From the NCBI RefSeq assembly GCF_007859935.1, contig NZ_SJPO01000006.1, positions 372,001 to 436,000 of the forward strand: a stretch of DNA of 64,000 bases, written 5' to 3'. The translations under genes and the position numbers were made by a program. The notes below the pieces were generated by a model that made no database searches, was not told the origin of the DNA, and saw nothing but the letters and a program-made list of their open reading frames with translations. Of the stretch, positions 1-64,000 are shown piece after piece. How positions within the stretch are numbered: position 1 is the stretch's first letter; each line of letters begins with the position of its first letter. Origin of the DNA: Posidoniimonas polymericola. GTDB lineage: Bacteria > Planctomycetota > Planctomycetia > Pirellulales > Lacipirellulaceae.

Positions 1-672
1 GAACTCGCTGTTGGCCAGTCCCCCCATCGTCTTAGGGATCGCCAGCAGCTGCTTTTTTGGGTCGATCACGCGGGACGCGGCGCCCACCTTGTTGAGCACG
101 CCCAGATTGAACGCCGGGTCGACGCGGTTGGTCGCCTTGGAAACGTCCGACAGGCCGCCGGCCGTGACGGCGATATTTCCCGGAGAGTTTGGGTTGTAGC
201 CCGCGGCCGCTCGCACGTTACTGAATGCGGCGTTCACGTTGCCGCCTGAGCCGCTGAACGCGTCGGCAAGGGCGACGTCGATAACATTCTGATCCTGACC
301 GAGCGACGATCCGAGCTTGTCGGCGCGGGCCAGGAAGGCGGTGCGCTGCGCCGCGGGCAGGACCGCAATATTCTGCTTCAAGGTTTCGCGGGCCTGCGCC
401 GCGCCAACCTGAGTTGCATTGACTCGTTCGCTCGCCTCACGCAGCAGGTTGAGCTCGCGTCGAACCAGCTGCACGGCCGAGCCTGCAGACAGGAGCCCGG
501 TCGCCATTGACGTCACCTGCCCGAGCAGCTTGGAACTAAAGGCGGAATTGCTCGCCGTCGTCACCCGCTCCATCTGCTGACGGTACTTGCCGGCGAGCAG
601 CTCGGCGCCGTCGATCGCCTCACCGGCGGCCAGGCGGTGCAGGACGCTCGCGTAGGTGGGGCTGGTGTTCAT
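1..672 (-). CDS. Probable phage tail (tape-measure-like) protein, N-terminal part
   Basis: The gene starts at ATG 672 and is still open at the window edge after 224 codons, so only its N-terminus is seen. The visible part is Ala/Ser-rich and mostly helical, with a segment near residues 180-215 reading GGLSDVSKATNRVDP and VLNKVGAASRVIDP. These resemble the short repeated helical modules of tail-fibre or tape-measure proteins, but no domain is definitive. Its start overlaps the stop of the upstream HTH/zinc-ribbon gene (ATGA), so it is translationally coupled to the same element operon. The tail role is inferred from composition and neighbours. Confidence 0.45.
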   Translation of the reverse strand, partial: MNTSPTYASVLHRLAAGEAIDGAELLAGKYRQQMERVTTASNSAFSSKLLGQVTSMATGLLSAGSAVQLVRRELNLLREASERVNATQVGAAQARETLKQNIAVLPAAQRTAFLARADKLGSSLGQDQNVIDVALADAFSGSGGNVNAAFSNVRAAAGYNPNSPGNIAVTAGGLSDVSKATNRVDPAFNLGVLNKVGAASRVIDPKKQLLAIPKTMGGLANSEF

Positions 673-1232
673 GCGTGGCAGTCCGGGCAGACGGTCTCGA
701 GTTCGACCAGGCCGCTCCGTTCCGGCTTCTTACGCCACTTGGAGCCCCACCTGTACTTGCCGCAGTGGACGCAGCAAGCGATCGTCTGCCCGCTGGCGAT
801 CGCCTCACTGCGTTCTGTTTCGCCAGGGTCTCGCAGCACGCCGGCCTCTTCCCATCGCGTGCTCGTGCACCGCCACCGCTTGAGCTCGTCGAGCACCACG
901 GTGCCAATCGCGGCCAGGCCGGCCGCGCCGTGGCGAGCGGCGACACGTTCGATGTCGTCGACAAGCTTCGTGGGCACCTCGACGGTCATGTCTTCAACCG
1001 CGCGGAGCACAACCTCGAGCTCGTCGTCGTTGAGCTTTGCCGGCCTGTAGTCTGTGCAGAGTCCCTGCACGAGCTCGATCAGGTTCCAGGTGCCGTCGAG
1101 ATTCCGTCCACGGAGTTCGGGGTGGTCCTTTAACTTGTGTCGCGGCACGCCGGCAATTTGCGCCGCCACGTCTTGCGGCAGCCGCAGAAGACTTGCCGGC
1201 TTCCCGCCCGCTGCCCTACTCGTCTTCGCCAT
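669..1232 (-). CDS. HTH and zinc-ribbon protein of the element, function unknown
   Basis: 187 residues. The N-terminal third (about residues 14-60: LLRLPQDVAAQIAGVPRHK and a following DGTWNL) looks like a small helix-turn-helix module of the type found in Nu1-like terminase small subunits. The C-terminus has CVHCGKY and, about 25 residues later, CPDCHA, two CxxC pairs that would bind one zinc. The middle is helical. Its stop overlaps the next gene's start by ATGA. A packaging or regulatory DNA-binding role is plausible but unproven. No terminase large subunit lies beside it, which weakens the terminase idea. Confidence 0.55.
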   Translation of the reverse strand: MAKTSRAAGGKPASLLRLPQDVAAQIAGVPRHKLKDHPELRGRNLDGTWNLIELVQGLCTDYRPAKLNDDELEVVLRAVEDMTVEVPTKLVDDIERVAARHGAAGLAAIGTVVLDELKRWRCTSTRWEEAGVLRDPGETERSEAIASGQTIACCVHCGKYRWGSKWRKKPERSGLVELETVCPDCHA

Positions 1233-1352
1233 TAGCTGCTCCGGTTATGGGGGAGAGAGAGAATCCGCCGGACCCGATTTTCCCAGATCCTGCACGCAAA
1301 AAATCCTGTCGATCGCTCCTGGCGGAGCCCCCGCGGGGGGCCCGGGGAAGGA

Positions 1353-1381
1353 CCCCAAGCCCCCCCCGCCCCCCCCGGGGG
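1353..1381 (-). other. G-run tract (possible G-quadruplex) between element genes
   Basis: The + strand carries two runs of eight C (1360-1367 and 1369-1376) separated by one G, a four-C run at 1353-1356, then five G (1377-1381). On the transcribed-sense (-) strand this gives successive G runs with one- and three-base loops. It lies in the 217-base gap between the decoration-like gene and the HTH/zinc-ribbon gene, which otherwise shows no gene. A structure in the mRNA that tunes expression of downstream genes is possible; the effect is inference. Confidence 0.35.
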
Positions 1382-1449
1382 CAGCCCGACGGCCTCCGCC
1401 GAGGCCAAAAGCCCTGCGTCTCAGCGGCCCAGCAGGCCGCCTCGCGGGC

Positions 1450-1806
1450 CTAGTCGGGCACGACCCTCACCACGTCGTCGGTCGCCGCGGTGATCGCCAC
1501 GCCGACGCGTACGGTCCCTGACGCCGCCACCTTGCCGTCGGCCGCCTGGTAGACCGCGCCAAGCGTGACCTCGCCCGACGCCTCCACCACCAACACCGCC
1601 GCCGCCGACCGCATCGCCACCCGCGTCGGCCCATCGCCGTGAAGGGCGTCGCTGGGCAGCGTGGCCGCGATTACGTCTGTCGACGCCGCCGCCGCGAGGG
1701 CCAGCTCGCCTGATCCGTCGAGCCGCACCAGCCGGGCGCCTGGCAGGCGCTCGCTGGCTGGGAACCACGCCAGCGGTTCCGTTAGTTCCTCGAGTCTGGT
1801 TGTCAT
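1450..1806 (-). CDS. Capsid decoration-like small protein
   Basis: 118 residues starting at ATG 1806, with AAGGA upstream. The sequence is small-residue-rich and beta-prone. Its C-terminal half (VYQAADGKVAASGTV, then VGVAITAATDDVVRV) matches the pattern of DUF2190-type phage head decoration proteins, which end in a repeated Gly/Ala/Val beta motif. It lies downstream of the S49-type protease in the same operon, as decoration genes often do in siphophage head modules. The length suits the family. The call rests on pattern and context. Confidence 0.5.
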   Translation of the reverse strand: MTTRLEELTEPLAWFPASERLPGARLVRLDGSGELALAAAASTDVIAATLPSDALHGDGPTRVAMRSAAAVLVVEASGEVTLGAVYQAADGKVAASGTVRVGVAITAATDDVVRVVPD

Positions 1807-1848
1807 CGTACTAGTTCCTTGGGAATGAGAGGTGAGGTAAGGCGCCGC

Positions 1849-1884
1849 CGGCCGCCCCGAAAGCCGATCAAAAAGGGGCGGCCG
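1849..1884 (-). other. Intergenic hairpin in the element operon
   Basis: CGGCCGCCCC at 1849-1858 pairs perfectly with GGGGCGGCCG at 1875-1884 across a 16-base loop that holds a short T run on the - strand. It lies between the small gene ending at 1901 and the decoration-like gene. It could be a processing site or weak attenuator that sets relative expression. No T tract follows the 3' arm, so it is not a standard intrinsic terminator. Confidence 0.4.
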
Positions 1885-1900
1885 ACGACGTTCCCAACAC

Positions 1901-2101
1901 CTACAGCGGTAAGGGCTTCTTGCGTCCTTCAGCGACGAACAGCTCGCGGGCCTTCGGGTAGGCGCTGAGAACCGCGTGCAACGCCTGCCGCGGTCGCAGC
2001 CCACGTTCCTCGGCGAGCTCCGCAGCCGCCGCTTTGATTTCGGCGACGCTGGTGAATTGGTGGTCGGGTTCGCGGTCGACCATTCTTGAGTGACTGGGCA
2101 T
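1901..2101 (-). CDS. Small element protein, unknown
   Basis: 66 residues, starting at ATG 2101 behind a strong GGAGGA ribosome binding site about eight bases upstream. It is predicted mostly helical, with charged residues and an Arg/Lys-rich C-terminus (VAEGRKKPLPL). No domain is recognised. It sits between the coiled-coil protein and the decoration-like protein on the same strand. The good ribosome binding site and operon position support a real gene. Confidence 0.6.
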   Translation of the reverse strand: MPSHSRMVDREPDHQFTSVAEIKAAAAELAEERGLRPRQALHAVLSAYPKARELFVAEGRKKPLPL

Positions 2102-2159
2102 CTGGGGTTCCTCCTATCGGTTCAAAGATCCGGCAGCACGCCGCCGCCGACTTGGTTGA

Positions 2160-3188
2160 CTACAACATTTCCAACGTCAGACAGCCGGTCGCCGCCCACG
2201 CGTGGACGGGCGCCTCGGCCTCCTCGAGCATGGCCGCGACACGCGGCCGCAGCTCGTCTGCCTCGGCCAGCAGCTCGGGCAGCACGCGTTGCACCTGGTC
2301 CCGTCGAAACTCCTCGATCACGGTTGCATCAATGTGTCGCCCCGGGCCGTGCCGCCCGCCTGTGACGATCGCCGCGGGGCACTCGCGAGCGAGGAAGCAC
2401 CACCAGGCTCCACTGGTGGCCTCATGCGCCCACTTGTAGACGCGACCGCTGGCCCACCGACTGCGAATGCCGTCGATCTTTCGATCCAGCACCTGCAGCC
2501 GCACGCCCTCCTCGCTGCGGTGCACGTCCGCGACGCCCTCGTCGCGGCGCCGCTGCAGCTCTTTGGGCGCCCGGCTGCACACCATCGCAAACTGGCTCCG
2601 CGCCCGGTTTAGATGTGACTGCGCCTCGGCTCGCGTCTTGCGCAACCCGGCGAGCCTCGCCTCGAGGCGTTGGATCTGTTGCAGCAGCACCGGCCCCGCT
2701 TCGACGCCGGCAAGATCATCGACAGTCGCGGCCGCCTCGTTCTCCGCCCGCACTGCTTCCGCCAGGGCGGTTTCTGCGGCGCTGATCTCCTCTCGCGTGG
2801 CGCCGTTGGCGATCGCCTGCAGGACTCCCTGCCGTGAGCTGATCACGCGTCGCAGCTCCGGCTCGTTCCGCACGTCGTCGAACACCGCCGCTACCAACCG
2901 CCACTCCTCCGGGTCGATGTCCAGCCGCTGGCAGTTCGCCGCATCCTGGTTTCGGTCGGCTAGTCGGTTGAGCACCGCGTGCGCGGCGACGATCCGACGC
3001 TTCTCGCGCAGTGACTCCTCGTGCAGAATCTCGTCGACATGGTCGCCGGCTCCCGTCTCGGCACGCTGCGGCGTTTTCTTGGCGGTGCGGCGTTTCCGCT
3101 TCGGCGGTTCCTCGACTGCGACAACTGCGGCAGGAGCCGCGTCGGTGGTCTCTCCGTCGTGTAACGTTTTTGGGTCGAAGGGTGGCAT
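2160..3188 (-). CDS. Coiled-coil protein of the element, unknown
   Basis: 342 residues. The N-terminus (residues 1-50) is disordered, with a basic patch PPKRKRRTAKKTPQR. Residues about 55-230 are long helices rich in Glu, Ala, Arg and Leu, with coiled-coil character. The C-terminal 100 residues contain Trp-rich WASGRVYKWAHEA and GAWWCFLARECPA segments that may form a small globular domain. No known phage family is recognised. Its place directly after the protease-like gene suggests a structural or scaffold role, which is speculative. Confidence 0.6.
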   Translation of the reverse strand: MPPFDPKTLHDGETTDAAPAAVVAVEEPPKRKRRTAKKTPQRAETGAGDHVDEILHEESLREKRRIVAAHAVLNRLADRNQDAANCQRLDIDPEEWRLVAAVFDDVRNEPELRRVISSRQGVLQAIANGATREEISAAETALAEAVRAENEAAATVDDLAGVEAGPVLLQQIQRLEARLAGLRKTRAEAQSHLNRARSQFAMVCSRAPKELQRRRDEGVADVHRSEEGVRLQVLDRKIDGIRSRWASGRVYKWAHEATSGAWWCFLARECPAAIVTGGRHGPGRHIDATVIEEFRRDQVQRVLPELLAEADELRPRVAAMLEEAEAPVHAWAATGCLTLEML

Positions 3189-3238
3189 AGGGTAGGGTCG
3201 CCTCCTGTGTGGGGGGGAATGGGGTCGCGGGCGTTAGC

Positions 3239-4243
3239 CTACGCTTGCCGTGGCCGCTCGTACCGCTTGGGTGGTTCGTACTTCTTGAGACCGGCCTGCG
3301 CTCGATACTCGTCGACCTCGGCGGCCAGTTCGGGATGAGATTCCCGAACTTCTTCGTGGTCGCATTGGAACGCTTCCTCGACGTCGTTCACGCCTGCGAG
3401 CTGACAAACGAGCGCGTTGTACTCTGCCAACGCCCGCTTGCCGCTCGCGAGCTGCTGGTCGTGGCGCTTCTCGGCCGCTGCGTCGGCTTCCGCGAGCACG
3501 TCCTCGAGCAGACCAACTCGGTCGGCAAGCTTGAGACTCACGGCGCTGGCGCCGACCCACACTTCGCCAGTCGAGAGCCTCAGCAACTCGCTCGGGCTCA
3601 TGCGTTCAGTCTTCAAAACGTCCAGGTGGAAAAGCCGGAGCAGGCTGTCGACGTGGGACTGCATCCATGCGGCTTCTTCGTCGCTGATCGCCTGACCAGC
3701 GACGCCGACAGCCTTTAACGACCCGGTGCGTGCCCTAACGACCCGCACGCCGAGGCGCTGGTGCAGCTCGTGGTCGTCGACTGCGAGCAGGAAAACTCCT
3801 ATCCCGCCCGTTAAGCAGCTCGGCGCCACCACCAACGGGCTAGCGGCCGCCGCAATCCAGAACGCGGCCGACGCACACAGCCCCTCGGCGCAGGCGACCA
3901 CCGGCTTACGATCGCGGGCCTTTCGGATCGCGGCCGCCAGCTCGGGCACGCCCTCGATCGACCCGCCGCCGCTGTTGACCCACAGCACGATGCTGGCAAC
4001 GCCGTCGTCCGCGGCCAGCCGGTCGACTTGGCGTCGGACCGATCGCAGGTATTCGCCGTCGAGATAGCCGACCAGCTCCACGACAGCTGCCCGACCGTGC
4101 CCGAGTCTGCCGCGGCCCTCTCGGTAGCTCGCTGCGACGGTCTCGCGCGGGGCCGCTCGCAGAGCCTCGATCGCTTCGAACGACATGGGCAGGCAGGCCA
4201 GCGGCCGCACGGATTGGATGCCGGGGGTTGAGTGCGTGCTCAT
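3239..4243 (-). CDS. S49 family (SppA-like) serine protease, phage head maturation type
   Basis: 334 residues with the ClpP/crotonase fold of S49 proteases. Visible motifs are VASIVLWVNSGGGSIEG (the oxyanion-loop region), CAEGLCASAAFWIAAAA with the probable nucleophile Ser in ASAAFW, and SCLTGGIGV. A later Lys in TGSLKAVG sits where these Ser/Lys proteases place their base. Phage S49 proteases cleave scaffold and capsid proteins during head assembly. The C-terminal 100 residues are a charged helical tail that may act as scaffold. The start ATG overlaps the stop of the upstream ClpP-like paralogue by four bases, so the two are co-translated and may interact. Confidence 0.8.
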   Translation of the reverse strand: MSTHSTPGIQSVRPLACLPMSFEAIEALRAAPRETVAASYREGRGRLGHGRAAVVELVGYLDGEYLRSVRRQVDRLAADDGVASIVLWVNSGGGSIEGVPELAAAIRKARDRKPVVACAEGLCASAAFWIAAAASPLVVAPSCLTGGIGVFLLAVDDHELHQRLGVRVVRARTGSLKAVGVAGQAISDEEAAWMQSHVDSLLRLFHLDVLKTERMSPSELLRLSTGEVWVGASAVSLKLADRVGLLEDVLAEADAAAEKRHDQQLASGKRALAEYNALVCQLAGVNDVEEAFQCDHEEVRESHPELAAEVDEYRAQAGLKKYEPPKRYERPRQA

Positions 4244-4863
4244 TTGGACTGCTCCGGTCGAATGTCGGTGAGTAGGGCGAACAATCTCCGGGCGTCGCCC
4301 GTGGCGACCGCCCTGTCGGCAACGAGATGCCCCAGCACCTGCGCAAAGTTGGGCCGGTTAGTGTCGTCCCGCAGCCGGCCGGCCAACGCCGTTAGTAGGG
4401 CCGCACCTGCGTCGACGAGATCGTGCTGGGCCGTCGGGTACCGGCCGGCGACTTCGCCGACGCCGAGGAGGACCCGCTCGTCATCGGCGGCGACGGTCCC
4501 AGCGTGTTGAACAAGAGCTGCGGCCGCACCTGCGACCCCGGCGGACTCGATGAACGCAGTGGTCGGTACCTTCGCGGCCGCGGCCTCCAATCGCATCAGC
4601 GCGACACCGAAGCCGCGCAGCTGCTGGGCTCGCGAACTGATCCGCAAGAGCAGGCCGGCCGCGCCAGCCTGCACGGCCGCGTCGATCGCCGCGGCGAGCT
4701 GCAGCCACTCCGCGTGGCGAATCGCCCCGAAGGCTTCCACGACGGCGACGCTGGCGACGTCGATCCGCCACGTCGGCACGGCGACCTCGAGGTCGGCCAA
4801 GTGCGGCGGCAGCTGGTCCAGGGCGCCCGCCCAGAGTTCGGCTTGTTTGGGTGCAGGGCTCAC
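4240..4863 (-). CDS. Degenerate ClpP/S49-fold protein
   Basis: 207 residues starting at GTG 4863, which overlaps the upstream stop (GTGA). The layout mirrors the next gene: a strand VASVAVVEAFGAI, helix AAAIDAAVQ, strand LLLRISS, then VPTTAFIESAGVAGAAAALV, DDERVLLG. The last segments align with the SppA core, but the glycine-rich loop is absent (ISSRAQQLRG instead of NSGGG) and the nucleophile position in the AGVAGAAAALV stretch has no Ser. It therefore looks like a catalytically dead paralogue. A structural or regulatory partner of the active protease is a reasonable guess. Confidence 0.6.
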   Translation of the reverse strand: MSPAPKQAELWAGALDQLPPHLADLEVAVPTWRIDVASVAVVEAFGAIRHAEWLQLAAAIDAAVQAGAAGLLLRISSRAQQLRGFGVALMRLEAAAAKVPTTAFIESAGVAGAAAALVQHAGTVAADDERVLLGVGEVAGRYPTAQHDLVDAGAALLTALAGRLRDDTNRPNFAQVLGHLVADRAVATGDARRLFALLTDIRPEQSK

Positions 4864-5105
4864 AGGTCAGGGCCTCCAGTAGCCAATGCCGCCACCAGCG
4901 CGGCCCGCCACATGCGTGGGGCAACCCGCCGAGCCATGTCGCCCGCCGCAGGGTCGCGGAACAGGAATCCGGCAAGGCGTTCGACGTCGGCGGGTTCCAT
5001 CGCGTCGAGCTCGGCGCCGTGCAGGCCCTCGAGCCTCTCGCGGTCGGCGGCGACGGCGCGACGTCGTTCGCGCATCTCGGTCGCTGTGGGGGCGGTTCTA
5101 GACAT
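4860..5105 (-). CDS. Small element protein, unknown
   Basis: 81 residues. The start is set at ATG 5105, which overlaps the previous stop as TGATG. It is helical and Arg/Ala-rich, with RERRRAVAADRERLEG near the N-terminus and no recognised domain. Both ends overlap neighbouring genes by one to four bases, which supports a real, translationally coupled gene. Function is unknown. Confidence 0.55.
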   Translation of the reverse strand: MSRTAPTATEMRERRRAVAADRERLEGLHGAELDAMEPADVERLAGFLFRDPAAGDMARRVAPRMWRAALVAALATGGPDL

Positions 5106-6088
5106 CACGCGACCTCCATGACTTCGGGGTTCATCCAACGCGCCGGGTCCTCGTCGAACACTCGCAGCACGGCGAGCTGCTGGGGGAGCCCGGCGCGGGC
5201 CTCGGGCTCGCGACGTTGTGCCTCTCGATAGAGTCGCGCTCGAGCGGCCGTCGGCAGCGCCTGCACCTCTCGGTCATGACGGCTCTGTAGATCGGTGAGC
5301 TCGCGTTCGCGGGCCGCACGCTCAGCAGCGGCCCGCTGGTCTACAGGCGGCCGATAGGCGTCCGAGGTCGGCGGCCAGTGCTCGAGGCTTCCGGTCAGGC
5401 GCCCAAATAATGCCCCCGCTTCCCACGCTTTGGGTTTGGACTCGAATTCACGGATCAGCTCGCGCGCCTCCTCGACTGACAAGCCACGCCGCTGGGCAGC
5501 CTCCACTGCCTGGGTAGCCTTGCTGACCCTCAGATCAACCAGCTTCTTCCCCACCCTCTCCCATCGCTTGGCGTCGTCCGACGCCGGCGGTGGGGGAGGG
5601 GAAGGAGAGGTAAGGTTAGGAGAGGAAAGGGGGGGTAAGGTGGAGGCTTCGTTAGAACGCTCGGGCGTTGCTTCTGCAGAGACTTCAGCAGAGGTGTCTG
5701 TGGGGCTCTCCGCAGAAGTGTCTGCAGGGCAGTCGGGTGCCGGTTCGCTTGGTCGACGCGTGACGAAATCGAGCCCCTGCTTGCGGAGATTCATTGAGAC
5801 CCAGCTCGGCGCGTGGTCGTGCCAGTCGTGCACAACCAGCCGATGCTCGGGGTGCTCGTCCAGCCACCCCTCTTTGACGAGGCCGCTGATCAGCGCGTCC
5901 GGGTCGTGCTCCCAATCCACTAGCAGAGCGATATCGACGTTGCTGAACCTACCCAGGTCGCCCTGCGGCGTGTTCTGGGCGGCGCCTTTCCACAGCAGCT
6001 CGAGCAGCCCCACCACCCCACGAGTGCTCTCGTTGAGCGTGCGGCAGAGCCGCCTGAACTTCATCAGCTCAGTAGTGCGGACCTTCAC
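5105..6088 (-). CDS. Phage replisome-organiser-like protein
   Basis: 327 residues from GTG 6088, chosen because GGAAAGGAGG lies six bases upstream. The N-terminal 110 residues form a winged-helix-like module (LVKEGWLDEHPEHRLVVHDW ending a HDWHDHAPSW motif) typical of phage primosome or replisome-organiser proteins. A linker of Ser/Thr/Pro/Ala (about residues 115-175) follows, then a charged helical C-terminal region that could recruit a helicase or loader. It would act in DNA replication of the element. It is the first large gene after the small HTH gene and is coupled to the downstream small gene. Confidence 0.6.
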   Translation of the reverse strand: MKVRTTELMKFRRLCRTLNESTRGVVGLLELLWKGAAQNTPQGDLGRFSNVDIALLVDWEHDPDALISGLVKEGWLDEHPEHRLVVHDWHDHAPSWVSMNLRKQGLDFVTRRPSEPAPDCPADTSAESPTDTSAEVSAEATPERSNEASTLPPLSSPNLTSPSPPPPPASDDAKRWERVGKKLVDLRVSKATQAVEAAQRRGLSVEEARELIREFESKPKAWEAGALFGRLTGSLEHWPPTSDAYRPPVDQRAAAERAARERELTDLQSRHDREVQALPTAARARLYREAQRREPEARAGLPQQLAVLRVFDEDPARWMNPEVMEVA

Positions 6089-6125
6089 GATGGCCTCCTT
6101 TCCCAAGAGGGCAATTCTCGCGACT

Positions 6126-6356
6126 CTAGGAGGCCGCGTGCTGCGCGGCGATGCGCTCAATGAACGCGATCCCGTCTTCGCCGCGGACGTAAACCCGACG
6201 CCCGGCCTTCACCGTCGCCAGCACGTTGCCGTCGAGCCGCTCGGATGAGATCCGGCTCTTAGAGATGCCGCTCACCCGGATGAAGCCGGTGAGCGTGTAG
6301 AGCACGCCAGGCACGATCGCGGAAGTCTCGGCCGCGTAGGCGGTAGGGGAAGCCAT
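6126..6356 (-). CDS. Small helix-turn-helix (excisionase-like) protein
   Basis: 76 residues from ATG 6356, with GAGGA six to seven bases upstream; a longer reading to 6443 lacks such a site. The core YTLTGFIRVSGISKSRIS, with the later GRRVYVRGEDGIAFIERI, fits a MerR-like winged helix of the HTH_17/excisionase class. Close to the attachment site and first in the main operon, it could be an excisionase or an early regulator. Which of the two cannot be told from sequence. Confidence 0.6.
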   Translation of the reverse strand: MASPTAYAAETSAIVPGVLYTLTGFIRVSGISKSRISSERLDGNVLATVKAGRRVYVRGEDGIAFIERIAAQHAAS

Positions 6357-6454
6357 TTGATTCCTCGCGAGGGTTCTCGTTGGCTCCGGCTGGAGCAAAC
6401 TCACTTGCGAGGAATCTATCCCGCCTGACGCGTAATCAGCCAAGCTGGCACGAG

Positions 6455-7174
6455 TTAGGGCGAACTAGCCGAGTTGATCTCGAATTGGTGACGAACCGCG
6501 ATATCGATCGAATCCAACTCGAAAACCCACTTCTGGCGATTCTTGGCGTGCCCCCGCACCGTGCCGTCTCTCATCAGCAGATGGACATAGGCCGCCTTCT
6601 TCGAGTCTCGACAGCCCAGAAGCCCGCCAGCCTCGGCTAGAGACATTGGGCGTGACATTCGAACTTCATTCCCGATTTTCCCAGAGCTGTTGGACTCATC
6701 GTCGCCCGCCGAGTGTTCCTCGTCGATCAGTGCCTCGACTGCCGGAATAACTAGCAGCGCAACGCGGTTCTGGACCTTCGCCAGGGATAGTTCGAGCAAG
6801 CCGCGGTCATCAGTCTCGTGCGGCTCGATGAGCCGCGCGAGGTAAAAACTGAGATCGCTGAGAGGAGCGGCGTCGATCCCTCGAGCAACAAGCCAAGTGC
6901 ACGCCCGCTCCGCGGTTTCCAACCACGGATGCATCTGGTGATGCGGGTTCTGCTCCATGTGCAAACGCCACGCCTCCGTCTCCTCCTCGCTTAGCCAAGC
7001 GTGAACCCCCGAGAGTTCAGCTGACATCCCCCACCACTTCCACAGCCACTCTGCCACTTCGACTGGCGAGTCAGATCGCTCGCCGCGCATCGCGTTGAGC
7101 GCGGCACGGTGCGGTGCCCAGAGCTTTTGCTCGGCGGCGATAATCGAACTCAGCTGGCCACGCGTCTCGGACAT
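6455..7174 (-). CDS. Element-end protein with C-terminal HTH-like segment, unknown
   Basis: 239 residues from ATG 7174, with AAAGGATG about nine bases upstream. The N-terminal part is Trp-rich and helical (SPVEVAEWLWKWWG). The C-terminal 60 residues (MSLAEAGGLLGCRDSKKAA then HLLMRDGTVRG and WVFELDSIDIA) resemble a MerR-like HTH followed by a wing. It is the gene nearest the attachment site. It is not a recombinase by any visible motif. A regulatory or recombination-directionality role is possible. Confidence 0.55.
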   Translation of the reverse strand: MSETRGQLSSIIAAEQKLWAPHRAALNAMRGERSDSPVEVAEWLWKWWGMSAELSGVHAWLSEEETEAWRLHMEQNPHHQMHPWLETAERACTWLVARGIDAAPLSDLSFYLARLIEPHETDDRGLLELSLAKVQNRVALLVIPAVEALIDEEHSAGDDESNSSGKIGNEVRMSRPMSLAEAGGLLGCRDSKKAAYVHLLMRDGTVRGHAKNRQKWVFELDSIDIAVRHQFEINSASSP

Positions 7175-7407
7175 CGAAAACCATCCTTTTCGAACAGCCT
7201 GCCCCGCCCGGCGCCGGCAGGATGGAGCCGACAGCGGGCGGAGCGTGGGGTAGCTACTCCCCGGCTGCAATTTGGGCCGACAGAGGTCCCCGGGGGTGTC
7301 CCCCCAAGTGTCCCCCAACGGCGGTTTGAAACTGGCGAACGCAGGGTCAACCAGTGCGAATCCTAGCGGTTTCAGAGCGAACCGGACATTACCGGTACGC
7401 TTTCTGA

Positions 7408-7461
7408 GATTCAAAATCCAGTGGGAGTAATCCCGTGAGGGTTCAAGTCCCTCCTCCGGTA
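7408..7461 (+). other. tRNA-Leu(CAA) 3' fragment, probable attachment site
   Basis: The segment carries the anticodon loop TTCAAAA, the 3' anticodon-stem strand TCCAG, a class II variable arm (GGGAGTAATCCC), a complete T arm (GAGGG, TTCAAGT, CCCTC at 7437-7453), the acceptor 3' strand CTCCGGT and discriminator A7461. The 5' anticodon-stem strand TGAGA does not pair properly with TCCAG and no proper D arm precedes it. Bases 7381-7386 (ACCGGA) could pair with TCCGGT, so a decayed tRNA is an alternative. With phage genes on its left, it is best read as the duplicated att core. Confidence 0.7.
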
Positions 7462-8021
7462 CTCGGCGAGCTCTTGGGGAGCACGCCGCTCTTCTCATCG
7501 ATCGGCGTAGGCGGCGGGATGCTCCGCCCCCCGTGGCTTGGGCCACGACGGCACTGCCCGATTCGGATCGCTTACGATTCGCCGTGCGGGGCGATGTACG
7601 ACCGGCGGCGATCGCCCCTACCGATTGGGACGTCCACTGACAGTTTGTCAGGCTCGCGTGCCGACCATCGGATTATTCAATCAAGGCAAGAGCGGCCGAT
7701 CGTGGTCCGCCACCGCGGGCGAGGCATCCGGTGGCCGCAGATACACCAACCTGGCCCGTAAGACGCCTGGCCGACCCCAGTCAAACCACCCCCTAATCCC
7801 CACCGCAGCGCTGGTTCCTGCCCGTAAGCGGCTAAAGATCGTCACTAGGCGGCACGGATTGTGCTCTACGCCATCTAGGTAGGCGGACCGTCCGTAGCGG
7901 TCGCCGTTCCCTTTTTCCCGACGCGGTCAGTAGGTTGAATTGGTGTCCGGGACCGTTGTCCGTGTGGCTCCTCTGAGTAGGCAATCCGACGAACGTGTTG
8001 TCAGCGATCCAGCAGCCCATA
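7462..8021. other. Gene-free stretch after the element
   Basis: 560 bases between the attachment site and the hybrid kinase. Open frames here are short and lack ribosome binding sites or recognisable domains. I see no RNA gene, strong hairpin with a T run, or repeat. It should hold the kinase promoter, but no clear -35/-10 pair stands out. Confidence 0.5.
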
Positions 8022-10415
8022 ATGACCAGCAACGCTGCCGATATGCCATTCGGTCAGACTCGCGGACTGCTTTCGGCGGTGATGGCGTCTTGCCGGGATG
8101 CCATCATTGCGTACTCGCTGGACGGCCAAATCGAGGCCTGGAACCGCGGCGCCGAGGAGATCTACGGCTTCAGTCAAGAGGAAGCGATCGGCAGCCCCGC
8201 TGAACTCACCACGCCACGCGATCGGGTCGGCGAGAACGACCGCCTTCGCGAGGCTGCCATCCAGGGCAGGTCGATCGAGCACTTCGACACGCTGCGGACC
8301 CGCAAGTCGGGCGAGTCGTTCCCGGCGGCCATCTGCGGTTTTCCGATCCGCAATGAGAGAGAAGAGGTCGTCGGCTACGCGACGATTGAACGGGACATCT
8401 CTGGCAGGATGCAGGCGGCCGACACGCTGCGTATCGCACTCACCGAGGCCCAAGAGGCGAACGCCGCCAAGTCGCGGTTCCTCGCAAACGCCAGCCACGA
8501 GCTCCGCACGCCGATGAACGCGATCGTAGGGATGACTGCCCTCGCACTCGAGGAGGATATCTCCCACGAGCTCCGCGACTACCTGGAGACCATCCGGGAC
8601 TCGGCCGACTCGATGCTCCACCTTGTGAACGACGTGCTCGACCTCGCCAAGTTCGAGTCCGACGGCTTCGAATTGGAAGAGGTCCCGTTCGACCCCCGCG
8701 AGCTGTCCGAGTCTGCCATCAAGGTGCTGGGGACCGCGGCCCACGCCAAGGGCCTCGAGCTCGTGTGCCATGTCGCGCCCGATGTACCGACCGCAGTAAT
8801 CGGCGATCCGATGCGACTGCGGCAGGTGCTGACGAACCTGCTCGGCAACTCCATTAAATTCACCGCCGCCGGCGAGGTCGTGGTCGACGTGTCACCGGTG
8901 TCGATTGAGAAGAAGCGGTGCAAGCTGCAGTTCAGCGTGAAAGACTCTGGCATTGGGATTTCCGACAAGGACCAGGAGCGGATCTTTAAACCGTTTACTC
9001 AGGTCGACGGCGCGACGACTCGGCGCTACAGCGGCACGGGGCTCGGGCTGACCATCACGCAGCACCTGATCGATTGCTTCGGCAGCCAACTAGAACTCGA
9101 GAGCCAGCCAGGGGTCGGGAGTCGGTTTACCTTCTGCCTGACGCTGCCCCTGGCTTCGAAGCCTGAAGACACCGTTTCGAGGGCGACCGAGAAGCTCCGC
9201 GGCATGACCGTGCTGGTTGTCGACGACAACCAGGCGAGCCGGGACACGCTGACGGAGCAGTTTGCGGCGTGGGGGATGCGGCCGGCGATTGCGTCCTCGG
9301 GCCGCGAGGCGATGCGGCTGGTAGAAAAGTCGCTCGACAAGAACTCCCCCTTCGACCTCGCCGTGGTCGACGCGTTGATGCCCGGTCTGGACGGCTTCAC
9401 GGTCGCCTCGAAAATCGAGGGCGACGAGCGTATCAGCACCAAGCCGATTATCATGGCCTCAACCACCGATCGGCTGGAGTTCAGCCGCCGGTGCGCCGAA
9501 GCGGGCGCCGCGGCGTACATCCAGAAACCCATTAGTCAATCTCAACTCCTCAGTGCGGTGGTCCAGGCTTCGGGCGTTGCCAGCCTCGACGGGCCGCCCC
9601 GCAAAGCCTTGTTCGACGCCCCCACCTGTGAGAAGCTGCGTGTCTTGCTAGTCGAGGACACGCCCGCCAACCGCAAAGTTGCTCAACGGGTGCTCAGCAA
9701 GCGGGGACACGAGATCGAGGTCGCCGTGAATGGCCGCGAGGCGCTCGACCTGTTCCGCAAGGAAGAGTTCGACGTGGTGCTGATGGACGTGCAGATGCCG
9801 ATCATGGACGGCTATCAAGCGACCGAGGCGATCCGCGAGATCGAGCGTTCCGGCGGTCGCGTCCCAACACCGATTATCGCGATGACCGCCCACTCGATGA
9901 GCGGGGACCGCGAGAAATGCCTCCGGGCCGGGATGGACAACTACCTCTCGAAACCACTCGACCTGCCAAAATTGATCCGGATGGTGGAGAGCGTGAGCGA
10001 AAACGGAATCAAGAATCACGCCGCCAAGCCCCAACACGTTGAGGCTTCCAAGGCCGCCGCAGAGCCGGAGTCGCCGATGGCCGCGCCCGCCGCCGATTTG
10101 GACACAGCGCTAAAGCGATTGCGGGGCGACCGCGGCCTGCTGCTGGATATGATGGGCTTCTTCGAGCAGGACGCGCCGACACTGCTCGCCGCGGTCGACA
10201 AGAACCTTGAGAGCGGCCAGCTCGCCGAGGTCGAACGCGGGGCCCACAGCCTCAAGGGGCTCGCCTCGACGTTCGACGCGGTCGCGGCCGTCAGCTCCGC
10301 CCGCGACGTCGAACAGGCCGCGCACGATGGCCGGGCGGACGCGCTGCCGCCACTGGTCAAGTCGCTGCACGCCGAGGTGGCCAACCTGCTGGCGTTCTTA
10401 CGCGACTACCGCTAA
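8022..10415 (+). CDS. Hybrid sensor histidine kinase (PAS, HisKA, HATPase, two REC, HPt)
   Basis: 797 residues from ATG 8022; an upstream GTG at 7995 is an alternative and neither has a good ribosome binding site. Order: PAS (about 15-130), HisKA with His159 in NASHELRTPMNA, HATPase (about 255-375; DSGIGIS and GTGLGL), receiver 1 with Asp450 (VVDALMPGLDG), receiver 2 with Asp589 (LMDVQMPIMDG), and a HPt domain with His742 (GAHSLKGLAS). No membrane segment is seen, so it should be cytosolic. It can run a full internal phosphorelay, but no output partner is adjacent. It is not obviously tied to the purine genes that follow. Confidence 0.93.
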   Translation: MTSNAADMPFGQTRGLLSAVMASCRDAIIAYSLDGQIEAWNRGAEEIYGFSQEEAIGSPAELTTPRDRVGENDRLREAAIQGRSIEHFDTLRTRKSGESFPAAICGFPIRNEREEVVGYATIERDISGRMQAADTLRIALTEAQEANAAKSRFLANASHELRTPMNAIVGMTALALEEDISHELRDYLETIRDSADSMLHLVNDVLDLAKFESDGFELEEVPFDPRELSESAIKVLGTAAHAKGLELVCHVAPDVPTAVIGDPMRLRQVLTNLLGNSIKFTAAGEVVVDVSPVSIEKKRCKLQFSVKDSGIGISDKDQERIFKPFTQVDGATTRRYSGTGLGLTITQHLIDCFGSQLELESQPGVGSRFTFCLTLPLASKPEDTVSRATEKLRGMTVLVVDDNQASRDTLTEQFAAWGMRPAIASSGREAMRLVEKSLDKNSPFDLAVVDALMPGLDGFTVASKIEGDERISTKPIIMASTTDRLEFSRRCAEAGAAAYIQKPISQSQLLSAVVQASGVASLDGPPRKALFDAPTCEKLRVLLVEDTPANRKVAQRVLSKRGHEIEVAVNGREALDLFRKEEFDVVLMDVQMPIMDGYQATEAIREIERSGGRVPTPIIAMTAHSMSGDREKCLRAGMDNYLSKPLDLPKLIRMVESVSENGIKNHAAKPQHVEASKAAAEPESPMAAPAADLDTALKRLRGDRGLLLDMMGFFEQDAPTLLAAVDKNLESGQLAEVERGAHSLKGLASTFDAVAAVSSARDVEQAAHDGRADALPPLVKSLHAEVANLLAFLRDYR

Positions 10416-10583
10416 TAACCGGACCCGCCCGCCGACAGGGCAGTCGATTCGGCGCCTGCGGCCAGATGCAGGGCAAGATCCTCCGGCCCGGCCTGTCCCC
10501 GCTGGCTCTTCTCGACCCACCCCCACTTCTGTGCTAGAAAACCGGGCGACCGATACGCCCCCATCTCACGAGGCCGCCCGACG

Positions 10584-11699
10584 ATGTCGACCACTTTTCC
10601 CCCGCTTGCCCTGCCGACGCGTCTGCTGCACGGCCCGGGCCCCTCACCGGTCGCGCCGTCGGTGCTCGAGGCGTTGGCGAAGCCGTGCATCGGGCACATG
10701 GACCCCGAGTTTATGCGGGTGATGAACGAGGTCCGCGCAATGATGCAGGCCGTGTTCCGCACCGAGAACGAGATGACCCTGGCGTGCTCGGGAACCGGGT
10801 CGGCCGGCGCGGAAATGCTGATGGATAACCTGGTCGAACCGGGCGACACCTGCCTGATTGGCGTCAACGGGGTGTTTGGCGGTCGACTGGCCGAAAAAGC
10901 GGGCCGCGCCGGCGGCGTGGTCGAGACCATGGAGCTCGACTGGGGCCTAGCGTTCGACCAAGACGCCCTGATCGCCAAGATCGAAGAGACCAAGCCGAAG
11001 CTGGTCGCCGTCGTGCACGCGGAAACGTCGACCGGCGTGCTGCAGCCGTTCGACCGGCTGGGCGAAGCGGTCCACAAGCACGGCGGCCTGCTGGTGATGG
11101 ACTGTGTCACGTCATTCGCGGGGGCTCCGGTCGAGATCGACGCCTGGGGAGTCGACGCCGCCTACAGCGGAACGCAGAAGTGCCTGTCCTGCCCGCCGGG
11201 ACTGGCCCCGGTCACGCTGTCGGAGCGGGCGATGCACAAGGTCAACAACCGCGCGACCAAGGTCAATTCCTGGTACCTCGACCTCACGCTAGTCGGCAAC
11301 TACTGGAGCGGCAGCCGGGCCTACCACCACACCGCGCCGGTCAACATGAATTACGCCCTGCACGAGGCGCTGCGGCTGGTGCTGGAGGAGGGCCTGGAGG
11401 AGCGTTTCGCCCGCCACGAGGCCGCCCATCAGCAGCTCAAGGCGGGGCTGCTGCAGCGTGGTTTCAAGTTCGCGTCGGACCCCGAGCACTCGCTGCCGAT
11501 GCTCAACCTAGTCAGCGTGCCGGAGTCGATTTTCAACGAGGCAGCCGCCCGCAAGCAATTGCTCACCGAGAACAACCTCGAGATCGGCGGCGGGCTGGGG
11601 GCGTTGGCCGGCAAGTGCTGGCGGATCGGCCTGATGGGCCACGGCGCCCGTTCGGAGAACGTCGGCGCCATCCTGACGGCGCTCGACTCACTTGGCTAG
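10584..11699 (+). CDS. pucG: PucG-like ureidoglycine/alanine-glyoxylate aminotransferase
   Basis: 371 residues, PLP-dependent class V aminotransferase of the alanine-glyoxylate type. The PLP Lys lies in [15 protein letters not shown], and [12 protein letters not shown] and MDCVTSFAG are the usual cofactor-binding segments. PucG of Bacillus transfers the amino group of (S)-ureidoglycine to glyoxylate, giving oxalurate and glycine. The purine catabolic context supports that role. Sequence alone cannot exclude alanine- or serine-glyoxylate aminotransferase activity. It converges on xdhC; the two stop codons share CTAG. Confidence 0.75.
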
Positions 11700-12472
11700 C
11701 GGGCGGCCAACAGGTCGCGGACCTGCAGCAGCTGGGCGGCGATGCTGACCGCGATCTCGGCCGGGTGGTTGGTTCCGATGGGCAGTCCCACCGGGCAGGA
11801 GAACTGCAGGCGATCGGCTTCCTTACCCGCTGCGATTAATTCCTGGCGGATCGTCTTCGCCTTGGCGTTGCTGCCAATGACGCCGACGTACGGGAACGCG
11901 TGCGGCAGGCTGTAGATCCGGTCGAGCACCGGCAGGTCGCTGCTGTGCCCGCGCGTCATGCAGAGCACAAACGTGTTCGCGGCCAGCCGATCGACCTCGT
12001 CGGCGGGGGAGGGCACGCACCGTTTCATCACGCCGGCGGGCAGCCTAGCCAGCCAGTCTTCGCGGGGGTCGATGCAGGTCACCTGGCAGGGCAGGGCCGC
12101 CAGCAGCCGGGCCAGCGCCTGCGCGACGTGCCCGGCGCCAAAGATCACGACTGGCCAGTCGGAACGTGCGGCGACTTCCAGGTAGAGCTTCACCCGGCCG
12201 CCGCAGGTCATCCCGACGTCGGTCTTCAGGCTCCAGTCGACGAGCCGAGTCCCCTCCGGCTCCGCCAGCAATTGTTGCGCAAGGTCGATTGCCTTGGCCT
12301 CGAGCCGGCCGCCGCCGACCGTGCCGTACTCAAGGCCGTCCTTGGTGACGAGCATCGCCGCGCCGGCGTCTGCGGGGGTAGACCCGGTCGACTCGACGAC
12401 CGTCACCGTTACGTAAGGGCGCGACTCGTCGTGCAGCCGAAGCCGCCGCTCGCAGAGAGCGCGGTCGGTCAT
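11696..12472 (-). CDS. xdhC: Xanthine dehydrogenase accessory protein XdhC
   Basis: 258 residues from ATG 12472, which overlaps the xdhB stop (ATGA). The N-terminal domain has [15 protein letters not shown] and [12 protein letters not shown]. The C-terminal Rossmann domain begins [19 protein letters not shown]. XdhC proteins bind molybdenum cofactor, support its sulfuration and insert it into xanthine dehydrogenase. It is the last gene of the xdhA-xdhB-xdhC operon, as expected for a maturation factor. Confidence 0.92.
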
Positions 12473-14838
12473 GACGCCACCCGCGGGGGCGTGGGGGCCG
12501 ACTTCGCGTGGTCGATCTCGGTGATGCGGGTCAGCAACTCCTCGCCGGTCGCCGGGATTGCGAGCTCGAATGGCGTGCCGCCCGACAGGCTCGCCAGAGC
12601 GTGCCGCGCCGCCAGCCACACCGCGATGCCCAGCATTAGCGGCGGCTCGCCGACCGCTTTGCTGCGGCGGATGTTGCAGGTCTGCTTCGGGTTGTCGATG
12701 AAGTCGACGTTCAGCACTTGGGGCAGGTCCGTGACATTGGGGATCTTGTAGGTTGTTGGACCGGTAGACAGCAGCCGCCCGGCGTCGTCGTAGCGGAGGT
12801 CCTCGTTGGTGACCCAGCCGAGCCCCTGCACGAAGCCGCCGATCACCTGCCCGCGGTCGATGCCCGGGTTGATCATCTTGCCCACGTCCATCAGCAGGTC
12901 GGCGCGATCGACGACCATCTCGCCGGTGAAGCGGTCGATCGTGACCTCGGCTACCGCGGCGCCGGTGGTGTAGTAGTAGAACGGGTTGCCGCGGCCGGTC
13001 TCGCGGTTGTAGTCGACGCCGGGCGTGGCGAAGAAACCCCGCGCGCCGAGGTCGACGCGTTCGCGACGGGCCATCGCGCAGAACTCGCCGAACGGGATCT
13101 GCCGCGTCGGGTCCCGGTCGTCGTACACCAGTCCATCTGCGATGCCGATGTGCTCGGGCGCCGGAACCAACCCACGCTCCGCGCTGCCAAACAGCTGCGC
13201 GGCAAAATGCTTCATGCGGCCGGTGATCTGCCGGCAGGCCTCCAGCGCCGCGGCGCCGTTCAGGTCGGCGCCGGCGCTCGCCGCGGTCGGCGAGGTGTTG
13301 TTGCTCTTCTCGGTAGAGCTCGCCATCACCCGCACTAGGGCCGGATCAAGCCCAAACTCGTCGGCGACCAGCTGACCGATCTTCGTGTTGAGCCCCTGGC
13401 CCATCTCCGTGCCGCCGGTCGACACCTGCACGGAGCCGTCCGTGTAGACATTGACCAGCGCGTTGGCCTGGTTCAGAAACTTGGTCGTGAACGAGATGCC
13501 AAACTTGACCGCGCTGATAGCCAGCCCCCTAACCGTAGTAGGGCTCTCGGCGTTAAACCATTCGATCTCTTCTCGCCGCGCCCGGTAGTCGGACGTTCGT
13601 TCCAGCTGGTCGAAGAGCTCTTCTAGGACGTGCTCGCGGACGATCTGGCCGTACTGGGTGAGCTGCCGGTCGGGGTCGCCGTCGCGGTAGAGGTTCTTGC
13701 GGCGGAGGTCCCAGGGGTCGATGCCCGACTGCTCGGACAGCCGCTGCAGGGCGTTCTCGATCACGGCGACCGCCTGCGGACCGCCGAACCCTCGGAAGGC
13801 GGTGTTCGGCGGCAGGTTGGTGCGGCAGATCTTGCCCGTCACACGCATCTTCGGAATGTAGTAGGCGTTGTCGGCGTGGAGCATGCTCCGCTCCATCACC
13901 GAGGTCGACAGGTCGGCGAACGCCCCGCCGTTGGAATAGAAGTCCATCTCGGCGGCGACCAGCCTGCCCTCGGCGTCGCACGCGACGCGGTAGTTGGTCT
14001 GGTAGCGGTGCCGCTTACCCGTGATCTGCATGTCGTCGCCGCGGGGGAGCACCACTCGCGCCGGCCGCCCGGTGCACTGCACCACCAACGCGGCCATCAC
14101 AGCGGCGATAGCGGACTGGGTCTCCTTGCCGCCGAATGCGCCACCCATCCGCTGGCACTCGCAGACAACCTGGTGAAACTCGAGACCCAACGCCTCGGCG
14201 ACGACGGCCTGAGTCTCCGTGGGGTTTTGGGTCGACGCGTGCAGGTGGATAGCGCCCCCCTCGGCTGGGGTCGCCAGCGCGGCCTGGGTCTCGAAGTAGA
14301 ACTGCTCCTGCCCGTTGCTGTGGAACGTCCCCTGCACGACGTGCGCCGCCTTGGCAAACGCGGCGGCAAATTGACTGTCGTCTTCGGCCAGCGGGCTCGT
14401 CATCCGCCGCTCGGGGCCGATGTAGGCGCCGGCGGCGACTGCCTCATCAATCGTCAGGATCGGGCGGCGCGGCTCGCACTCAATCTTCACGAGCGCCTTC
14501 GCTCGGGCGGCCGCCTCCGGGTCCTCGGCGCCGATCACCACCACCGGCTGGCCAAGGAAAGCGACCTCGCCGTCTGCCAGGAAAAACTCGTCCGGGATGA
14601 TCGGGCCAAACTGCTTGGAGCCCTTGAGGTCGGCCGCGGTCAGCACGCAGGCGACTCCGGGGCAGTTCTTCGCGGCGGTGGTGTCGATCGACTTGATCGC
14701 GCCGCTGGCGACTGGCGCCCCGACAAACGCCACGCAAAGCTCGCCCACCTGACGCGGAAGATCGTCGATGTAGCGGGCCTCGCCGGTGACGTGGCCGCGG
14801 GCCGAGTCGTGCGGCAGTGGCTTTCCGACAGCGGGCAT
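12469..14838 (-). CDS. xdhB: Xanthine dehydrogenase, molybdopterin subunit
   Basis: 789 residues. This is the catalytic subunit, which hydroxylates hypoxanthine and xanthine to urate at the Mo centre. It begins with the a/b hammerhead domain (DSARGHVTGEARYIDDLP), then the Mo-binding core with RMGGAFGGKETQ and, near the C-terminus, KAVGEPPLMLG, whose Glu is the conserved catalytic base. Length fits the bacterial two-subunit form. It is three bases downstream of xdhA and overlaps xdhC. Electrons pass to the FeS/FAD subunit and then to NAD. Confidence 0.95.
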   Translation of the reverse strand: MPAVGKPLPHDSARGHVTGEARYIDDLPRQVGELCVAFVGAPVASGAIKSIDTTAAKNCPGVACVLTAADLKGSKQFGPIIPDEFFLADGEVAFLGQPVVVIGAEDPEAAARAKALVKIECEPRRPILTIDEAVAAGAYIGPERRMTSPLAEDDSQFAAAFAKAAHVVQGTFHSNGQEQFYFETQAALATPAEGGAIHLHASTQNPTETQAVVAEALGLEFHQVVCECQRMGGAFGGKETQSAIAAVMAALVVQCTGRPARVVLPRGDDMQITGKRHRYQTNYRVACDAEGRLVAAEMDFYSNGGAFADLSTSVMERSMLHADNAYYIPKMRVTGKICRTNLPPNTAFRGFGGPQAVAVIENALQRLSEQSGIDPWDLRRKNLYRDGDPDRQLTQYGQIVREHVLEELFDQLERTSDYRARREEIEWFNAESPTTVRGLAISAVKFGISFTTKFLNQANALVNVYTDGSVQVSTGGTEMGQGLNTKIGQLVADEFGLDPALVRVMASSTEKSNNTSPTAASAGADLNGAAALEACRQITGRMKHFAAQLFGSAERGLVPAPEHIGIADGLVYDDRDPTRQIPFGEFCAMARRERVDLGARGFFATPGVDYNRETGRGNPFYYYTTGAAVAEVTIDRFTGEMVVDRADLLMDVGKMINPGIDRGQVIGGFVQGLGWVTNEDLRYDDAGRLLSTGPTTYKIPNVTDLPQVLNVDFIDNPKQTCNIRRSKAVGEPPLMLGIAVWLAARHALASLSGGTPFELAIPATGEELLTRITEIDHAKSAPTPPRVAS

Positions 14839-14841
14839 GGG

Positions 14842-16356
14842 CTAGGCGAGCTCCGACGCGGGTAGATCGGCCGACAAATCGTGGAAACACTTGGCGAACA
14901 GGTTCTCGACCAGTTGCAGCCGATAGTCGGCGGCTCCGCGTACATCGCTGATCGGGTGGACCTCGCCGCGGGCGGCCCGGCCTGCCCGCCGGCAGGTTTC
15001 GAGGGACCAAGTAGCACCGGTCAGGGCCGCCTCCGCAGCAGGTGCACGCACTACCGTCGGTCCGACGCCCCCCAATGCGACCCGAGCCGATTTCACCTGG
15101 CCCGAGCCCCACGCCATCCAGAACGCGGCCGTGACCGTGCTGATATCCATATCGCGGCGTTTGGACACCTTGTAGAGCTTGACCGCGGTCCCCTCGGCGG
15201 GGAGCGGAAGGTTGATGCTCTCGATGATCTCATCAGGGCGGAGGTCGAGCTGCTTGTAGCCGAGGTAGAAGTCTTGGATCTCGACGCTACGCGTGCCGAC
15301 CTTTTTCCCACTCCCCAGGCTGGCTAACTGCAGGGTCGCGCCGGCGGCGTAGAGTAGTGGTATCGAGTCTGCAATTGGCGAGGCGTTGGCCAGGTTGCCG
15401 CCCATCGTTCCGGCGTGTCGCACCTGAGGGCTGCCGAAGCGGCTGAGGATGTGAGCGAACTCTGGCAGGACCTCTACAACGGCCTGCTCAACGCGGTCCC
15501 ACGTGACCGCCGCCCCGATCGTTAGCTGGCCCGGCTTCTTCTCAACCCGCATCAGCTCGGCGACGCGTGAGGCTACGATCACGCTTTCCGGCGTGAACCG
15601 GCCGTGGTTGTGCTGCACTCCCAGGTCGGTCGCACCGGCGACGAGCTTCGCGTCGGGATTCTCGGCGCGGGCGGCGAGCAAATCAGCAAGCGTCGCGGGA
15701 ATCACGGCCTCGACGTGCGTAGCCGGCGCGCCATTGCGTCCCGCGGCTGGCGCCGGGTTAACACGCGCCGACTCGGAAGATCGTTCAACAAGGTCTTCCA
15801 GCATCGCTGGAACTTGATAGCGCGAGTCGCCCGTCGCGCACTGCTTGGCGTCGACCGCGTGTGCCGCCTCGAGGATCTGTGTGTACCCCGTGCAGCGGCA
15901 CAGGTTGCCCGACAACCCGATCCGCAGTTCTTCATCAGAGAGTTCTTGCCCAGGTCGCTCCGCCTGCAAACCGTGTAGAGCCATCACGAAGCCGGGCGTG
16001 CAGAAGCCGCACTGGCTGCCGTGGCAGTCGACCATCGCCTGCTGGACCGTTGACAGCTTGTCGGCGTCGGCGATCCCCTCGACTGTCACGACGCTCGCGT
16101 GGTCGAGCTGGTAGACAAACGCAATACAGGCGTCGATCGTATTGTAAATGAGCCGCGCGCCGTCTGCTGAGGGCCGTCCGACCAGCACCGTGCAGGCGCC
16201 GCAGTCGCCCTCGGCGCAGGCGACCTTGGTCCCTGTGAGCGGCTTCGTGCGGCACGCCACGCCGTACCGCAGGTAGTCGGTGACCGTCATGCCGACCGCC
16301 GGACCGCGGACCTCTTGGCGGGCGCCGTTCAAGTAGAACACTAGGTGGTCGCGCAT
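14842..16356 (-). CDS. xdhA: Xanthine dehydrogenase, FeS and FAD subunit
   Basis: 504 residues from ATG 16356. The N-terminal plant-type [2Fe-2S] domain has CAEGDCGACTV; the second, helical [2Fe-2S] domain has GSQCGFCTPGFVM and GNLCRCTGYTQIL. A FAD-binding domain (from about residue 225; KLVAGATDLGVQ, and MGGNLANASPIAD) and the CO-dehydrogenase flavoprotein C-terminal domain follow. It accepts electrons from XdhB and reduces NAD. It is the first gene of a leftward operon, divergent from the allantoate amidohydrolase gene. Confidence 0.95.
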   Translation of the reverse strand: MRDHLVFYLNGARQEVRGPAVGMTVTDYLRYGVACRTKPLTGTKVACAEGDCGACTVLVGRPSADGARLIYNTIDACIAFVYQLDHASVVTVEGIADADKLSTVQQAMVDCHGSQCGFCTPGFVMALHGLQAERPGQELSDEELRIGLSGNLCRCTGYTQILEAAHAVDAKQCATGDSRYQVPAMLEDLVERSSESARVNPAPAAGRNGAPATHVEAVIPATLADLLAARAENPDAKLVAGATDLGVQHNHGRFTPESVIVASRVAELMRVEKKPGQLTIGAAVTWDRVEQAVVEVLPEFAHILSRFGSPQVRHAGTMGGNLANASPIADSIPLLYAAGATLQLASLGSGKKVGTRSVEIQDFYLGYKQLDLRPDEIIESINLPLPAEGTAVKLYKVSKRRDMDISTVTAAFWMAWGSGQVKSARVALGGVGPTVVRAPAAEAALTGATWSLETCRRAGRAARGEVHPISDVRGAADYRLQLVENLFAKCFHDLSADLPASELA

Positions 16357-16494
16357 GACTGCAGAAGAGCGGGGCGGAGGGGTTCGGCTGGGCGCCCCAC
16401 GTGACGCACGGGCAGATTGTCCGACACGCGGGCGCAAGATATGCTGGGGAGGTACCGCCTTGTTTCACGATAGGTCGGCCCGCCATGGTCGTCA
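16357..16494. promoter_or_regulatory. Divergent intergenic region, xdhABC and allantoate operon
   Basis: 138 bases separate the start codons of xdhA (leftward) and the allantoate amidohydrolase gene (rightward). Promoters for both operons must lie here or just inside the genes. No operator or riboswitch is recognisable by eye. Control by a shared purine-responsive regulator is only inferred from the arrangement. Confidence 0.45.
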
Positions 16495-17775
16495 ATGCCA
16501 GAGGTCCCGCCTGTGCCGCCGCAAGTGTCCCGCCAAGCAGACTCGCCTTCGCTGAGCGACGCGGTGATGGCGCGCTGCGACGAGCTGGCGGCGGTCTCTG
16601 AAGAGCCTGGCTGCCTGACCCGCCGGTACCTGACGCCCCCCGCAAAGATCGTCCACCAGCGGCTTGCGGGTTGGATGACAGACGCGTCGCTCACCCCCCG
16701 CGTCGACAACGCGGGGAACCTCATCGGCCGCCTGTCGGGGCGCGGCACGCGGCGGGTGCTGCTGATCGGCTCGCACCTCGACACCGTGCCCAACGCCGGC
16801 AAGTACGACGGCGTCCTCGGGGTGTTGATGGGCCTGGCGGTCGCCGAGCGGCTCCGCGGCGAGGATCTGCCGTTCCACCTCGACGTCGTTGGGTTCAGCG
16901 AAGAAGAAGGGGTCCGATTCAGCAAGCCGTACCTCGGCTGCAGCGCCCTCTCAGGCGACTTCCTCCCCGAGTGGCTCGACCGCCGTGACGCCGCCGGTGT
17001 TTCCATGCGGCAGGCGATCGCCGATTTTGGACTCGATCCCGACGCCGTAGGTTCCTGCATCTACGACCCGGCCGACGTTCTCGGGTTTATCGAACCGCAC
17101 CTCGAGCAGGGTCCTGTGCTCGAACACGCCAAGCTGCCGGTCGGGATGGTCAGCGGCATCGCGGGGCAGAGCCGGTTGCGGGTGGCGTTCCACGGCGCGG
17201 CCGCCCACGCCGGCACGACGCCCATGGACCGCCGCCAAGACGCTCTGCTCTGTGCGGCACAGTTCGTGACCGCCGTGCGCGCCCGTGCGCTCAGCGTCGA
17301 GGGGCTGCGGGCGACGGTCGGCTCGGTCCGAGTGACTCCGAACGCCCCAAACGTCGTGGCGGCGGCGGCGGAGCTATCGCTCGACGTTCGTCACGCCGAG
17401 GATGCGCAACGGGAGTCGGCGGTCCGAGATCTTATCGCGGCTGGTCACGAAGCAGCGGCGAGCGAGGGCGCCCGATTCGAGGTCCTCGAAGAGACCTCGC
17501 AGTCGGCGGTCTTGATGGACCACAAGCTATCGAGCCTGCTCCGGGAGTCGATCGAGGAGTGTGGGGGCCCGCCCACATCGATCTTGAGCGGCGCCGGGCA
17601 CGACGCCGTGATCATGGCGGGCCGCTTCCCGGTGTCGATGCTGTTCCTGCGGCATCCCGGCGCGGTAAGCCACCACCCCGATGAACGCGTTGAAGCGGAG
17701 GATGTCGCGGTCGGCATCGACGTGCTGACCCGGTTTGTTTTGCGTCTCGCCCGCCAGCTAAGGAGCACCGCTTGA
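16495..17775 (+). CDS. allC: Allantoate amidohydrolase (M20 family)
   Basis: 426 residues. Hydrolyses allantoate to (S)-ureidoglycine, CO2 and ammonia using two metal ions. Motifs are LLIGSHLDTVPNAGKYDG (metal His and Asp), GFSEEEGVRF (acid/base Glu pair), EPHLEQGPVLE, HGAAAHAGTTPMDRR in the dimerisation domain, GAGHDAVIMA, and SHHPDE at the C-terminal metal site. The N-carbamoyl amino acid hydrolases are close relatives, so specificity rests on the surrounding allantoin genes. It overlaps the following cupin gene by four bases. Confidence 0.87.
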   Translation: MPEVPPVPPQVSRQADSPSLSDAVMARCDELAAVSEEPGCLTRRYLTPPAKIVHQRLAGWMTDASLTPRVDNAGNLIGRLSGRGTRRVLLIGSHLDTVPNAGKYDGVLGVLMGLAVAERLRGEDLPFHLDVVGFSEEEGVRFSKPYLGCSALSGDFLPEWLDRRDAAGVSMRQAIADFGLDPDAVGSCIYDPADVLGFIEPHLEQGPVLEHAKLPVGMVSGIAGQSRLRVAFHGAAAHAGTTPMDRRQDALLCAAQFVTAVRARALSVEGLRATVGSVRVTPNAPNVVAAAAELSLDVRHAEDAQRESAVRDLIAAGHEAAASEGARFEVLEETSQSAVLMDHKLSSLLRESIEECGGPPTSILSGAGHDAVIMAGRFPVSMLFLRHPGAVSHHPDERVEAEDVAVGIDVLTRFVLRLARQLRSTA

Positions 17776-18542
17776 ATAGCCCGTACGGATCCACCCGCAC
17801 ACTCGTCCGCCCGACGCACGCGCTGATTGCGCCGGACGGGCACGTGAGCTCACCGCTATCAGGCTGGCAGGACGCATCGGGCGTGGTGCTGATCAGTCCG
17901 GTGATGCAGCCCGGGCCGCGGTTTGTGCAGTACCTGGTCCACGGTTCGCGGGACGCCCGCAGCGTCGGCGCAGCAGCGGGCGTCCAACGGCTCGTCTACG
18001 TGCTCGAGGGCGAGGCTCAGCTCGACGGGCAGGCGCTGGCGGCCGACGCTTTTGCGTGGCTGCCACCGGACGAGCCGCACGACCTGCGGCCGCCAGAGGG
18101 GACCACGCTGCTGGTCTTCGAGAAACGCTACCAGCCGCTCCCCGCGGAGGCGGCGCCGGGGCGAGTCGTCGGCACACTGGCCAAGGCGCCCAGCGAGGCG
18201 TTCCTTGGCGACCCCGATGCGGTGCTGTCGACCCTGCTGCCGATCACCCCCGGGTTTGACATGGCGGTGAACGTATTTACCTACCAGCCCGGCGCAACGC
18301 TGCCCTTTGTCGAGACGCACGTCATGGAGCATGGCCTGTACATGAAGTCGGGCCAGGGCGTCTACCGGCTGGCCGACGAGTGGATGCCTGTCGCCAAAGG
18401 GGACGCGATCTGGATGGCCTCGTACTGCACCCAGTGGTTTGTCGCGATGGGTAAGCGACCGGCCGCCTACATCTACTACAAGGACATCCACCGCGACCCA
18501 CTCAGCACCGGCGACTTCGTCGCCCCCAGCGAGCCCGCATGA
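17772..18542 (+). CDS. allE: (S)-ureidoglycine aminohydrolase (bicupin)
   Basis: 256 residues with two cupin halves. It converts (S)-ureidoglycine to (S)-ureidoglycolate plus ammonia at a Mn site; VETHVMEHGLYMKSGQGVYR in the second cupin carries the metal ligands and WMASYCTQWFV is a family hallmark. The start is TTG 17772, overlapping the upstream stop as TTGA; AAGGAG lies about eight bases before it, and no other in-frame start fits. It is coupled at both ends to amidohydrolase genes, making a three-gene allantoate-to-glyoxylate unit. Confidence 0.9.
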   Translation: MNSPYGSTRTLVRPTHALIAPDGHVSSPLSGWQDASGVVLISPVMQPGPRFVQYLVHGSRDARSVGAAAGVQRLVYVLEGEAQLDGQALAADAFAWLPPDEPHDLRPPEGTTLLVFEKRYQPLPAEAAPGRVVGTLAKAPSEAFLGDPDAVLSTLLPITPGFDMAVNVFTYQPGATLPFVETHVMEHGLYMKSGQGVYRLADEWMPVAKGDAIWMASYCTQWFVAMGKRPAAYIYYKDIHRDPLSTGDFVAPSEPA

Positions 18543-19792
18543 GCCAGCCAGATCCAAGAATCAATATCGACCGCCTGATCGCCGAGCTGCAGTGCCTGGC
18601 CGCCATCAGCGACTGCCCCGAGCCGCCCCCGGCCGTGACGCGGGTCGTGTTCACCGAGACCGACCTCCGCGCACGCGACTACCTGACCGGGCTATACGAG
18701 CAGGCGGGCCTCGCGGTCCGCGTTGATGCGATCGGCAACACCTTCGCCCGCTGGGAAGGCGCCGAACCCGCGCTGCCCGCTGTCGGCTCTGGCTCACACA
18801 CCGACGCCATCCCGCACTCCGGCATGTACGACGGGACCGTGGGCGTGCTGGGCGTGCTCGAGGCGATCCGCGCGCTCAAGTCGGCTGGCGCGCAGCCGCG
18901 ACGGTCGATCGAGGTGTTGATGTTCACTTCCGAGGAGCCGACGCGATTCGGTATGGGCTGCACCGGCAGCCGCCTGCTGAGCGGCGCCATCACGCCCGAC
19001 GAGCTTGCGCAGCTCCGCGACTCTGACGACCAGGACTACGATCAGGTCCGCCAGGCGGCAGGGTTCAACGGCCCGCTCGACTCGGTCGAGCTACCCTCGG
19101 AATACTACCACGCGTTCGTCGAGCTGCACATCGAGCAGGGCCCTGTGCTCGAGGCCGAGCGGCTCGACATCGGCGTCGTGACGGCAATCGCGGCGCCGGC
19201 GGCCTTGCAATTCACGGTCACGGGGCAGGGGGGCCACGCGGGTGGCGTGCTGATGCCGGCCCGGCACGACGCGCTGACCGCCGCGGCCGAGGTCACGCTC
19301 GCCATTGAGCGGCTCGCCCAGCAGAGCCGCAGCCCCGACCTGGTCGCCACCGTAGGCCAGCTCGACGTGCACCCGGGCGCAGTGAACTCGATCCCGAGCC
19401 GTGTGAGGTTCTCGCTGGATATCCGCGACATCAACAACGACAACAGAGACGCGGTCGTAAGAGAAATCGGCGTTCAGGCTCAGGCCATTGCTGAGCGGCG
19501 GGGCGTCGCCATCGGGTCGCGTGTGCTCAACGCCGACCCGCCGGCGATCGCCGCCGACAGCATCATCGACGCGGTCGAGGCGGCGGCCGACGCGCTCCGC
19601 CTGAGCCACCGCCGCATGATCAGCCGCGCGTACCACGACTCGCTGTTCATCGCCCGGGTCGCGCCGACAGGAATGATCTTTATCCCGTGCCGCGGCGGCG
19701 TTTCGCACCGCCCCGACGAGTTCAGCACGCCCGACCAAATCAAAGCCGGCGTTCAGACGCTTGCGCTGACGCTCGCCGAGCTTGCGAAGTAA
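18539..19792 (+). CDS. Ureidoglycolate amidohydrolase (M20 family)
   Basis: 417 residues. A paralogue of the allantoate amidohydrolase two genes upstream, but its metal-site region GSHTDAIPHSGMYDGTVG and LMFTSEEPTRFGMGC match the plant ureidoglycolate amidohydrolase type (UAH), which splits ureidoglycolate to glyoxylate, CO2 and two ammonia. Other motifs are ELHIEQGPVLEAE, GQGGHAGGVLMPAR and GGVSHRPDEF. The substrate call follows from these residues and from the adjacent ureidoglycine aminohydrolase, whose product it would use. It starts at an ATGA overlap. Confidence 0.82.
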   Translation: MSQPDPRINIDRLIAELQCLAAISDCPEPPPAVTRVVFTETDLRARDYLTGLYEQAGLAVRVDAIGNTFARWEGAEPALPAVGSGSHTDAIPHSGMYDGTVGVLGVLEAIRALKSAGAQPRRSIEVLMFTSEEPTRFGMGCTGSRLLSGAITPDELAQLRDSDDQDYDQVRQAAGFNGPLDSVELPSEYYHAFVELHIEQGPVLEAERLDIGVVTAIAAPAALQFTVTGQGGHAGGVLMPARHDALTAAAEVTLAIERLAQQSRSPDLVATVGQLDVHPGAVNSIPSRVRFSLDIRDINNDNRDAVVREIGVQAQAIAERRGVAIGSRVLNADPPAIAADSIIDAVEAAADALRLSHRRMISRAYHDSLFIARVAPTGMIFIPCRGGVSHRPDEFSTPDQIKAGVQTLALTLAELAK

Positions 19793-19801
19793 CCCACACC
19801 G

Positions 19802-20656
19802 CTACTTGTCGCGGGCGATGGTGGCGGTGATGTAGCCAAACGGCTCGTCGGTGACTACAAACACCTCGTTCTCGTTCTCCCGGTCGAACGGCGCCATGTT
19901 GGCGAGGATGTGGTGCTTGTTGGGCATCGTGATTGTGATCTCCGCGACCGCGGGGCAGGCGTCGAGGGCCGCCTCGGCCATCAGGTTGATGGTTTCCTGA
20001 ACGCTGCGGCTGTAGTGGTCAGTGAAGCGTTTGAGCATCGCCTTCACAATCGCGGCGCGGGCGGATCCGAAGCCGGCCGCGGCGGCGTACTTCCAGCTGG
20101 CGGTCATCTCGGTCGCCAGAACTCGGTCGGAGGTGTCGGCCAGCGTGCGGAACTCGTCGCGGTGGAAGTCCTCAAAGCCGCTCTCGGTAGTCTTCGCGAT
20201 GGTCAGCCGGTCGAGCCCGCCGACCACCATTGGGTCGGCGCCGCGGTGCTGTGTGACGACTGCCGTCGGACGCATTTTCTGGGCGGCCGTGAAGCAGTGG
20301 TCGGACCCGCCGAGGCGGTCCCACAGCTGTTCGACCAGCCGCACCTCGACCTGAGCGACGTGGTCGTACCGTCCCAGGAAGTGGGCGCAGACCGCGATGC
20401 CGAACGACTCGATCGAATCAAGTGGGTGGTCCTTCGCCAGCACGTATAGGGTGTTCTTGCAGGTGTCGGTCGCGACGACCTGGCGGTTGTCGCCCTGGGT
20501 AAAGGCGGCCTCGAAATCACCCTGCAGCTCGACGTCGGCCGTCACCTCGACGAACTCGTGGCGTTCCTTGTTGGGCGGCGCCGTGCGCGGGCGGCGGACC
20601 TTGCTGATTCGGACACCGTGCTTGCCGTAGGCGTTGTGGGTGACGTGGCTGGCCAT
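19802..20656 (-). CDS. Urate oxidase (uricase)
   Basis: 284 residues from ATG 20656; a start at 20692 would add 12 residues and cannot be excluded. Cofactor-free uricase of two T-fold domains, oxidising urate to 5-hydroxyisourate with O2. Seen: NAYGKHGVRISKV, with the catalytic Lys; the VVATDTCKNTLYVLAKDHPL segment holding the catalytic Thr and Asp; and MPNKHHILANM in the second half. The gene is leftward and divergent from the allantoinase operon. Hydrogen peroxide is a by-product; no catalase is in the window. Confidence 0.94.
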   Translation of the reverse strand: MASHVTHNAYGKHGVRISKVRRPRTAPPNKERHEFVEVTADVELQGDFEAAFTQGDNRQVVATDTCKNTLYVLAKDHPLDSIESFGIAVCAHFLGRYDHVAQVEVRLVEQLWDRLGGSDHCFTAAQKMRPTAVVTQHRGADPMVVGGLDRLTIAKTTESGFEDFHRDEFRTLADTSDRVLATEMTASWKYAAAAGFGSARAAIVKAMLKRFTDHYSRSVQETINLMAEAALDACPAVAEITITMPNKHHILANMAPFDRENENEVFVVTDEPFGYITATIARDK

Positions 20657-20722
20657 AGGCAGTGCTCGGTGATTCGTGCTAAGGTGGGGCAACCCTCAAC
20701 AGGATAGCCAATCGGCCCCACC
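20657..20722. promoter_or_regulatory. Divergent intergenic region, uricase and allantoinase operon
   Basis: Only 66 bases separate the uricase and allantoinase start codons, so the two promoters must overlap or lie inside coding DNA. No clear dyad operator is visible. Coordinate control of urate oxidation and the later steps is suggested by the layout alone. Confidence 0.4.
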
Positions 20723-22045
20723 GTGCCAGCCTCGACCCGAAATCCTGCCGCTGATTTCGTCCTCCGCAGTCGCGCCGTCGTCACGCCCGACGGCGTAGCG
20801 CCGGCTGCCATCGTAGTCCGGTCCGGGAAGATCGAAGAGCTGCGGCCCTATGATTCGTCGCCAGCCGATCTCGAGCTGCGCGATGCCGAAGATGCCGCCG
20901 TGCTGCCCGGCCTAGTCGACCCGCACGTCCACTTGAACGAGCCGGGCCGGACCGAATGGGAGGGCTTTGCAACCGGAACCGCCGCGGCGGCCGCTGGCGG
21001 CGTGACGACGCTCGTCGACATGCCGCTGAACAGCTCGCCGGTGACTACCTCGCTTGCCGCGCTTCATGAGAAGCGCGCCGCCGCCGGCGGCAAGCTGTCT
21101 GTCGACGTCGGCTTCCACGCCGGGCTGATCCCGGGCAACGCGGATCAACTGCCGGCGCTGCTCGAGGCCGGCGTGCTCGGCGTCAAGGCATTCCTGTGCC
21201 ACAGCGGCATTGATGAGTTTCCCGCCGCGAACGAGGCCGACCTCCGCGCGGCGATGCCGCTGATCGCCGAACGCGGCTCGGTGTTGCTGGCGCACGCCGA
21301 GATCTCGAGCGACTCTGCTCCAACGCCCTCTGATCCAGGCAGCTACCAGCAGTACGCCGCCAGCCGGCCAGCCAGCTTCGAACGGCAGGCGATCGAGCTC
21401 TTGATCGAGCTATGCCGCAAATTCAACTGTCGCACCCACATCGTTCACCTGGCCGACGCTGGCTCCCTGCCGCTACTAAAGTTCGCCCGTGCGAAGGGCC
21501 TGCCCCTCACGGTCGAGACCTGCCCGCACTACCTGACCTTCGCCGCCGAAGAGATTCCCGACGGCGCCACCCAGTACAAGTGCGCCCCACCAATACGCGA
21601 CGTCGCCAACCGGGAGGGGTTGTGGCAGGGACTCGCCGATGGCGTGATCGACCTGATCGCTACCGACCACTCGCCCTGCCCGCCGTCTCTGAAGCGTCTC
21701 GAGGATGGCGACTTTACCCAGGCTTGGGGCGGGGTTAGCTCGCTGCAGATCGGGCTGCCGGCGGTCTGGACCGAGGCCCACCGACGCGGGCATTCTCTGG
21801 AGCAGGTCGTTGAGTGGCTCAGCGCCGCGCCGGCCCGGCTGGTCGGAATAAAGTGCGGCATCCTTCCGGGCGCCGACGCCAACCTCGTCGTTTTCGATTC
21901 GGATGCAACCTTCACCGTGCGGGGCGAGCAGCTCCTGCACCGACACAAGCTGACGCCCTACGAAGGCCGCGACTTGCGGGGCGTTGTGAGGCAAACCCTG
22001 CTGCGGGGCCGCGACGCCGCCGCAGGCGAAGGGAGGACGCTGTGA
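20723..22045 (+). CDS. allB: Allantoinase
   Basis: 440 residues from GTG 20723. Amidohydrolase superfamily with a dinuclear metal site, opening the allantoin ring to allantoate. Seen: LPGLVDPHVHLNEPGR, the bridging Lys in GVKAFLCHSGID, the metal His in LLAHAE and THIVHLADAG, and the Asp in ATDHSPCPPSLK. Dihydroorotase and hydantoinase are related, but HLNEPGR and ATDHSPCP with the surrounding genes point to allantoinase. The stop overlaps the decarboxylase GTG start. Confidence 0.92.
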   Translation: MPASTRNPAADFVLRSRAVVTPDGVAPAAIVVRSGKIEELRPYDSSPADLELRDAEDAAVLPGLVDPHVHLNEPGRTEWEGFATGTAAAAAGGVTTLVDMPLNSSPVTTSLAALHEKRAAAGGKLSVDVGFHAGLIPGNADQLPALLEAGVLGVKAFLCHSGIDEFPAANEADLRAAMPLIAERGSVLLAHAEISSDSAPTPSDPGSYQQYAASRPASFERQAIELLIELCRKFNCRTHIVHLADAGSLPLLKFARAKGLPLTVETCPHYLTFAAEEIPDGATQYKCAPPIRDVANREGLWQGLADGVIDLIATDHSPCPPSLKRLEDGDFTQAWGGVSSLQIGLPAVWTEAHRRGHSLEQVVEWLSAAPARLVGIKCGILPGADANLVVFDSDATFTVRGEQLLHRHKLTPYEGRDLRGVVRQTLLRGRDAAAGEGRTL

Positions 22046-22587
22046 CTTCTGCGGTAATTGCTTGGCTGAACTCACTCACCGACAAGCAGGCCCAGGCGAC
22101 CTTTAAGGCGTGCTGCGGGTCGACCTACTGGGCCCGCAAGATGTCCGCCGCCCGGCCGTTCCCCGACGTCACAGCCGCCGAGCACGCCGCCCGGCTGGCC
22201 TTCAACGCGATGCCGAACTCCGCCTGGATCGAGGCGTTCGAGAGCCACCCCCGCATCGGCGACATTGACTCGCTGCGGATGAAGTACGCCGGCAACCAGC
22301 AGTGGTCGGCCTCGGAGCAGGCGGGCGCCGGCGGCGCCGACGAAGAGACCATCAAGCGTCTTGCCGAGGGGAACGACGACTACCACTCGACTTTCGGCGC
22401 CACCTTTATTGTCTGCGCGACCGGCAAGTCCGCCGCGGAGATGCTCGAGATCTTGGAAGAGCGGCTTCAGAACGCCCCCGCCGACGAGTTTGAGGTCGCC
22501 TGCGGCGAGCAACGCAAGATCACCGCGCTGCGACTCGACAAGCTTACTCCCCCGGATCAGCAACCCAAACCAGAACCACCAACCTGA
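22042..22587 (+). CDS. OHCU decarboxylase
   Basis: 181 residues from GTG 22042, with GGGAGG five to six bases upstream, overlapping the allantoinase stop. It decarboxylates 2-oxo-4-hydroxy-4-carboxy-5-ureidoimidazoline to (S)-allantoin. The catalytic His lies in FESHPRIGD and SASEQAGAGGADEETIKRL is the substrate-binding helix region. The C-terminus is extended by a Pro-rich tail (PPDQQPKPEPP). It is coupled to the HIU hydrolase gene by a TGATG overlap, so the two enzymes that handle unstable intermediates are made together. Confidence 0.92.
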   Translation: MTSAVIAWLNSLTDKQAQATFKACCGSTYWARKMSAARPFPDVTAAEHAARLAFNAMPNSAWIEAFESHPRIGDIDSLRMKYAGNQQWSASEQAGAGGADEETIKRLAEGNDDYHSTFGATFIVCATGKSAAEMLEILEERLQNAPADEFEVACGEQRKITALRLDKLTPPDQQPKPEPPT

Positions 22588-22928
22588 TGAGCCCGATCAC
22601 GACCCACGTGCTCGACACCTCGGTCGGCCGGCCCGCGGCCGGCGTCCGGGTCGAGCTCTACACCACCGGCGAAGACAGTGAGCCAAGCGAGCTCGCCGCG
22701 GGCGTCACCAATGCCGATGGCCGTCTCGCCGACCTGCTTGGGCCGGGCGGGCTCGAGGCGGGGACTTACACGCTAAGGTTCGACACCGGCGCCTACTTTG
22801 CTGCGCTCGGCATCGAGGCGTTCTTCCCGCGGGTCGAGATTACGTTCCGATTCGACCCGACGGGCGGGCACTACCACGTTCCGCTGCTGCTCTCGCCGTT
22901 CGGCTACTCGACGTATCGCGGGAGTTAG
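22587..22928 (+). CDS. 5-hydroxyisourate hydrolase
   Basis: 113 residues, transthyretin-like. It hydrolyses 5-hydroxyisourate, the uricase product, to OHCU. Signature residues are the His in TTHVLDTSVGRPA, the Arg in FFPRVEITF, the His in HYHVPLLLSPFGYST and the C-terminal YRGS tetrapeptide, which separates these enzymes from transthyretins. Length is standard. It is the last gene of the allantoinase-decarboxylase-hydrolase operon. Confidence 0.95.
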   Translation: MSPITTHVLDTSVGRPAAGVRVELYTTGEDSEPSELAAGVTNADGRLADLLGPGGLEAGTYTLRFDTGAYFAALGIEAFFPRVEITFRFDPTGGHYHVPLLLSPFGYSTYRGS

Positions 22929-22952
22929 GTCGCGGTAGTTAGGCCGCGGCGG

Positions 22953-25562
22953 CTACCCCGCAGGCGGGCCAACAACGACCGCCTGGTTGGGCCGCAGCAC
23001 TGCTTGTCCGCCATTGACCTCCGTTTCGAGTGACGACATCAGCACTTCGCCGGGCAGTTCAATCTCAATCGGCTGGGCGTCGTGGTCGTTGGGCGTCAGC
23101 CGGGCCAGCACGGTTACCCCGCCATCCGCGTTTGAGTAGTGCAGCTTGAAAACGTGCGACTCCGTGTCGTGCTCGCACCGCATCGCGTCGGGCGTCAGCC
23201 AGCCGGCTGCCAGTCCGTGCCTGCGGAGCGTGAGCAGCTGCTGGTACCACGCCCGCATCTGCGGGTCCTGGAGCTTTGGGTCGGCGCACTTCGAGATGCG
23301 GAACGACTTCCGCTCCGACGGCAGCGGCGCGTTCGACCAGTCGTGGTGTGGGTACTCGGCGATGCGGCCGCGGTCGACAGCGCGGCGGAGCCCGCGGTCA
23401 TGAAAGTCGGCGAAGAACGGGAAGGGCGCCTCGACGGCCGACTCCTCGCCCATGAACAGCAGCGGGATGCTTGGGTAGAGCAGCATGATTGCGGCCGCCG
23501 ACCGCTGGTAGTCCTTCGACGCCAGCTGGTGCAGCCGCTTGCCCTCCGGGTGATTGCCGACCGCGTCGTGCGTCTGCAGGGCGGTCACCAGCGACCCGAT
23601 GTACGATCGGTCGGGCAGGTCGCCCCCTAGCGCCTCGCGGGCCACGCGGACGTACTGGCTGCTTTCGTACAGGTAGCCGTGCTCCATCGCCTCGAGCAGG
23701 TTGTGGGTGCCGTGGTACTCGCGGTTGGTGAGCTTGAAGTCGGGCGAGGCGTGCGTGTAGATCGAGTGCATCAGGCAGTCCGACCAGATGGCGTCGTACC
23801 CCTTCAGTCCCCCGACGCTGGCGAGCAACCGCTCGTCGTACACGTTGGACTCGCCGATCAGGTGGATCGCGCGTCCCGACCGCTGTTCGAACTCGAGCGT
23901 AGCGGCGCGGATTTCGTCGAGAATCGTGTGCTCGCTGTCGTCGTGCATGAAGTGCACCGCGTCGAGCCGCAGCCCGTCGAGGTGCAGGTCGCGGAGCCAG
24001 TAGAGCGCGTTCTCAACGACCCACCGGCGGACCGGGTCGGAACGCCGCCCGTCGTAGTTGACGGCCGAGCCCCACGGCGTGTGGTGCTTGCGGGAAAAGT
24101 ACGGACCGAACTCACCCAGGTAGTTCCCCTCCGGCCCGAGGTGGTTGTAGACCACGTCGAGCAGCACCGCCAAGCCGGCCGCGTGGCAGGCGTCGACCAA
24201 CGTCCGGAAGTCGTCTGGCGTCCCGTAGTTGTGAGTGACCGCGTACAAGTTGACGCCGTCGTAGCCCCAGTTCCACTTGCCGGGCGACTGGGCAACCGGC
24301 ATCACCTCAACCGCCGTAGCGCCCAGCTCAACCAACTCGGGAAGCCTCTCGATGGCCGCGCGGAACGTGCCTTCTTCGGTGAACGACCCGATGTGTAGCT
24401 CGTAGATGACAAGGTCCCGCTTCGCGACGCCTCGCCATTCGGCATCGGTCCAGGGGAACGCGTTGGGGTCGACAACCTCCGAGGGCCCATGCACGCCATC
24501 GGGCTGCCGCCGCGAGACCGGGTCGGGCCGGGCGATTGGCCCCTCGAGCAGGTAGCTGTACTTGTCGCCCGGGGCGGCGGAGGCGAAGCCGGCAAAACAG
24601 CCGTCTTCGCCCGGGGTCAGCTCGTGCCGGACCGCGTCGCCCGGCTCGCCGATTTCTACGCTGACGCTCTTGCACTTGGGCGCCCAGACGCGGAAGTGTG
24701 TCTTGCTGGCGGACACCGGCGTCGCGCCCATCGGTTCGGGCGGCGTTTGCTCGAAGGCGACCAGTCCGAACCAGCCGGCTCCGGCCAGCACCCCGCTGGT
24801 GGCGGCGGCGTTGGGCAGGCAGAGCCGATTCCGCCAACCCGCATCGCGGTGCGCGTCGTAGACCTGGCGGGCCAGTTTGCGGCTGGCGTTCCCTACGACG
24901 ACCGCGTTGTATCCGGCGGTGAGGGCGGCCAGGTCGTTGCCCGAGTCGCCGCAGAAGACAACATCGCGGTTGTCCCACCCACAGCGTTCTACCCACCAGT
25001 CGAGCGCGTGGGCCTTCGAGACGCCTCGCGGGAGCAGGTCGAGGAGGCCATCGTTGTTGAAAGGGTCGACGCTGTGGATCAACGAGTACGGCGCGTCCCA
25101 CTGGTCGAGAAGCCGCTGCACCCGCTCGGCCAGGCCGGGCAATGCGTCGGCGTCGGCGTAGTAGCTGAGCTTGAAGGGGCCTTGCTTCTCGTCCTCCTGC
25201 GCCCGCAGCCCCTCGATCGACTCGAGACGCGAGCGCAACTCGCCGATCGGCATCGGCGCAATGATCTCACCGAGGTGCTGGGCGTACGCCTGCACTGGCT
25301 GGAATCGGCCGTCGCCGCCGCCTTCGAAGACCGAGGTCCCGACATCGCAGATGATCGCCTCGGGCGTTGGGAGGTGGTGCTCGCCCATCGCCTGCTGCAC
25401 GGACGAGAAGTGCCGGCCGGTGACAAACACCAAGCCGACGCCGCCTGACTTCAGCCGCTCGCCCAACGCTCGCAAATCGCGTTGGTTCTGTGCGTTGCCG
25501 TCGAGGGGGATCAGCGTGCCGTCGAGATCGGTCGCGAGCGCGCGTCGGGGGGGAGTGGACAT
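22953..25562 (-). CDS. treZ: Fusion: HAD sugar phosphatase + malto-oligosyltrehalose trehalohydrolase
   Basis: 869 residues from ATG 25562, with AAGGA five bases upstream. Residues 1 to about 265 are a HAD phosphatase of the sucrose-phosphate phosphatase type (ATDLDGTLIPLDG, FVTGRHF, FCGDSGNDLAAL). Then come a CBM48-like domain (about 285-385) and a GH13 catalytic domain with LDGLRLDAVHFM (nucleophile Asp), HLIGESNVYD (acid Glu), LQTHDAVGN (stabilising Asp) and TreZ-like EFGPYFS and TPWGSAVNYDG. TreZ releases trehalose from maltooligosyltrehalose. No treY partner is in the window. The fusion is unusual. The phosphatase substrate is unknown; sucrose- or trehalose-phosphate are guesses. Confidence 0.85.
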   Translation of the reverse strand: MSTPPRRALATDLDGTLIPLDGNAQNQRDLRALGERLKSGGVGLVFVTGRHFSSVQQAMGEHHLPTPEAIICDVGTSVFEGGGDGRFQPVQAYAQHLGEIIAPMPIGELRSRLESIEGLRAQEDEKQGPFKLSYYADADALPGLAERVQRLLDQWDAPYSLIHSVDPFNNDGLLDLLPRGVSKAHALDWWVERCGWDNRDVVFCGDSGNDLAALTAGYNAVVVGNASRKLARQVYDAHRDAGWRNRLCLPNAAATSGVLAGAGWFGLVAFEQTPPEPMGATPVSASKTHFRVWAPKCKSVSVEIGEPGDAVRHELTPGEDGCFAGFASAAPGDKYSYLLEGPIARPDPVSRRQPDGVHGPSEVVDPNAFPWTDAEWRGVAKRDLVIYELHIGSFTEEGTFRAAIERLPELVELGATAVEVMPVAQSPGKWNWGYDGVNLYAVTHNYGTPDDFRTLVDACHAAGLAVLLDVVYNHLGPEGNYLGEFGPYFSRKHHTPWGSAVNYDGRRSDPVRRWVVENALYWLRDLHLDGLRLDAVHFMHDDSEHTILDEIRAATLEFEQRSGRAIHLIGESNVYDERLLASVGGLKGYDAIWSDCLMHSIYTHASPDFKLTNREYHGTHNLLEAMEHGYLYESSQYVRVAREALGGDLPDRSYIGSLVTALQTHDAVGNHPEGKRLHQLASKDYQRSAAAIMLLYPSIPLLFMGEESAVEAPFPFFADFHDRGLRRAVDRGRIAEYPHHDWSNAPLPSERKSFRISKCADPKLQDPQMRAWYQQLLTLRRHGLAAGWLTPDAMRCEHDTESHVFKLHYSNADGGVTVLARLTPNDHDAQPIEIELPGEVLMSSLETEVNGGQAVLRPNQAVVVGPPAG

Positions 25563-25609
25563 CCGGGTCCTTGGTGGCGGGGGAGTGGGTTGCCTGGGCG
25601 GGCCGTGGG

Positions 25610-27575
<1,966 letters not shown>

Positions 27576-27592
<17 letters not shown>

Positions 27593-29804
27593 TGGGGATG
27601 ACTAGCTTGTCCAAGAAGTTGTAGTAATCAATCCCCTCGATGATGCCCGCGGCGTGCGACGCCTCGGCAAAGTAAATCCGCGGCCGGCTCCTCAGCCGCT
27701 CGAGCTCCGGGCTGTAGTTCCCGACGACGATCCCAAGCGAGCGGCCCTGCAGCATGCCGGCGTCGTTGCCCGAGTCGCCCGCCACCAGGACGTCCTCCGG
27801 GGCGAAGCTCCACTTCCACAAAATATGCCTTACGGACATGTCGCTGCCGCCGCGGACCGGGATAACGTCCAGGTACATTCCCAGCGACAAGACAACCTTA
27901 GCACGGACCCCGGCCTCCCTGAGGATTTTCTTGATTGCAGCGACCTTAGGGGATTTTTCGGGGTCGATCTGGTAGCTGACCTTGTACTCCGACTGGTGGC
28001 TCTCGTCCTGCTTGTAGAACCCCGGCAGCCCGTCGAGCAGCTGGCAGACCGCGTCGCGGTTCCACGCGTAGCCAATCGCCTTCCGCCAGCTGCGGTCCGG
28101 CGTCAGGTGCTCGCCGTAGTGCAGCTGGGTGCCGACGTCCGTCACGATCAGGTCCGGCTTCGGCAGGTGCAGCTCCTCGATCAGCCCCATCGCGCTGTCG
28201 AGCGTGCGGCCGGTGTCGATGCCGAGGCCAACGTGCTCGTTCTGGTCGATCATCTCGATGAATCGCCGCAGCGACTCGTCGTCGCCTGTCAGCGTGTTGT
28301 CGAGGTCGGTGATAATCAGACGGTCAAACTCCGGCAACCGCCGCGAGGCCGACTTGTGACTCAGCACCGGCGGGGGAGAATGATTGAGGATGTCGGTCAG
28401 GTCGCGCAGGTAGCGTTGGGCGTGGTTGTCCCACGAGTAGTGCTCGCGGGTGCCGGTGACGCCGTTCTGCGACCACTCCTCCCACTGCTCAGGCTCGGTG
28501 AGGGTCCGCAGCAACGCCCGCTCGATCGACGCGCTGTCGAGCGGGTCGATCAGCAGTCCGTTGCGGCAATTGGCGATGATGTCCTGGGGCCCGCCGTCGT
28601 TGGTGGCGACAATCGGCAGACCGGTGGCGCCCGCCTCGAGCAGCGTCAGGCCGAACGGCTCGGTCAACGCCGGGTTGATAAACGCGCCCTTCCCTTGTGC
28701 GGCCAGGCGGTACAGGTCGGGCACGTCGCCAGGCGCGTGGGTCTTGGGGTAGGCGACCTTGCCGTACAGGTCGTAGCGGTCGATCGCGTGGAGGATGTTC
28801 GTCAGGATCGCCTGCTGGGCCTTCGGCAGATCGCGGATGTTGTCGCGTGAGCCGAGGATCAGCACCAGGTTGGCCAGCTCCTGCAGCTCCTCGCTCTCGC
28901 CGTAGACCTGGACCAGCTTCTCGAGGTTCTTCCGCTCGTCCGGCCTGGCGAGCGTCAGGATCATCGGCTTTTCCGGCTCCTTCAGGAACCGGTCGAGCTG
29001 GTCGGCAATCGCCGGCCGCTGCCAGTCGTCGCCGGCGGGCCAGAACTCGTTGAGGTCGACGCCCGGCGGGATCACTTCCATGCGGGCCGGCACGTAATGA
29101 TCGTACATCTCGTACTGCTGCTGCACCTCTTGGTTGGTGCTCGTGACAATCATCGCCGCGGTCTCGAGGGCGATCTCTTCCGCCTCGACCCGGGACGAAA
29201 ACTTGTACTTCGACTCCAGGCCGTCCGACTGGCCCTTGCGGAGCGAGAGCCGCTCTCGCTTGACCCTGCCGAGCGAGTGCCCCGTGAACACGAACGGGAT
29301 GTGCAGCAGCCGCGCGAGCTGCGCCCCAGCCAGGCCGGCGTCGGCGTAGTGGCCGTGGATAATCGCCGGCAGTCCGTTCCGCTTGAAGTGCTGCAGTACT
29401 TGGTCGACAAAGATGTCGATGTACGGCCAGAGCGACTCCTTTTTCAGGTAGCGCTTGGGGCCGAACGGGATCCGGACGATCTTGGCCCCTTCGCAGATCG
29501 GCTCTTCCAGCTGAGCGTACGAGTCGTCAACCGACGAGTCGATGATCTGTCGAGTCACCAGCTCGACGCCGCTCACTTGGGGCTGGCGGGCCAGGCAGCG
29601 GGCTAGGTCAAGAACGTACTTGATCTGCCCCCCGGTGTCGGCGTCCCAGCCCAGCTGCGGGTCGTGCGCCCGGATTAAGCCGTGCAGGCTGATCAGCGAT
29701 ACCTTGAGCTTGCCGGGCCGCGTGAACGGCACGAGCACATCGTCACTCGCTGCGGCAAACTTACTGGGGGCGAGTTGGGAATCGGTCTCGAGGCTGTTTT
29801 CCAT
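27576..29804 (-). CDS. Bifunctional sucrose-phosphate synthase/phosphatase
   Basis: 742 residues. Residues 1 to about 485 are a GT4 glycosyltransferase, with [45 protein letters not shown] and [19 protein letters not shown], the sucrose-phosphate synthase pattern that joins UDP- or ADP-glucose to fructose-6-phosphate. A C-terminal HAD domain (about 495-735; [23 protein letters not shown]) would remove the phosphate. Likely product: sucrose, a compatible solute or carbon store. It is the first gene of a leftward three-gene run with amylosucrase and the TreZ fusion. Confidence 0.9.
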
Positions 29805-30336
29805 TGGAGCAATGGCGTGGGTCTCGGTTTGTGCTGCTGTTTAGGCGGGAAGGTCGCCGCAACTGGGTTGCGGGCTGGCAGGAACGGTCAGATGAGCGAA
29901 CGGCGTGCCTTCGCTCAGATTTTCCCCCAAACGGTTAGGCGTTCGCATGCCCGCAAAGGCTGCGGGAGCGCCCCGTGAGGCGAAATAGTCCCGCCCGATC
30001 GGGTGGCTTGGTCTCCGTACCGTTGCGGCTCTCTGGCTTCACACGGTGTTCGAATCGCCTGCGATGCTATAAAGCTTTGCTAGATATAAGGATACGATCT
30101 CCGTCCCAACGGTTCAACCGTCCGAAAGGAGCTATGGGCGTCTCGCCTCGTCACTGACAGCCGAGAAACCACCTGAGAGCATTGCAACCATTGTGGTTTC
30201 TACCTTACCGCATTCGCCAGCAGTGTTGTCGCTCGCTACAACACCAGTGCGCCGTTTGTATTGACGGAACGCAACTCGCTTGGATTGGGTGCGAGCAGCG
30301 CTTCGCACCCCCGACGAAACAGGTTTCGCTCTCACT
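29805..30336. other. Long divergent intergenic region
   Basis: 532 bases between the divergent sucrose synthase and DUF2867 genes. A relatively A/T-rich stretch around 30068-30100 (TATAAAGC and GATATAAGGAT) could hold promoter elements. I looked for a riboswitch or RNA gene and found no conserved core I could name. No convincing coding frame is present. Confidence 0.45.
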
Positions 30337-31854
30337 ATGCACGCTAACGAACGATACGACGCCCCCTTCGCGGTCACCGGCGCGACCGGCTACGTCGGCG
30401 GCCGCCTAGCCCCGGCGTTGCTCGAACGTGGGCAGCGGGTCCGCTGCCTCGTCCGCTCGCCTCGCAAGATCGAACAGCGTACCTGGCGCCGCGCGGAGAA
30501 GCTCGAGGTCGTTGAGTGCGATCTCATGGAGACCGACCGCGTCACCGAGGCCCTGCGCGGCTGCCGAGTGGCCTACTACCTGGTTCACTCAATGATTTCC
30601 GCGGGTGACGAGTACCAGCAGCGAGACCTCAAGCTCGCCAGGTCCTTTGCGACCGCGGCGGAGCGCGCCGGTATTGAGCAGATCATCTATCTCGGCGGGC
30701 TCGGCGAGGACTCCGATGACCTCAGCGCGCACCTCCAATCGCGGCGCGAAGTCGAACAGGCGCTCGCGTCGACTAGTGTGCCGGTAACGACCCTGCGCGC
30801 GGCGATGATCATTGGCGCCGGCTCGGCGTCGTTCGAAATCCTTCGCTACCTCGTCAATCGGCTGCCGATCATGATTACGCCCCGCTGGGTCGACACCGAG
30901 TGCCAGCCCGTGGCGATAACCGACGTGCTGCACTGGCTGATCGCCGCCGGGGAATCGCCCGAGGCCGTCGGCAAGACCCTCGATATCGGCGGGGCCGACT
31001 CGCACACGTACCGCGAGCTGATGCAGATCACCGCCCGGCAGCTCGGCTTAGGCCGCCGCTGGATCTTCGGCGTTCCGGTGCTCACGCCGCGGCTCAGCTC
31101 GGCCTGGATCAGCCTGATCACGCCGGTCACCTATCGAATTGCCCGCCCCCTGGCCGACGGCCTCAGCAACCGCGTGGTTGTTGGCGACCGCCCGGCGCAG
31201 GCGGTGCTCCCCCACGAGCCGCTCACCTCCGAGCAGGCGATCAGCGCCGCGGTCCACGCCGCCGAAGTCAACCAGGTTGAGACCCACTGGTCGGCCGCCG
31301 GCCCGATCCCGGGAGACCCCGACTGGGCGGGCGGCTCGGTGCTGCGTGACGAGCGCCAGATTGATATCGACGCTCCGGCCTCCGCGGTGTTCGACGCGGT
31401 CTGCCGGGTCGGCGGCGGCCACGGGTGGTACGCCGGCGACATCCTCTGGAAGATCCGCGGCTGGATGGACCAATTGGTCGGCGGCCCGGGCCTCCGCCGG
31501 GGACGCCGCCACCCAGAGAACATCCAGTACGGCGAGGCGCTCGACTTCTGGCGGGTAGTCGGCATCGAGCGCGGCCGCCTGCTGCGGCTGCGGGCCGAGA
31601 TGAAGCTGCCCGGCGATGCGCAGCTCGAGTTCCGCCTCGAGCCTACCGACGCCCCCGCACGCACGCGTCTATTCATGGCGGCCTCGTTCCGCCCGCGGGG
31701 CCTGTTCGGGCTGTTCTACTGGTACGCGGTGCTGCCGCTGCACCACTTTGTGTTCGGCGGGATGCTGCAGGGCATCAAGTCGTCGGCCGAATCCGCGGCC
31801 AAAGCGACCGCGGCCGACCGGCCCGTGCCCGCGGGCAACGCGCACTCGGCTTGA
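30337..31854 (+). CDS. SDR-type NAD(P)-binding oxidoreductase with DUF2867 domain
   Basis: 505 residues from ATG 30337; the frame extends upstream to TTG 30280. The N-terminus is an atypical short-chain Rossmann domain (FAVTGATGYVGGRLAPALL, RCLVRSPRK). Residues from about 325 form the DUF2867, START-like domain (RQIDIDAPASAVFDAVCR and WYAGDILWKIRGWMDQLVGG), ending in a hydrophobic GLFGLFYWYAVLPLHHFVF segment that may touch the membrane. Such two-domain proteins often sit with photolyase and lipid genes. Reaction unknown; a lipid-like substrate is inferred from the hydrophobic START-like fold. Confidence 0.8.
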   Translation: MHANERYDAPFAVTGATGYVGGRLAPALLERGQRVRCLVRSPRKIEQRTWRRAEKLEVVECDLMETDRVTEALRGCRVAYYLVHSMISAGDEYQQRDLKLARSFATAAERAGIEQIIYLGGLGEDSDDLSAHLQSRREVEQALASTSVPVTTLRAAMIIGAGSASFEILRYLVNRLPIMITPRWVDTECQPVAITDVLHWLIAAGESPEAVGKTLDIGGADSHTYRELMQITARQLGLGRRWIFGVPVLTPRLSSAWISLITPVTYRIARPLADGLSNRVVVGDRPAQAVLPHEPLTSEQAISAAVHAAEVNQVETHWSAAGPIPGDPDWAGGSVLRDERQIDIDAPASAVFDAVCRVGGGHGWYAGDILWKIRGWMDQLVGGPGLRRGRRHPENIQYGEALDFWRVVGIERGRLLRLRAEMKLPGDAQLEFRLEPTDAPARTRLFMAASFRPRGLFGLFYWYAVLPLHHFVFGGMLQGIKSSAESAAKATAADRPVPAGNAHSA

Positions 31855-31954
31855 TATCTTGCCGCTTGGCGTTGCTGCCCTGACCTCTATCGTAAGTCAG
31901 CAGACCGAGCCGGCACTGGCTCGGCAAAGCGTAGCCACCTATTGCGAGACCACG

Positions 31955-32713
31955 ATGGGCGATTCAACCGCTGCATATCTAGTAATCGGGGCATCTGGCT
32001 CGATCGGCGCGGCAACCGCCCGCAGGCTAGCGGCTTCGGGCGCCCGGGTTGCGCTCGCCGCCCGGTCAAGTGATCGGCTGCTAGAGCTCGCCTCGGAGCT
32101 CGACGCCCCGTGCTTCGAGATTGACCCCACCGAGATTGGCGAGGTCGAGGAGGCGTTCGGCGCCGCTGCGGAGCAGCTTGGCGGGCTGACCGGCGCGGTC
32201 AACTGCGTCGGGTCGCTGATGCTGAAGCCGGCGCACCTCACCAGCGCCGACGACTGGGCAGACACGCTCCGCATCAACCTCACCTCGGCGTTTGCCGTCG
32301 TGCGGGGCGCGGCGCAGACAATGCGCCGCAGCGGTGGCTCAGTCGTTTTGATCTCGTCCGCGGCGGCGCGGCACGGATTCGCGAACCACGAGGCAATTGC
32401 CGCCGCCAAGGCGGGCGTCATCGGGCTGACAACTTCGGCGGCGGCTACGTACGCCCCCTTCGGCCTGCGGTTCAATGCGGTCGCCCCGGGCCTGGTGCGA
32501 ACCCGCATGACCGAGCAGATCTGGTCGAAGGACGCGTCGCGGGCTGCCTCCGAGGCGATGCACGCCGTGGGTCGACTCGGCGAACCGGACGACATCGCCA
32601 GCGCAATCGCCTGGCTGCTCGCCCCCGAAAACAGCTGGCTCACCGGCGAGGTGCTCACCGTCGACGGCGGCCTGAGCACGGTCCGCACCGCCGCCCGCAA
32701 AAAGCCTAGCTAG
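31955..32713 (+). CDS. Short-chain dehydrogenase-like protein lacking catalytic Tyr
   Basis: 252 residues from ATG 31955. A classical SDR fold: nucleotide-binding GASGSIGAATARRLAASG, NCVGSL in place of NNAG, the conserved Ser in VVLISSAAA, and VAPGLVRTRMT. The YxxxK motif is changed: NHEAIAAAKAGV has Ile where the catalytic Tyr should be, though Lys remains. The enzyme may be inactive as a reductase or use a different mechanism. It follows the DUF2867 gene and converges with the cyclopropane synthase gene; their stops share CTAG. Confidence 0.82.
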   Translation: MGDSTAAYLVIGASGSIGAATARRLAASGARVALAARSSDRLLELASELDAPCFEIDPTEIGEVEEAFGAAAEQLGGLTGAVNCVGSLMLKPAHLTSADDWADTLRINLTSAFAVVRGAAQTMRRSGGSVVLISSAAARHGFANHEAIAAAKAGVIGLTTSAAATYAPFGLRFNAVAPGLVRTRMTEQIWSKDASRAASEAMHAVGRLGEPDDIASAIAWLLAPENSWLTGEVLTVDGGLSTVRTAARKKPS

Positions 32714-33996
32714 GCGGCTGGTGCACCAGCAACGGTGCGGTTGAGCGGCTTCGTCAGCACCCACTGCGACACGCCAACCTGCCGCTCGCGGAAGCCGGCT
32801 TCACAGTACGCAAGGTAGTACTCCCAGGTACGCAGGAATCGCTCGTCGAAGCCCAATGCGTGCACTTTAGGCAGCTGGCCCCACAACCGTTCCCGCCACT
32901 CGCTCAGCGTCCGGGCGTAGTGGTCGCTGAAGTCCTCCTGCTGCATCAGCCGCAGGTCGGTTTGCTCCGCCAGGCATCCGGTAATGGCGCTGGGACTCGG
33001 CAGGAACCCACCGGGAAAAATGTACCGCTGAATAAAGTCGACCGAGCGGCGGTAGCGTTCGTACCGGCAGTCGGGGATGGTGATCGCCTGCAGCCCCATC
33101 GCCCCGTCTGGCTTCAACAGGCCCGAACACTGCCGGAAATAGCCGGGCAGGTACTCCTCGCCAACCGCCTCGATCATCTCGATCGAAACAACCCGGTCGT
33201 ACTGCCCGCGGAGATCGCGGTAGTCGCTCTGAAGCAGCTCGACCCGGTCCGCGACGCGTGCTTCTTCGAAACGCTGCTTCGCGTAGCTGTGCTGATTCTC
33301 GGAGATGGTTGTCGTCGTGACCCGGCAGCCGTAGGTGCGGGCGGCGTGCTCGGCGAAGCCGCCCCAGCCCGTGCCGATTTCGAGCACGTGGTGCTCCGGG
33401 CCGATCCGCAGCCTGCGACACAGGCGATCGTACTTCTCGACCGAAGCCTCTTCGAGCGTGGCGTGGGCGCTCGGGAAGATGCCGCTCGAGTAGGTCATCG
33501 TCGGGTCGAGCATCAGCGCGAAAAATTCGTTGCTGAGGTCGTAGTGCGCGGCAATGTTGCGGCGGCTGCCGTGGGCCGTGTTCCGGCGGAAGCGGTTGAC
33601 GGCCGAGCGGAGCGGGCGGAGCGCCCGGGGCACACCACGCTCGACCTGCTGCAGGGCGGTCGCGTTGCGGGCCAGCACCCGCAGGGTGGCGGTGAGGTCC
33701 GGCGCGTCCCAGTCGCCATCGATGTAAGCGTCGGCCGCGCCGAGCGCCCCGCCCAGGGCGACCCGACGGTAGAACCGCGGGTTCCGCACGTTAATCTCTG
33801 CGGTCGGCTCCTCGGGCCCAAGGTCAATCACGACGCCCGGCTCACGCAGCGTCAGACCGCCATGCAGTAAACCCTTGAGCCGCCCCAAAACCAACGCGCG
33901 GAGCCGGCGCTCCAGCCAAGACGCTCGGGCGGGCCTGCGGTCGTCAACGGCTACGGGCTGGAGGGCAGGTTTTGTGGGTGAGGATAGAAGGGACAT
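32710..33996 (-). CDS. cfa: Cyclopropane-fatty-acyl-phospholipid synthase
   Basis: 428 residues from ATG 33996; a GTG at 34008 is an alternative. SAM-dependent enzyme adding a methylene or methyl group to lipid double bonds. Seen: HYDLSNEFFALMLDPTMTYS, SAM-binding VLEIGTGWGGFAEHAA, TISENQHSYAKQR, IEMIEAVGEEY and FIQRYIFPGG. It is the last gene of a leftward five-gene run, and its 5' end overlaps the DUF1365 gene by 46 bases. Members beside DUF1365 and a flavin oxidase may make products other than cyclopropanes, such as furan or methylated acids. Confidence 0.9.
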   Translation of the reverse strand: MSLLSSPTKPALQPVAVDDRRPARASWLERRLRALVLGRLKGLLHGGLTLREPGVVIDLGPEEPTAEINVRNPRFYRRVALGGALGAADAYIDGDWDAPDLTATLRVLARNATALQQVERGVPRALRPLRSAVNRFRRNTAHGSRRNIAAHYDLSNEFFALMLDPTMTYSSGIFPSAHATLEEASVEKYDRLCRRLRIGPEHHVLEIGTGWGGFAEHAARTYGCRVTTTTISENQHSYAKQRFEEARVADRVELLQSDYRDLRGQYDRVVSIEMIEAVGEEYLPGYFRQCSGLLKPDGAMGLQAITIPDCRYERYRRSVDFIQRYIFPGGFLPSPSAITGCLAEQTDLRLMQQEDFSDHYARTLSEWRERLWGQLPKVHALGFDERFLRTWEYYLAYCEAGFRERQVGVSQWVLTKPLNRTVAGAPAA

Positions 33997-34715
33997 TTTT
34001 TCCACCACAGCAGGAACGCTTGATAGTAAATCGCCATCAGCACTTGGGTCGTCGCCAGCGGCCGCCTGAAGGCCAGCGACTGGATCGCACGCCGCGTGAG
34101 CGGCCGCCTCGTGAGCCGCATGCAGGCGTCGAACCGGCCGTGGCCGCCGCCGCAGCTAGCGAGCGCTACAACGAGCTGGTCGCCGGGCGGGGTGAGCCGC
34201 CAGTGGTAGTCCGCGTCCATTCCCATGAACGGCGACACGTGAAAGTCTTTGCTGTGCTCGAACCGCAGCGCGTCGCCCCCGGGCCGCCGGTTGGCGTTCG
34301 ACAACAAGTACAGCCGCCGCTCGCCCCACGGCGTGTTGTTCACCTCGGCCAGCACCTGCTCGACCCGGCTGCCGCTCGCGTCGTAGACGTAAAACAAATT
34401 CAACGGGCTAAAGTAGTGCCCGAACCACCGCAGCTGCGTGAGGACTCTGATCGGGCCGCCAGGCGAAGGTCCTCCCAGCCCCGCAATCGACCGACAGACA
34501 CCCTCGCGGAGATCCCGTGTGCTCCCGTCCAGATGATCGCCAGCGCTGTGAGAAGCAAGCGACCACCGGCTACTTGCTATTGCCCGGCCGGCGCCGACAA
34601 CCTCGTCGAGTTCATCGAGGTCGAGCCACGCCATCGCCAGCGGGTAGCGGAAGCGGTGCTTCAGCGGCTGCCGGCGGCGGTGGGCAACGACCCCCTCGTA
34701 CAAGCAGCTGTGCAT
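33951..34715 (-). CDS. DUF1365 family protein
   Basis: 254 residues from ATG 34715. Conserved stretches are SCLYEGVVAHRR, HRFRYPLAMAWLDLDEL, RWFGHYFSPLNLFYVYD and FHVSPFMGMDADYHW, typical of DUF1365, a family of unknown activity nearly always coupled to a flavin amine oxidase and a cyclopropane synthase. The start lies 55 bases inside the flavin oxidase gene and the end 46 bases inside the synthase gene, so the three are firmly co-translated. A role in membrane lipid modification is inferred from this association. Confidence 0.88.
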   Translation of the reverse strand: MHSCLYEGVVAHRRRQPLKHRFRYPLAMAWLDLDELDEVVGAGRAIASSRWSLASHSAGDHLDGSTRDLREGVCRSIAGLGGPSPGGPIRVLTQLRWFGHYFSPLNLFYVYDASGSRVEQVLAEVNNTPWGERRLYLLSNANRRPGGDALRFEHSKDFHVSPFMGMDADYHWRLTPPGDQLVVALASCGGGHGRFDACMRLTRRPLTRRAIQSLAFRRPLATTQVLMAIYYQAFLLWWKKCPFYPHPQNLPSSP

Positions 34716-35974
34716 GCTTCTAGTCCGATTCCAAAATGTTTGGCGACCGCCAGCGCGCTGTTGACGCCGTCCTCGTGGAAGCCGTAGCCCCAGTACGCTC
34801 CGCAGTAGTGTATCCGGTCGCGGCCGCTGATCTCGTCCCACCTCGGCTGGGCGCCTATCGAGTCTGCCGAGTACGCCGGGTGGGTAAAATGGAACTCGCG
34901 GATCACCGATCCCGGGTCGATCGGCGTCGTTGGGTTGAGCGTCAGCAGCAACGGCCGCGGTGTCTTCAACCCCTGCAGCCGGGTCAAGTCGTAGGTAACG
35001 GTTGCCGGTGAGTCGCTTTCGGTCGAGAGCCGGTAGTTCCAACTTGCCCAAGCCGCCGAGCGGGAGGGCAGGGCGGACGCATCGGTGTGCAACACGGCTC
35101 GATTGGGCTGGTAGGGGAATGCCGAGAGAACCTGCCGCTCGTCCGCTGTGGGGCGGTGGAGCATCGCCAGGGTCTGATCGGCGTGGGTGGCGAACACGAC
35201 CTCATCGAAGCACTCTTCGCTGCCGCTCGCCCGGCGGACGGCGACGCCCGCGGGCCGCCGCTCCACAGCGACAACCGGATCGCCAGTCCTGATTCCGCCT
35301 GCTTCTTCGAGCGGGCTCAGCAACGCCGCGACGTACCTCCGCGAGCCGCCCGTGATGGTGCGCCACTGCGGCCGGTCTCGCAGCTGCAGCAGGCCGTGGT
35401 TCTGGAAGAACCCGATGAGGAAGGGGGCTGGGAAAGCCAGCACCCCGCTCGGCCGGCTCGACCAAATAGCCGCTGCCATCGGCGCCAGGTAGTGTGACAC
35501 AAACCGCCGGCCGACGCCGCACTGCTCGACGAAATCGCCGGCTGAAAGGTTGGCCAATTCCGCGGGGTTGTTGGCCGCCCGACGCGCCGATCGGTTGAAC
35601 CGCACGATGTCGGCAATCATCCGCCAGAACCGCGGGTCGACCGCGTTGCGACGCTGCGCAAACAGGCCGTCAAGCGAGCTCCCCTGGTACTCCAGCCCGG
35701 TCGCGTCGCAGCGGACGCTGAAGCTCATGTCGCTCGCGCGGGAATCGATGCCGAGCAGCTCCAGCATCCGGCAGAAATTGGGGTAGGTGCGGCGGTTGAA
35801 CACCATGAACGCGACATCCGCCGCGACCCGCACGCCGTCCACCTCAACATCAACCGTCTGGGCGTGCCCGCCGAGGTGGTCGGCCGCCTCGTAGAGCGTC
35901 ACCTCGTGACGGCTCGCCAGGAGCCGGGCGGCCAGCGAGCCACTAACGCCTGATCCGATCACCGCGACCCGCAT
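34661..35974 (-). CDS. Flavin amine oxidase-like protein (lipid cluster)
   Basis: 437 residues. The N-terminus is a Rossmann FAD-binding motif (VAVIGSGVSGSLAARLL, then YEAADHLGGHAQT). Mid-protein GVLAFPAPFLIGFFQNHG and TITGGSRRYVAAL, and C-terminal YCGAYWGYGFHEDGVNSA, are family hallmarks. Relatives next to DUF1365 and cyclopropane synthase genes are thought to oxidise or desaturate modified fatty acyl chains. The exact reaction is unknown. The gene starts one base after the desaturase stop. Confidence 0.87.
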   Translation of the reverse strand: MRVAVIGSGVSGSLAARLLASRHEVTLYEAADHLGGHAQTVDVEVDGVRVAADVAFMVFNRRTYPNFCRMLELLGIDSRASDMSFSVRCDATGLEYQGSSLDGLFAQRRNAVDPRFWRMIADIVRFNRSARRAANNPAELANLSAGDFVEQCGVGRRFVSHYLAPMAAAIWSSRPSGVLAFPAPFLIGFFQNHGLLQLRDRPQWRTITGGSRRYVAALLSPLEEAGGIRTGDPVVAVERRPAGVAVRRASGSEECFDEVVFATHADQTLAMLHRPTADERQVLSAFPYQPNRAVLHTDASALPSRSAAWASWNYRLSTESDSPATVTYDLTRLQGLKTPRPLLLTLNPTTPIDPGSVIREFHFTHPAYSADSIGAQPRWDEISGRDRIHYCGAYWGYGFHEDGVNSALAVAKHFGIGLEACTAACTRGSLPTAAGSR

Positions 35975-35975
35975 G

Positions 35976-36941
35976 CTAGGCCTCGGCTTTATGGAGGTTG
36001 AGATTCTCTCGCCGCAGCTCCGCAGGGCCGGGCTTCAGGTCCCACACTAGGCCCAGCCAGGAGAGCATCACCAACAGGTAGTAGGAGACGTCCACCTGCC
36101 ACCACAGGAAACCTTGCCGGGCAGAATTTGGGTAGTAGTGGTGGTTGTTGTGCCAGCCCTCGCCGAAGGTCAGCAGGGCAAGCCAGAAATTGTTCCGGCT
36201 GTCGTCGTTGGTTTGGTAGGGGCGGTTGCCGTACTTGTGGGCCAGCGAGTTGATGGCGAACGTGGTGTGGTAGAGCGCGATGGTCGAGATCACGAACCCC
36301 CAGACCAGCAGCTGCGGCCCGCTGACACCAAGGCCGGGGGCGTAGGCCTCGAGAGCCACGCCGAGTGCGTAGGTCGCTACGGCCAGCACGGCCGGCGCGA
36401 CAAACTCGTGCCGCTCAATCCAGCGGAGCTCGGGGAACTTGAGCAGGTCCTTGACCATTTTCTCGTTCGTCCCGTAGTTCTCCCGCGTCATGAACCACAG
36501 CATGTGGCTCCACAAGAAGCCCTGCTGCCGCGGCGAGTGGATGTCGTCGACGCTGTCCGAAGCGCGGTGGTGGTGCCGGTGGTGGGCGGCCCACCAGATG
36601 GGCCCCCGCTGCGCAGCCGCACTGCCGAGCAGAGCGCCGGCAAACTGCACCGCCCGGCTAGTCTTGAACGCCCGGTGCGAGAAGTAGCGGTGGTAAAACG
36701 CCGTGAGCGCGAAGACCCGCAGGAACAACAGAAACAATGCCAACCCTACCGCTGTCCAGCTCCACCCCACCCATAAAACCAGCAGGCAAGCGGCGTGCAG
36801 CAGCAGGAATGGGGCGACCCGGAACCACTCGACGCGGTCCTCTTCGCCCTGGCAGGCTAGGCACTCTACTGCGGGGGCGGGCCCGGGGCTCGGCTCTACC
36901 TGGTAGGGGCTATCGGAGAGGGTTGGGGGGAGATTGGTCAT
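35976..36941 (-). CDS. Acyl-lipid/acyl-CoA delta-9-type fatty acid desaturase
   Basis: 321 residues from ATG 36941. A membrane di-iron desaturase with the three His boxes HRYFSH, HRHHHR and HNNHH and several hydrophobic spans (for example LLLHAACLLVLWVGWSWTAV). It introduces a cis double bond in saturated acyl chains, providing the substrate for the cyclopropane-type synthases nearby. A 40-residue polar N-terminal extension holds a CLAC motif. Lying between DUF1295 and the flavin oxidase, it is part of the same leftward run. Confidence 0.92.
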   Translation of the reverse strand: MTNLPPTLSDSPYQVEPSPGPAPAVECLACQGEEDRVEWFRVAPFLLLHAACLLVLWVGWSWTAVGLALFLLFLRVFALTAFYHRYFSHRAFKTSRAVQFAGALLGSAAAQRGPIWWAAHHRHHHRASDSVDDIHSPRQQGFLWSHMLWFMTRENYGTNEKMVKDLLKFPELRWIERHEFVAPAVLAVATYALGVALEAYAPGLGVSGPQLLVWGFVISTIALYHTTFAINSLAHKYGNRPYQTNDDSRNNFWLALLTFGEGWHNNHHYYPNSARQGFLWWQVDVSYYLLVMLSWLGLVWDLKPGPAELRRENLNLHKAEA

Positions 36942-37017
36942 TAACCTCTGGCCAGGCGTTGGGGCGGGCACGCTGCGATCCAGATTTTTAGCAGGACGCC
37001 CGCCGATGACCACCCGT

Positions 37018-37797
37018 CTAGGGTGAGTTTTTCGGCGGCCACGGGACAAACGCACTCGTCCGCCGGGCGTAGTCGCCGTAGGCGTCGAGTCGCTGCGACA
37101 AGGACTTCTCCAACAGCGTCACGCCGGAAACCTTCAACAGCAGCACCGAGATGGTCAGCGGCCCGATGATTGTCCACCACCAAGACCCACTTTCCGCCGC
37201 CGCCAAGTAGATTCCCCACCAGAGCACGAACTCGCCGAAGTAGTTGGGGTGCCGGCTGTAACGCCACAGACCACGGTCCATGACCTGCCCTTGGTGGGAC
37301 GGATCGGCCTTGAAACGCGCCAACTGCAGATCGGCCGTGGACTCCACCGCCAACCCAACAGCCCAGACCGCCGCGCCGAGCAGGGTCAGCGGGCCGATTG
37401 CGTCTGGCTCAACCATTCCCACCTGGAGCGGCAGAGCTATGATCCAGGCAAGCGCGGCCTGGAGCCCGAAAACGGTCGCCAAGCTAATCAGCGGGAACCA
37501 CCCACCGTGTTTGTCGCGCATCGCCGCGTAGCGGTGGTCCTCCCCGTGTCCCCAGTTACGGTAGATTAGGTACCCGGAGAGCCGCAGCCCCCAGAGGGTC
37601 ACCATCGCGGCGACTAACCACTCGCCGGCCGCCGGGCTCTGGGAACGAGATACCGCCACCCACGCAATCAGTACAAAGCACAGACCCCATACCGGATCGG
37701 CGACGCTGGCGTCGCGTTTTGCCAGGCTCAGGCCCCACGCGGCTAGTTGCAACAGGATTACTGCTAAGAGACCAACCGCGAGCACGTCTATCGTCAT
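37018..37797 (-). CDS. DUF1295 membrane protein (steroid 5-alpha-reductase-like)
   Basis: 259 residues with about six to seven hydrophobic spans. Conserved VADPVWGLCFVLIAWVAV and the C-terminal DRGLWRYSRHPNYFGEFVLW motif define DUF1295, related to steroid 5-alpha-reductases and isoprenylcysteine methyltransferases. It probably binds NADPH and acts on a lipid in the membrane; the substrate is unknown. It is the first gene of the leftward lipid operon and is divergent from the second cyclopropane-type methyltransferase. Confidence 0.87.
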   Translation of the reverse strand: MTIDVLAVGLLAVILLQLAAWGLSLAKRDASVADPVWGLCFVLIAWVAVSRSQSPAAGEWLVAAMVTLWGLRLSGYLIYRNWGHGEDHRYAAMRDKHGGWFPLISLATVFGLQAALAWIIALPLQVGMVEPDAIGPLTLLGAAVWAVGLAVESTADLQLARFKADPSHQGQVMDRGLWRYSRHPNYFGEFVLWWGIYLAAAESGSWWWTIIGPLTISVLLLKVSGVTLLEKSLSQRLDAYGDYARRTSAFVPWPPKNSP

Positions 37798-37878
37798 CCT
37801 GGCCCACCAATCACGAACTTCTACAATCCCAGCATCCTACTCTTACCGACCACAGCCCGCTGACAAGCAGGAGCGAAA
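37798..37878. promoter_or_regulatory. Divergent promoter region of the lipid/photolyase module
   Basis: 81 bases between the starts of the DUF1295 gene (leftward) and the methyltransferase gene (rightward). Both arms of the module are probably driven from here. TTCTACAATCCCAGCATC and ACTCTTACC are A/T-richer than the flanks, but no promoter or operator can be assigned with confidence. Confidence 0.4.
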
Positions 37879-38943
37879 GTGAACGTCATCGATCTCGCCG
37901 AAAGCCGGCTGCTGCCCGACTGGCTGATCCGCGCGGGCATCCGCCGGCTGCTCGCCCAGCGCAAACAAAACCCTCAGCAGGCCGAACGCCGGGCGTCGGT
38001 CCAAGAGTTTGCCGACCAGTTGCGGCAGGGCCCGCTCGCCATCGCGACCGACGCCGCTAACGAGCAGCACTACGAGGCGCCCGCGGCGTTCTTCAATGAG
38101 GTGCTTGGGCCGCGACTGAAATACAGCTGCTGCCTGTTCGACGATCCGAACGCGACCCTCCGACAAGCGGAGGAAGCCATGCTTACCCTCACCTGCAGCC
38201 GGGCCGACCTGCAGAATGGTCAGCGGATCCTCGAACTCGGGTGCGGCTGGGGGTCGCTGTCGCTCTGGATGGCAGAGAAATACCCCGACGCTCAGGTAAC
38301 GGCCGTATCGAATTCGAACAGCCAACGCGAGTTCATCCAGGCGAGGGCCGGCGAGCGTCGGCTCGAAAACCTGGAAGTGATTACCGCCAACGTCACCGAG
38401 TTTGAGCCGGCAGGAACGTACGACCGCGTCGTGTCGGTAGAAATGTTCGAGCACATGCGGAATTACGAGGAGCTGTTCCGCCGCGTGTCGAGCTGGCTCG
38501 AGCCGGACGGCGTCGCCTTTGTTCACGTGTTCTGCCACGCGGGCGAGCCGTACCTGTTTGAAGACAACGGCCCGAACGACTGGATGAGCCGCCACTTCTT
38601 CACCGGCGGCACGATGCCGTCGGACGATCTGTTCGCGTGCTTCGACAAACACCTCCGCATCGCTGAGCAGTGGCGCGTCGACGGCACGCACTACTGGCGG
38701 ACCTGCGAGCACTGGCTGCAGAACCTCGACGCCACTCGGCCAGAGCTGCTCAAGATCCTGGGCGAGGGCCTCGAGGCCGGCGAAGCGAAACGGATGCTGC
38801 AGCGGTGGCGGATGTTCTTCATGGCGTGCGCCGAGTTGTTCCGCTATGAAGAGGGCCAGCGGTGGCTGGTGTGCCACTACCGTTTCGAGCAGGCCGCCTC
38901 TCCGCAGACCAGCGAAACCCGGCCGCTTGCACACCAGGCCTAG
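37879..38943 (+). CDS. Second cyclopropane-synthase-family methyltransferase
   Basis: 354 residues from GTG 37879, with AGGAGC six to seven bases upstream. SAM-binding motif ILELGCGWGSLSLWMAEKYP, then SNSNSQREFI, VSVEMFEHMRNYEE and HYWRTCEHWLQNLDA. It is shorter and divergent from the other synthase, resembling the SAM methyltransferase found beside photolyase genes in many light-response clusters. It is six bases upstream of the photolyase gene. Substrate unknown; a membrane lipid is likely. Confidence 0.88.
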   Translation: MNVIDLAESRLLPDWLIRAGIRRLLAQRKQNPQQAERRASVQEFADQLRQGPLAIATDAANEQHYEAPAAFFNEVLGPRLKYSCCLFDDPNATLRQAEEAMLTLTCSRADLQNGQRILELGCGWGSLSLWMAEKYPDAQVTAVSNSNSQREFIQARAGERRLENLEVITANVTEFEPAGTYDRVVSVEMFEHMRNYEELFRRVSSWLEPDGVAFVHVFCHAGEPYLFEDNGPNDWMSRHFFTGGTMPSDDLFACFDKHLRIAEQWRVDGTHYWRTCEHWLQNLDATRPELLKILGEGLEAGEAKRMLQRWRMFFMACAELFRYEEGQRWLVCHYRFEQAASPQTSETRPLAHQA

Positions 38944-38948
38944 GCCGC

Positions 38949-40484
38949 ATGAAGAGCAAACCACTACGCAACCTGGTGCTGGTGCTCGGCGACCAGCTCA
39001 ACGCCGACTCGGCCGCGTTCGATGGCTTCGACCGCGATGCCGACGGCGTCTGGATGGCGGAGGTCTGCCACGAGTCCGAGCACGTCTGGACCCACAAGGC
39101 AAGGATCGTCATGTTCCTCGCCGCCATGCGGCACTTCCGCAACGCCCTGGAGGATCGCGGGCTGCGGGTGCTGTACCGCGAACTACCGGCGACGGGCAAG
39201 GACTCGATCGAGACTTTCAGTGACGCCCTCGAGCAAACACTCGCCGAGCTCGAATGCTCAAAGCTGGTGGTCGTCGACCCGGGCGAGTGGCGGGTGCGGC
39301 AGGAGCTGAAGGACGCCGCCGAGCGGCTTGGCGTGGCGCTCGAGTTTCGCGCCGACCGCCACTTCCTCTCGACGCCCGAGCAGTTTGCCGAGCACGCCGA
39401 GGGACGCAAGCAGCTCCGCATGGAGTACTTCTACCGCGAGATACGCCGACGGCACAACGTGCTGATGAAAGACGGTAAGCCGGTGGGCGGCAAGTGGAAC
39501 TTCGACCACGACAACCGCAAGTCGTACGGCAAGCAGGGCCCCGACCCCCACCCTCCCAAGGCGTTCCCGCCCGACGCGGTGACCGCCGGGGTGATCAAGC
39601 TGGTCAACAGGCGGTTCGCCGAGCACCCGGGCGATATGGACGCGTTCGACTGGCCAGTGACGCCAGAGCACGCCGCCCACGCGCTGAAAGACTTCATCAA
39701 GAACCGGCTCCCCCGCTTCGGCGACTACCAAGACGCGATGTGGACCGGCGAGCCGTTCCTCAACCACTCGCTGCTGTCGGCGGCGATGAACCTCAAGCTG
39801 ATCAACCCCGCCCAGGTCGTTCAGGCCGCGGTCGACGCCTACCAGGACGGCTCGGCGCCGCTGAATTGTGTCGAGGGCTTTGTGCGGCAGATCCTCGGCT
39901 GGCGCGAGTACGTCCGCGGCGTCTACTGGCTGCACATGCCGGGCTACCTCGAGCGGAACGAGCTCGGCGCCGACCGGCCGCTGCCCGACTTCTACTGGAC
40001 AGGCGAAACGGAGATGGCCTGCCTGCGGGACGCCATCGGTCAGACACTCACCTACGGCTACGCCCACCACACCCAGCGGCTGATGGTGACCGGCCTGCAC
40101 GCGTTGCTGGTGGGGGTCGACCCGCGCGAGGTCCACAAGTGGTACCTGGCGGTCTATGTCGACGCGGTCGAGTGGGTTGAGCTGCCCAACACGCTCGGCA
40201 TGTCGCAGTTCGCCGACGGCGGCGTGATGGCGAGCAAGCCGTACGCCGCGTCCGGCAAGTACATTGACCGGATGAGCAACTACTGCCAGTCGTGCCGGTT
40301 CGCCCCGGCCAAGGCGACCGGCGACGACGCCTGCCCGTTCACTACGCTCTACTGGGACTTCCTCGACCGCAACCGCGAGCGTCTGGAGGAAAATCAGCGG
40401 ATGAAGCTGCAGGTCAAGAACCTGGACAGGAAGACCGACGAAGAGCTCGCGTCGATCCGCGAGGCGGCGGCGCGGCTGCGTTAG
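38949..40484 (+). CDS. FeS-type cryptochrome/photolyase (CryPro/6-4 photolyase class)
   Basis: 511 residues. The N-terminal alpha/beta domain (LRNLVLVLGDQLNADSAAF) and C-terminal helical FAD domain match prokaryotic FeS-BCP photolyases, which repair (6-4) photoproducts. Four Cys for a [4Fe-4S] cluster are visible: one in LNCVEGFVRQILGWREYVRG (about residue 305) and three in NYCQSCRFAPAKATGDDACP (about 445-462). FAD-site segments include LTYGYAHHTQRLM and WYLAVYVDAVEWVELPNT. It follows a methyltransferase gene, linking DNA photorepair to lipid modification. Confidence 0.92.
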   Translation: MKSKPLRNLVLVLGDQLNADSAAFDGFDRDADGVWMAEVCHESEHVWTHKARIVMFLAAMRHFRNALEDRGLRVLYRELPATGKDSIETFSDALEQTLAELECSKLVVVDPGEWRVRQELKDAAERLGVALEFRADRHFLSTPEQFAEHAEGRKQLRMEYFYREIRRRHNVLMKDGKPVGGKWNFDHDNRKSYGKQGPDPHPPKAFPPDAVTAGVIKLVNRRFAEHPGDMDAFDWPVTPEHAAHALKDFIKNRLPRFGDYQDAMWTGEPFLNHSLLSAAMNLKLINPAQVVQAAVDAYQDGSAPLNCVEGFVRQILGWREYVRGVYWLHMPGYLERNELGADRPLPDFYWTGETEMACLRDAIGQTLTYGYAHHTQRLMVTGLHALLVGVDPREVHKWYLAVYVDAVEWVELPNTLGMSQFADGGVMASKPYAASGKYIDRMSNYCQSCRFAPAKATGDDACPFTTLYWDFLDRNRERLEENQRMKLQVKNLDRKTDEELASIREAAARLR

Positions 40485-40511
40485 GCGTGTTCCGCGGCTC
40501 GCGTTGGCGCA

Positions 40512-40549
40512 CAAAAAAAGCGAGGCCGCGGCAGAACCGCGGCCTCGCT
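40512..40549 (-). terminator. Intrinsic terminator, mainly for the fasciclin gene
   Basis: A perfect 13-bp stem (40519-40531 with 40537-40549, five-base loop CAGAA) is followed on the - strand by seven T, matching a rho-independent terminator for the leftward fasciclin gene that ends 23 bases upstream. It lies between two convergent genes and may also stop rightward transcripts from the photolyase operon, although the + strand has no long T run. Confidence 0.9.
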
Positions 40550-40571
40550 GTCTTCACGCTATGATCTCGCT

Positions 40572-41156
40572 CTACTTGCTCGCGGGGCAGCTCGACGCGG
40601 CCTCGGCCTTCAGCGAGGTGTAGCTGGTCTCCGAGTCGTGCGAGGCCTGGCTCGTCTTCGCTTCTTCCTTCGGCAGCAGGACGCTGTCGATGACGTGGAT
40701 CACGCCATTGCTGCACATGATGTCGGCCTTCACAACCTTGGAGCCGTTGATCATGACGTTGCCGTCCTTCACGGCGATGTCAACCATCTTGCCGTTGAGG
40801 GTCTTGGCCTGCTTGAGCTTGGTCACCTGCTCAGCGGTCACCTTGCCCTCGACCACGTGGTAGGTCAGGATCGCGGTCAGCTTCTCTTTGTTCTCCGGCT
40901 TCAGCAGCTCGGCGACCGTGCCCTCGGGGAGCTTCTTGAAGGCGTCATCGGTCGGGGCGAACACGGTGAACGGGCCCTTCCCCTTGAGGGCTTCAACCAG
41001 ACCGGCCTCGCCAACCGCGGTGGTCAGCGTCTTAAATGAGCCCGCACCAACCGCCGTGTCAACGATGTCTTTCTCGGCGGACATGGCGGCCGAAGAGAGT
41101 GACAGGACCGTTACGGCGGTGAGGCATGACGCAAACGTTTTGATAGTGGCAAACAT
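40572..41156 (-). CDS. Secreted fasciclin (FAS1) domain protein
   Basis: 194 residues. An N-terminal signal peptide ([21 protein letters not shown]) precedes one FAS1 domain with the conserved [25 protein letters not shown] and [13 protein letters not shown] segments. A Ser/Ala-rich C-terminal tail follows (residues about 168-194). FAS1 proteins act in adhesion or matrix contact, usually outside the cell or in the periplasm. It is a single gene with its own terminator. Confidence 0.93.
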
Positions 41157-41438
41157 GTGTCTTATTCTTCCCGTTAAACTTGGTTAGGTGATTCTTCCCC
41201 GCGCTACCGGGTCGAGGGCGAGAAGCTGTGGCGGCCGCCGTTCTCTCGCAGCTGTAAAGACACTAGCGCCGTTGTCTGCGTCGACAAGGGAAGTCGCCGA
41301 CATAAATTTTTTGGCGGTCGCTGCTCGCCTGGAAAGGCGCGTCGCCGACATGGCGACTAGAAGAGCAGGGCGTTCAGAACCGACCGCGGGCAGGCCGAAG
41401 AGACGTGGCCCACTGCTCCGAACAAGAGCGCTAGACCG

Positions 41439-42296
41439 CTAGCTCGAGAACCGCGTCTTGTCGCCGACCGGAAGCATCAGCCGCAGCGGCGCGAGCAGGT
41501 TGTCACGCAGCGTCGAACGACGCGCGGCGTGCTTGCAGAGAATGACCGTGGTGTCCATCTGCTTGAGATTATCCTCATGCTCCCGCTCGAGGTCCGCGAG
41601 CAACTTCGCTACCTGACGCTGCGGGTCGAGTGGGCCCAACCCGCGCAGGCGATTGAGCAGCTCGGCTACCGACAGCGGCATGCCGTCGGACGTCCGGCAC
41701 TCGAGCAGTGATTCGCCGTAGAACAGCACCCGGTCGTCCGGGCCGAGCTGCAACGAACCCCGCTGGTACTCGCCCGACTCGAGCAGCGGCTCGTCGACCG
41801 TCGTCTTAGTGTCGGCCGAAGCCGACGCGGGGAAGAGCGACCACTCGCGGAGCGCCGCACGGTACAGCAGTGGCGGCGGGTGGCCGGCGTTGCAAACCGT
41901 CAGCCGCCGATTGGGGGCGAAGTAGGTCGCCATCATCACGGCTCCGCAGCCGCCCTGGTCGGCGGAATCTTCGAGCACCCTACGCATGCCCGACTCGCAG
42001 CCGCCCTGCTGAATACGGTTGACGTGCTTTTTGAGCAGCTCGCGGAACTTGGCCGCGATGTCGACGAACGCACCCCGGCCGGGGACTAGGTCGGCCAGCA
42101 GGAACCGCGTGATTCGACCCGAGGCGCAGGACGACACGAAGTGCAGCCCACCGCCCTCGGGGCCCGACGCACGGGCAGACAGCCACAGGTCCAATCCGGG
42201 GCGTGACAGCTCGTGCTCGCCTGGCGAGTTCCCGCCCCAGACTTCCATGCAGCGGAGACGGTCGACGGGCGGCGGTGAGGCATCGAAGGTAGTCAT
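41439..42296 (-). CDS. SpoIIE/PP2C-type serine phosphatase
   Basis: 285 residues from ATG 42296; a GTG at 42335 is possible. Metal-site remnants include LLADLVPGRGAF (in place of DVxGHG), YFAPNRRLTVCNAGHPPPLLYR, DDRVLFYGESLLECR (in place of YTDGLLE) and QMDTTVILCKH. Such enzymes dephosphorylate STAS or anti-sigma regulators in partner-switching. No sensor domain is attached. It lies alone between the fasciclin and MerR-like genes; the STAS gene near 55.7 kb is too far away to be an assured partner. Confidence 0.78.
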   Translation of the reverse strand: MTTFDASPPPVDRLRCMEVWGGNSPGEHELSRPGLDLWLSARASGPEGGGLHFVSSCASGRITRFLLADLVPGRGAFVDIAAKFRELLKKHVNRIQQGGCESGMRRVLEDSADQGGCGAVMMATYFAPNRRLTVCNAGHPPPLLYRAALREWSLFPASASADTKTTVDEPLLESGEYQRGSLQLGPDDRVLFYGESLLECRTSDGMPLSVAELLNRLRGLGPLDPQRQVAKLLADLEREHEDNLKQMDTTVILCKHAARRSTLRDNLLAPLRLMLPVGDKTRFSS

Positions 42297-42457
42297 GGGC
42301 GTCAGCGACAGCTTGGGTAGCTCGCGGGTGAGCACGCGGCGCGGTGAGCTTGCAAGTTGGCAGCCAGGCGTCCAATGCGTGTCTTTGCCTTTACTGTAGC
42401 AGCCGCCGCCGGGGCGACCACCAAGAACTTTGCAATCAGCTCCCCTCTAACCCGCGG

Positions 42458-43390
42458 CTATGCCTTAATCGCCTCGACGAACCCCTGCAAGTGAGCCATT
42501 GTGTCGCAGAAGGCCGAGTAGTGGAGCTGCTTGCGAATCTCGTCGGTAAGCGCTCGCCCGCCAACCACGATTTGCGACCTGTCGGCGACCTGCGACCGGA
42601 ACGCCTGGAACTCGGCCAAGAACCCGGGCGGGTCGGTGAGGTAGCTGCAACTAATCCAGACTACCTTCGGACGCTCGCTCTGGACCGCGTCTGCCAGGCT
42701 GGCGAGCGGGATATTCTCGCCGAGCGAAGTCGCCCGCCAGCCGAGGTCGCTCAACACCAGGCGGGTCATGTCATTCGGCAGGCTGTAGTAGTCGCCAGCG
42801 GTCGACGCCCCGATCGCGAGCGGCGCGTCTGGCTCGGGCGGCTGGCAGAGGTTCTGCAGGTCGACGAGCGTCTGCTCGACAATCCCGCACGCCCGGCGCT
42901 CCTGGTAGATCGACACTTGCCCTGTTTCCCACAGGGCGCCGACGCGGTGCATTGCCGGGGCAAGGACCGCGTCGCACAGCTCGGCCATGCCCACCCTTGC
43001 GACCGCCAGCTCGACGCCAATCTGTCTGGCGGTTGCCTCCTCGCCTGCGGTGATGGCGGCCGTGAATCGATCGACCGCGCCCGCCAGGCAGGGCCTGCGG
43101 ACAGTCGCTGGCGCCACCAGGCCTATGGCCGCGGGTTCCACCACCCGCCGATCGGTCCGCTTCAGAAAATCGAGCAGCTCGCTCATCGGCACCCGACGGT
43201 GCCCCCCGGCGGTGTGCTCGGCGCGGATCAGCCCACCGTCGCACCAACGCTTGATCGAGGACTCGCTGACATCGAGCGCCCGGGCGATCTGCTTGGGAGA
43301 GAGTAGCTGCTGTAAATCGGTACCGCTCACGGAATTTGGTCTCGATGGCGCCCGTTTTGCCCGCTTCTCTATCGCTGCAACCAACCGCAT
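42458..43390 (-). CDS. MerR-type regulator with degenerate B12-binding domain (CarH/LitR-like)
   Basis: 310 residues. A MerR-like HTH (about residues 29-75: LSPKQIARALDVSESSIKRW, TAGGHRRVP) is followed by a helical cap and a Rossmann B12-type domain (from about 195). In CarH the helical cap carries W-x9-EH, and the Rossmann domain an (E/D)xHxxG His that ligates cobalt. Here the cap reads LWETGQVSIYQERRA (Arg for His) and the loop reads AGDYYSLPNDM (Tyr for His, Pro for Gly). Both cobalamin ligands are lost, so another ligand or none is likely. It is divergent from a sigma factor. Confidence 0.82.
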   Translation of the reverse strand: MRLVAAIEKRAKRAPSRPNSVSGTDLQQLLSPKQIARALDVSESSIKRWCDGGLIRAEHTAGGHRRVPMSELLDFLKRTDRRVVEPAAIGLVAPATVRRPCLAGAVDRFTAAITAGEEATARQIGVELAVARVGMAELCDAVLAPAMHRVGALWETGQVSIYQERRACGIVEQTLVDLQNLCQPPEPDAPLAIGASTAGDYYSLPNDMTRLVLSDLGWRATSLGENIPLASLADAVQSERPKVVWISCSYLTDPPGFLAEFQAFRSQVADRSQIVVGGRALTDEIRKQLHYSAFCDTMAHLQGFVEAIKA

Positions 43391-43496
43391 CGCTGAGCAG
43401 GCCCTCCCTTATTTCAACCTTAGCCTCTGCATTCGACCACTAAAAGAACATTTTTCGGTAGAAGCAGCTTGCAAGGTGCCCCTTAAACCGATACGA

Positions 43497-43515
43497 TTCA
43501 AATGAACGATTTGAA
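43497..43515. promoter_or_regulatory. Inverted repeat before the sigma factor gene
   Basis: TTCAAAT, five bases, ATTTGAA form a perfect 7-5-7 dyad, 26 bases before the sigma factor ATG, in the 150-base A/T-rich region shared with the divergent MerR-like gene. Its 19-base length is similar to MerR-class operators. It is a candidate binding site for that regulator; nothing but position supports this. Confidence 0.4.
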
Positions 43516-43540
43516 CGTTTCACTAATCTTGGAGTCTCCG

Positions 43541-44461
43541 ATGGCGACCGCCACTGCTACCCGCACTCCCAATCGCCGCTCACGGGCTGCTAGGGTCCAG
43601 CGCGGCGAACAACTGCTTTCATCGGGATTCACCTACATCGGCTGCGAAGCGATCGCTTCGGCAGACCTCCAGCCCGCCGAAGCAATCCGCCAAGCCGAGC
43701 GGCTGCTAGACGGAGACCAAGACCGGGTCGGCAAGATGTGCGAGGAGGAGATCCTCACCCCGCAGCACGAACGCGACCTGTTCCACTCGCTCAACTTGCT
43801 GAAGCGGCTCGCCGCCGAAATCGCGGAGGGTGTGAACCGGAGCAACCCGAAGAGTGCCGAACTCGACGAGATCGAGAGCCTGTCCAAGGCGGCATTGCAG
43901 GTCCGCGACTACATTATCCGCTCGAATCTGCGACTCGTTTACGCGGTCGTCAAGAAAACGCTCGGATCGAACAGCACGCTCGGGTTCGACGAGTTCGTCA
44001 GCGACGGCGTCTGCACGTTGATGAACGCGGTTGAGAAGTTCGACTACAGCCGCGGTTTCCGGTTCAGCACCTACGCGTACCGATCGGTGGCCCGCACGGT
44101 CTACCGGGCCATGCTTGCCGCCCAGAAGGAAGAGTCACGGCTCGCCCGGGACGCCGAGGACTGGGCGTTCGAGCAGCAGCCGGAGGAGAGCCCCTCGCTG
44201 GCTCACGACGTCGTGGGGGAACGCCTCCGTTCTGCCGCGGCGGCGATGGTCGACAAGCTTGATCGCCGAGAGCAGCTGATCATCCGCAGCCGCTACGCCC
44301 TCGGCGCCCACCGCAAGGTCCGCAGCTTTCAGGACATCGCCAATCGCTTGGGGATATCCAAGGAGCGGGTCAGGCAACTCGAGAAGCGTGCCAGCGACAA
44401 GCTGCACGAGATGGCCTCTCAGCTCGACCACGACGAGCTGTTTGGCGCCGCGCTGGCCTAG
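43541..44461 (+). CDS. RNA polymerase sigma-70 family factor
   Basis: 306 residues from ATG 43541, with TTGGAG seven to nine bases upstream; a start at 43502 is possible. Region 2 contains RSNLRLVYAVVKK, LGFDEFVSDGVCTLMNAVEK and FDYSRGFRFSTYAYRSV; region 4 contains FQDIANRLGISKERVRQLEK. The N-terminal 100 residues are a divergent region 1.2-like helical part. It belongs with alternative group 2/3-like factors and is not an ECF factor. It is divergent from the MerR-like regulator, and both may share control of the nearby light/lipid module. Confidence 0.9.
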   Translation: MATATATRTPNRRSRAARVQRGEQLLSSGFTYIGCEAIASADLQPAEAIRQAERLLDGDQDRVGKMCEEEILTPQHERDLFHSLNLLKRLAAEIAEGVNRSNPKSAELDEIESLSKAALQVRDYIIRSNLRLVYAVVKKTLGSNSTLGFDEFVSDGVCTLMNAVEKFDYSRGFRFSTYAYRSVARTVYRAMLAAQKEESRLARDAEDWAFEQQPEESPSLAHDVVGERLRSAAAAMVDKLDRREQLIIRSRYALGAHRKVRSFQDIANRLGISKERVRQLEKRASDKLHEMASQLDHDELFGAALA

Positions 44462-44870
44462 CTCGGCGACGCGATTCCGCGAGTCAGCTCCGCGGCGCGA
44501 CTCAGTGCCCCCGCTCTACGATTGGCGGCGCCGATCTTTGCTGCCCCGCACCCAACCCTCTGCCAGTGGCCCTCTGCCAGTGGGCAGCAGGGCATCGGCG
44601 TGGTGATTTCTGTCGCCAGCGTTCCTCGGTCACATTCTCTCTCAAGTGACCTCCCAAGCCCCCTCGCCCACGCAGCCACCCCACTCACGGGAAATTCTCC
44701 GCTGCGGGCCGCGGTTGCTACCACGGCAATGGGCTGAGTCGGGCGATTAGGCATCGTCTTCGGACTACCGGGTAAGCCGGGGCAGCCGAATATCCGATAC
44801 ACCCGAAAGACTCTGCCATGCTGCGCGCAGGGCGAAGCGATAGCATTACTATCACGCCACCCGAGAATTC
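44462..44870. other. Intergenic stretch with a short tandem repeat
   Basis: 409 bases between the sigma factor and secretin genes. Bases 44556-44583 hold two perfect copies of CCCTCTGCCAGTGG in tandem. No coding frame with a ribosome binding site and no clear terminator are present. The secretin promoter should lie in the 3' part, which is less GC-rich near 44840-44870. Confidence 0.5.
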
Positions 44871-46802
44871 ATGCCAACCCAACGGTCGCAACCGCAGGGC
44901 AAACACCGCTCGCTTGGGCCGAAGGGCCCCGGCGCGTTGGTCGCCATGCTGCTCTGCGCCGGCTGGGTCGGATTCTGGGCGAGCGGCGCCCCGCGCCCGC
45001 TCGCGAACAACCCGCCGGTCCCCAGCCCTGCGGCCACGCAAACCGGCGCGGCAGACGCGTCCGTGGTCCGTCGGCCGGTCGACCTGCTGGCAGTAGACGG
45101 GCCGCGGCTGGCGGCGGTCCATCAAGCCGTGGAATGGCGTGAGGCCCCGCTCGCGCACAGCGTGACGCCCGTGGTCTCGGACCGGTACCTGGTTGCGCAG
45201 GCGCCGCTGACGCCGGAGTACCTGCCCCGCGAGCCGCTGCCGCCGCCGGTTCCGTCGCCGCCGACCCCAGCCAACGGGTCTCCGACGACCAACGAGCCGC
45301 CCAGGCAAGTCCTGCTGCCGATCGATCAAGCAGGCGCGATTAACGGCTCGGTCGAGGCCACCGGCGAGCTGGTCTCGGTGGCGGTCCGCGAGGCGCCGCT
45401 GCACTCGGTGCTGTCGCTGCTCGCCCAGCAGCAGGGGCTGAGCATCGTCGCCAGCAGCAGCCTGACCCAGCCGGTCACCGTCACGCTGCAGCCGACCTCG
45501 TTGGAGAATGCGCTCGACGCGTTGCTCGCGGTCGCGGGCTGCACCTGGACCAGCCGCAACGGCGTGATCTACGTCACGGCGATGACCAAGGAGGGCTCTT
45601 CCAGCCCGTTCTTCCAGGGGCGCGAGGTGCGTCTGTTCTCGCTGAACTACGCCTCGGCCGAGGACGTCGAGAAGGTGGTGGCCGGTCTGCTCTCGCCGGT
45701 CGGCAAGGTGTTCATCCGCCAGGTCAGCCCGACCGACAAGCTGCGGACCGTCGAGCAGGTGGTGGTCGAGGACCTGCCACCGTTCATCGAGCGGATCGCC
45801 GACTACATCGCCCAGGCCGACCAGATGCCGCGCCAGGTCATGATCGAGGCCCACATCCTGCAGGTGCGGCTCGGCAAGGACAAGGCGCACGGCGTCAACT
45901 TCGACGCCCTCACCCGCCTGAGCGGCGCCAAGGTGCAGCTCTGGAGCAAGGGCCTGGCGAGCGAGGACGGCCCGGGCATGGTGTTCACGGTCGACGGAAC
46001 CGACTTCAACAGCGTGATCGACTGTATCACCAACACCACCGACGCCAAGACGCTCGCCTCGCCCAAGACGCTGGTGATCAACGGGCAGGAGTCGAAGATT
46101 CAAATCGGCAGCCGGCTGGGCTACTTCGTCACCACGACGACCCAAACCAGCACCCTGCAGGACGTCCAGTTCTTGGAGGTGGGCGTCGTGCTGCACGTGA
46201 CGCCGATGATCACCGCGGACGGGCAGGTGCTGATGCAGGTGGCGCCGAAGGTCTCGAGCGGCGACATCAACCCCGTGACCACGCTGCCCGAAGAAGAAAC
46301 CACCGAGGTCGACACGTCGGTCCTGGTGCCGGACGGCCACGGCATCATCATCGGCGGGCTGATCCAGGAGTTCAACACCGAGCGGCAGAGCAAGCTCGGC
46401 TGGGCGGGCGACCTGTGGGGCATCGGCAGGCTGTTCCAACGCCGCTCGGTCGACCGCGAGCGGAACGAGGTGATTGTCGCCCTGCTGCCGCGGATTGTGC
46501 CGTGCGGCTCTTGCGAAGAGGCGACCGAGTACGACCGGGCCACCACGCCGCTGCTCGAGCCACACCTGGCCCCGGCCTACCGGCCCTGGGAACCCGCGCT
46601 GCCGGACGCGACCCACCGCCCGCTGTGGGCAATCAAGTCGGCGCCAGCAGCCGCGCACAACGAGGCAGGGGAGTGCACCGAGGTCGTCGCGGAGCCGGTC
46701 GTCGCGGAGCCGGTTGTCGCAGAGCCACTCGGAATGCAACCCACCGTTGTCGAGCAGCCGTCGGAGTCACTTGAAGTCCTCCGCCTGCCGGCGATCAACT
46801 AG
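44871..46802 (+). CDS. Secretin (GspD/PilQ-like outer-membrane channel)
   Basis: 643 residues. An N-terminal hydrophobic segment (ALVAMLLCAGWVGFWASG) acts as signal or anchor. A Pro-rich linker leads to an STN-like domain (about 165-235: SVAVREAPLHSVLSLLAQQQ, ending GVIYVT), an N-domain, then the secretin core (about 330-545; PRQVMIEAHILQVRLG, LASPKTLVINGQES, VLVPDGHGIIIGGL). A C-terminal tail holds VVAEP repeats. It forms the outer-membrane pore for the pilus/secretion system encoded downstream. It is separated from the assembly operon by leftward pseudopilin genes. Confidence 0.9.
   Translation: MPTQRSQPQGKHRSLGPKGPGALVAMLLCAGWVGFWASGAPRPLANNPPVPSPAATQTGAADASVVRRPVDLLAVDGPRLAAVHQAVEWREAPLAHSVTPVVSDRYLVAQAPLTPEYLPREPLPPPVPSPPTPANGSPTTNEPPRQVLLPIDQAGAINGSVEATGELVSVAVREAPLHSVLSLLAQQQGLSIVASSSLTQPVTVTLQPTSLENALDALLAVAGCTWTSRNGVIYVTAMTKEGSSSPFFQGREVRLFSLNYASAEDVEKVVAGLLSPVGKVFIRQVSPTDKLRTVEQVVVEDLPPFIERIADYIAQADQMPRQVMIEAHILQVRLGKDKAHGVNFDALTRLSGAKVQLWSKGLASEDGPGMVFTVDGTDFNSVIDCITNTTDAKTLASPKTLVINGQESKIQIGSRLGYFVTTTTQTSTLQDVQFLEVGVVLHVTPMITADGQVLMQVAPKVSSGDINPVTTLPEEETTEVDTSVLVPDGHGIIIGGLIQEFNTERQSKLGWAGDLWGIGRLFQRRSVDRERNEVIVALLPRIVPCGSCEEATEYDRATTPLLEPHLAPAYRPWEPALPDATHRPLWAIKSAPAAAHNEAGECTEVVAEPVVAEPVVAEPLGMQPTVVEQPSESLEVLRLPAIN
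46683..46727 (+). repeat. 15-bp tandem repeat in the secretin tail
   Basis: Three tandem 15-bp units, the third with two changed bases, encode VVAEP three times near the secretin C-terminus. Such repeats expand and contract easily, so tail length may vary between strains. Confidence 0.75.
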
Positions 46803-46825
46803 CACGCCCCTGGCTTGCCGAGCAC

Positions 46826-47524
46826 CTACAGGGCGATAGCGGGAATCACCGCGTCGAACGCGCCCACGCCCGGGACGATCGCCCGCACCTTCAGCACCGC
46901 GTAGGCCGGCGCGATGGCGTCTGGGTCGACGGGCCGCAGCGGGACCTGGAGCGCGGCCCCGCGGAAGTCGCCGCTGTCAGCGGCGATGCGTCCCGACCAG
47001 CGCTGCACCTCCACCGGTTGGCTCCGACCGTGGCGGCCGAAACCGTAGAGGTGCAGCTCGGTGTTGATGGTCGCCGCGACAGGGACCGGGTTGCCGGCGA
47101 TGTCCCGCAGCTGCACGTAGAGCTGGACGCCGTCGACGCCGGCGTCGGCGTCCCAGTTGGCGGCCTGGGCGATTGCCTGCAACGCGGCGACCGGCGGCCG
47201 CGGCGTCGGCGCGGGGGCGGCGACGAATACCACCCCGCCGGCCGGGTCGCCCGCCGGCGGCAGCTCGATTGGGCTGATCGCACCGACCGCTACCACATGG
47301 GCGGCCGGCGTGCGGCTGGCCAGCGTAACCCCTGCGCGGGTCACGGCCAGCCACAGCTCTTGGTTGGTGGTGCGGGGGTCGATCTCGCCCCGCAGGGTGC
47401 GGCCGTCGACGGTAGCGACCCACACCGACTCGCCTACCTCGATCCCGCTCCACGGCTCGGCGCCCGCCGGCGGCAGGGCGCCGGCGATCAACACAAGGAC
47501 GACAGCCAGGGCAGGGCGGGTCAC
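46826..47524 (-). CDS. Exported protein of unknown function in the pilus locus
   Basis: 232 residues from GTG 47524; TTG 47539 is an alternative. A signal peptide (ALAVVLVLIAGALPPAGA) is clear. The N-terminal part has ESVWVATVDGRTLRGEID, a small beta unit; the rest is beta-rich with VQLYVQLRDIAGNPVPVAAT, suggesting Ig-like strands. No family is recognised. It lies leftward between the secretin and pilin-like genes; a periplasmic or envelope role is inferred from the signal peptide. Confidence 0.65.
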   Translation of the reverse strand: MTRPALAVVLVLIAGALPPAGAEPWSGIEVGESVWVATVDGRTLRGEIDPRTTNQELWLAVTRAGVTLASRTPAAHVVAVGAISPIELPPAGDPAGGVVFVAAPAPTPRPPVAALQAIAQAANWDADAGVDGVQLYVQLRDIAGNPVPVAATINTELHLYGFGRHGRSQPVEVQRWSGRIAADSGDFRGAALQVPLRPVDPDAIAPAYAVLKVRAIVPGVGAFDAVIPAIAL

Positions 47525-47760
47525 GGCGGCAATCTCCAAAGGCGAGCCAGGGGTTCGCCAGTCAGAGTTCGCAATCGGGGCGCCAGGAGCCGCGCCGCGG
47601 GCTGTGCGACGCGTTTGAGCCTGCTATCGCAGTGTCTGCAGCCGATCGCCCGCCGCGACGTGAATCGCCCTGTGGCGGAAACGCCCCGGGGGGCGTCGCC
47701 AAAACGCAACGCCGGACAAGCGTGCGATCGCCCGCCGTACCGCTCCGAAGGAGGGCGCCG

Positions 47761-48990
47761 CTACCGCCAGCTGCCCGGCACGATGACGACCGGGTCGGTC
47801 TGGTCGAAGCCCGGCGGCGGGGTGGTGGAGTAGGCATCGTCGTACTTGATGACAGGCAGCGTCTGGTTCTGCAGACGGCACTCGCCACCGACGAGAACCA
47901 CGCCGCGGAGGTCGGGCTGGCGGTCGTTGCCCCCGCCGTCGATCGTGAGGTTGCCGGTGCAGTAGATGAGGCCGGCAATCGAAGAAATGAACGAGTCGGA
48001 CTTGTCGGTGTCTTCCTCGCCCTGGTACGGCGTGCCGGTGTTGTTATAAGACGGCGATAGAAGCCACTCGGCCAGGTTCCCATCCTTGGTTGATATTTCG
48101 ATGTCCCCATCAACCAGCAGAGCGGGGTAGTGCGGGTAGGCGGGTTCCCAGTTGATCTTGTCTGACAGGTAGACCTTTTTACCGGGCGCCAAGTTGGTGA
48201 CGACTAGGGTGCCCACGATGCGACTGGTGGAAATGGATAAGTCTTTCCCCTGCGTGTCAATGACATAGATCCCATCCGAGTTCTTGCCGGCCCAGCTGGA
48301 GTTTGGGCTGAGGAGGGTCATACTGATGATCGCCGACCCAAAGACCGCTGGCTTAACCACCGTGCCCATTTGCTCATAGTAATCGAACACCATGCTGGGG
48401 GTTGGCAGGGCTCGCATTGTCGCCGGCGCGGTCTGCGAGCCGGTAATCGTGCCGTTGTTGTCGATCGACTGGCCCTCGACATCGCCGGTCACCACGCCGT
48501 CGACACGGAACTCGTCGTTGCACGCGGCCGGCGCGTCCTCGACGGTCAACTCGCAATCGCCATCAATCTGCAGCTTCCCCTCGACCAACAGACCGCAGCC
48601 GAGGTCGACCGGCAGGGCGAGGTCGACCGTCAGCGTGCAGGCGGCGTCGCCGACCTTGGCGGTCCCAGAGAGTGTGCGGTTCAGGCCGCCGGCGCCCCCG
48701 AGCCGCCAGTTGTACGCCCCGCGCCCGGCCGCGACCGGCGTGGCCGGGTAGTTGGTGTCGACCGCGTAGGTGGTCAGCCAGTTGGCGTCGGCGTTGAACA
48801 CCGCGACCGCGTGCTCGATCGCCGACTGCGCCAACAGCCGGGCCTCGAGCCGGTCGGCCGCCTGGGTGGTCGCCGCCAGCTGCGTGCGGGCGGCGTGCAT
48901 GCCGGCCAGCGCAATCACTGACACGATCGTGCTGACCCCCAGCACGGCCAGGTAGAGCGTTCCGCGGCGTTGTCGATGATGGCGATGCAT
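47761..48990 (-). CDS. PilX/GspK-like minor pseudopilin with extracellular domain
   Basis: 409 residues. The N-terminus (RQRRGTLYLAVLGVSTIVSV) is the hydrophobic helix with basic leader of PilX/PulK-type minor pilins, lacking the usual Glu+5. The rest is a long beta-rich domain: LQIDGDCELTVEDAPAACND, FRVDGVVTGDVEGQS, SDSFISSIAGLIYCTGNLTI. It would cap or prime the pseudopilus. It precedes a gap of about 240 bases and the exported unknown gene. The middle of the gene is less GC-rich than its neighbours. Confidence 0.75.
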   Translation of the reverse strand: MHRHHRQRRGTLYLAVLGVSTIVSVIALAGMHAARTQLAATTQAADRLEARLLAQSAIEHAVAVFNADANWLTTYAVDTNYPATPVAAGRGAYNWRLGGAGGLNRTLSGTAKVGDAACTLTVDLALPVDLGCGLLVEGKLQIDGDCELTVEDAPAACNDEFRVDGVVTGDVEGQSIDNNGTITGSQTAPATMRALPTPSMVFDYYEQMGTVVKPAVFGSAIISMTLLSPNSSWAGKNSDGIYVIDTQGKDLSISTSRIVGTLVVTNLAPGKKVYLSDKINWEPAYPHYPALLVDGDIEISTKDGNLAEWLLSPSYNNTGTPYQGEEDTDKSDSFISSIAGLIYCTGNLTIDGGGNDRQPDLRGVVLVGGECRLQNQTLPVIKYDDAYSTTPPPGFDQTDPVVIVPGSWR

Positions 48991-49006
48991 CGGGAGGTCC
49001 CAGCGA

Positions 49007-49690
49007 CTACTCGGCGTGGTTGAACAGGCTCGCCCCGCCGCGCAGCGTGCCGCCGCCGGCTGTGAGGTCGTGCGAGACGTACCCCTGCACGGTCGTGTCG
49101 ACCGCCGGCGGCTGCTCCCCCGCGCCCCACCGCGAGCGGTACGCGGTCAGCACGGTGGCGCGGCCCGCCGGGTCGGTCACGGTCACGGTGATCCGCTTCA
49201 GCCCCGCGTCAGTAGCCGAGGCCTGCGTCGGGTCGGCGAGTGTCGCGTAGACAACGCTGCACTGCTGTGTCCAACCGGTGTAGCCAGAGATTGCCGCGCC
49301 CGCCCTCGTGCGTGGCGGCGACTGCGAGAGGTTGTAGTAGTCGTCGACATCGTCCCAGGCGGTGCGGACGGCGACCGGTTCGCCGGTCTCGACGCCGAAC
49401 GTCGGCGGGTCGTCGGGGTCCTCGTACGCCTGCTGCAGCACCTCGGCCATCAGCTGCTCGCCGAGCGAGTGCCCTTGGTAACTTTCGCGGGCCTGGCTCC
49501 AGGTGCGGAGCACACTGCCGGTGGCGTTCATTGCGCCGACCATCACTAGGCCGACCAGTGGGATCGACACCACCACCTCGGCAAGCGAAATCCCTGCGCG
49601 TCGGCGAGCGGGCCGCTTGCCGCGATGTCGCATCGGCAATTCTGCGTATGGGTGATTCGTGTGCATAGGGGTCATTCTCGCAAGCGTCAT
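49007..49690 (-). CDS. Minor pseudopilin (PilV/GspI-like)
   Basis: 227 residues from ATG 49690, which overlaps the upstream stop (ATGA); a start at 49633 would give a shorter, more usual leader. Prepilin motif RRRAGISLAEVVVSIPLVGL, with cleavage after Gly and Glu five residues on. The C-terminal globular domain is beta-rich. It is probably part of the pseudopilus tip complex. It sits in a leftward operon with three other pilin-like genes. Confidence 0.8.
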   Translation of the reverse strand: MTLARMTPMHTNHPYAELPMRHRGKRPARRRAGISLAEVVVSIPLVGLVMVGAMNATGSVLRTWSQARESYQGHSLGEQLMAEVLQQAYEDPDDPPTFGVETGEPVAVRTAWDDVDDYYNLSQSPPRTRAGAAISGYTGWTQQCSVVYATLADPTQASATDAGLKRITVTVTDPAGRATVLTAYRSRWGAGEQPPAVDTTVQGYVSHDLTAGGGTLRGGASLFNHAE

Positions 49691-50763
49691 TCGGGCGCGA
49701 TAGCGATTGTGATCGTTAACGATTCTTCACTGGCATTGAGATTAAAATCTGCGGACCCGCTGTCGGCGGCTTCGTCCTGATAGACGAATCCGGCTCCCCC
49801 CGAGCACGACTTGCTCCCGGAGCCGCTAGCTCCCATCGTCACAATCCGATGCCCGCTCAATCCTGGATCGCCCGTGGTGATGTCGTCGTCGTCGAAGGCG
49901 CCGATTCGCAGAATCATGGTCCGTTCGACGGTCGATACAACCGCAGGACTAGCAGGCGTCGATGACGCAGAACCGTCCTGTACACTGCTGACTGCGTTGA
50001 ACGGGTTGTCTCGGTCGTAGCGACTGAACCGCATGATCCAGCCATAAAACTGATGGCTCGCACTTGTCGAGAAAGTGTAGTCAAGGGGCTCGAACGCCTC
50101 GGCGATCTTCCACCACACCGCGAGAGTGATCTCGGAAGAAGAGTGCACCTCCTGATCGATCTCTATCCATCCACCACCTGCGGGAGGCGTAGCGACCTCA
50201 TCGCTGTTAGTCACCACGACGGAAATAAGCAATTCGCCTGATTCAACTCCCACGGGAACGGGAACCGCGATGCTTGATACATTCTTACCGCTCACCTCGG
50301 CGAACCCTTCAAAGCCCACGTACCACCGCATGCCCCAGTCGCCGGTGTCGTACGGCGTGGGCGTCGGCGCGGCGCCGGTCCTGTCGCGGCTCAAGTAGCC
50401 GAACGTCGAGTCGGTGACGCCCGTCAGCAGGGACGCTGTGAAGCCTTGCCTGGTAAGGCTCAGCGTCCCCGCGGCCGAGTCGTACGCGTAGGTCAGGGTC
50501 TCTTCAACGCCGTCGTCGTCCTCGTCGGGGACGGTGAAGGTGACGGTGCTGGCGGTGCGTGTGGTGAAGCCGGTGGCCCGGCCCAGGTCGCGGAGCATCT
50601 CGGCCTGGACGCCGGCGGCTTGCGTGGCGGCGGCCGCCGCCGGCTGGCCCTCGCAGGCCTCGAGCGTTAGGAACAGCGACGCCGCCAGGCCGCCCATCAG
50701 CACGCTGGCGGCGGCCATGCTCAGCACGAGTTCGACCAGCGTGTACGCTGCGCGTTGATTCAC
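49687..50763 (-). CDS. GspJ-like minor pseudopilin fused to a large extra C-terminal domain
   Basis: 358 residues from GTG 50763, which overlaps the upstream stop (GTGA). The N-terminal type III signal RAAYTLVELVLSMAAASVLM has Ala at -1 and Tyr at +1. A normal minor pilin domain runs to about residue 148. The last 210 residues are a separate beta-rich domain (GELLISVVVTNSDE, GWIEIDQ, ITLAVWWKIAEAFEPLDYTF, FYGWIMRFSRYD) resembling jelly-roll domains seen in phage and surface proteins. The DNA for this part is visibly less GC-rich than the first part, suggesting separate origin. A tip adhesin is the simplest guess. Confidence 0.78.
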   Translation of the reverse strand: MNQRAAYTLVELVLSMAAASVLMGGLAASLFLTLEACEGQPAAAAATQAAGVQAEMLRDLGRATGFTTRTASTVTFTVPDEDDDGVEETLTYAYDSAAGTLSLTRQGFTASLLTGVTDSTFGYLSRDRTGAAPTPTPYDTGDWGMRWYVGFEGFAEVSGKNVSSIAVPVPVGVESGELLISVVVTNSDEVATPPAGGGWIEIDQEVHSSSEITLAVWWKIAEAFEPLDYTFSTSASHQFYGWIMRFSRYDRDNPFNAVSSVQDGSASSTPASPAVVSTVERTMILRIGAFDDDDITTGDPGLSGHRIVTMGASGSGSKSCSGGAGFVYQDEAADSGSADFNLNASEESLTITIAIAPE

Positions 50764-51257
50764 GGCCACAGGCGGGCCCTCCCGGTGACGCCGTCGACCA
50801 CGACGGTCTGCTGCACGCTGTTCACGCTGACAGATATCGAGCCCCCTTGGTCGGGACGCCCGAACGGGTTGAACGTGACGCCCGTGTCCGTGCCGCTGAC
50901 GCCGAACGCCACGCTCTCGATCGCAGCGGGGTAGGGTGAGCCCGCCAGGTCGACCGTGTACGCCTGGCCGACGCGGTCCGGCAGGGTCATGCCGGTCAGC
51001 TCGTAGGAATTGCTCGCCGCGTCGAACACCACCGGCTGGCTGACCGCCTGGCTCATCGCGTGCTGCCGGGCCCGCTCGAGGTCGGCCACGACCCAGCGGG
51101 CGGCCGAGCGGGCCTGCGCGCGGTTCATGGCGCCGATCATCCGCGGCCCGGCGACCGCGGCGAGGATTCCGAGGATGAGCACCGTGATCGTCAGCTCGAT
51201 GAGCGTGAACCCGCGTCGGCGCCGGGCAGGTCGGTCGAAGATTCTGCGTGTGCTCAT
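50760..51257 (-). CDS. GspH-like pseudopilin
   Basis: 165 residues from ATG 51257. A classical prepilin signal RRRRGFTLIELTITVLILG, cleaved after Gly, is followed by a GspH-type domain (RSAARWVVADLERARQHAMS) and a C-terminal VVVDGVTGRARLW. It is the first pilin-like gene of the leftward group and overlaps the next by four bases. It would be processed by a prepilin peptidase, none of which is in the window. Confidence 0.88.
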   Translation of the reverse strand: MSTRRIFDRPARRRRGFTLIELTITVLILGILAAVAGPRMIGAMNRAQARSAARWVVADLERARQHAMSQAVSQPVVFDAASNSYELTGMTLPDRVGQAYTVDLAGSPYPAAIESVAFGVSGTDTGVTFNPFGRPDQGGSISVSVNSVQQTVVVDGVTGRARLWP

Positions 51258-51286
51258 GGTGCTTGTCCCCCCGCGGGCGTCGGCCC

Positions 51287-52903
51287 CTACAGCCCGAGGT
51301 CGACCGCGACCGCGTGCGTCAGCAGCTCGCTGGCGTCGATCGGCGCGGGCCGAGTCTGGGGCTCGTCTGCGTCCGGGTTGAGGAGCTGCCGCAGGTGGTC
51401 CTGCCAGGTGCGGGTGATGTTGTGCACGTCGTCGGCGGCCGAGAAGAACGCCTGCACCACCTTCGGGTCCCACTGCCGGCCGGCGCCGTTGCGGAGGATC
51501 CCCTCGGCCTTCTCCCACGGCATCCCGGCGCGGTACGGGCGGTCGCTGGTCATGGCGTCCCAGGCGTCGGCCACGGCGATCACGCGGGCCGGCAGCGGGA
51601 TGTCGTCGCCGGCAAGGCCCTCTGGGTAGCCGCTGCCGTCGAGCGACTCGTGGTGGTACAGCACGCCGTCCAGGAAGTTGCGGAACGGCTTGAGCCGCTG
51701 CAGCAGCCGCCAGCCGCACTCCGGGTGGCGCTTGATCTGGTCCAACTCCTCGTCGGTCAGCTGCCCCGGCTTGAGCAGCACGTCGTCGCTGACGCCGACC
51801 TTGCCAACGTCGTGCAGCAGGCCGGTCAGGTAGATCTCGTGGCACTTGGCCGCGGGCAGGCCCAGCTCCTGCGCGATCCGCTGCGCGAACAGCGCGACGC
51901 GGTCGCTGTGGCCACAGGTGTAGGCGTCCTTGGCCTCGATCACGCCGACCAGCGTGTGGATGGCGTCGACCACCAGGTCTTCCTTCTCGCTCACCAGCCG
52001 CACGTTGGCGGCGTGGGTCGCCAGCAGCACGGTGGCGGCCTCGAGCAGCGAGGCCTCGGTCGAGCCGATCTCGTCGTGGCCCAGGGCGTCGCTCGAATGG
52101 CCCGCCACGGCGGCGGCGATCTTGTTGACCCCCAGCAGCCAGCCGTAGCGGTGCCCGTCCTTGCTGATCGGCGTCAGGACAAAGTTGCGGACGCCTGGCA
52201 GCTCGAAGTCGATGTCGTGGGTCGCGTGCTGTGCGTTGAGGTTGATCACCGCCACGCCCGACTGCCGCGCGAAGACCGCGCGGACCGCCTCGGCCCAGGC
52301 GTCGTCATCGGCGGCGGTGTCGCCGTTGTGCAGGGTGATCGCGCCGACCTGACCCGGTGCGTGCTCGTCGGCCAGCACCAGGGCGATCCCCTCGAGCCCC
52401 GCCACGCGGCGCATCGACGGCAGCACGCCCTCGGCGACCTCCTCCAGCCGCCGGGTGGCGTCGCAGAACTCGACATGGCTCGCCAGCCGGCGGAAGAACG
52501 CGAGCTCTTCGAAGCTGTCGGCCAGCTTGTTCGCGTAGTCGTCGGAGAGCTCGCGGAGCTCGACAACCTGTTGTTTTGATTCGCCGTGCTCCACCGCCGC
52601 TGCCGCCAGCCGGCCGGCCATCTGCTCGGGCGTCAACGCGACAACCCCGGCGACTACCCGCCCCCCGCCCACCGGGCAGGCGACCCACAAACCGTCGGCC
52701 AGCCGCGTCGTCGACGGCTCTTTCGCTCCGCTCGCCGCGAGGCTGTCGAACCACGCCGCCAGCTCGGCGGACGCCGTGCCGCGCGGATCGTCCCCGCAGG
52801 CCCACCCCTCGGGGGCTGCCTGCCAGGCGTCGAACGGCGAGCCGAACTGGGTCGACAGCTGGTTCGCGAGCTCGCGGCTACTTGTGTCGGTAGGGTCGTG
52901 CAT
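51287..52903 (-). CDS. HD-GYP protein with N-terminal GAF-like domain
   Basis: 538 residues from ATG 52903; upstream GTG 52960 is possible. The N-terminal half has helices (KQQVVELRELSDDYANKLAD) and a GAF-like region (EGIALVLADEH). The HD-GYP domain starts about residue 330: IEAKDAYTCGHSDRV, LTGLLHDVGKVGVSD, KRHPECGW, HHESLDGSGYPEGL. HD-GYP enzymes degrade cyclic di-GMP, a common regulator of pili. It is the first gene of the leftward operon, 29 bases before gspH, so control of pilus assembly by c-di-GMP is likely but inferred. Confidence 0.9.
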   Translation of the reverse strand: MHDPTDTSSRELANQLSTQFGSPFDAWQAAPEGWACGDDPRGTASAELAAWFDSLAASGAKEPSTTRLADGLWVACPVGGGRVVAGVVALTPEQMAGRLAAAAVEHGESKQQVVELRELSDDYANKLADSFEELAFFRRLASHVEFCDATRRLEEVAEGVLPSMRRVAGLEGIALVLADEHAPGQVGAITLHNGDTAADDDAWAEAVRAVFARQSGVAVINLNAQHATHDIDFELPGVRNFVLTPISKDGHRYGWLLGVNKIAAAVAGHSSDALGHDEIGSTEASLLEAATVLLATHAANVRLVSEKEDLVVDAIHTLVGVIEAKDAYTCGHSDRVALFAQRIAQELGLPAAKCHEIYLTGLLHDVGKVGVSDDVLLKPGQLTDEELDQIKRHPECGWRLLQRLKPFRNFLDGVLYHHESLDGSGYPEGLAGDDIPLPARVIAVADAWDAMTSDRPYRAGMPWEKAEGILRNGAGRQWDPKVVQAFFSAADDVHNITRTWQDHLRQLLNPDADEPQTRPAPIDASELLTHAVAVDLGL

Positions 52904-53234
52904 CGCTGGGTCTCGCGCCACTTGTGCGTTGCGTGCGGGTTCGAACGGTTGTCCGGTCACGACCGGTCAGACCCTCCGGCCCACACCGGCTTTGTCTACC
53001 TGACTAATAGCTCACTGGGCCCTGCCGGGGCCGTGGTTCGCTGCGGAACATGCGATCTGCCGGTCTGCCCACCATTTGTGACCTAAATTCGTCTAGAGCC
53101 TGCGACGTATGCAGGTTTTGCTCGCTTGAAAGGGTCCGAAACGGGCTCCGGAATCAAAGCCTGGAAGAGAAAGTCGCCGGGGTGCACAAGACCGCACCAA
53201 CGAGCGATATCCACCCTCGCTGGAAGTAATTGCC
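52904..53234. other. Divergent region between pilus operons
   Basis: 331 bases between the HD-GYP gene (leftward) and the GspG-like gene (rightward). Promoters for both operons must be here. I looked for a cyclic-di-GMP riboswitch because of the context and did not recognise its core. No coding frame is convincing. Confidence 0.45.
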
Positions 53235-53648
53235 ATGAACCATCTGCACCGCCGGAACTCGGCGTTCACGCTCGTTGAACTGGTTATCGTCGTGCTGATC
53301 CTCGGCATCCTGGCGGCCGTGGCCGCGCCGCGGATGTTCGACACCGCCGGCGACGCCCGCACCAACGCCACGCGGCACTCGCTGACCATCGTGCGAGACG
53401 CGATCCAGCTGTACCGGGCGCAGAACAACGCCCTGCCGGGCGAGGCGGGCACCGAGGCCGACTTGGTGGCCGACCTCGCCACGATGCTCAACGGCCCGTT
53501 CCCCCAGGCCTCCGTGGGCAACGTCGGCTCGACGGTCCGCATCCAGACCTCCGGCGCCGCGCTCTCTGCGAGCGGCAGCGAGAGCTGGGCCTACGATAAC
53601 ACCACAGGCGACTTTATTGTCAACAACGCGGTTGGCGCTACCTGGTAG
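53235..53648 (+). CDS. GspG-like major pseudopilin
   Basis: 137 residues. Signal RRNSAFTLVELVIVVLILGI with Ala at -1 and Phe at +1, Glu at +5, then AAPRMFDTAGDARTNATRHS and IQLYRAQNNALPG, the pattern of GspG with its small C-terminal domain (ESWAYDNTTGDFIVNN). It probably polymerises into the pseudopilus. It is the first gene of the rightward operon; the ATG lacks a strong ribosome binding site. Confidence 0.88.
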   Translation: MNHLHRRNSAFTLVELVIVVLILGILAAVAAPRMFDTAGDARTNATRHSLTIVRDAIQLYRAQNNALPGEAGTEADLVADLATMLNGPFPQASVGNVGSTVRIQTSGAALSASGSESWAYDNTTGDFIVNNAVGATW

Positions 53649-53708
53649 CCCGGCCGCACCGCCGCCCGCTCCTCGAGCGGCGGCCCGACGCTTGCAGCAA
53701 CGACCCCT

Positions 53709-54113
53709 ATGACGCTCACCCCCCAGACGCCGCCCCGGGCGTTGATCGCCGAGGACGACCCCGCCCTGGCGGACGTCCTCAAGCTGGCTTTCACACGCAA
53801 GGGCTTCCAGACCAAAGTCTTCCGCAACGGCCGCGACGCCCTCGCGGCGGCCGCCGCCGAAAGCTGGGATGTCGTTTGCAGCGACTACCAGATGCCGCAC
53901 GTCAACGGCGAGCAGCTGCTGACCGGCGTGCGGGCGAGCGAGACCTCGCGCCACGCGGTCTGCATCCTCTGCTCGGCCAAGTCGTACGAACTCAACTGCG
54001 AACGGATGGCCCGCGAGCTCAACCTGCACGCCATCTTCTACAAGCCGTTCAGCCTGGCCGAGATCACCGAGTCGGCGCAGCAGGGGCTCGCGTCGCGCGC
54101 CCCAGTAGCCTGA
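53709..54113 (+). CDS. Single-domain response regulator
   Basis: 134 residues, one receiver domain. The phospho-acceptor Asp is in VVCSDYQMPHVNGEQL; AEDDPALADV gives the acidic pocket, CSAKS the switch Ser and FYKPFSL the conserved Lys. No output domain. It precedes the histidine kinase gene by 183 bases and may be its target, signalling by protein contact as CheY-like pilus regulators do. Confidence 0.9.
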   Translation: MTLTPQTPPRALIAEDDPALADVLKLAFTRKGFQTKVFRNGRDALAAAAAESWDVVCSDYQMPHVNGEQLLTGVRASETSRHAVCILCSAKSYELNCERMARELNLHAIFYKPFSLAEITESAQQGLASRAPVA

Positions 54114-54296
54114 GCCCATCGCCTGAGCCCGTAGTCTGACCGGCGGCCCAGCCGTCAGCACCGGCAGATCCGGCCCCCACGCGACCAACCCGGTGCGGCG
54201 GCGCCCGAGACCACGCGCCCTACACCGGCCGCCGCGCGTGGTGAGCTAGAGTTGGGAGGCCGTTTTCCCCGCCAACCACGCCCGCTGCGTCCCGCA

Positions 54297-55730
54297 ATGA
54301 TCAGCCTACCCAACAGCACCACGCCCGGCGTCTCCAAGGCGATCGGGCTGCACCTCGCGAGCCTCACGCTCGCCGTGGCCGCCGGGGTCGCGCTGACGGT
54401 GCTCGCCGGCAAGGCGTCGCTGCTCACGGCGTTGACGTTCGGGGCCATCTGCCTGACGCCAATGGTGCTCGCGAGTCACTGGGGGCTGAGCCGCCTGCTC
54501 CGCCCCACCGCGGTCGTCGAGCGGCTGCTGGCCGGCATCGACCCCAACGCCGCCGAGCCCTGCCGGCTGCCGCCGCTGGGCATCGCGTCGCCGATCGCGG
54601 CCGGCTGGAACGCCATCGCCCGACAGGCCCGTGAGTGGACCGCGCTGAGCGAACTGGCCGAACGCGTCCAGCAGGGGCTGGCATCCGCTGGCGGCGAGTC
54701 GCGCATCGAGGTGCTCGACTGCCTGACCGACGGCGTGGCGGTGACCGACGAGTCCGGCAGGGTGGTCTACTGCAACCAGGCGTTCGCCGCGATCTGCGGG
54801 ATCGCCGACGCCGCCGAGGCGGCGGGCGCGACGGTCCCCTCGCTGACGCCGCTGACCGAAGAAGCCAGCCAGGAGATCGCGGCCAGCCCGACCGCGATGC
54901 GGGTGAATGTCGAATTCGCCGCCGCGGTTGGCGAAAACCCACGCACCCTGCGGATCACACGCACCCCCGGCGCCGACGCCAAAGAGACCCTGTCGGGGCA
55001 CGTCTGGACCCTGCGCGACGTCACGCAGCAGCGGCTCGCGGAGAGCATGCGGGACCGGTTCCTGACCACCGCGACGCACGAGCTGCGGACGCCGCTCGCC
55101 AACATCCGCGCGTACGCCGAGTCGCTCGCCACGGTCGACGACATCGACCCCGAGTCTCAGAAACGCTTCTACAACATCATCCAGTCCGAGGCGGTCCGGC
55201 TGTCGCAGCTCGTCGACGACCTGCTCGACGTCAGCCGCATGCAGGCGGGCGCCCTGGCGATCGACCGCCGCGAGATGGACCTCTCCCGGATGGTCGAGGA
55301 GGTCACGCAGAAGGTGGCCGCCAGCATCGAGTCGGCCAGCATCGACTTCCGCTGCGAGACCCCGCCCAAGTACCCGAAGATCGTGGCCGACAAGAGCAAG
55401 CTGGCGGCCGCGGTCGTGAACCTGCTCGGCAACGCCGTCAAGTACACCCCGGAGGGCGGCCGCGTCACGTTCCGCGTCGACCTGTCCGAGGGGATGCTCG
55501 AGTTCTCGGTCGCCGACACCGGCATCGGCATCGCGCCCGAGGAGCTCGAGCACGTCTTCGACCGCTTCTTCCGCAGCGACGACGACCGCATCCAGGAGAT
55601 CCCGGGCAGCGGGCTGGGGCTGTCGCTGACGCAAGAGATCGCCCGCCTGCACGGCGGCGAGCTGACGGTCGACAGCGAGCTCAATGTAGGCTCGATCTTC
55701 CGAATGACGATCCCGGTGGAGGAGGCCTGA
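54297..55730 (+). CDS. Membrane sensor histidine kinase (PAS)
   Basis: 477 residues. Two hydrophobic spans near residues 15-35 and 40-60 (LTLAVAAGVALTVLAG; ALTFGAICLTPMVLAS), a helical linker, a PAS-like domain (about 145-255; LDCLTDGVAVTDESGRVVYC), HisKA with His in TTATHELRTPLANIRAYAE, and HATPase with LGNAVKYTPEGG, DTGIGIAPEEL and GSGLGLSLTQEIA. It is coupled by TGATG to the STAS gene and then to the GspE-like ATPase, so sensing is built into the pilus operon. Confidence 0.92.
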   Translation: MISLPNSTTPGVSKAIGLHLASLTLAVAAGVALTVLAGKASLLTALTFGAICLTPMVLASHWGLSRLLRPTAVVERLLAGIDPNAAEPCRLPPLGIASPIAAGWNAIARQAREWTALSELAERVQQGLASAGGESRIEVLDCLTDGVAVTDESGRVVYCNQAFAAICGIADAAEAAGATVPSLTPLTEEASQEIAASPTAMRVNVEFAAAVGENPRTLRITRTPGADAKETLSGHVWTLRDVTQQRLAESMRDRFLTTATHELRTPLANIRAYAESLATVDDIDPESQKRFYNIIQSEAVRLSQLVDDLLDVSRMQAGALAIDRREMDLSRMVEEVTQKVAASIESASIDFRCETPPKYPKIVADKSKLAAAVVNLLGNAVKYTPEGGRVTFRVDLSEGMLEFSVADTGIGIAPEELEHVFDRFFRSDDDRIQEIPGSGLGLSLTQEIARLHGGELTVDSELNVGSIFRMTIPVEEA

Positions 55731-56065
55731 TGCCCACGCTCCACCGACAGGGCTGCGTCGACGTCGTGACGCTGGACGATCGGTTCAGCATCGAGAACGT
55801 CGACCAGGCGCTCACGCCGCTGAACGAGGCGCTCGCCGCGGGGATCCCGCAGCTGGTGATCGACATGCGCCGCGTCAAGTTTGTCGACAGCGCCGGCCTG
55901 GAGCTGCTCTGCAAGACGCACGCCGACTGCCGGCGCCGTGGCGGCGAGCTCTGGGTCTCCGCCCCCAGCCGGCTGGTCCGCGACGTGTTCGGCGTCACCG
56001 GGCTCGACGCCCGGCTCCAGGTGGCGGACGACGTCCTGACCGCGGCGGGAGAATTCACCAAGTGA
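55730..56065 (+). CDS. STAS domain protein (anti-sigma antagonist-like)
   Basis: 111 residues. A small STAS fold with LVIDMRRVKFVDSAGLELL, where the Ser of VDSAG is the usual phosphorylation site, and a C-terminal LQVADDVLTA. Such proteins switch partners with kinases and phosphatases. It is coupled to the kinase (TGATG) and to the GspE-like gene (GTGA), so it may relay a signal to the secretion ATPase. No anti-sigma partner is nearby. Confidence 0.85.
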   Translation: MPTLHRQGCVDVVTLDDRFSIENVDQALTPLNEALAAGIPQLVIDMRRVKFVDSAGLELLCKTHADCRRRGGELWVSAPSRLVRDVFGVTGLDARLQVADDVLTAAGEFTK

Positions 56066-57792
56066 CCCCCGCCCCCACCCTCAAGACGACCGACTCGGCG
56101 CCGCCCAAGCGGCGGATGAGGCTGGGCGAGCAGCTGCTCTCGAGCGGCAAGATCACCCAGGCCGAGCTCGAGGCTGCGCTCAAAGAGCAACGCCACGGCC
56201 AGATGCTCGGCGAGACCCTCGTCAAGCTCGGCTTCCTCGAGGAGACCGACCTGCTGCCCTTCCTCGCGCAGCAGTGCAACGCGCCCTGGATCCTGCTCCG
56301 CGAAGGGGGCATCGACCCGGTCGCCGCCCGGATGATCCCGCGCCCGCTGGCAGAGCAGCTCAAGTGCATCGGCCTGTTCCGGGTGCAGGGCGAGCTGACG
56401 CTCGCGATGACCAACCCGCGCGACCTCGCCGCGATCGACCGGGTCGAGCAGCAGACCGGCCTCCGCGTGCGGCCGGTGCTGGCGCTCGAGTCCGCGATCA
56501 CCGAGTTCCTCAACCGCGTCTACGGCGAGGGCTTCCAGGTCGAGACCGTCACCGCGGACCTGGAGGAGGGGGCGGTCTCGCTGAACGAGGAGGCGATCGA
56601 GCTCGACCTCGAGGGGATGGCCAACGCGGTCGACGAGAGCCCGGTTATCAACCTGGTGAACTACATCCTGCTGCAGGCGGTGCGTCAGCGGGCGAGCGAC
56701 ATCCACATCGAGGCCGGCCCCCGCACCACCACCGTGCGGTTCCGCATCGACGGCACCCTGCGCGAGGTGCTCAAGCCCCGCCGCGAGTTCCACCCGGCGC
56801 TGGTCTCGCGCCTGAAGGTGATGGCGAAGATGAACATCGCGGAGCACCGGCTCCCGCAGGACGGCCGCATCCACATCGTCGTCGACCGCCGCGAGATCGA
56901 CGTCCGCGCCTCGACGCTCCCCACGGTGCTCGGCGAGAAGGTGGTGCTGCGTATTCTCGACCGCGGCAGCGTGACCTTCCGCCTCGACGAGCTGGGCATC
57001 CCGCAGCAGCAGCTCGGCACGCTCAAGACCATGCTCGACCGGCCGCACGGGCTGATCCTGGCGACCGGCCCCACCGGCAGCGGCAAGACCACCACCCTGT
57101 ACTCCGCGATCGAGCTTATCAAGTCGGTCGAGCGGAACATCGTCACGGTCGAAGACCCGGTGGAGTACCGCCTGGACCTGATCAACCAGGTCCACGTCAA
57201 CTCCGGAGCCAGCCTGACGTTCGCCAAGGCCCTGCGGTCCATCCTCCGCCAGGACCCAGACGTCATCATGATCGGCGAGATCCGCGACCTCGAGACCGCC
57301 GAGACCGCGGTCCAGGCGGCGCTCACCGGCCACCTGGTGCTCAGCACCCTGCACACCAACGACGCCGCCAGCGCCGTCACCCGGCTGGTCGACATGGGCG
57401 TCGCGCCGTTCAAGATCTCGGCCTCGCTGCTGGGCGTCGTGGCCCAGCGGCTGCTCCGCCGGGTCTGCCCCGCCTGCCGCGGCTCGTACTACCCGCCGCC
57501 CACCATGCTGGACGCCATCAACTACGGCGGCGACCGTTCGAGGCAGTTCGTCCGCGGCTCCGGCTGCGACCGCTGCTTCGACACCGGCTGCCAGGGACGC
57601 GTCGGCGTCTACGAGCTGCTGTCGGTCGACCGCACGCTGCGCGAGCTGATCACCAACGGGGCCTCGCTCGACGAGCTCCGCGACCACGCCCGCGCCTCCG
57701 GCTACCAGCCGCTGCTGCAGCAGGGCCTGCAGGCCGCCGAAGACGGCGTTGTGTCGTTAGACGAAGTCGTGCGAGTGATCGCCGGCGATTAA
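56062..57792 (+). CDS. gspE: GspE/PilB-type secretion ATPase
   Basis: 576 residues from GTG 56062. The N-terminal MshEN-type domain (RLGEQLLSSGKITQAELEAA) can bind cyclic di-GMP in relatives. The ATPase has Walker A ATGPTGSGKTTTLYS, an Asp box (NIVTVEDPVEYRLD), Walker B DPDVIMIGEIRDLETAETA and a four-Cys zinc site (RRVCPACRG and GCDRCFDTGC). It powers pseudopilus assembly at the inner membrane. GspE and PilB are not separable by eye, so the symbol is provisional. Confidence 0.92.
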   Translation: MTPAPTLKTTDSAPPKRRMRLGEQLLSSGKITQAELEAALKEQRHGQMLGETLVKLGFLEETDLLPFLAQQCNAPWILLREGGIDPVAARMIPRPLAEQLKCIGLFRVQGELTLAMTNPRDLAAIDRVEQQTGLRVRPVLALESAITEFLNRVYGEGFQVETVTADLEEGAVSLNEEAIELDLEGMANAVDESPVINLVNYILLQAVRQRASDIHIEAGPRTTTVRFRIDGTLREVLKPRREFHPALVSRLKVMAKMNIAEHRLPQDGRIHIVVDRREIDVRASTLPTVLGEKVVLRILDRGSVTFRLDELGIPQQQLGTLKTMLDRPHGLILATGPTGSGKTTTLYSAIELIKSVERNIVTVEDPVEYRLDLINQVHVNSGASLTFAKALRSILRQDPDVIMIGEIRDLETAETAVQAALTGHLVLSTLHTNDAASAVTRLVDMGVAPFKISASLLGVVAQRLLRRVCPACRGSYYPPPTMLDAINYGGDRSRQFVRGSGCDRCFDTGCQGRVGVYELLSVDRTLRELITNGASLDELRDHARASGYQPLLQQGLQAAEDGVVSLDEVVRVIAGD

Positions 57793-57812
57793 CCCCTGAA
57801 ATCAACGTGCCC

Positions 57813-59021
57813 ATGAGCGTCGCCGCTCCAACCGATCTCGCCGCCAACGCCTCTGCCGGGGACGCCCGCGCCGCTGCGTTCGGCCCCCCTGCGCGGGCCG
57901 GGGCTGCGCCGCCACCGGGCGCCGATGCGGGCCCCAAGCCGCCGGAAGCGGCTGCCGCCGCGCCGCCGCGGGCGGTGGGCGGGGCGATCACCAAGCGCGA
58001 GCAGGTGATGTTCATCACGCAGCTGGCCATCATGACCCGCTCGGGCGTCGACGTCGCGGACGCGCTGCGGAGCATCTCGGCCCGGGCCAAGCGTCCCGCG
58101 CTGCGGGCCGCCATGGAAGAGCTGCACGAGCTGCTGCAGGAGGGCAAGTGCCTGTCCCAGGCGTTGGCCGCCCAAGCGGGCCGGTTCGACGGGGTGGTGA
58201 TCGCCTCGGTCACAGCCGGCGAGGCGTCCGGCACGCTCCCCGAGGTGCTTGGCCGGCTCGGCGGGCTGATGCGTGACGAGCTCCGCACCAAGGCGGCCCT
58301 CCGCTCGGTGCTCAGCTACCCAATCGTGCTGACGGTCGTGACGTTCGGCGTGCTGACCGGCATGGTGTTCTTTGTGCTGCCGCAGTTCGCCGGCATCTAC
58401 GAGTCGTCGCGGGCCCCCACGCCGGTTGTCACCAAGCTGCTGCTGAACGGATCCTCGCTGCTCAGGGCCTACTGGTGGCTGGTCGCGTTGGCCGCCGCCG
58501 GGACGTGCGTCGCGTTCTGGCAGGTGGGCCGTTCGACCTCGGGGCGGCGGTTCTTCGACAACCTCTGCTACAGCCTGCCGCTGCTGTCGAGTGTGTGCCG
58601 GTCACTCTCGATCGGCCGCGCGTTCCGGCTGCAGGGCGTGCTGCTCGACAGCGGCGTGCCGCTGCTCGAGGTGCTGGAGCTCACCCAGCAGGCCTCACGC
58701 AGCACGCTGATGCGCGAGCTCAACCACGACATGCAGCAGGCGGTGCTGGTCGGCAAGAACATGTCGTCGGCGATGATCAATTCCCGCTGCGTGCCCGACG
58801 GCGCGCTCGAGATGGTCGCGACCGCCGAGTCCAACGGCCAGCTCGCGCCGGTCCTGCAAACGGTCGGCGAGTTCTTCGAAGGCGAGGGCGAGCAGCAGCT
58901 CAAGGAGCTCGTCAAGCTGGCCGAACCAATCATCATCGTGCTGCTCGGCATTGTCGTTGGCGGCATCGTCCTGGCGGTCATGCTGCCGATGCTCGACCTC
59001 TCGTCCGCGGGGGGTAGGTAG
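57813..59021 (+). CDS. gspF: GspF/PilC-type inner-membrane platform protein
   Basis: 402 residues. A disordered Ala/Pro-rich N-terminus of about 55 residues precedes two GspF repeats, with MFITQLAIMTRSGVDVADAL, GEASGTLPEVLGRL, and the second GRAFRLQGVLLDSGVPLLEV and ESNGQLAPVLQTVGEF. Hydrophobic spans at VLTVVTFGVLTGMVFFVLP, YWWLVALAAAGTCVAFW and near the C-terminus make three membrane helices. It connects the ATPase to the pseudopilus. The extra N-terminal tail is odd. It lies 20 bases after gspE. Confidence 0.92.
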   Translation: MSVAAPTDLAANASAGDARAAAFGPPARAGAAPPPGADAGPKPPEAAAAAPPRAVGGAITKREQVMFITQLAIMTRSGVDVADALRSISARAKRPALRAAMEELHELLQEGKCLSQALAAQAGRFDGVVIASVTAGEASGTLPEVLGRLGGLMRDELRTKAALRSVLSYPIVLTVVTFGVLTGMVFFVLPQFAGIYESSRAPTPVVTKLLLNGSSLLRAYWWLVALAAAGTCVAFWQVGRSTSGRRFFDNLCYSLPLLSSVCRSLSIGRAFRLQGVLLDSGVPLLEVLELTQQASRSTLMRELNHDMQQAVLVGKNMSSAMINSRCVPDGALEMVATAESNGQLAPVLQTVGEFFEGEGEQQLKELVKLAEPIIIVLLGIVVGGIVLAVMLPMLDLSSAGGR

Positions 59022-59043
59022 GCCCGCACCGGCGGCCAGGATC

Positions 59044-60087
59044 ATGAGCGTGCTCCAACTACCAACACCGACCGCCCCCGTCGACGCGAGCCTGGTTGCT
59101 TGCGTCGCGGGCGTCGACATGGGGTCCCACTCGGCCAAGGTCGTGCTGGCCAGCGTCGCCGCGCCCCGCCGCGTCCTGGCGGCCGCCCGCCTGGTCTACG
59201 ACACGCCGACCGCCGGCGACCCAATCCGGCAGGCCCGGTTCATCGGCGACTGGCTGCGGCGGTGCTCGTCGCACCCGGTCCGCGGGGTTACCTGCTCGCT
59301 GCCGCAGTCGCTCATCGATTACGAGGCGTCTCCATTGGACGCCGACGCCGGCCCGATCGGGGCGGTCGCCTCGGACAAGCTCACCGAGCTGCTCGGCGGC
59401 GAGGCCGCCCGCGTCACGGCCGACCACTGGATCACCGACGCGTCCGGCGGCCGTCGCGTGCTGCACCTCTTGTGGTCGTCGACCGACCTCGCCTGCGGCG
59501 TGGCCCGCGAGTTCGACGAGCACCGCATGACGTGCCGGCGGCTTGTCGCGTCGCCGGCCACCCTCGGCCTGGTCGCCGCTGGGGCCGGCGAGGGGGCCCA
59601 CCTGGTGGTCGACCTCGGCCACAGCCGCGCGACCATCGCGCTGGTCGATGGCGGGCGGGTCTTGTTCGCGCGGCCCCGCGTCGCGCTCGACGCGAGCGCG
59701 GCTTTGGACCACCTGCAGCAGCTCGCCGGCCTCAGCCGCGGGTCCGCCGAGACGATCGCAACCGGACAAGGCGGAGGGGTGCAATCCGCGGGCGTGTCGG
59801 AACTCGTTCACGAAGCGTTCGACCAATGGCTGCGGGGCCTGCATTTTGAGCTATCGCGGACGCTGACGTACCTTGATGCGGCCGGGCTCGGCGCCGAGCC
59901 GGGGTCGATCCTGCTGTGCGGCGGCGGGGCCGCGGTCCGCGGCGTTGGCGATTGGACCTCCAGCCGGCTCAGCCTGCCGGTGCGGGCCTGCCCGCCGCCG
60001 GCGTCCGCCAGCTGGGAAGCCGCGGAGCCCTACTCGCCGGTGTTCGCGGCGGCCGCCGCGATTGCGACCGCGGAGGAGGCCCCGTGA
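59044..60087 (+). CDS. pilM: PilM-like actin-fold protein
   Basis: 347 residues. An actin/FtsA-like ATPase fold with phosphate-binding GVDMGSHSAKVVLA near residue 23, a second GAHLVVDLGHSRATIALVDG near residue 195, and ILLCGGGAAVRGVGDWTS near the C-terminus. PilM (GspL cytoplasmic domain equivalent) sits inside the inner membrane and binds the PilN N-terminus. The sequence is divergent, so the call relies on motifs and on the pilN-pilO-pilP-like genes that follow. Confidence 0.85.
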   Translation: MSVLQLPTPTAPVDASLVACVAGVDMGSHSAKVVLASVAAPRRVLAAARLVYDTPTAGDPIRQARFIGDWLRRCSSHPVRGVTCSLPQSLIDYEASPLDADAGPIGAVASDKLTELLGGEAARVTADHWITDASGGRRVLHLLWSSTDLACGVAREFDEHRMTCRRLVASPATLGLVAAGAGEGAHLVVDLGHSRATIALVDGGRVLFARPRVALDASAALDHLQQLAGLSRGSAETIATGQGGGVQSAGVSELVHEAFDQWLRGLHFELSRTLTYLDAAGLGAEPGSILLCGGGAAVRGVGDWTSSRLSLPVRACPPPASASWEAAEPYSPVFAAAAAIATAEEAP

Positions 60088-60707
60088 GCACCCCATCGAT
60101 CAACCTGCTGCCCGACGCGATCGTCGTCCGGCACGAGCACCGCCGCCAGCTCCGCAAATGGGCCCCGGTCTGGGCGGGGGCGTTCGCGCTGCTGGTCGGC
60201 GCACAGCTCTTCCTGCAGTGGCGCGTCGAGGACGCCAAGGTGGCCGTCGCGGAGCTGCACGACCGCGTCCGCCCGCTGTACCGCATCACCGAGCAAATTG
60301 AGTCGCTCAAGTCGTCGTCGGCGGTGCTGGCGGCCTCGGTCAGTCAGCGGGTCCTGCTCGAGCAGGCCGACGTGCCGCTCGCGACGCTCCACGTCGTGGC
60401 GTTGACCTGCCAGCGGAACGAGATCGAGCTGGACCTGTTCCGGTTTGAAGACGCGGGGCGTGTCGCCGCGCGCGACCCCGGCGAGACCCCTGCGCCCTCG
60501 CGCGACCTGATCCTCAAGGGCGCAGCGGTTTCCGATGTGGCGGTTTCTCAATTCATCCGCGACCTGAAAAAGAGCGGCCTGTTCACAGAAGTCGCCCTCG
60601 AGTCTTCTCAGAGCAGCAGCGGCTACGCGGCCGAGCGGACGTTCCAGATCCGCTGCCAGTGGACCCCGTCGGCGGCGCGACCCGCCGTAGAAGGAGCCAC
60701 CTCATGA
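60084..60707 (+). CDS. pilN: PilN-like inner-membrane assembly protein
   Basis: 207 residues from GTG 60084, with GGAGGAGG seven bases upstream. The cytoplasmic INLLP motif (STPSINLLPDAIVVRHEHRR), which binds PilM, is followed by a single membrane span (WAGAFALLVGAQLFLQW), a coiled coil and a ferredoxin-like C-terminal domain. It pairs with PilO to align the pseudopilus. It overlaps pilM (GTGA) and pilO (ATGA). Confidence 0.87.
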   Translation: MSTPSINLLPDAIVVRHEHRRQLRKWAPVWAGAFALLVGAQLFLQWRVEDAKVAVAELHDRVRPLYRITEQIESLKSSSAVLAASVSQRVLLEQADVPLATLHVVALTCQRNEIELDLFRFEDAGRVAARDPGETPAPSRDLILKGAAVSDVAVSQFIRDLKKSGLFTEVALESSQSSSGYAAERTFQIRCQWTPSAARPAVEGATS

Positions 60708-61309
60708 GCACGCCGCACGACAAGAACGCGCTGTCTCAGGTCCGCCGCAGGGTGCGGCGGATCTGGTCGTGGCTCGGGATTCTGGCGATCGCCGCTGGAG
60801 CCGGCGCCTGGTACCTGGTCTGCTTCTGCCCCGCCGCCGAGCAGCTCGACGCCCACGCGGCGAACCTGACCGCCGAGTACGCGTACCTCGACTCCGAGAC
60901 CACGCTCATCGAGCGGCTCCGCGACGAGGCCAGCACCAACGAGAGCTACGCCGAAGAGCTGAAACGGCTGCGTGAGCGGAGCAACGCCCAGCCCGACGAG
61001 GTCGCCTTCCTCGGCTGGATGGGCGAGCAGGCGACCCGGTGCTCGCTCTCACTCACCAACTACCGCCCCGACGGCCAGGTCACGCACGGAGCCTTCGCCG
61101 GGCGCGCGCTGCAGATCTCGGGGACCGGCGGCTACGAGGGCATCTGCAGGGTGCTGTTCGCGATCCGCGGGCGCTCGCAGATGACGCGGCTCGCGTCGAT
61201 GACCATCCGCCCCGAGGGCCAGGACCGCGAGCGTTTCGGTTTCGTCCTGCAGATCGAACTGCTGCACGGCGCCACCAAGACCGAAGAAAAGGGGGGCGAC
61301 CATGTCTAG
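60704..61309 (+). CDS. pilO: PilO-like inner-membrane assembly protein
   Basis: 201 residues. A short basic cytoplasmic N-terminus, one membrane span (WLGILAIAAGAGAWYLVCF), a coiled coil (about 48-90) and a ferredoxin-like domain ending RFGFVLQIELLHG. It corresponds to PilO/GspM in position and layout. Sequence similarity is weak, as usual for the family, so order in the operon carries much of the call. Confidence 0.8.
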   Translation: MSTPHDKNALSQVRRRVRRIWSWLGILAIAAGAGAWYLVCFCPAAEQLDAHAANLTAEYAYLDSETTLIERLRDEASTNESYAEELKRLRERSNAQPDEVAFLGWMGEQATRCSLSLTNYRPDGQVTHGAFAGRALQISGTGGYEGICRVLFAIRGRSQMTRLASMTIRPEGQDRERFGFVLQIELLHGATKTEEKGGDHV

Positions 61310-61853
61310 CCGCACCCTCGCGCCCGCCGAGCAGGCGAAGAAGCAACGCATCCAACTCGCGGTCGCCTCGCTGCTGGCGGCGGTGCTGGTGGCGGTGCTG
61401 ATGTTCCCTTCGTCGCCGAATGGCGGACAGGACAAACCATCTCCCACCGCCGCCGGCGTCGCAGCCGGACCGGCCATCGGCCAACCCGCCACGGACGCCG
61501 CTCCCACGCCCGACGCGTCCCGCTACGTCCGCCCGCTGGCCGAGCTGCCGGAGCTAGAGCTCGAGAAGGTCATCGCGGCCAACCCGTTCGTGTCGGCCCG
61601 CCGGCTCTCTTTGGCGGAACAGGGGATCGGGGCCCTCTCCGTGGCCGGCGGCCAGGCGCCCGGCGTCTCGACCGTCGAACGCGAGGCCCGCGCCGTCAGG
61701 CAGGTCGCCGTCCAGGCGATCATCCACGACGCCGCGCAGCCCACCGTGCTGATCGACGGCCAGATCGCGGGCCTGCACGACACGATTAATGGGCACTGGC
61801 GGATCGTCGAGGTGCTGCCGCAGAGCGTCCGGGTCGAGTACGTCGGCGAGTAG
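61302..61853 (+). CDS. PilP/GspC-like protein
   Basis: 183 residues from ATG 61302, overlapping the pilO stop by eight bases. A membrane span (LAVASLLAAVLVAVLMFP), a Pro/Ala-rich linker, and a C-terminal region with VQAIIHDAAQPTVLIDGQI and INGHWRIVEVLPQSVRVEYV, matching the HR/PilP beta domain that links the inner-membrane platform to the secretin. No lipoprotein Cys is present, which leans toward GspC-like topology. Confidence 0.75.
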   Translation: MSSRTLAPAEQAKKQRIQLAVASLLAAVLVAVLMFPSSPNGGQDKPSPTAAGVAAGPAIGQPATDAAPTPDASRYVRPLAELPELELEKVIAANPFVSARRLSLAEQGIGALSVAGGQAPGVSTVEREARAVRQVAVQAIIHDAAQPTVLIDGQIAGLHDTINGHWRIVEVLPQSVRVEYVGE

Positions 61854-62101
61854 CGGGCGGGCCTGCTCGTCCTCCTGGCGGGCTGCCCCCGCCTGCCTGA
61901 CCGGCATCTTCACTGCGAATCGTGGCCCGATTTAGGACAAGCTTTTTCGGTTCGCGTAGCAGCCTTGCCTCGGCATGCGCGTTGGTTTATACCAACACGG
62001 CTCGGCGGCGCCCCTGCCGCTGGACTTCTCGCTTTTCGTCAACGGCCCTGGCGGCCGCGCCCACTCAGGGCAGCCGCCCGGCGATTCTCGTTTGAGGGAC
62101 C

Positions 62102-63424
62102 ATGAGCCAATCCACCCCACCGAGTCACGGCAGTGACGCCGTCGTGCCGAGCCGCTACCTGGCGCCGTTTATCTTGGTGACATCGTTGTTTGCGTTGTGG
62201 GGCTTCGCGAACGATATCACCAACCCGATGGTCGCGGCGTTCAAGAATGTGCTGCTGCTCTCCCACTTCGAGAGCTCGCTGGTGCAGGCCGCGTTCTACG
62301 GCGGCTACTGCGTGATGGCGATCCCGGCGGCGTTGTTCATCCGCCGCTTCGGCTACAAGAGCGGCGTCATCATGGGCCTGGCGCTGTACGCGGCGGGCTG
62401 CCTGCTGTTTGTGCCCGCCGGCAAGACGATGCTGTTCTCGGCGTTCCTCGGCGCGTACTTTATCATGACCTGCGGGCTCGCGTTCCTCGAGACCACCGCC
62501 AACCCGTACATCCTGGCGATGGGCCCCGACCACAACGCCGCTCGGCGGCTCAACTTCGCGCAGGCGTTCAATCCGGTGGGGTCGATCTGTGGGATGTTTG
62601 TCGCCAAGGAGTTCATCCTCGCCCGGCTCGACAAGGCCGACGAGGCGGCCCGGCTGGCGATGTCGGAAACCGACCCGGCTGGGTTGCTGGCCATTCAGCA
62701 GAACGACCTGGGCGTCATCGTCACCCCGTACGTGGTGCTGGGGTGCGTCGTGGGCGTCGTGTTCTTGGCGTTCGCGTTGGCGCCGTTGCCCACCGGCGAA
62801 ACCTATGACGTCGGAGATAAGCGGATCGGAGCCCAGCTTGGGCGGCTGTTCACCAATCGCCGGTACGTCGAGGGCGTGATCGCCCAGGCATTCTATGTCG
62901 GCGCCCAGATCATGTGCTGGACCTTCATCATCCAGTACGCCGAGGACGTCGTGAATATGCCCAAGGAGAATGCTCAGGGCCTGAACATGGTCGCGATGGG
63001 CATCTTTATCGGCAGTCGCTGGATCTGCACCTACCTGATGAAGTACTTCCAGCCGGCCATGATGCTGGCGACGTTTGCCGCGATCGCGATCCTGCTCGTG
63101 CTCGGCGTGATCCTGCTGCCCGGTCAGATTGGCCTCGGCTGCCTGATCGGCGTGTCGGCCTGCATGTCGCTGATGTTCCCAACGATTTACGGCATCGCCC
63201 TGGAAGGGCTCGGCGACGACGCCAAGCTCGCCTCGGCCGGCCTGATCTGCGCGATCGGCGGCGGCTGCGTGATGCCGCCGCTGCAGGCCTCGATCATGGA
63301 CCTCGACGCCTTCAACTTCGGCGCCATGACGCTGTCGTCGACGCGAGTGTCGTTCATCCTGCCGCTGATCTGTTTTGTGGTGGTCGGGCTGTACGGGCTG
63401 CGGAGTCGCCACCGCACGGCGTAG
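62102..63424 (+). CDS. fucP: FucP-like major facilitator sugar symporter
   Basis: 440 residues with about 12 membrane spans. FALWGFANDITNPMVAAFK, GYCVMAIPAALFIRRFGYKS and FLETTANPYILAMGP are typical of the fucose/glucose/galactose:H+ symporter branch (FGHS). The likely substrate is a free monosaccharide, L-fucose being the model case, but specificity is not readable from sequence. A ribosome binding site GAGGGACC sits before the ATG. It is a single gene; no sugar kinase or isomerase is beside it. Confidence 0.87.
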   Translation: MSQSTPPSHGSDAVVPSRYLAPFILVTSLFALWGFANDITNPMVAAFKNVLLLSHFESSLVQAAFYGGYCVMAIPAALFIRRFGYKSGVIMGLALYAAGCLLFVPAGKTMLFSAFLGAYFIMTCGLAFLETTANPYILAMGPDHNAARRLNFAQAFNPVGSICGMFVAKEFILARLDKADEAARLAMSETDPAGLLAIQQNDLGVIVTPYVVLGCVVGVVFLAFALAPLPTGETYDVGDKRIGAQLGRLFTNRRYVEGVIAQAFYVGAQIMCWTFIIQYAEDVVNMPKENAQGLNMVAMGIFIGSRWICTYLMKYFQPAMMLATFAAIAILLVLGVILLPGQIGLGCLIGVSACMSLMFPTIYGIALEGLGDDAKLASAGLICAIGGGCVMPPLQASIMDLDAFNFGAMTLSSTRVSFILPLICFVVVGLYGLRSRHRTA

Positions 63425-63450
63425 CAGCCGGCGGGGAGATCCGAGGTCCC

Positions 63451-63540
63451 GTTGAGAAACGGGGACAGGCACGAAGCGGCATTGGTAGCAACGGCTTCTG
63501 TCGCCCCACGACGCATCGAGCCAGTCCCCGTTTCTCAACT
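63451..63540. repeat. REP-like imperfect palindrome
   Basis: The left arm GTTGAGAAACGGGGACAGG (63451-63469) pairs with the right arm at 63521-63539 at 18 of 19 positions, and weaker pairing continues inward. This 90-bp foldback, with a gggacaggcac core, resembles RAYT-linked REP or MITE sequences scattered through many genomes. Only one copy is in this window, so the repeated nature is inferred. Confidence 0.55.
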
Positions 63541-63574
63541 ATCCGCCCAGCCAAAAAAACAGGCCGCCTAACTC

Positions 63575-63613
63575 AAAAAAGAACAGGCCCCGGCAAGTTT
63601 GCCGGGGCCTGTT
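63575..63613 (-). terminator. Intrinsic terminator of the repetitive protein gene
   Basis: A 15-bp stem (63582-63596 with 63599-63613) rich in G and C is followed on the - strand by TTCTTTTTTG. It lies 24 bases past the stop codon of the leftward repetitive protein gene, a clear rho-independent terminator for it. Confidence 0.9.
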
Positions 63614-63637
63614 GGCGTTTCGTACTCGCTTTCAGGC

Positions 63638-64000
63638 TCACCAGGAAATCTGCGACGCTTCGGTCTCGCTGACGCCCCAGATGGCGGCGCTGTCGGCCTG
63701 CACGTCGGCCGAGCGGTAGTTGCCATTGGCGAAGGCCACGCCGGTGCTGCGGCTGTAGGACTGGCCGCCGAACACGCCGAACGAGTTGGCCTGGCTCTTG
63801 CTCACGGCGAAGCCGCCGTTCGACACGGCCGTGGAGCTGTTGATCGCCTCGCCGTAGCCGCCGAAGTAGCCCGACGCGTTGGCGCCGCCCTCGGCGATCG
63901 CCACACCATTGGTCGAGAACGCGGCGCTGGTGCTGTCGGCGTAGGCGTTGCCGCGGGCGCGGGCCGCGTCGGTCGCCCGGGCGTAGCCGCCCTGGGTGGC
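63638..64000 (-). CDS. C-terminal end of an Ala/Gly/Ser-rich repetitive protein
   Basis: 120 residues are visible, entering from beyond the window. The sequence alternates small residues and Asn, Phe and Tyr: SGYFGGYGEAINSSTAVSNG, SFGVFGGQSYSRSTGVAFAN. Loose units with AxSxG and FGG motifs recur about every 25-30 residues, like beta-helical surface or extracellular matrix proteins. No known domain. It may be exported, but its N-terminus is not seen. The terminator downstream marks the true gene end. Confidence 0.6.
   Translation of the reverse strand, partial: ATQGGYARATDAARARGNAYADSTSAAFSTNGVAIAEGGANASGYFGGYGEAINSSTAVSNGGFAVSKSQANSFGVFGGQSYSRSTGVAFANGNYRSADVQADSAAIWGVSETEASQISW

Follow-up and report, generated by a model that had tools for sequence, protein, structure and literature searches.

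What might a regulator built like a B12 photoreceptor sense once the residues that define cobalamin binding have been replaced? The question is raised by a gene in a 64,000-nucleotide stretch of the Posidoniimonas polymericola genome, referred to here as the window. Domain order, the residue replacements and their conservation, the predicted fold, the operator with its placement and the gene neighbourhood were computed directly; B12 independence, repression, a sigma-driven regulon and the nature of the signal are what we infer. On balance, the gene probably encodes a B12-independent repressor of the CtMerR/CarH lineage that acts on a divergent sigma-factor gene, responds to a photo-oxidative signal other than cobalamin and controls photoprotection through the sigma factor. 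The features of the locus are collected in Table 1.

Table 1. Location of the regulator, its domains, the predicted control elements and the neighbouring genes in the window.
Feature	Position	Strand	Basis
CtMerR/CarH-lineage regulator gene without both CarH cobalamin motifs	42458..43390	-	ORF, translation, Pfam, fold match 8JBS/8JBT
HTH_17 DNA-binding domain, residues 29-78	43157..43306	-	Pfam 9e-10
Four-helix cap B12-binding_2, residues 107-173	42872..43072	-	Pfam 5.2e-10, residue tallies
Rossmann B12-binding domain (PF02310), residues 192-287	42530..42817	-	Pfam 2.4e-07 (slightly under the gathering score), residue tallies
Predicted sigma-70-type promoter of the sigma gene, TTGCAA-N17-TACGAT	43469..43497	+	8/12 consensus matches
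Predicted operator, tandem 9-bp direct repeat TGAACGATT-TGAACGTTT	43503..43520	+	De novo motif, exact match
Sigma-70-family factor, regions 2 and 4, re-assigned start	43541..44461	+	Pfam region 2 6e-13, region 4 2e-12
SpoIIE-type phosphatase, downstream of the regulator	41439..42335	-	Pfam SpoIIE 2.5e-13
Fasciclin-domain protein	40572..41156	-	Pfam 1.3e-41
DPRP photolyase-related protein	38949..40484	+	Pfam DPRP 5.8e-79
CMAS, DUF1365, FAD amine oxidase, desaturase, DUF1295, CMAS cluster	32710..38943		Pfam and homology

Pocket residues and fold of the regulator

The reading frame encodes 310 amino acids, starts with ATG and is preceded by GGAGG. An earlier note on this DNA had described the domain order of the B12 photoreceptor repressors, and Pfam, the structural model and the fold match all give the same sequence of an HTH, a B12-binding_2 cap and a B12-binding Rossmann domain. 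The alignment with CarH-type proteins also bears out the two exchanges which the note had named, His to Arg in the cap and His to Tyr in the loop. In the cap (sequence GALWETGQVSIYQERRACG), W154-x9-E164-R165-R166-x-C168 stands where CarH has Wx9EH, with R165 as the second residue of the CarH EH; in the loop (GDYYSLP), D200-Y-Y202-S-L-P205 stands where CarH has ExHx2G, with Y202 at the position of the His. The full loop motif, ExHx2G...SxV/T...GG, is kept only in S247-x-S249 and G277-G278, and G224xxxP228 is also retained. For the SignatureFinder light-responsive cobalamin signature, GxxW and GxxxP are present, while EH reads ER and GxxH reads GxxY. The description of the protein as lacking cobalamin ligands is true of the two defining motifs. 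CarH homologues are defined by both of them, Wx9EH and the ExHx2G loop, and by this published definition the regulator is not a CarH homologue (PMC8156234). Against the NCBIfam CarH model it reaches 44.6 bits, the cut-off of the model being 400.

An AlphaFold2 model was built from 49 sequences (pLDDT 86.6, pTM 0.72, residues 1-24 of low confidence). It matches the AdoCbl photoreceptor CtMerR (8JBS/8JBT) with a Z score of 27.3 and 2.1 Å over 217 residues, the photocobilins with Z 24-25, T. thermophilus CarH with Z of about 20 and the AppA SCHIC domain with Z 19.8; the fold comparison was also run with Foldseek. A shared fold does not show a ligand. CtMerR is also the closest solved relative by sequence (2e-28). 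In a tree built without the trait columns, the regulator lineage groups with CtMerR, and the split between this group and planctomycete CarH has 100/100 support; the inner forks are only partly resolved, and this split alone was used.

Relatives of the regulator were matched in 23 of 39 close relatives and in 158 of 396 genomes of the order, the weakest of the latter being B12-domain proteins outside the regulator family. The 80 matches retained from the genome collection all come from genomes titled as planctomycetes or from bacterial bins, and a search of plasmids for relatives returned distant matches only. Of the 129 planctomycete homologues first assembled, all have E164, D200, G224 and P228, while 125 have R165, 124 have C168 and 116 have Y202. 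R165 and Y202 occur as a pair in 114 of these homologues, and the final alignment contains 132 rows with the pair, so that chance is not the explanation; none of the 129 has His at both the cap and the loop position. The 30 CarH-type proteins gathered from other planctomycete families with the CarH model all retain the full set of B12 residues (W, E-H and H-x-x-G).

Within the C-terminal domains, conservation is highest in the altered pocket. Over the 132 R/Y rows, pocket-matching positions have a mean of 4.0 bits vs 2.2 bits for the remainder of these domains (p 1e-9), two key columns being fixed by the choice of rows and the other fourteen being free. The same rows show lineage-specific cysteine columns at positions 50, 156, 168 and 295 (98, 80, 95 and 92%, respectively); unlike the majority, the regulator in the window carries Thr at 156. 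A pocket that is conserved and not eroded argues against a dead domain, and a decayed CarH gene is ruled out, since the replacement residues are conserved over the order.

Other residue combinations are found among the relatives. One subfamily (L267-L275, L241-L243) has an intact E-H cap together with a loop Tyr (IEHRA...GDPYxLP) and is possibly an evolutionary intermediate. Intact E-H/E-x-H forms (L236, L237) occur in genomes that also encode a core family member, and two genomes (G473 with L214/L266, G537 with L205/L263) encode an intact CarH-type and an Arg/Tyr-type protein side by side. The genome of the window holds a second family member with 34% identity (G000 C5, L081), which belongs to a paralogue clade (L081, L070, L084, L088 and the second gene of L093) with E-R-R-x-C in the cap and Ala or Ser replacing Tyr202. 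L081 adjoins a FabI-like reductase gene, and the loci of this clade are without the operator described below. The clade appears to represent a second regulator with another DNA specificity.

Operator and promoter in the divergent region

The earlier note had singled out the region between the two divergent genes (43391-43540) for footprinting, and a conserved putative operator is indeed located there. The motif was found de novo from gapped-word counts in 157 upstream regions: AACG-N5-AACG occurs in 62 of them vs 1.3 expected, and CAAA-N1-CGTT in 75 vs 1.8 expected. The refined matrix describes two tandem 9-bp direct repeats, TGAACGWTT-TGAACGWTT, and scores at least 20 bits in 83 of the 157 loci. 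When 20-kb loci were searched, nearly all sites fell in the intergenic stretch ahead of the family gene, oriented towards the gene that diverges from it. Shuffled DNA (1.16 Mb) gave three matches of at least 16 bits and none of at least 20 bits. The site in the window, TGAACGATTTGAACGTTT, which is the predicted sequence bound by the regulator, scores 27.7 bits, the second-best site in the window 12.1 bits.

This site is the sole perfect match in the genome and one of three with at most one mismatch. The other two, C12:135164 near a CPBP-type protease gene and C16:223 inside a glyoxalase-like gene (L277, L278), may be chance occurrences. A broad direct regulon was rejected, the two extra sites being placed within unrelated genes or downstream of them, and the operator of the window is the one known in this genome with a convincing promoter context. 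Among R/Y loci, the operator is present where the divergent gene encodes a sigma factor (65/71), a fasciclin protein (15/15) or an amine oxidase (8/10). In roughly one in four of the R/Y loci scored (33/127), no site exceeds 20 bits, and no operator was found in the 30 CarH-type planctomycete loci or in those of the paralogue clade. Some loci have a third repeat following the two, others a second site 57-59 bp away, beyond the promoter; for the window, a second operator 58 bp upstream, as in many loci, was not supported.

The placement of the operator suggests how it would act. The -10 element of the predicted sigma-gene promoter ends ca. 5-6 nt ahead of it, and of the 83 loci, 24 have a strong promoter match (at least 9/12) where 3.2 would be expected; most of these matches end 4-7 nt ahead of the operator. 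A protein bound here, where the sigma transcript is predicted to begin, would block transcription initiation. The mechanical reading frame of the sigma factor starts with the ATG at 43502, at the operator. Because 43503-43520 is a conserved operator, we place the gene start instead at the ATG at 43541, which is probably correct and has GGAG 6 nt upstream (43531-43534). The promoter of the regulator itself lies in the same 150 bp, which makes autoregulation likely.

Gene neighbourhood and the candidate signal

In agreement with the arrangement given in the earlier note, Pfam confirms that the divergent gene encodes a sigma-70 factor, and two genes, for a SpoIIE-type phosphatase and a fasciclin protein, separate the regulator from a DPRP-type photolyase-related gene. 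The cluster at 32710..38943, in which DUF1365, the desaturase, DUF1295 and a CMAS were called by Pfam and the amine oxidase and the second CMAS by homology, is likely a photo-oxidative/membrane-lipid gene cluster. A homologue of the sigma factor is divergent in 35 of 61 family loci, and genes for SRPBCC-epimerase, fasciclin, FAD amine oxidase, CMAS, DUF1365, DUF1295 and NmrA/TspO recur around family members. The same gene set is present in the window at 30-40 kb, together with the DPRP photolyase-related gene; the homologue of its fasciclin gene is, in other genomes, the divergent gene that bears the operator. A search for a shared sigma-dependent promoter motif ahead of the lipid and photolyase genes found none, the top words looking like coding conservation. 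That the sigma factor controls these genes is suggested by the neighbourhood. Comparable regulons have been described: the B12-independent class II LitR controls light-regulated photolyase and fatty-acid genes in Pseudomonas (PMC9758184), and a MerR-type protein does so with ChrR in Vibrio cholerae (PMC5241685).

A divergent gene from the recurrent neighbour families is also present in 10 of the 30 CarH-type planctomycete loci, so that regulators with an intact B12 site and those without one may act on similar genes. Of these CarH-type genes (L204-L233), some adjoin fasciclin, DUF1295, NmrA or SRPBCC-epimerase genes. Elsewhere in the window, a secretin gene is followed by genes resembling prepilin or pseudopilin proteins (44871-50769), and positions 22953-29804 hold what is, by sequence appearance only, a probable cluster for trehalose and sucrose metabolism.

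With regard to the signal, the earlier note had offered another cofactor, a protein or light independence. Sequence does not separate the three, but it does give them different weights, a dead domain and the known partners being disfavoured. The strong conservation of the pocket and the cysteines leads us to favour a different pocket ligand or a thiol/redox state, ahead of a BLUF or LOV partner. More specifically, the pocket, with Arg165, Arg166 and Cys168 facing Asp200 and Tyr202, might bind heme, a photosensitising porphyrin or another tetrapyrrole, an assignment we regard as tentative. At L074:12000-14240 and similar loci, an NmrA/DUF2867 protein with a TspO (tetrapyrrole-binding) domain is encoded in one open frame near the family gene, within a gene group of about 10 loci, and may hint at a porphyrin link.

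It is conceivable, if doubtful, that the regulator is instead relieved by an antirepressor and that the pocket is an interface only. B12-independent relatives of known signal use such partners, as in the pairs BluR/BluF of E. coli, class II LitR/short LOV of Pseudomonas and CarA/CarS of Myxococcus (PMC3509220, PMC9758184, PMC8156234), and the SpoIIE-type phosphatase gene adjoins the regulator here and is found near it in several other loci. However, the genome of the window has no match to BLUF (PF04940) or to the exact LOV core NCRFLQ, BLUF occurs in 21 of 196 genomes of the order and in 9 of the 69 family-bearing ones, and LOV-pattern matches in the order hardly exceed the reversed-pattern control. 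This argues against the known partner mechanisms and weakens a BLUF or LOV partner as a general explanation. Moreover, no partner gene is consistently linked to the family loci, and the domain is eroded in BluR/MlrA, whereas here the pocket is the part under the strongest conservation.

Continued binding of AdoCbl or some other corrinoid, in which Tyr202, water or nothing serves as the lower ligand, would leave the regulator a light sensor, which we consider unlikely. The cofactor itself is probably available, made or taken up by the host, judging from the encoded proteins: the genome codes for methylmalonyl-CoA mutase, an AdoCbl enzyme, and its sole B12-binding_2 protein besides the two family members is a 1348-aa frame that resembles methionine synthase in size and type. 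A lack of B12 in the host is therefore not supported as the cause of the motif loss. The CtMerR fold match and the retention of W154, E164, G224, P228, S247 and GG, several of them corrin-contact positions, would suit a corrinoid, but both defining motifs fail that CarH-type proteins keep in 30 of 30, and an Arg follows E164 where the CarH His adjoins the adenosyl group. Improbable, too, is a ligand-free oligomerisation module, its corrin space taken up by Arg165 and Tyr202 and its tetramer thereby held in a dark-like form deaf to small signals: W154 and P228 are nearly invariant, their CtMerR counterparts pack across the dimer (PMC11796333) and M. xanthus CarA represses without B12 (PMC8156234), yet the order-wide invariance of the pocket residues and lineage cysteines exceeds the needs of a filler, and a sigma-factor repressor that never responds would have little use.

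Our preferred reading remains a sigma-gene repressor with a non-cobalamin signal. Without stress, its HTH domains would occupy the TGAACGWTT repeats just past the -10 element, over the sigma transcription start, and keep the promoter blocked. A photo-oxidative signal would change the oligomer and free the promoter, and the sigma factor would then drive photoprotective genes, namely the photolyase, CMAS/DUF1295/desaturase and amine oxidase genes. The signal may be read as a non-cobalamin ligand by the rebuilt pocket, E164-R165-R166-x-C168 facing D200-x-Y202, or alternatively by the conserved cysteines C50, C168 and C295.

Relation to known systems

B12-independent relatives are already known in CarA, BluR and class II LitR. 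What appears to be new is a planctomycete-wide family of the CtMerR lineage with a substituted pocket and its own predicted operator, of which the open-access literature searched holds no earlier description. This literature yielded no paper on planctomycete CarH/LitR, and one occurrence of the operator core, in an unrelated heme-protein paper. The family offers a large natural series in which the fold of a B12 photoreceptor has lost its cofactor motifs while other pocket residues are strongly constrained. As full-His, His/Tyr and Arg/Tyr forms exist in one lineage, the change in cofactor use can be tested stepwise, and the sharp operator provides an easy assay of the regulator and a ready-made reporter. 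For planctomycetes, which have few characterised regulators, regulator and operator together offer a defined stress circuit. If the pocket does hold a non-cobalamin ligand, the family would represent a new class of repressors, spread over the order, that use the CarH fold to sense a ligand.

CtMerR of Chloracidobacterium thermophilum (8JBS/8JBT) resembles the regulator in GxxW, GxxxP, fold and tree grouping, but has EH and a lower-ligand His (His204) where the regulator has ER and Tyr. CarH/class I LitR of T. thermophilus, M. xanthus and B. megaterium share the domain order and the fold (Z ~20), and their operators, like the predicted one here, are tandem direct repeats at the promoter; their repeat is 11 bp long (nAnnTnnACAn), whereas that of the regulator comprises 9 bp (TGAACGWTT) and lies at +1. 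Class II LitR (PplR/PmlR2, Pseudomonas) is B12-independent, as the regulator probably is, with a regulon of photolyase and lipid-modification genes (PMC9758184). It has, however, no recognisable B12-binding Rossmann domain, while the regulator keeps PF02310 (2.4e-07, slightly under the gathering score, and fold match), and it works with a short LOV protein, the exact core of which is unmatched in the genome of the regulator.

BluR/MlrA of E. coli likewise combine a MerR-type HTH with a B12-type C-terminal part, degenerate in their case, and do without cobalamin, as the regulator probably does. Their cap and loop motifs are unrecognisable, in contrast to the conserved pocket of the regulator, and BluR pairs with the BLUF protein BluF, a domain absent from the genome of the regulator. 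CarA of M. xanthus is, like the regulator as read here, a B12-independent CarH-family repressor without Wx9EH; unlike the regulator, it has the canonical B12-binding loop motif, can bind B12 and is relieved by CarS. In the AppA SCHIC domain, the same fold holds heme in place of cobalamin; this domain is without an HTH, which the regulator has.
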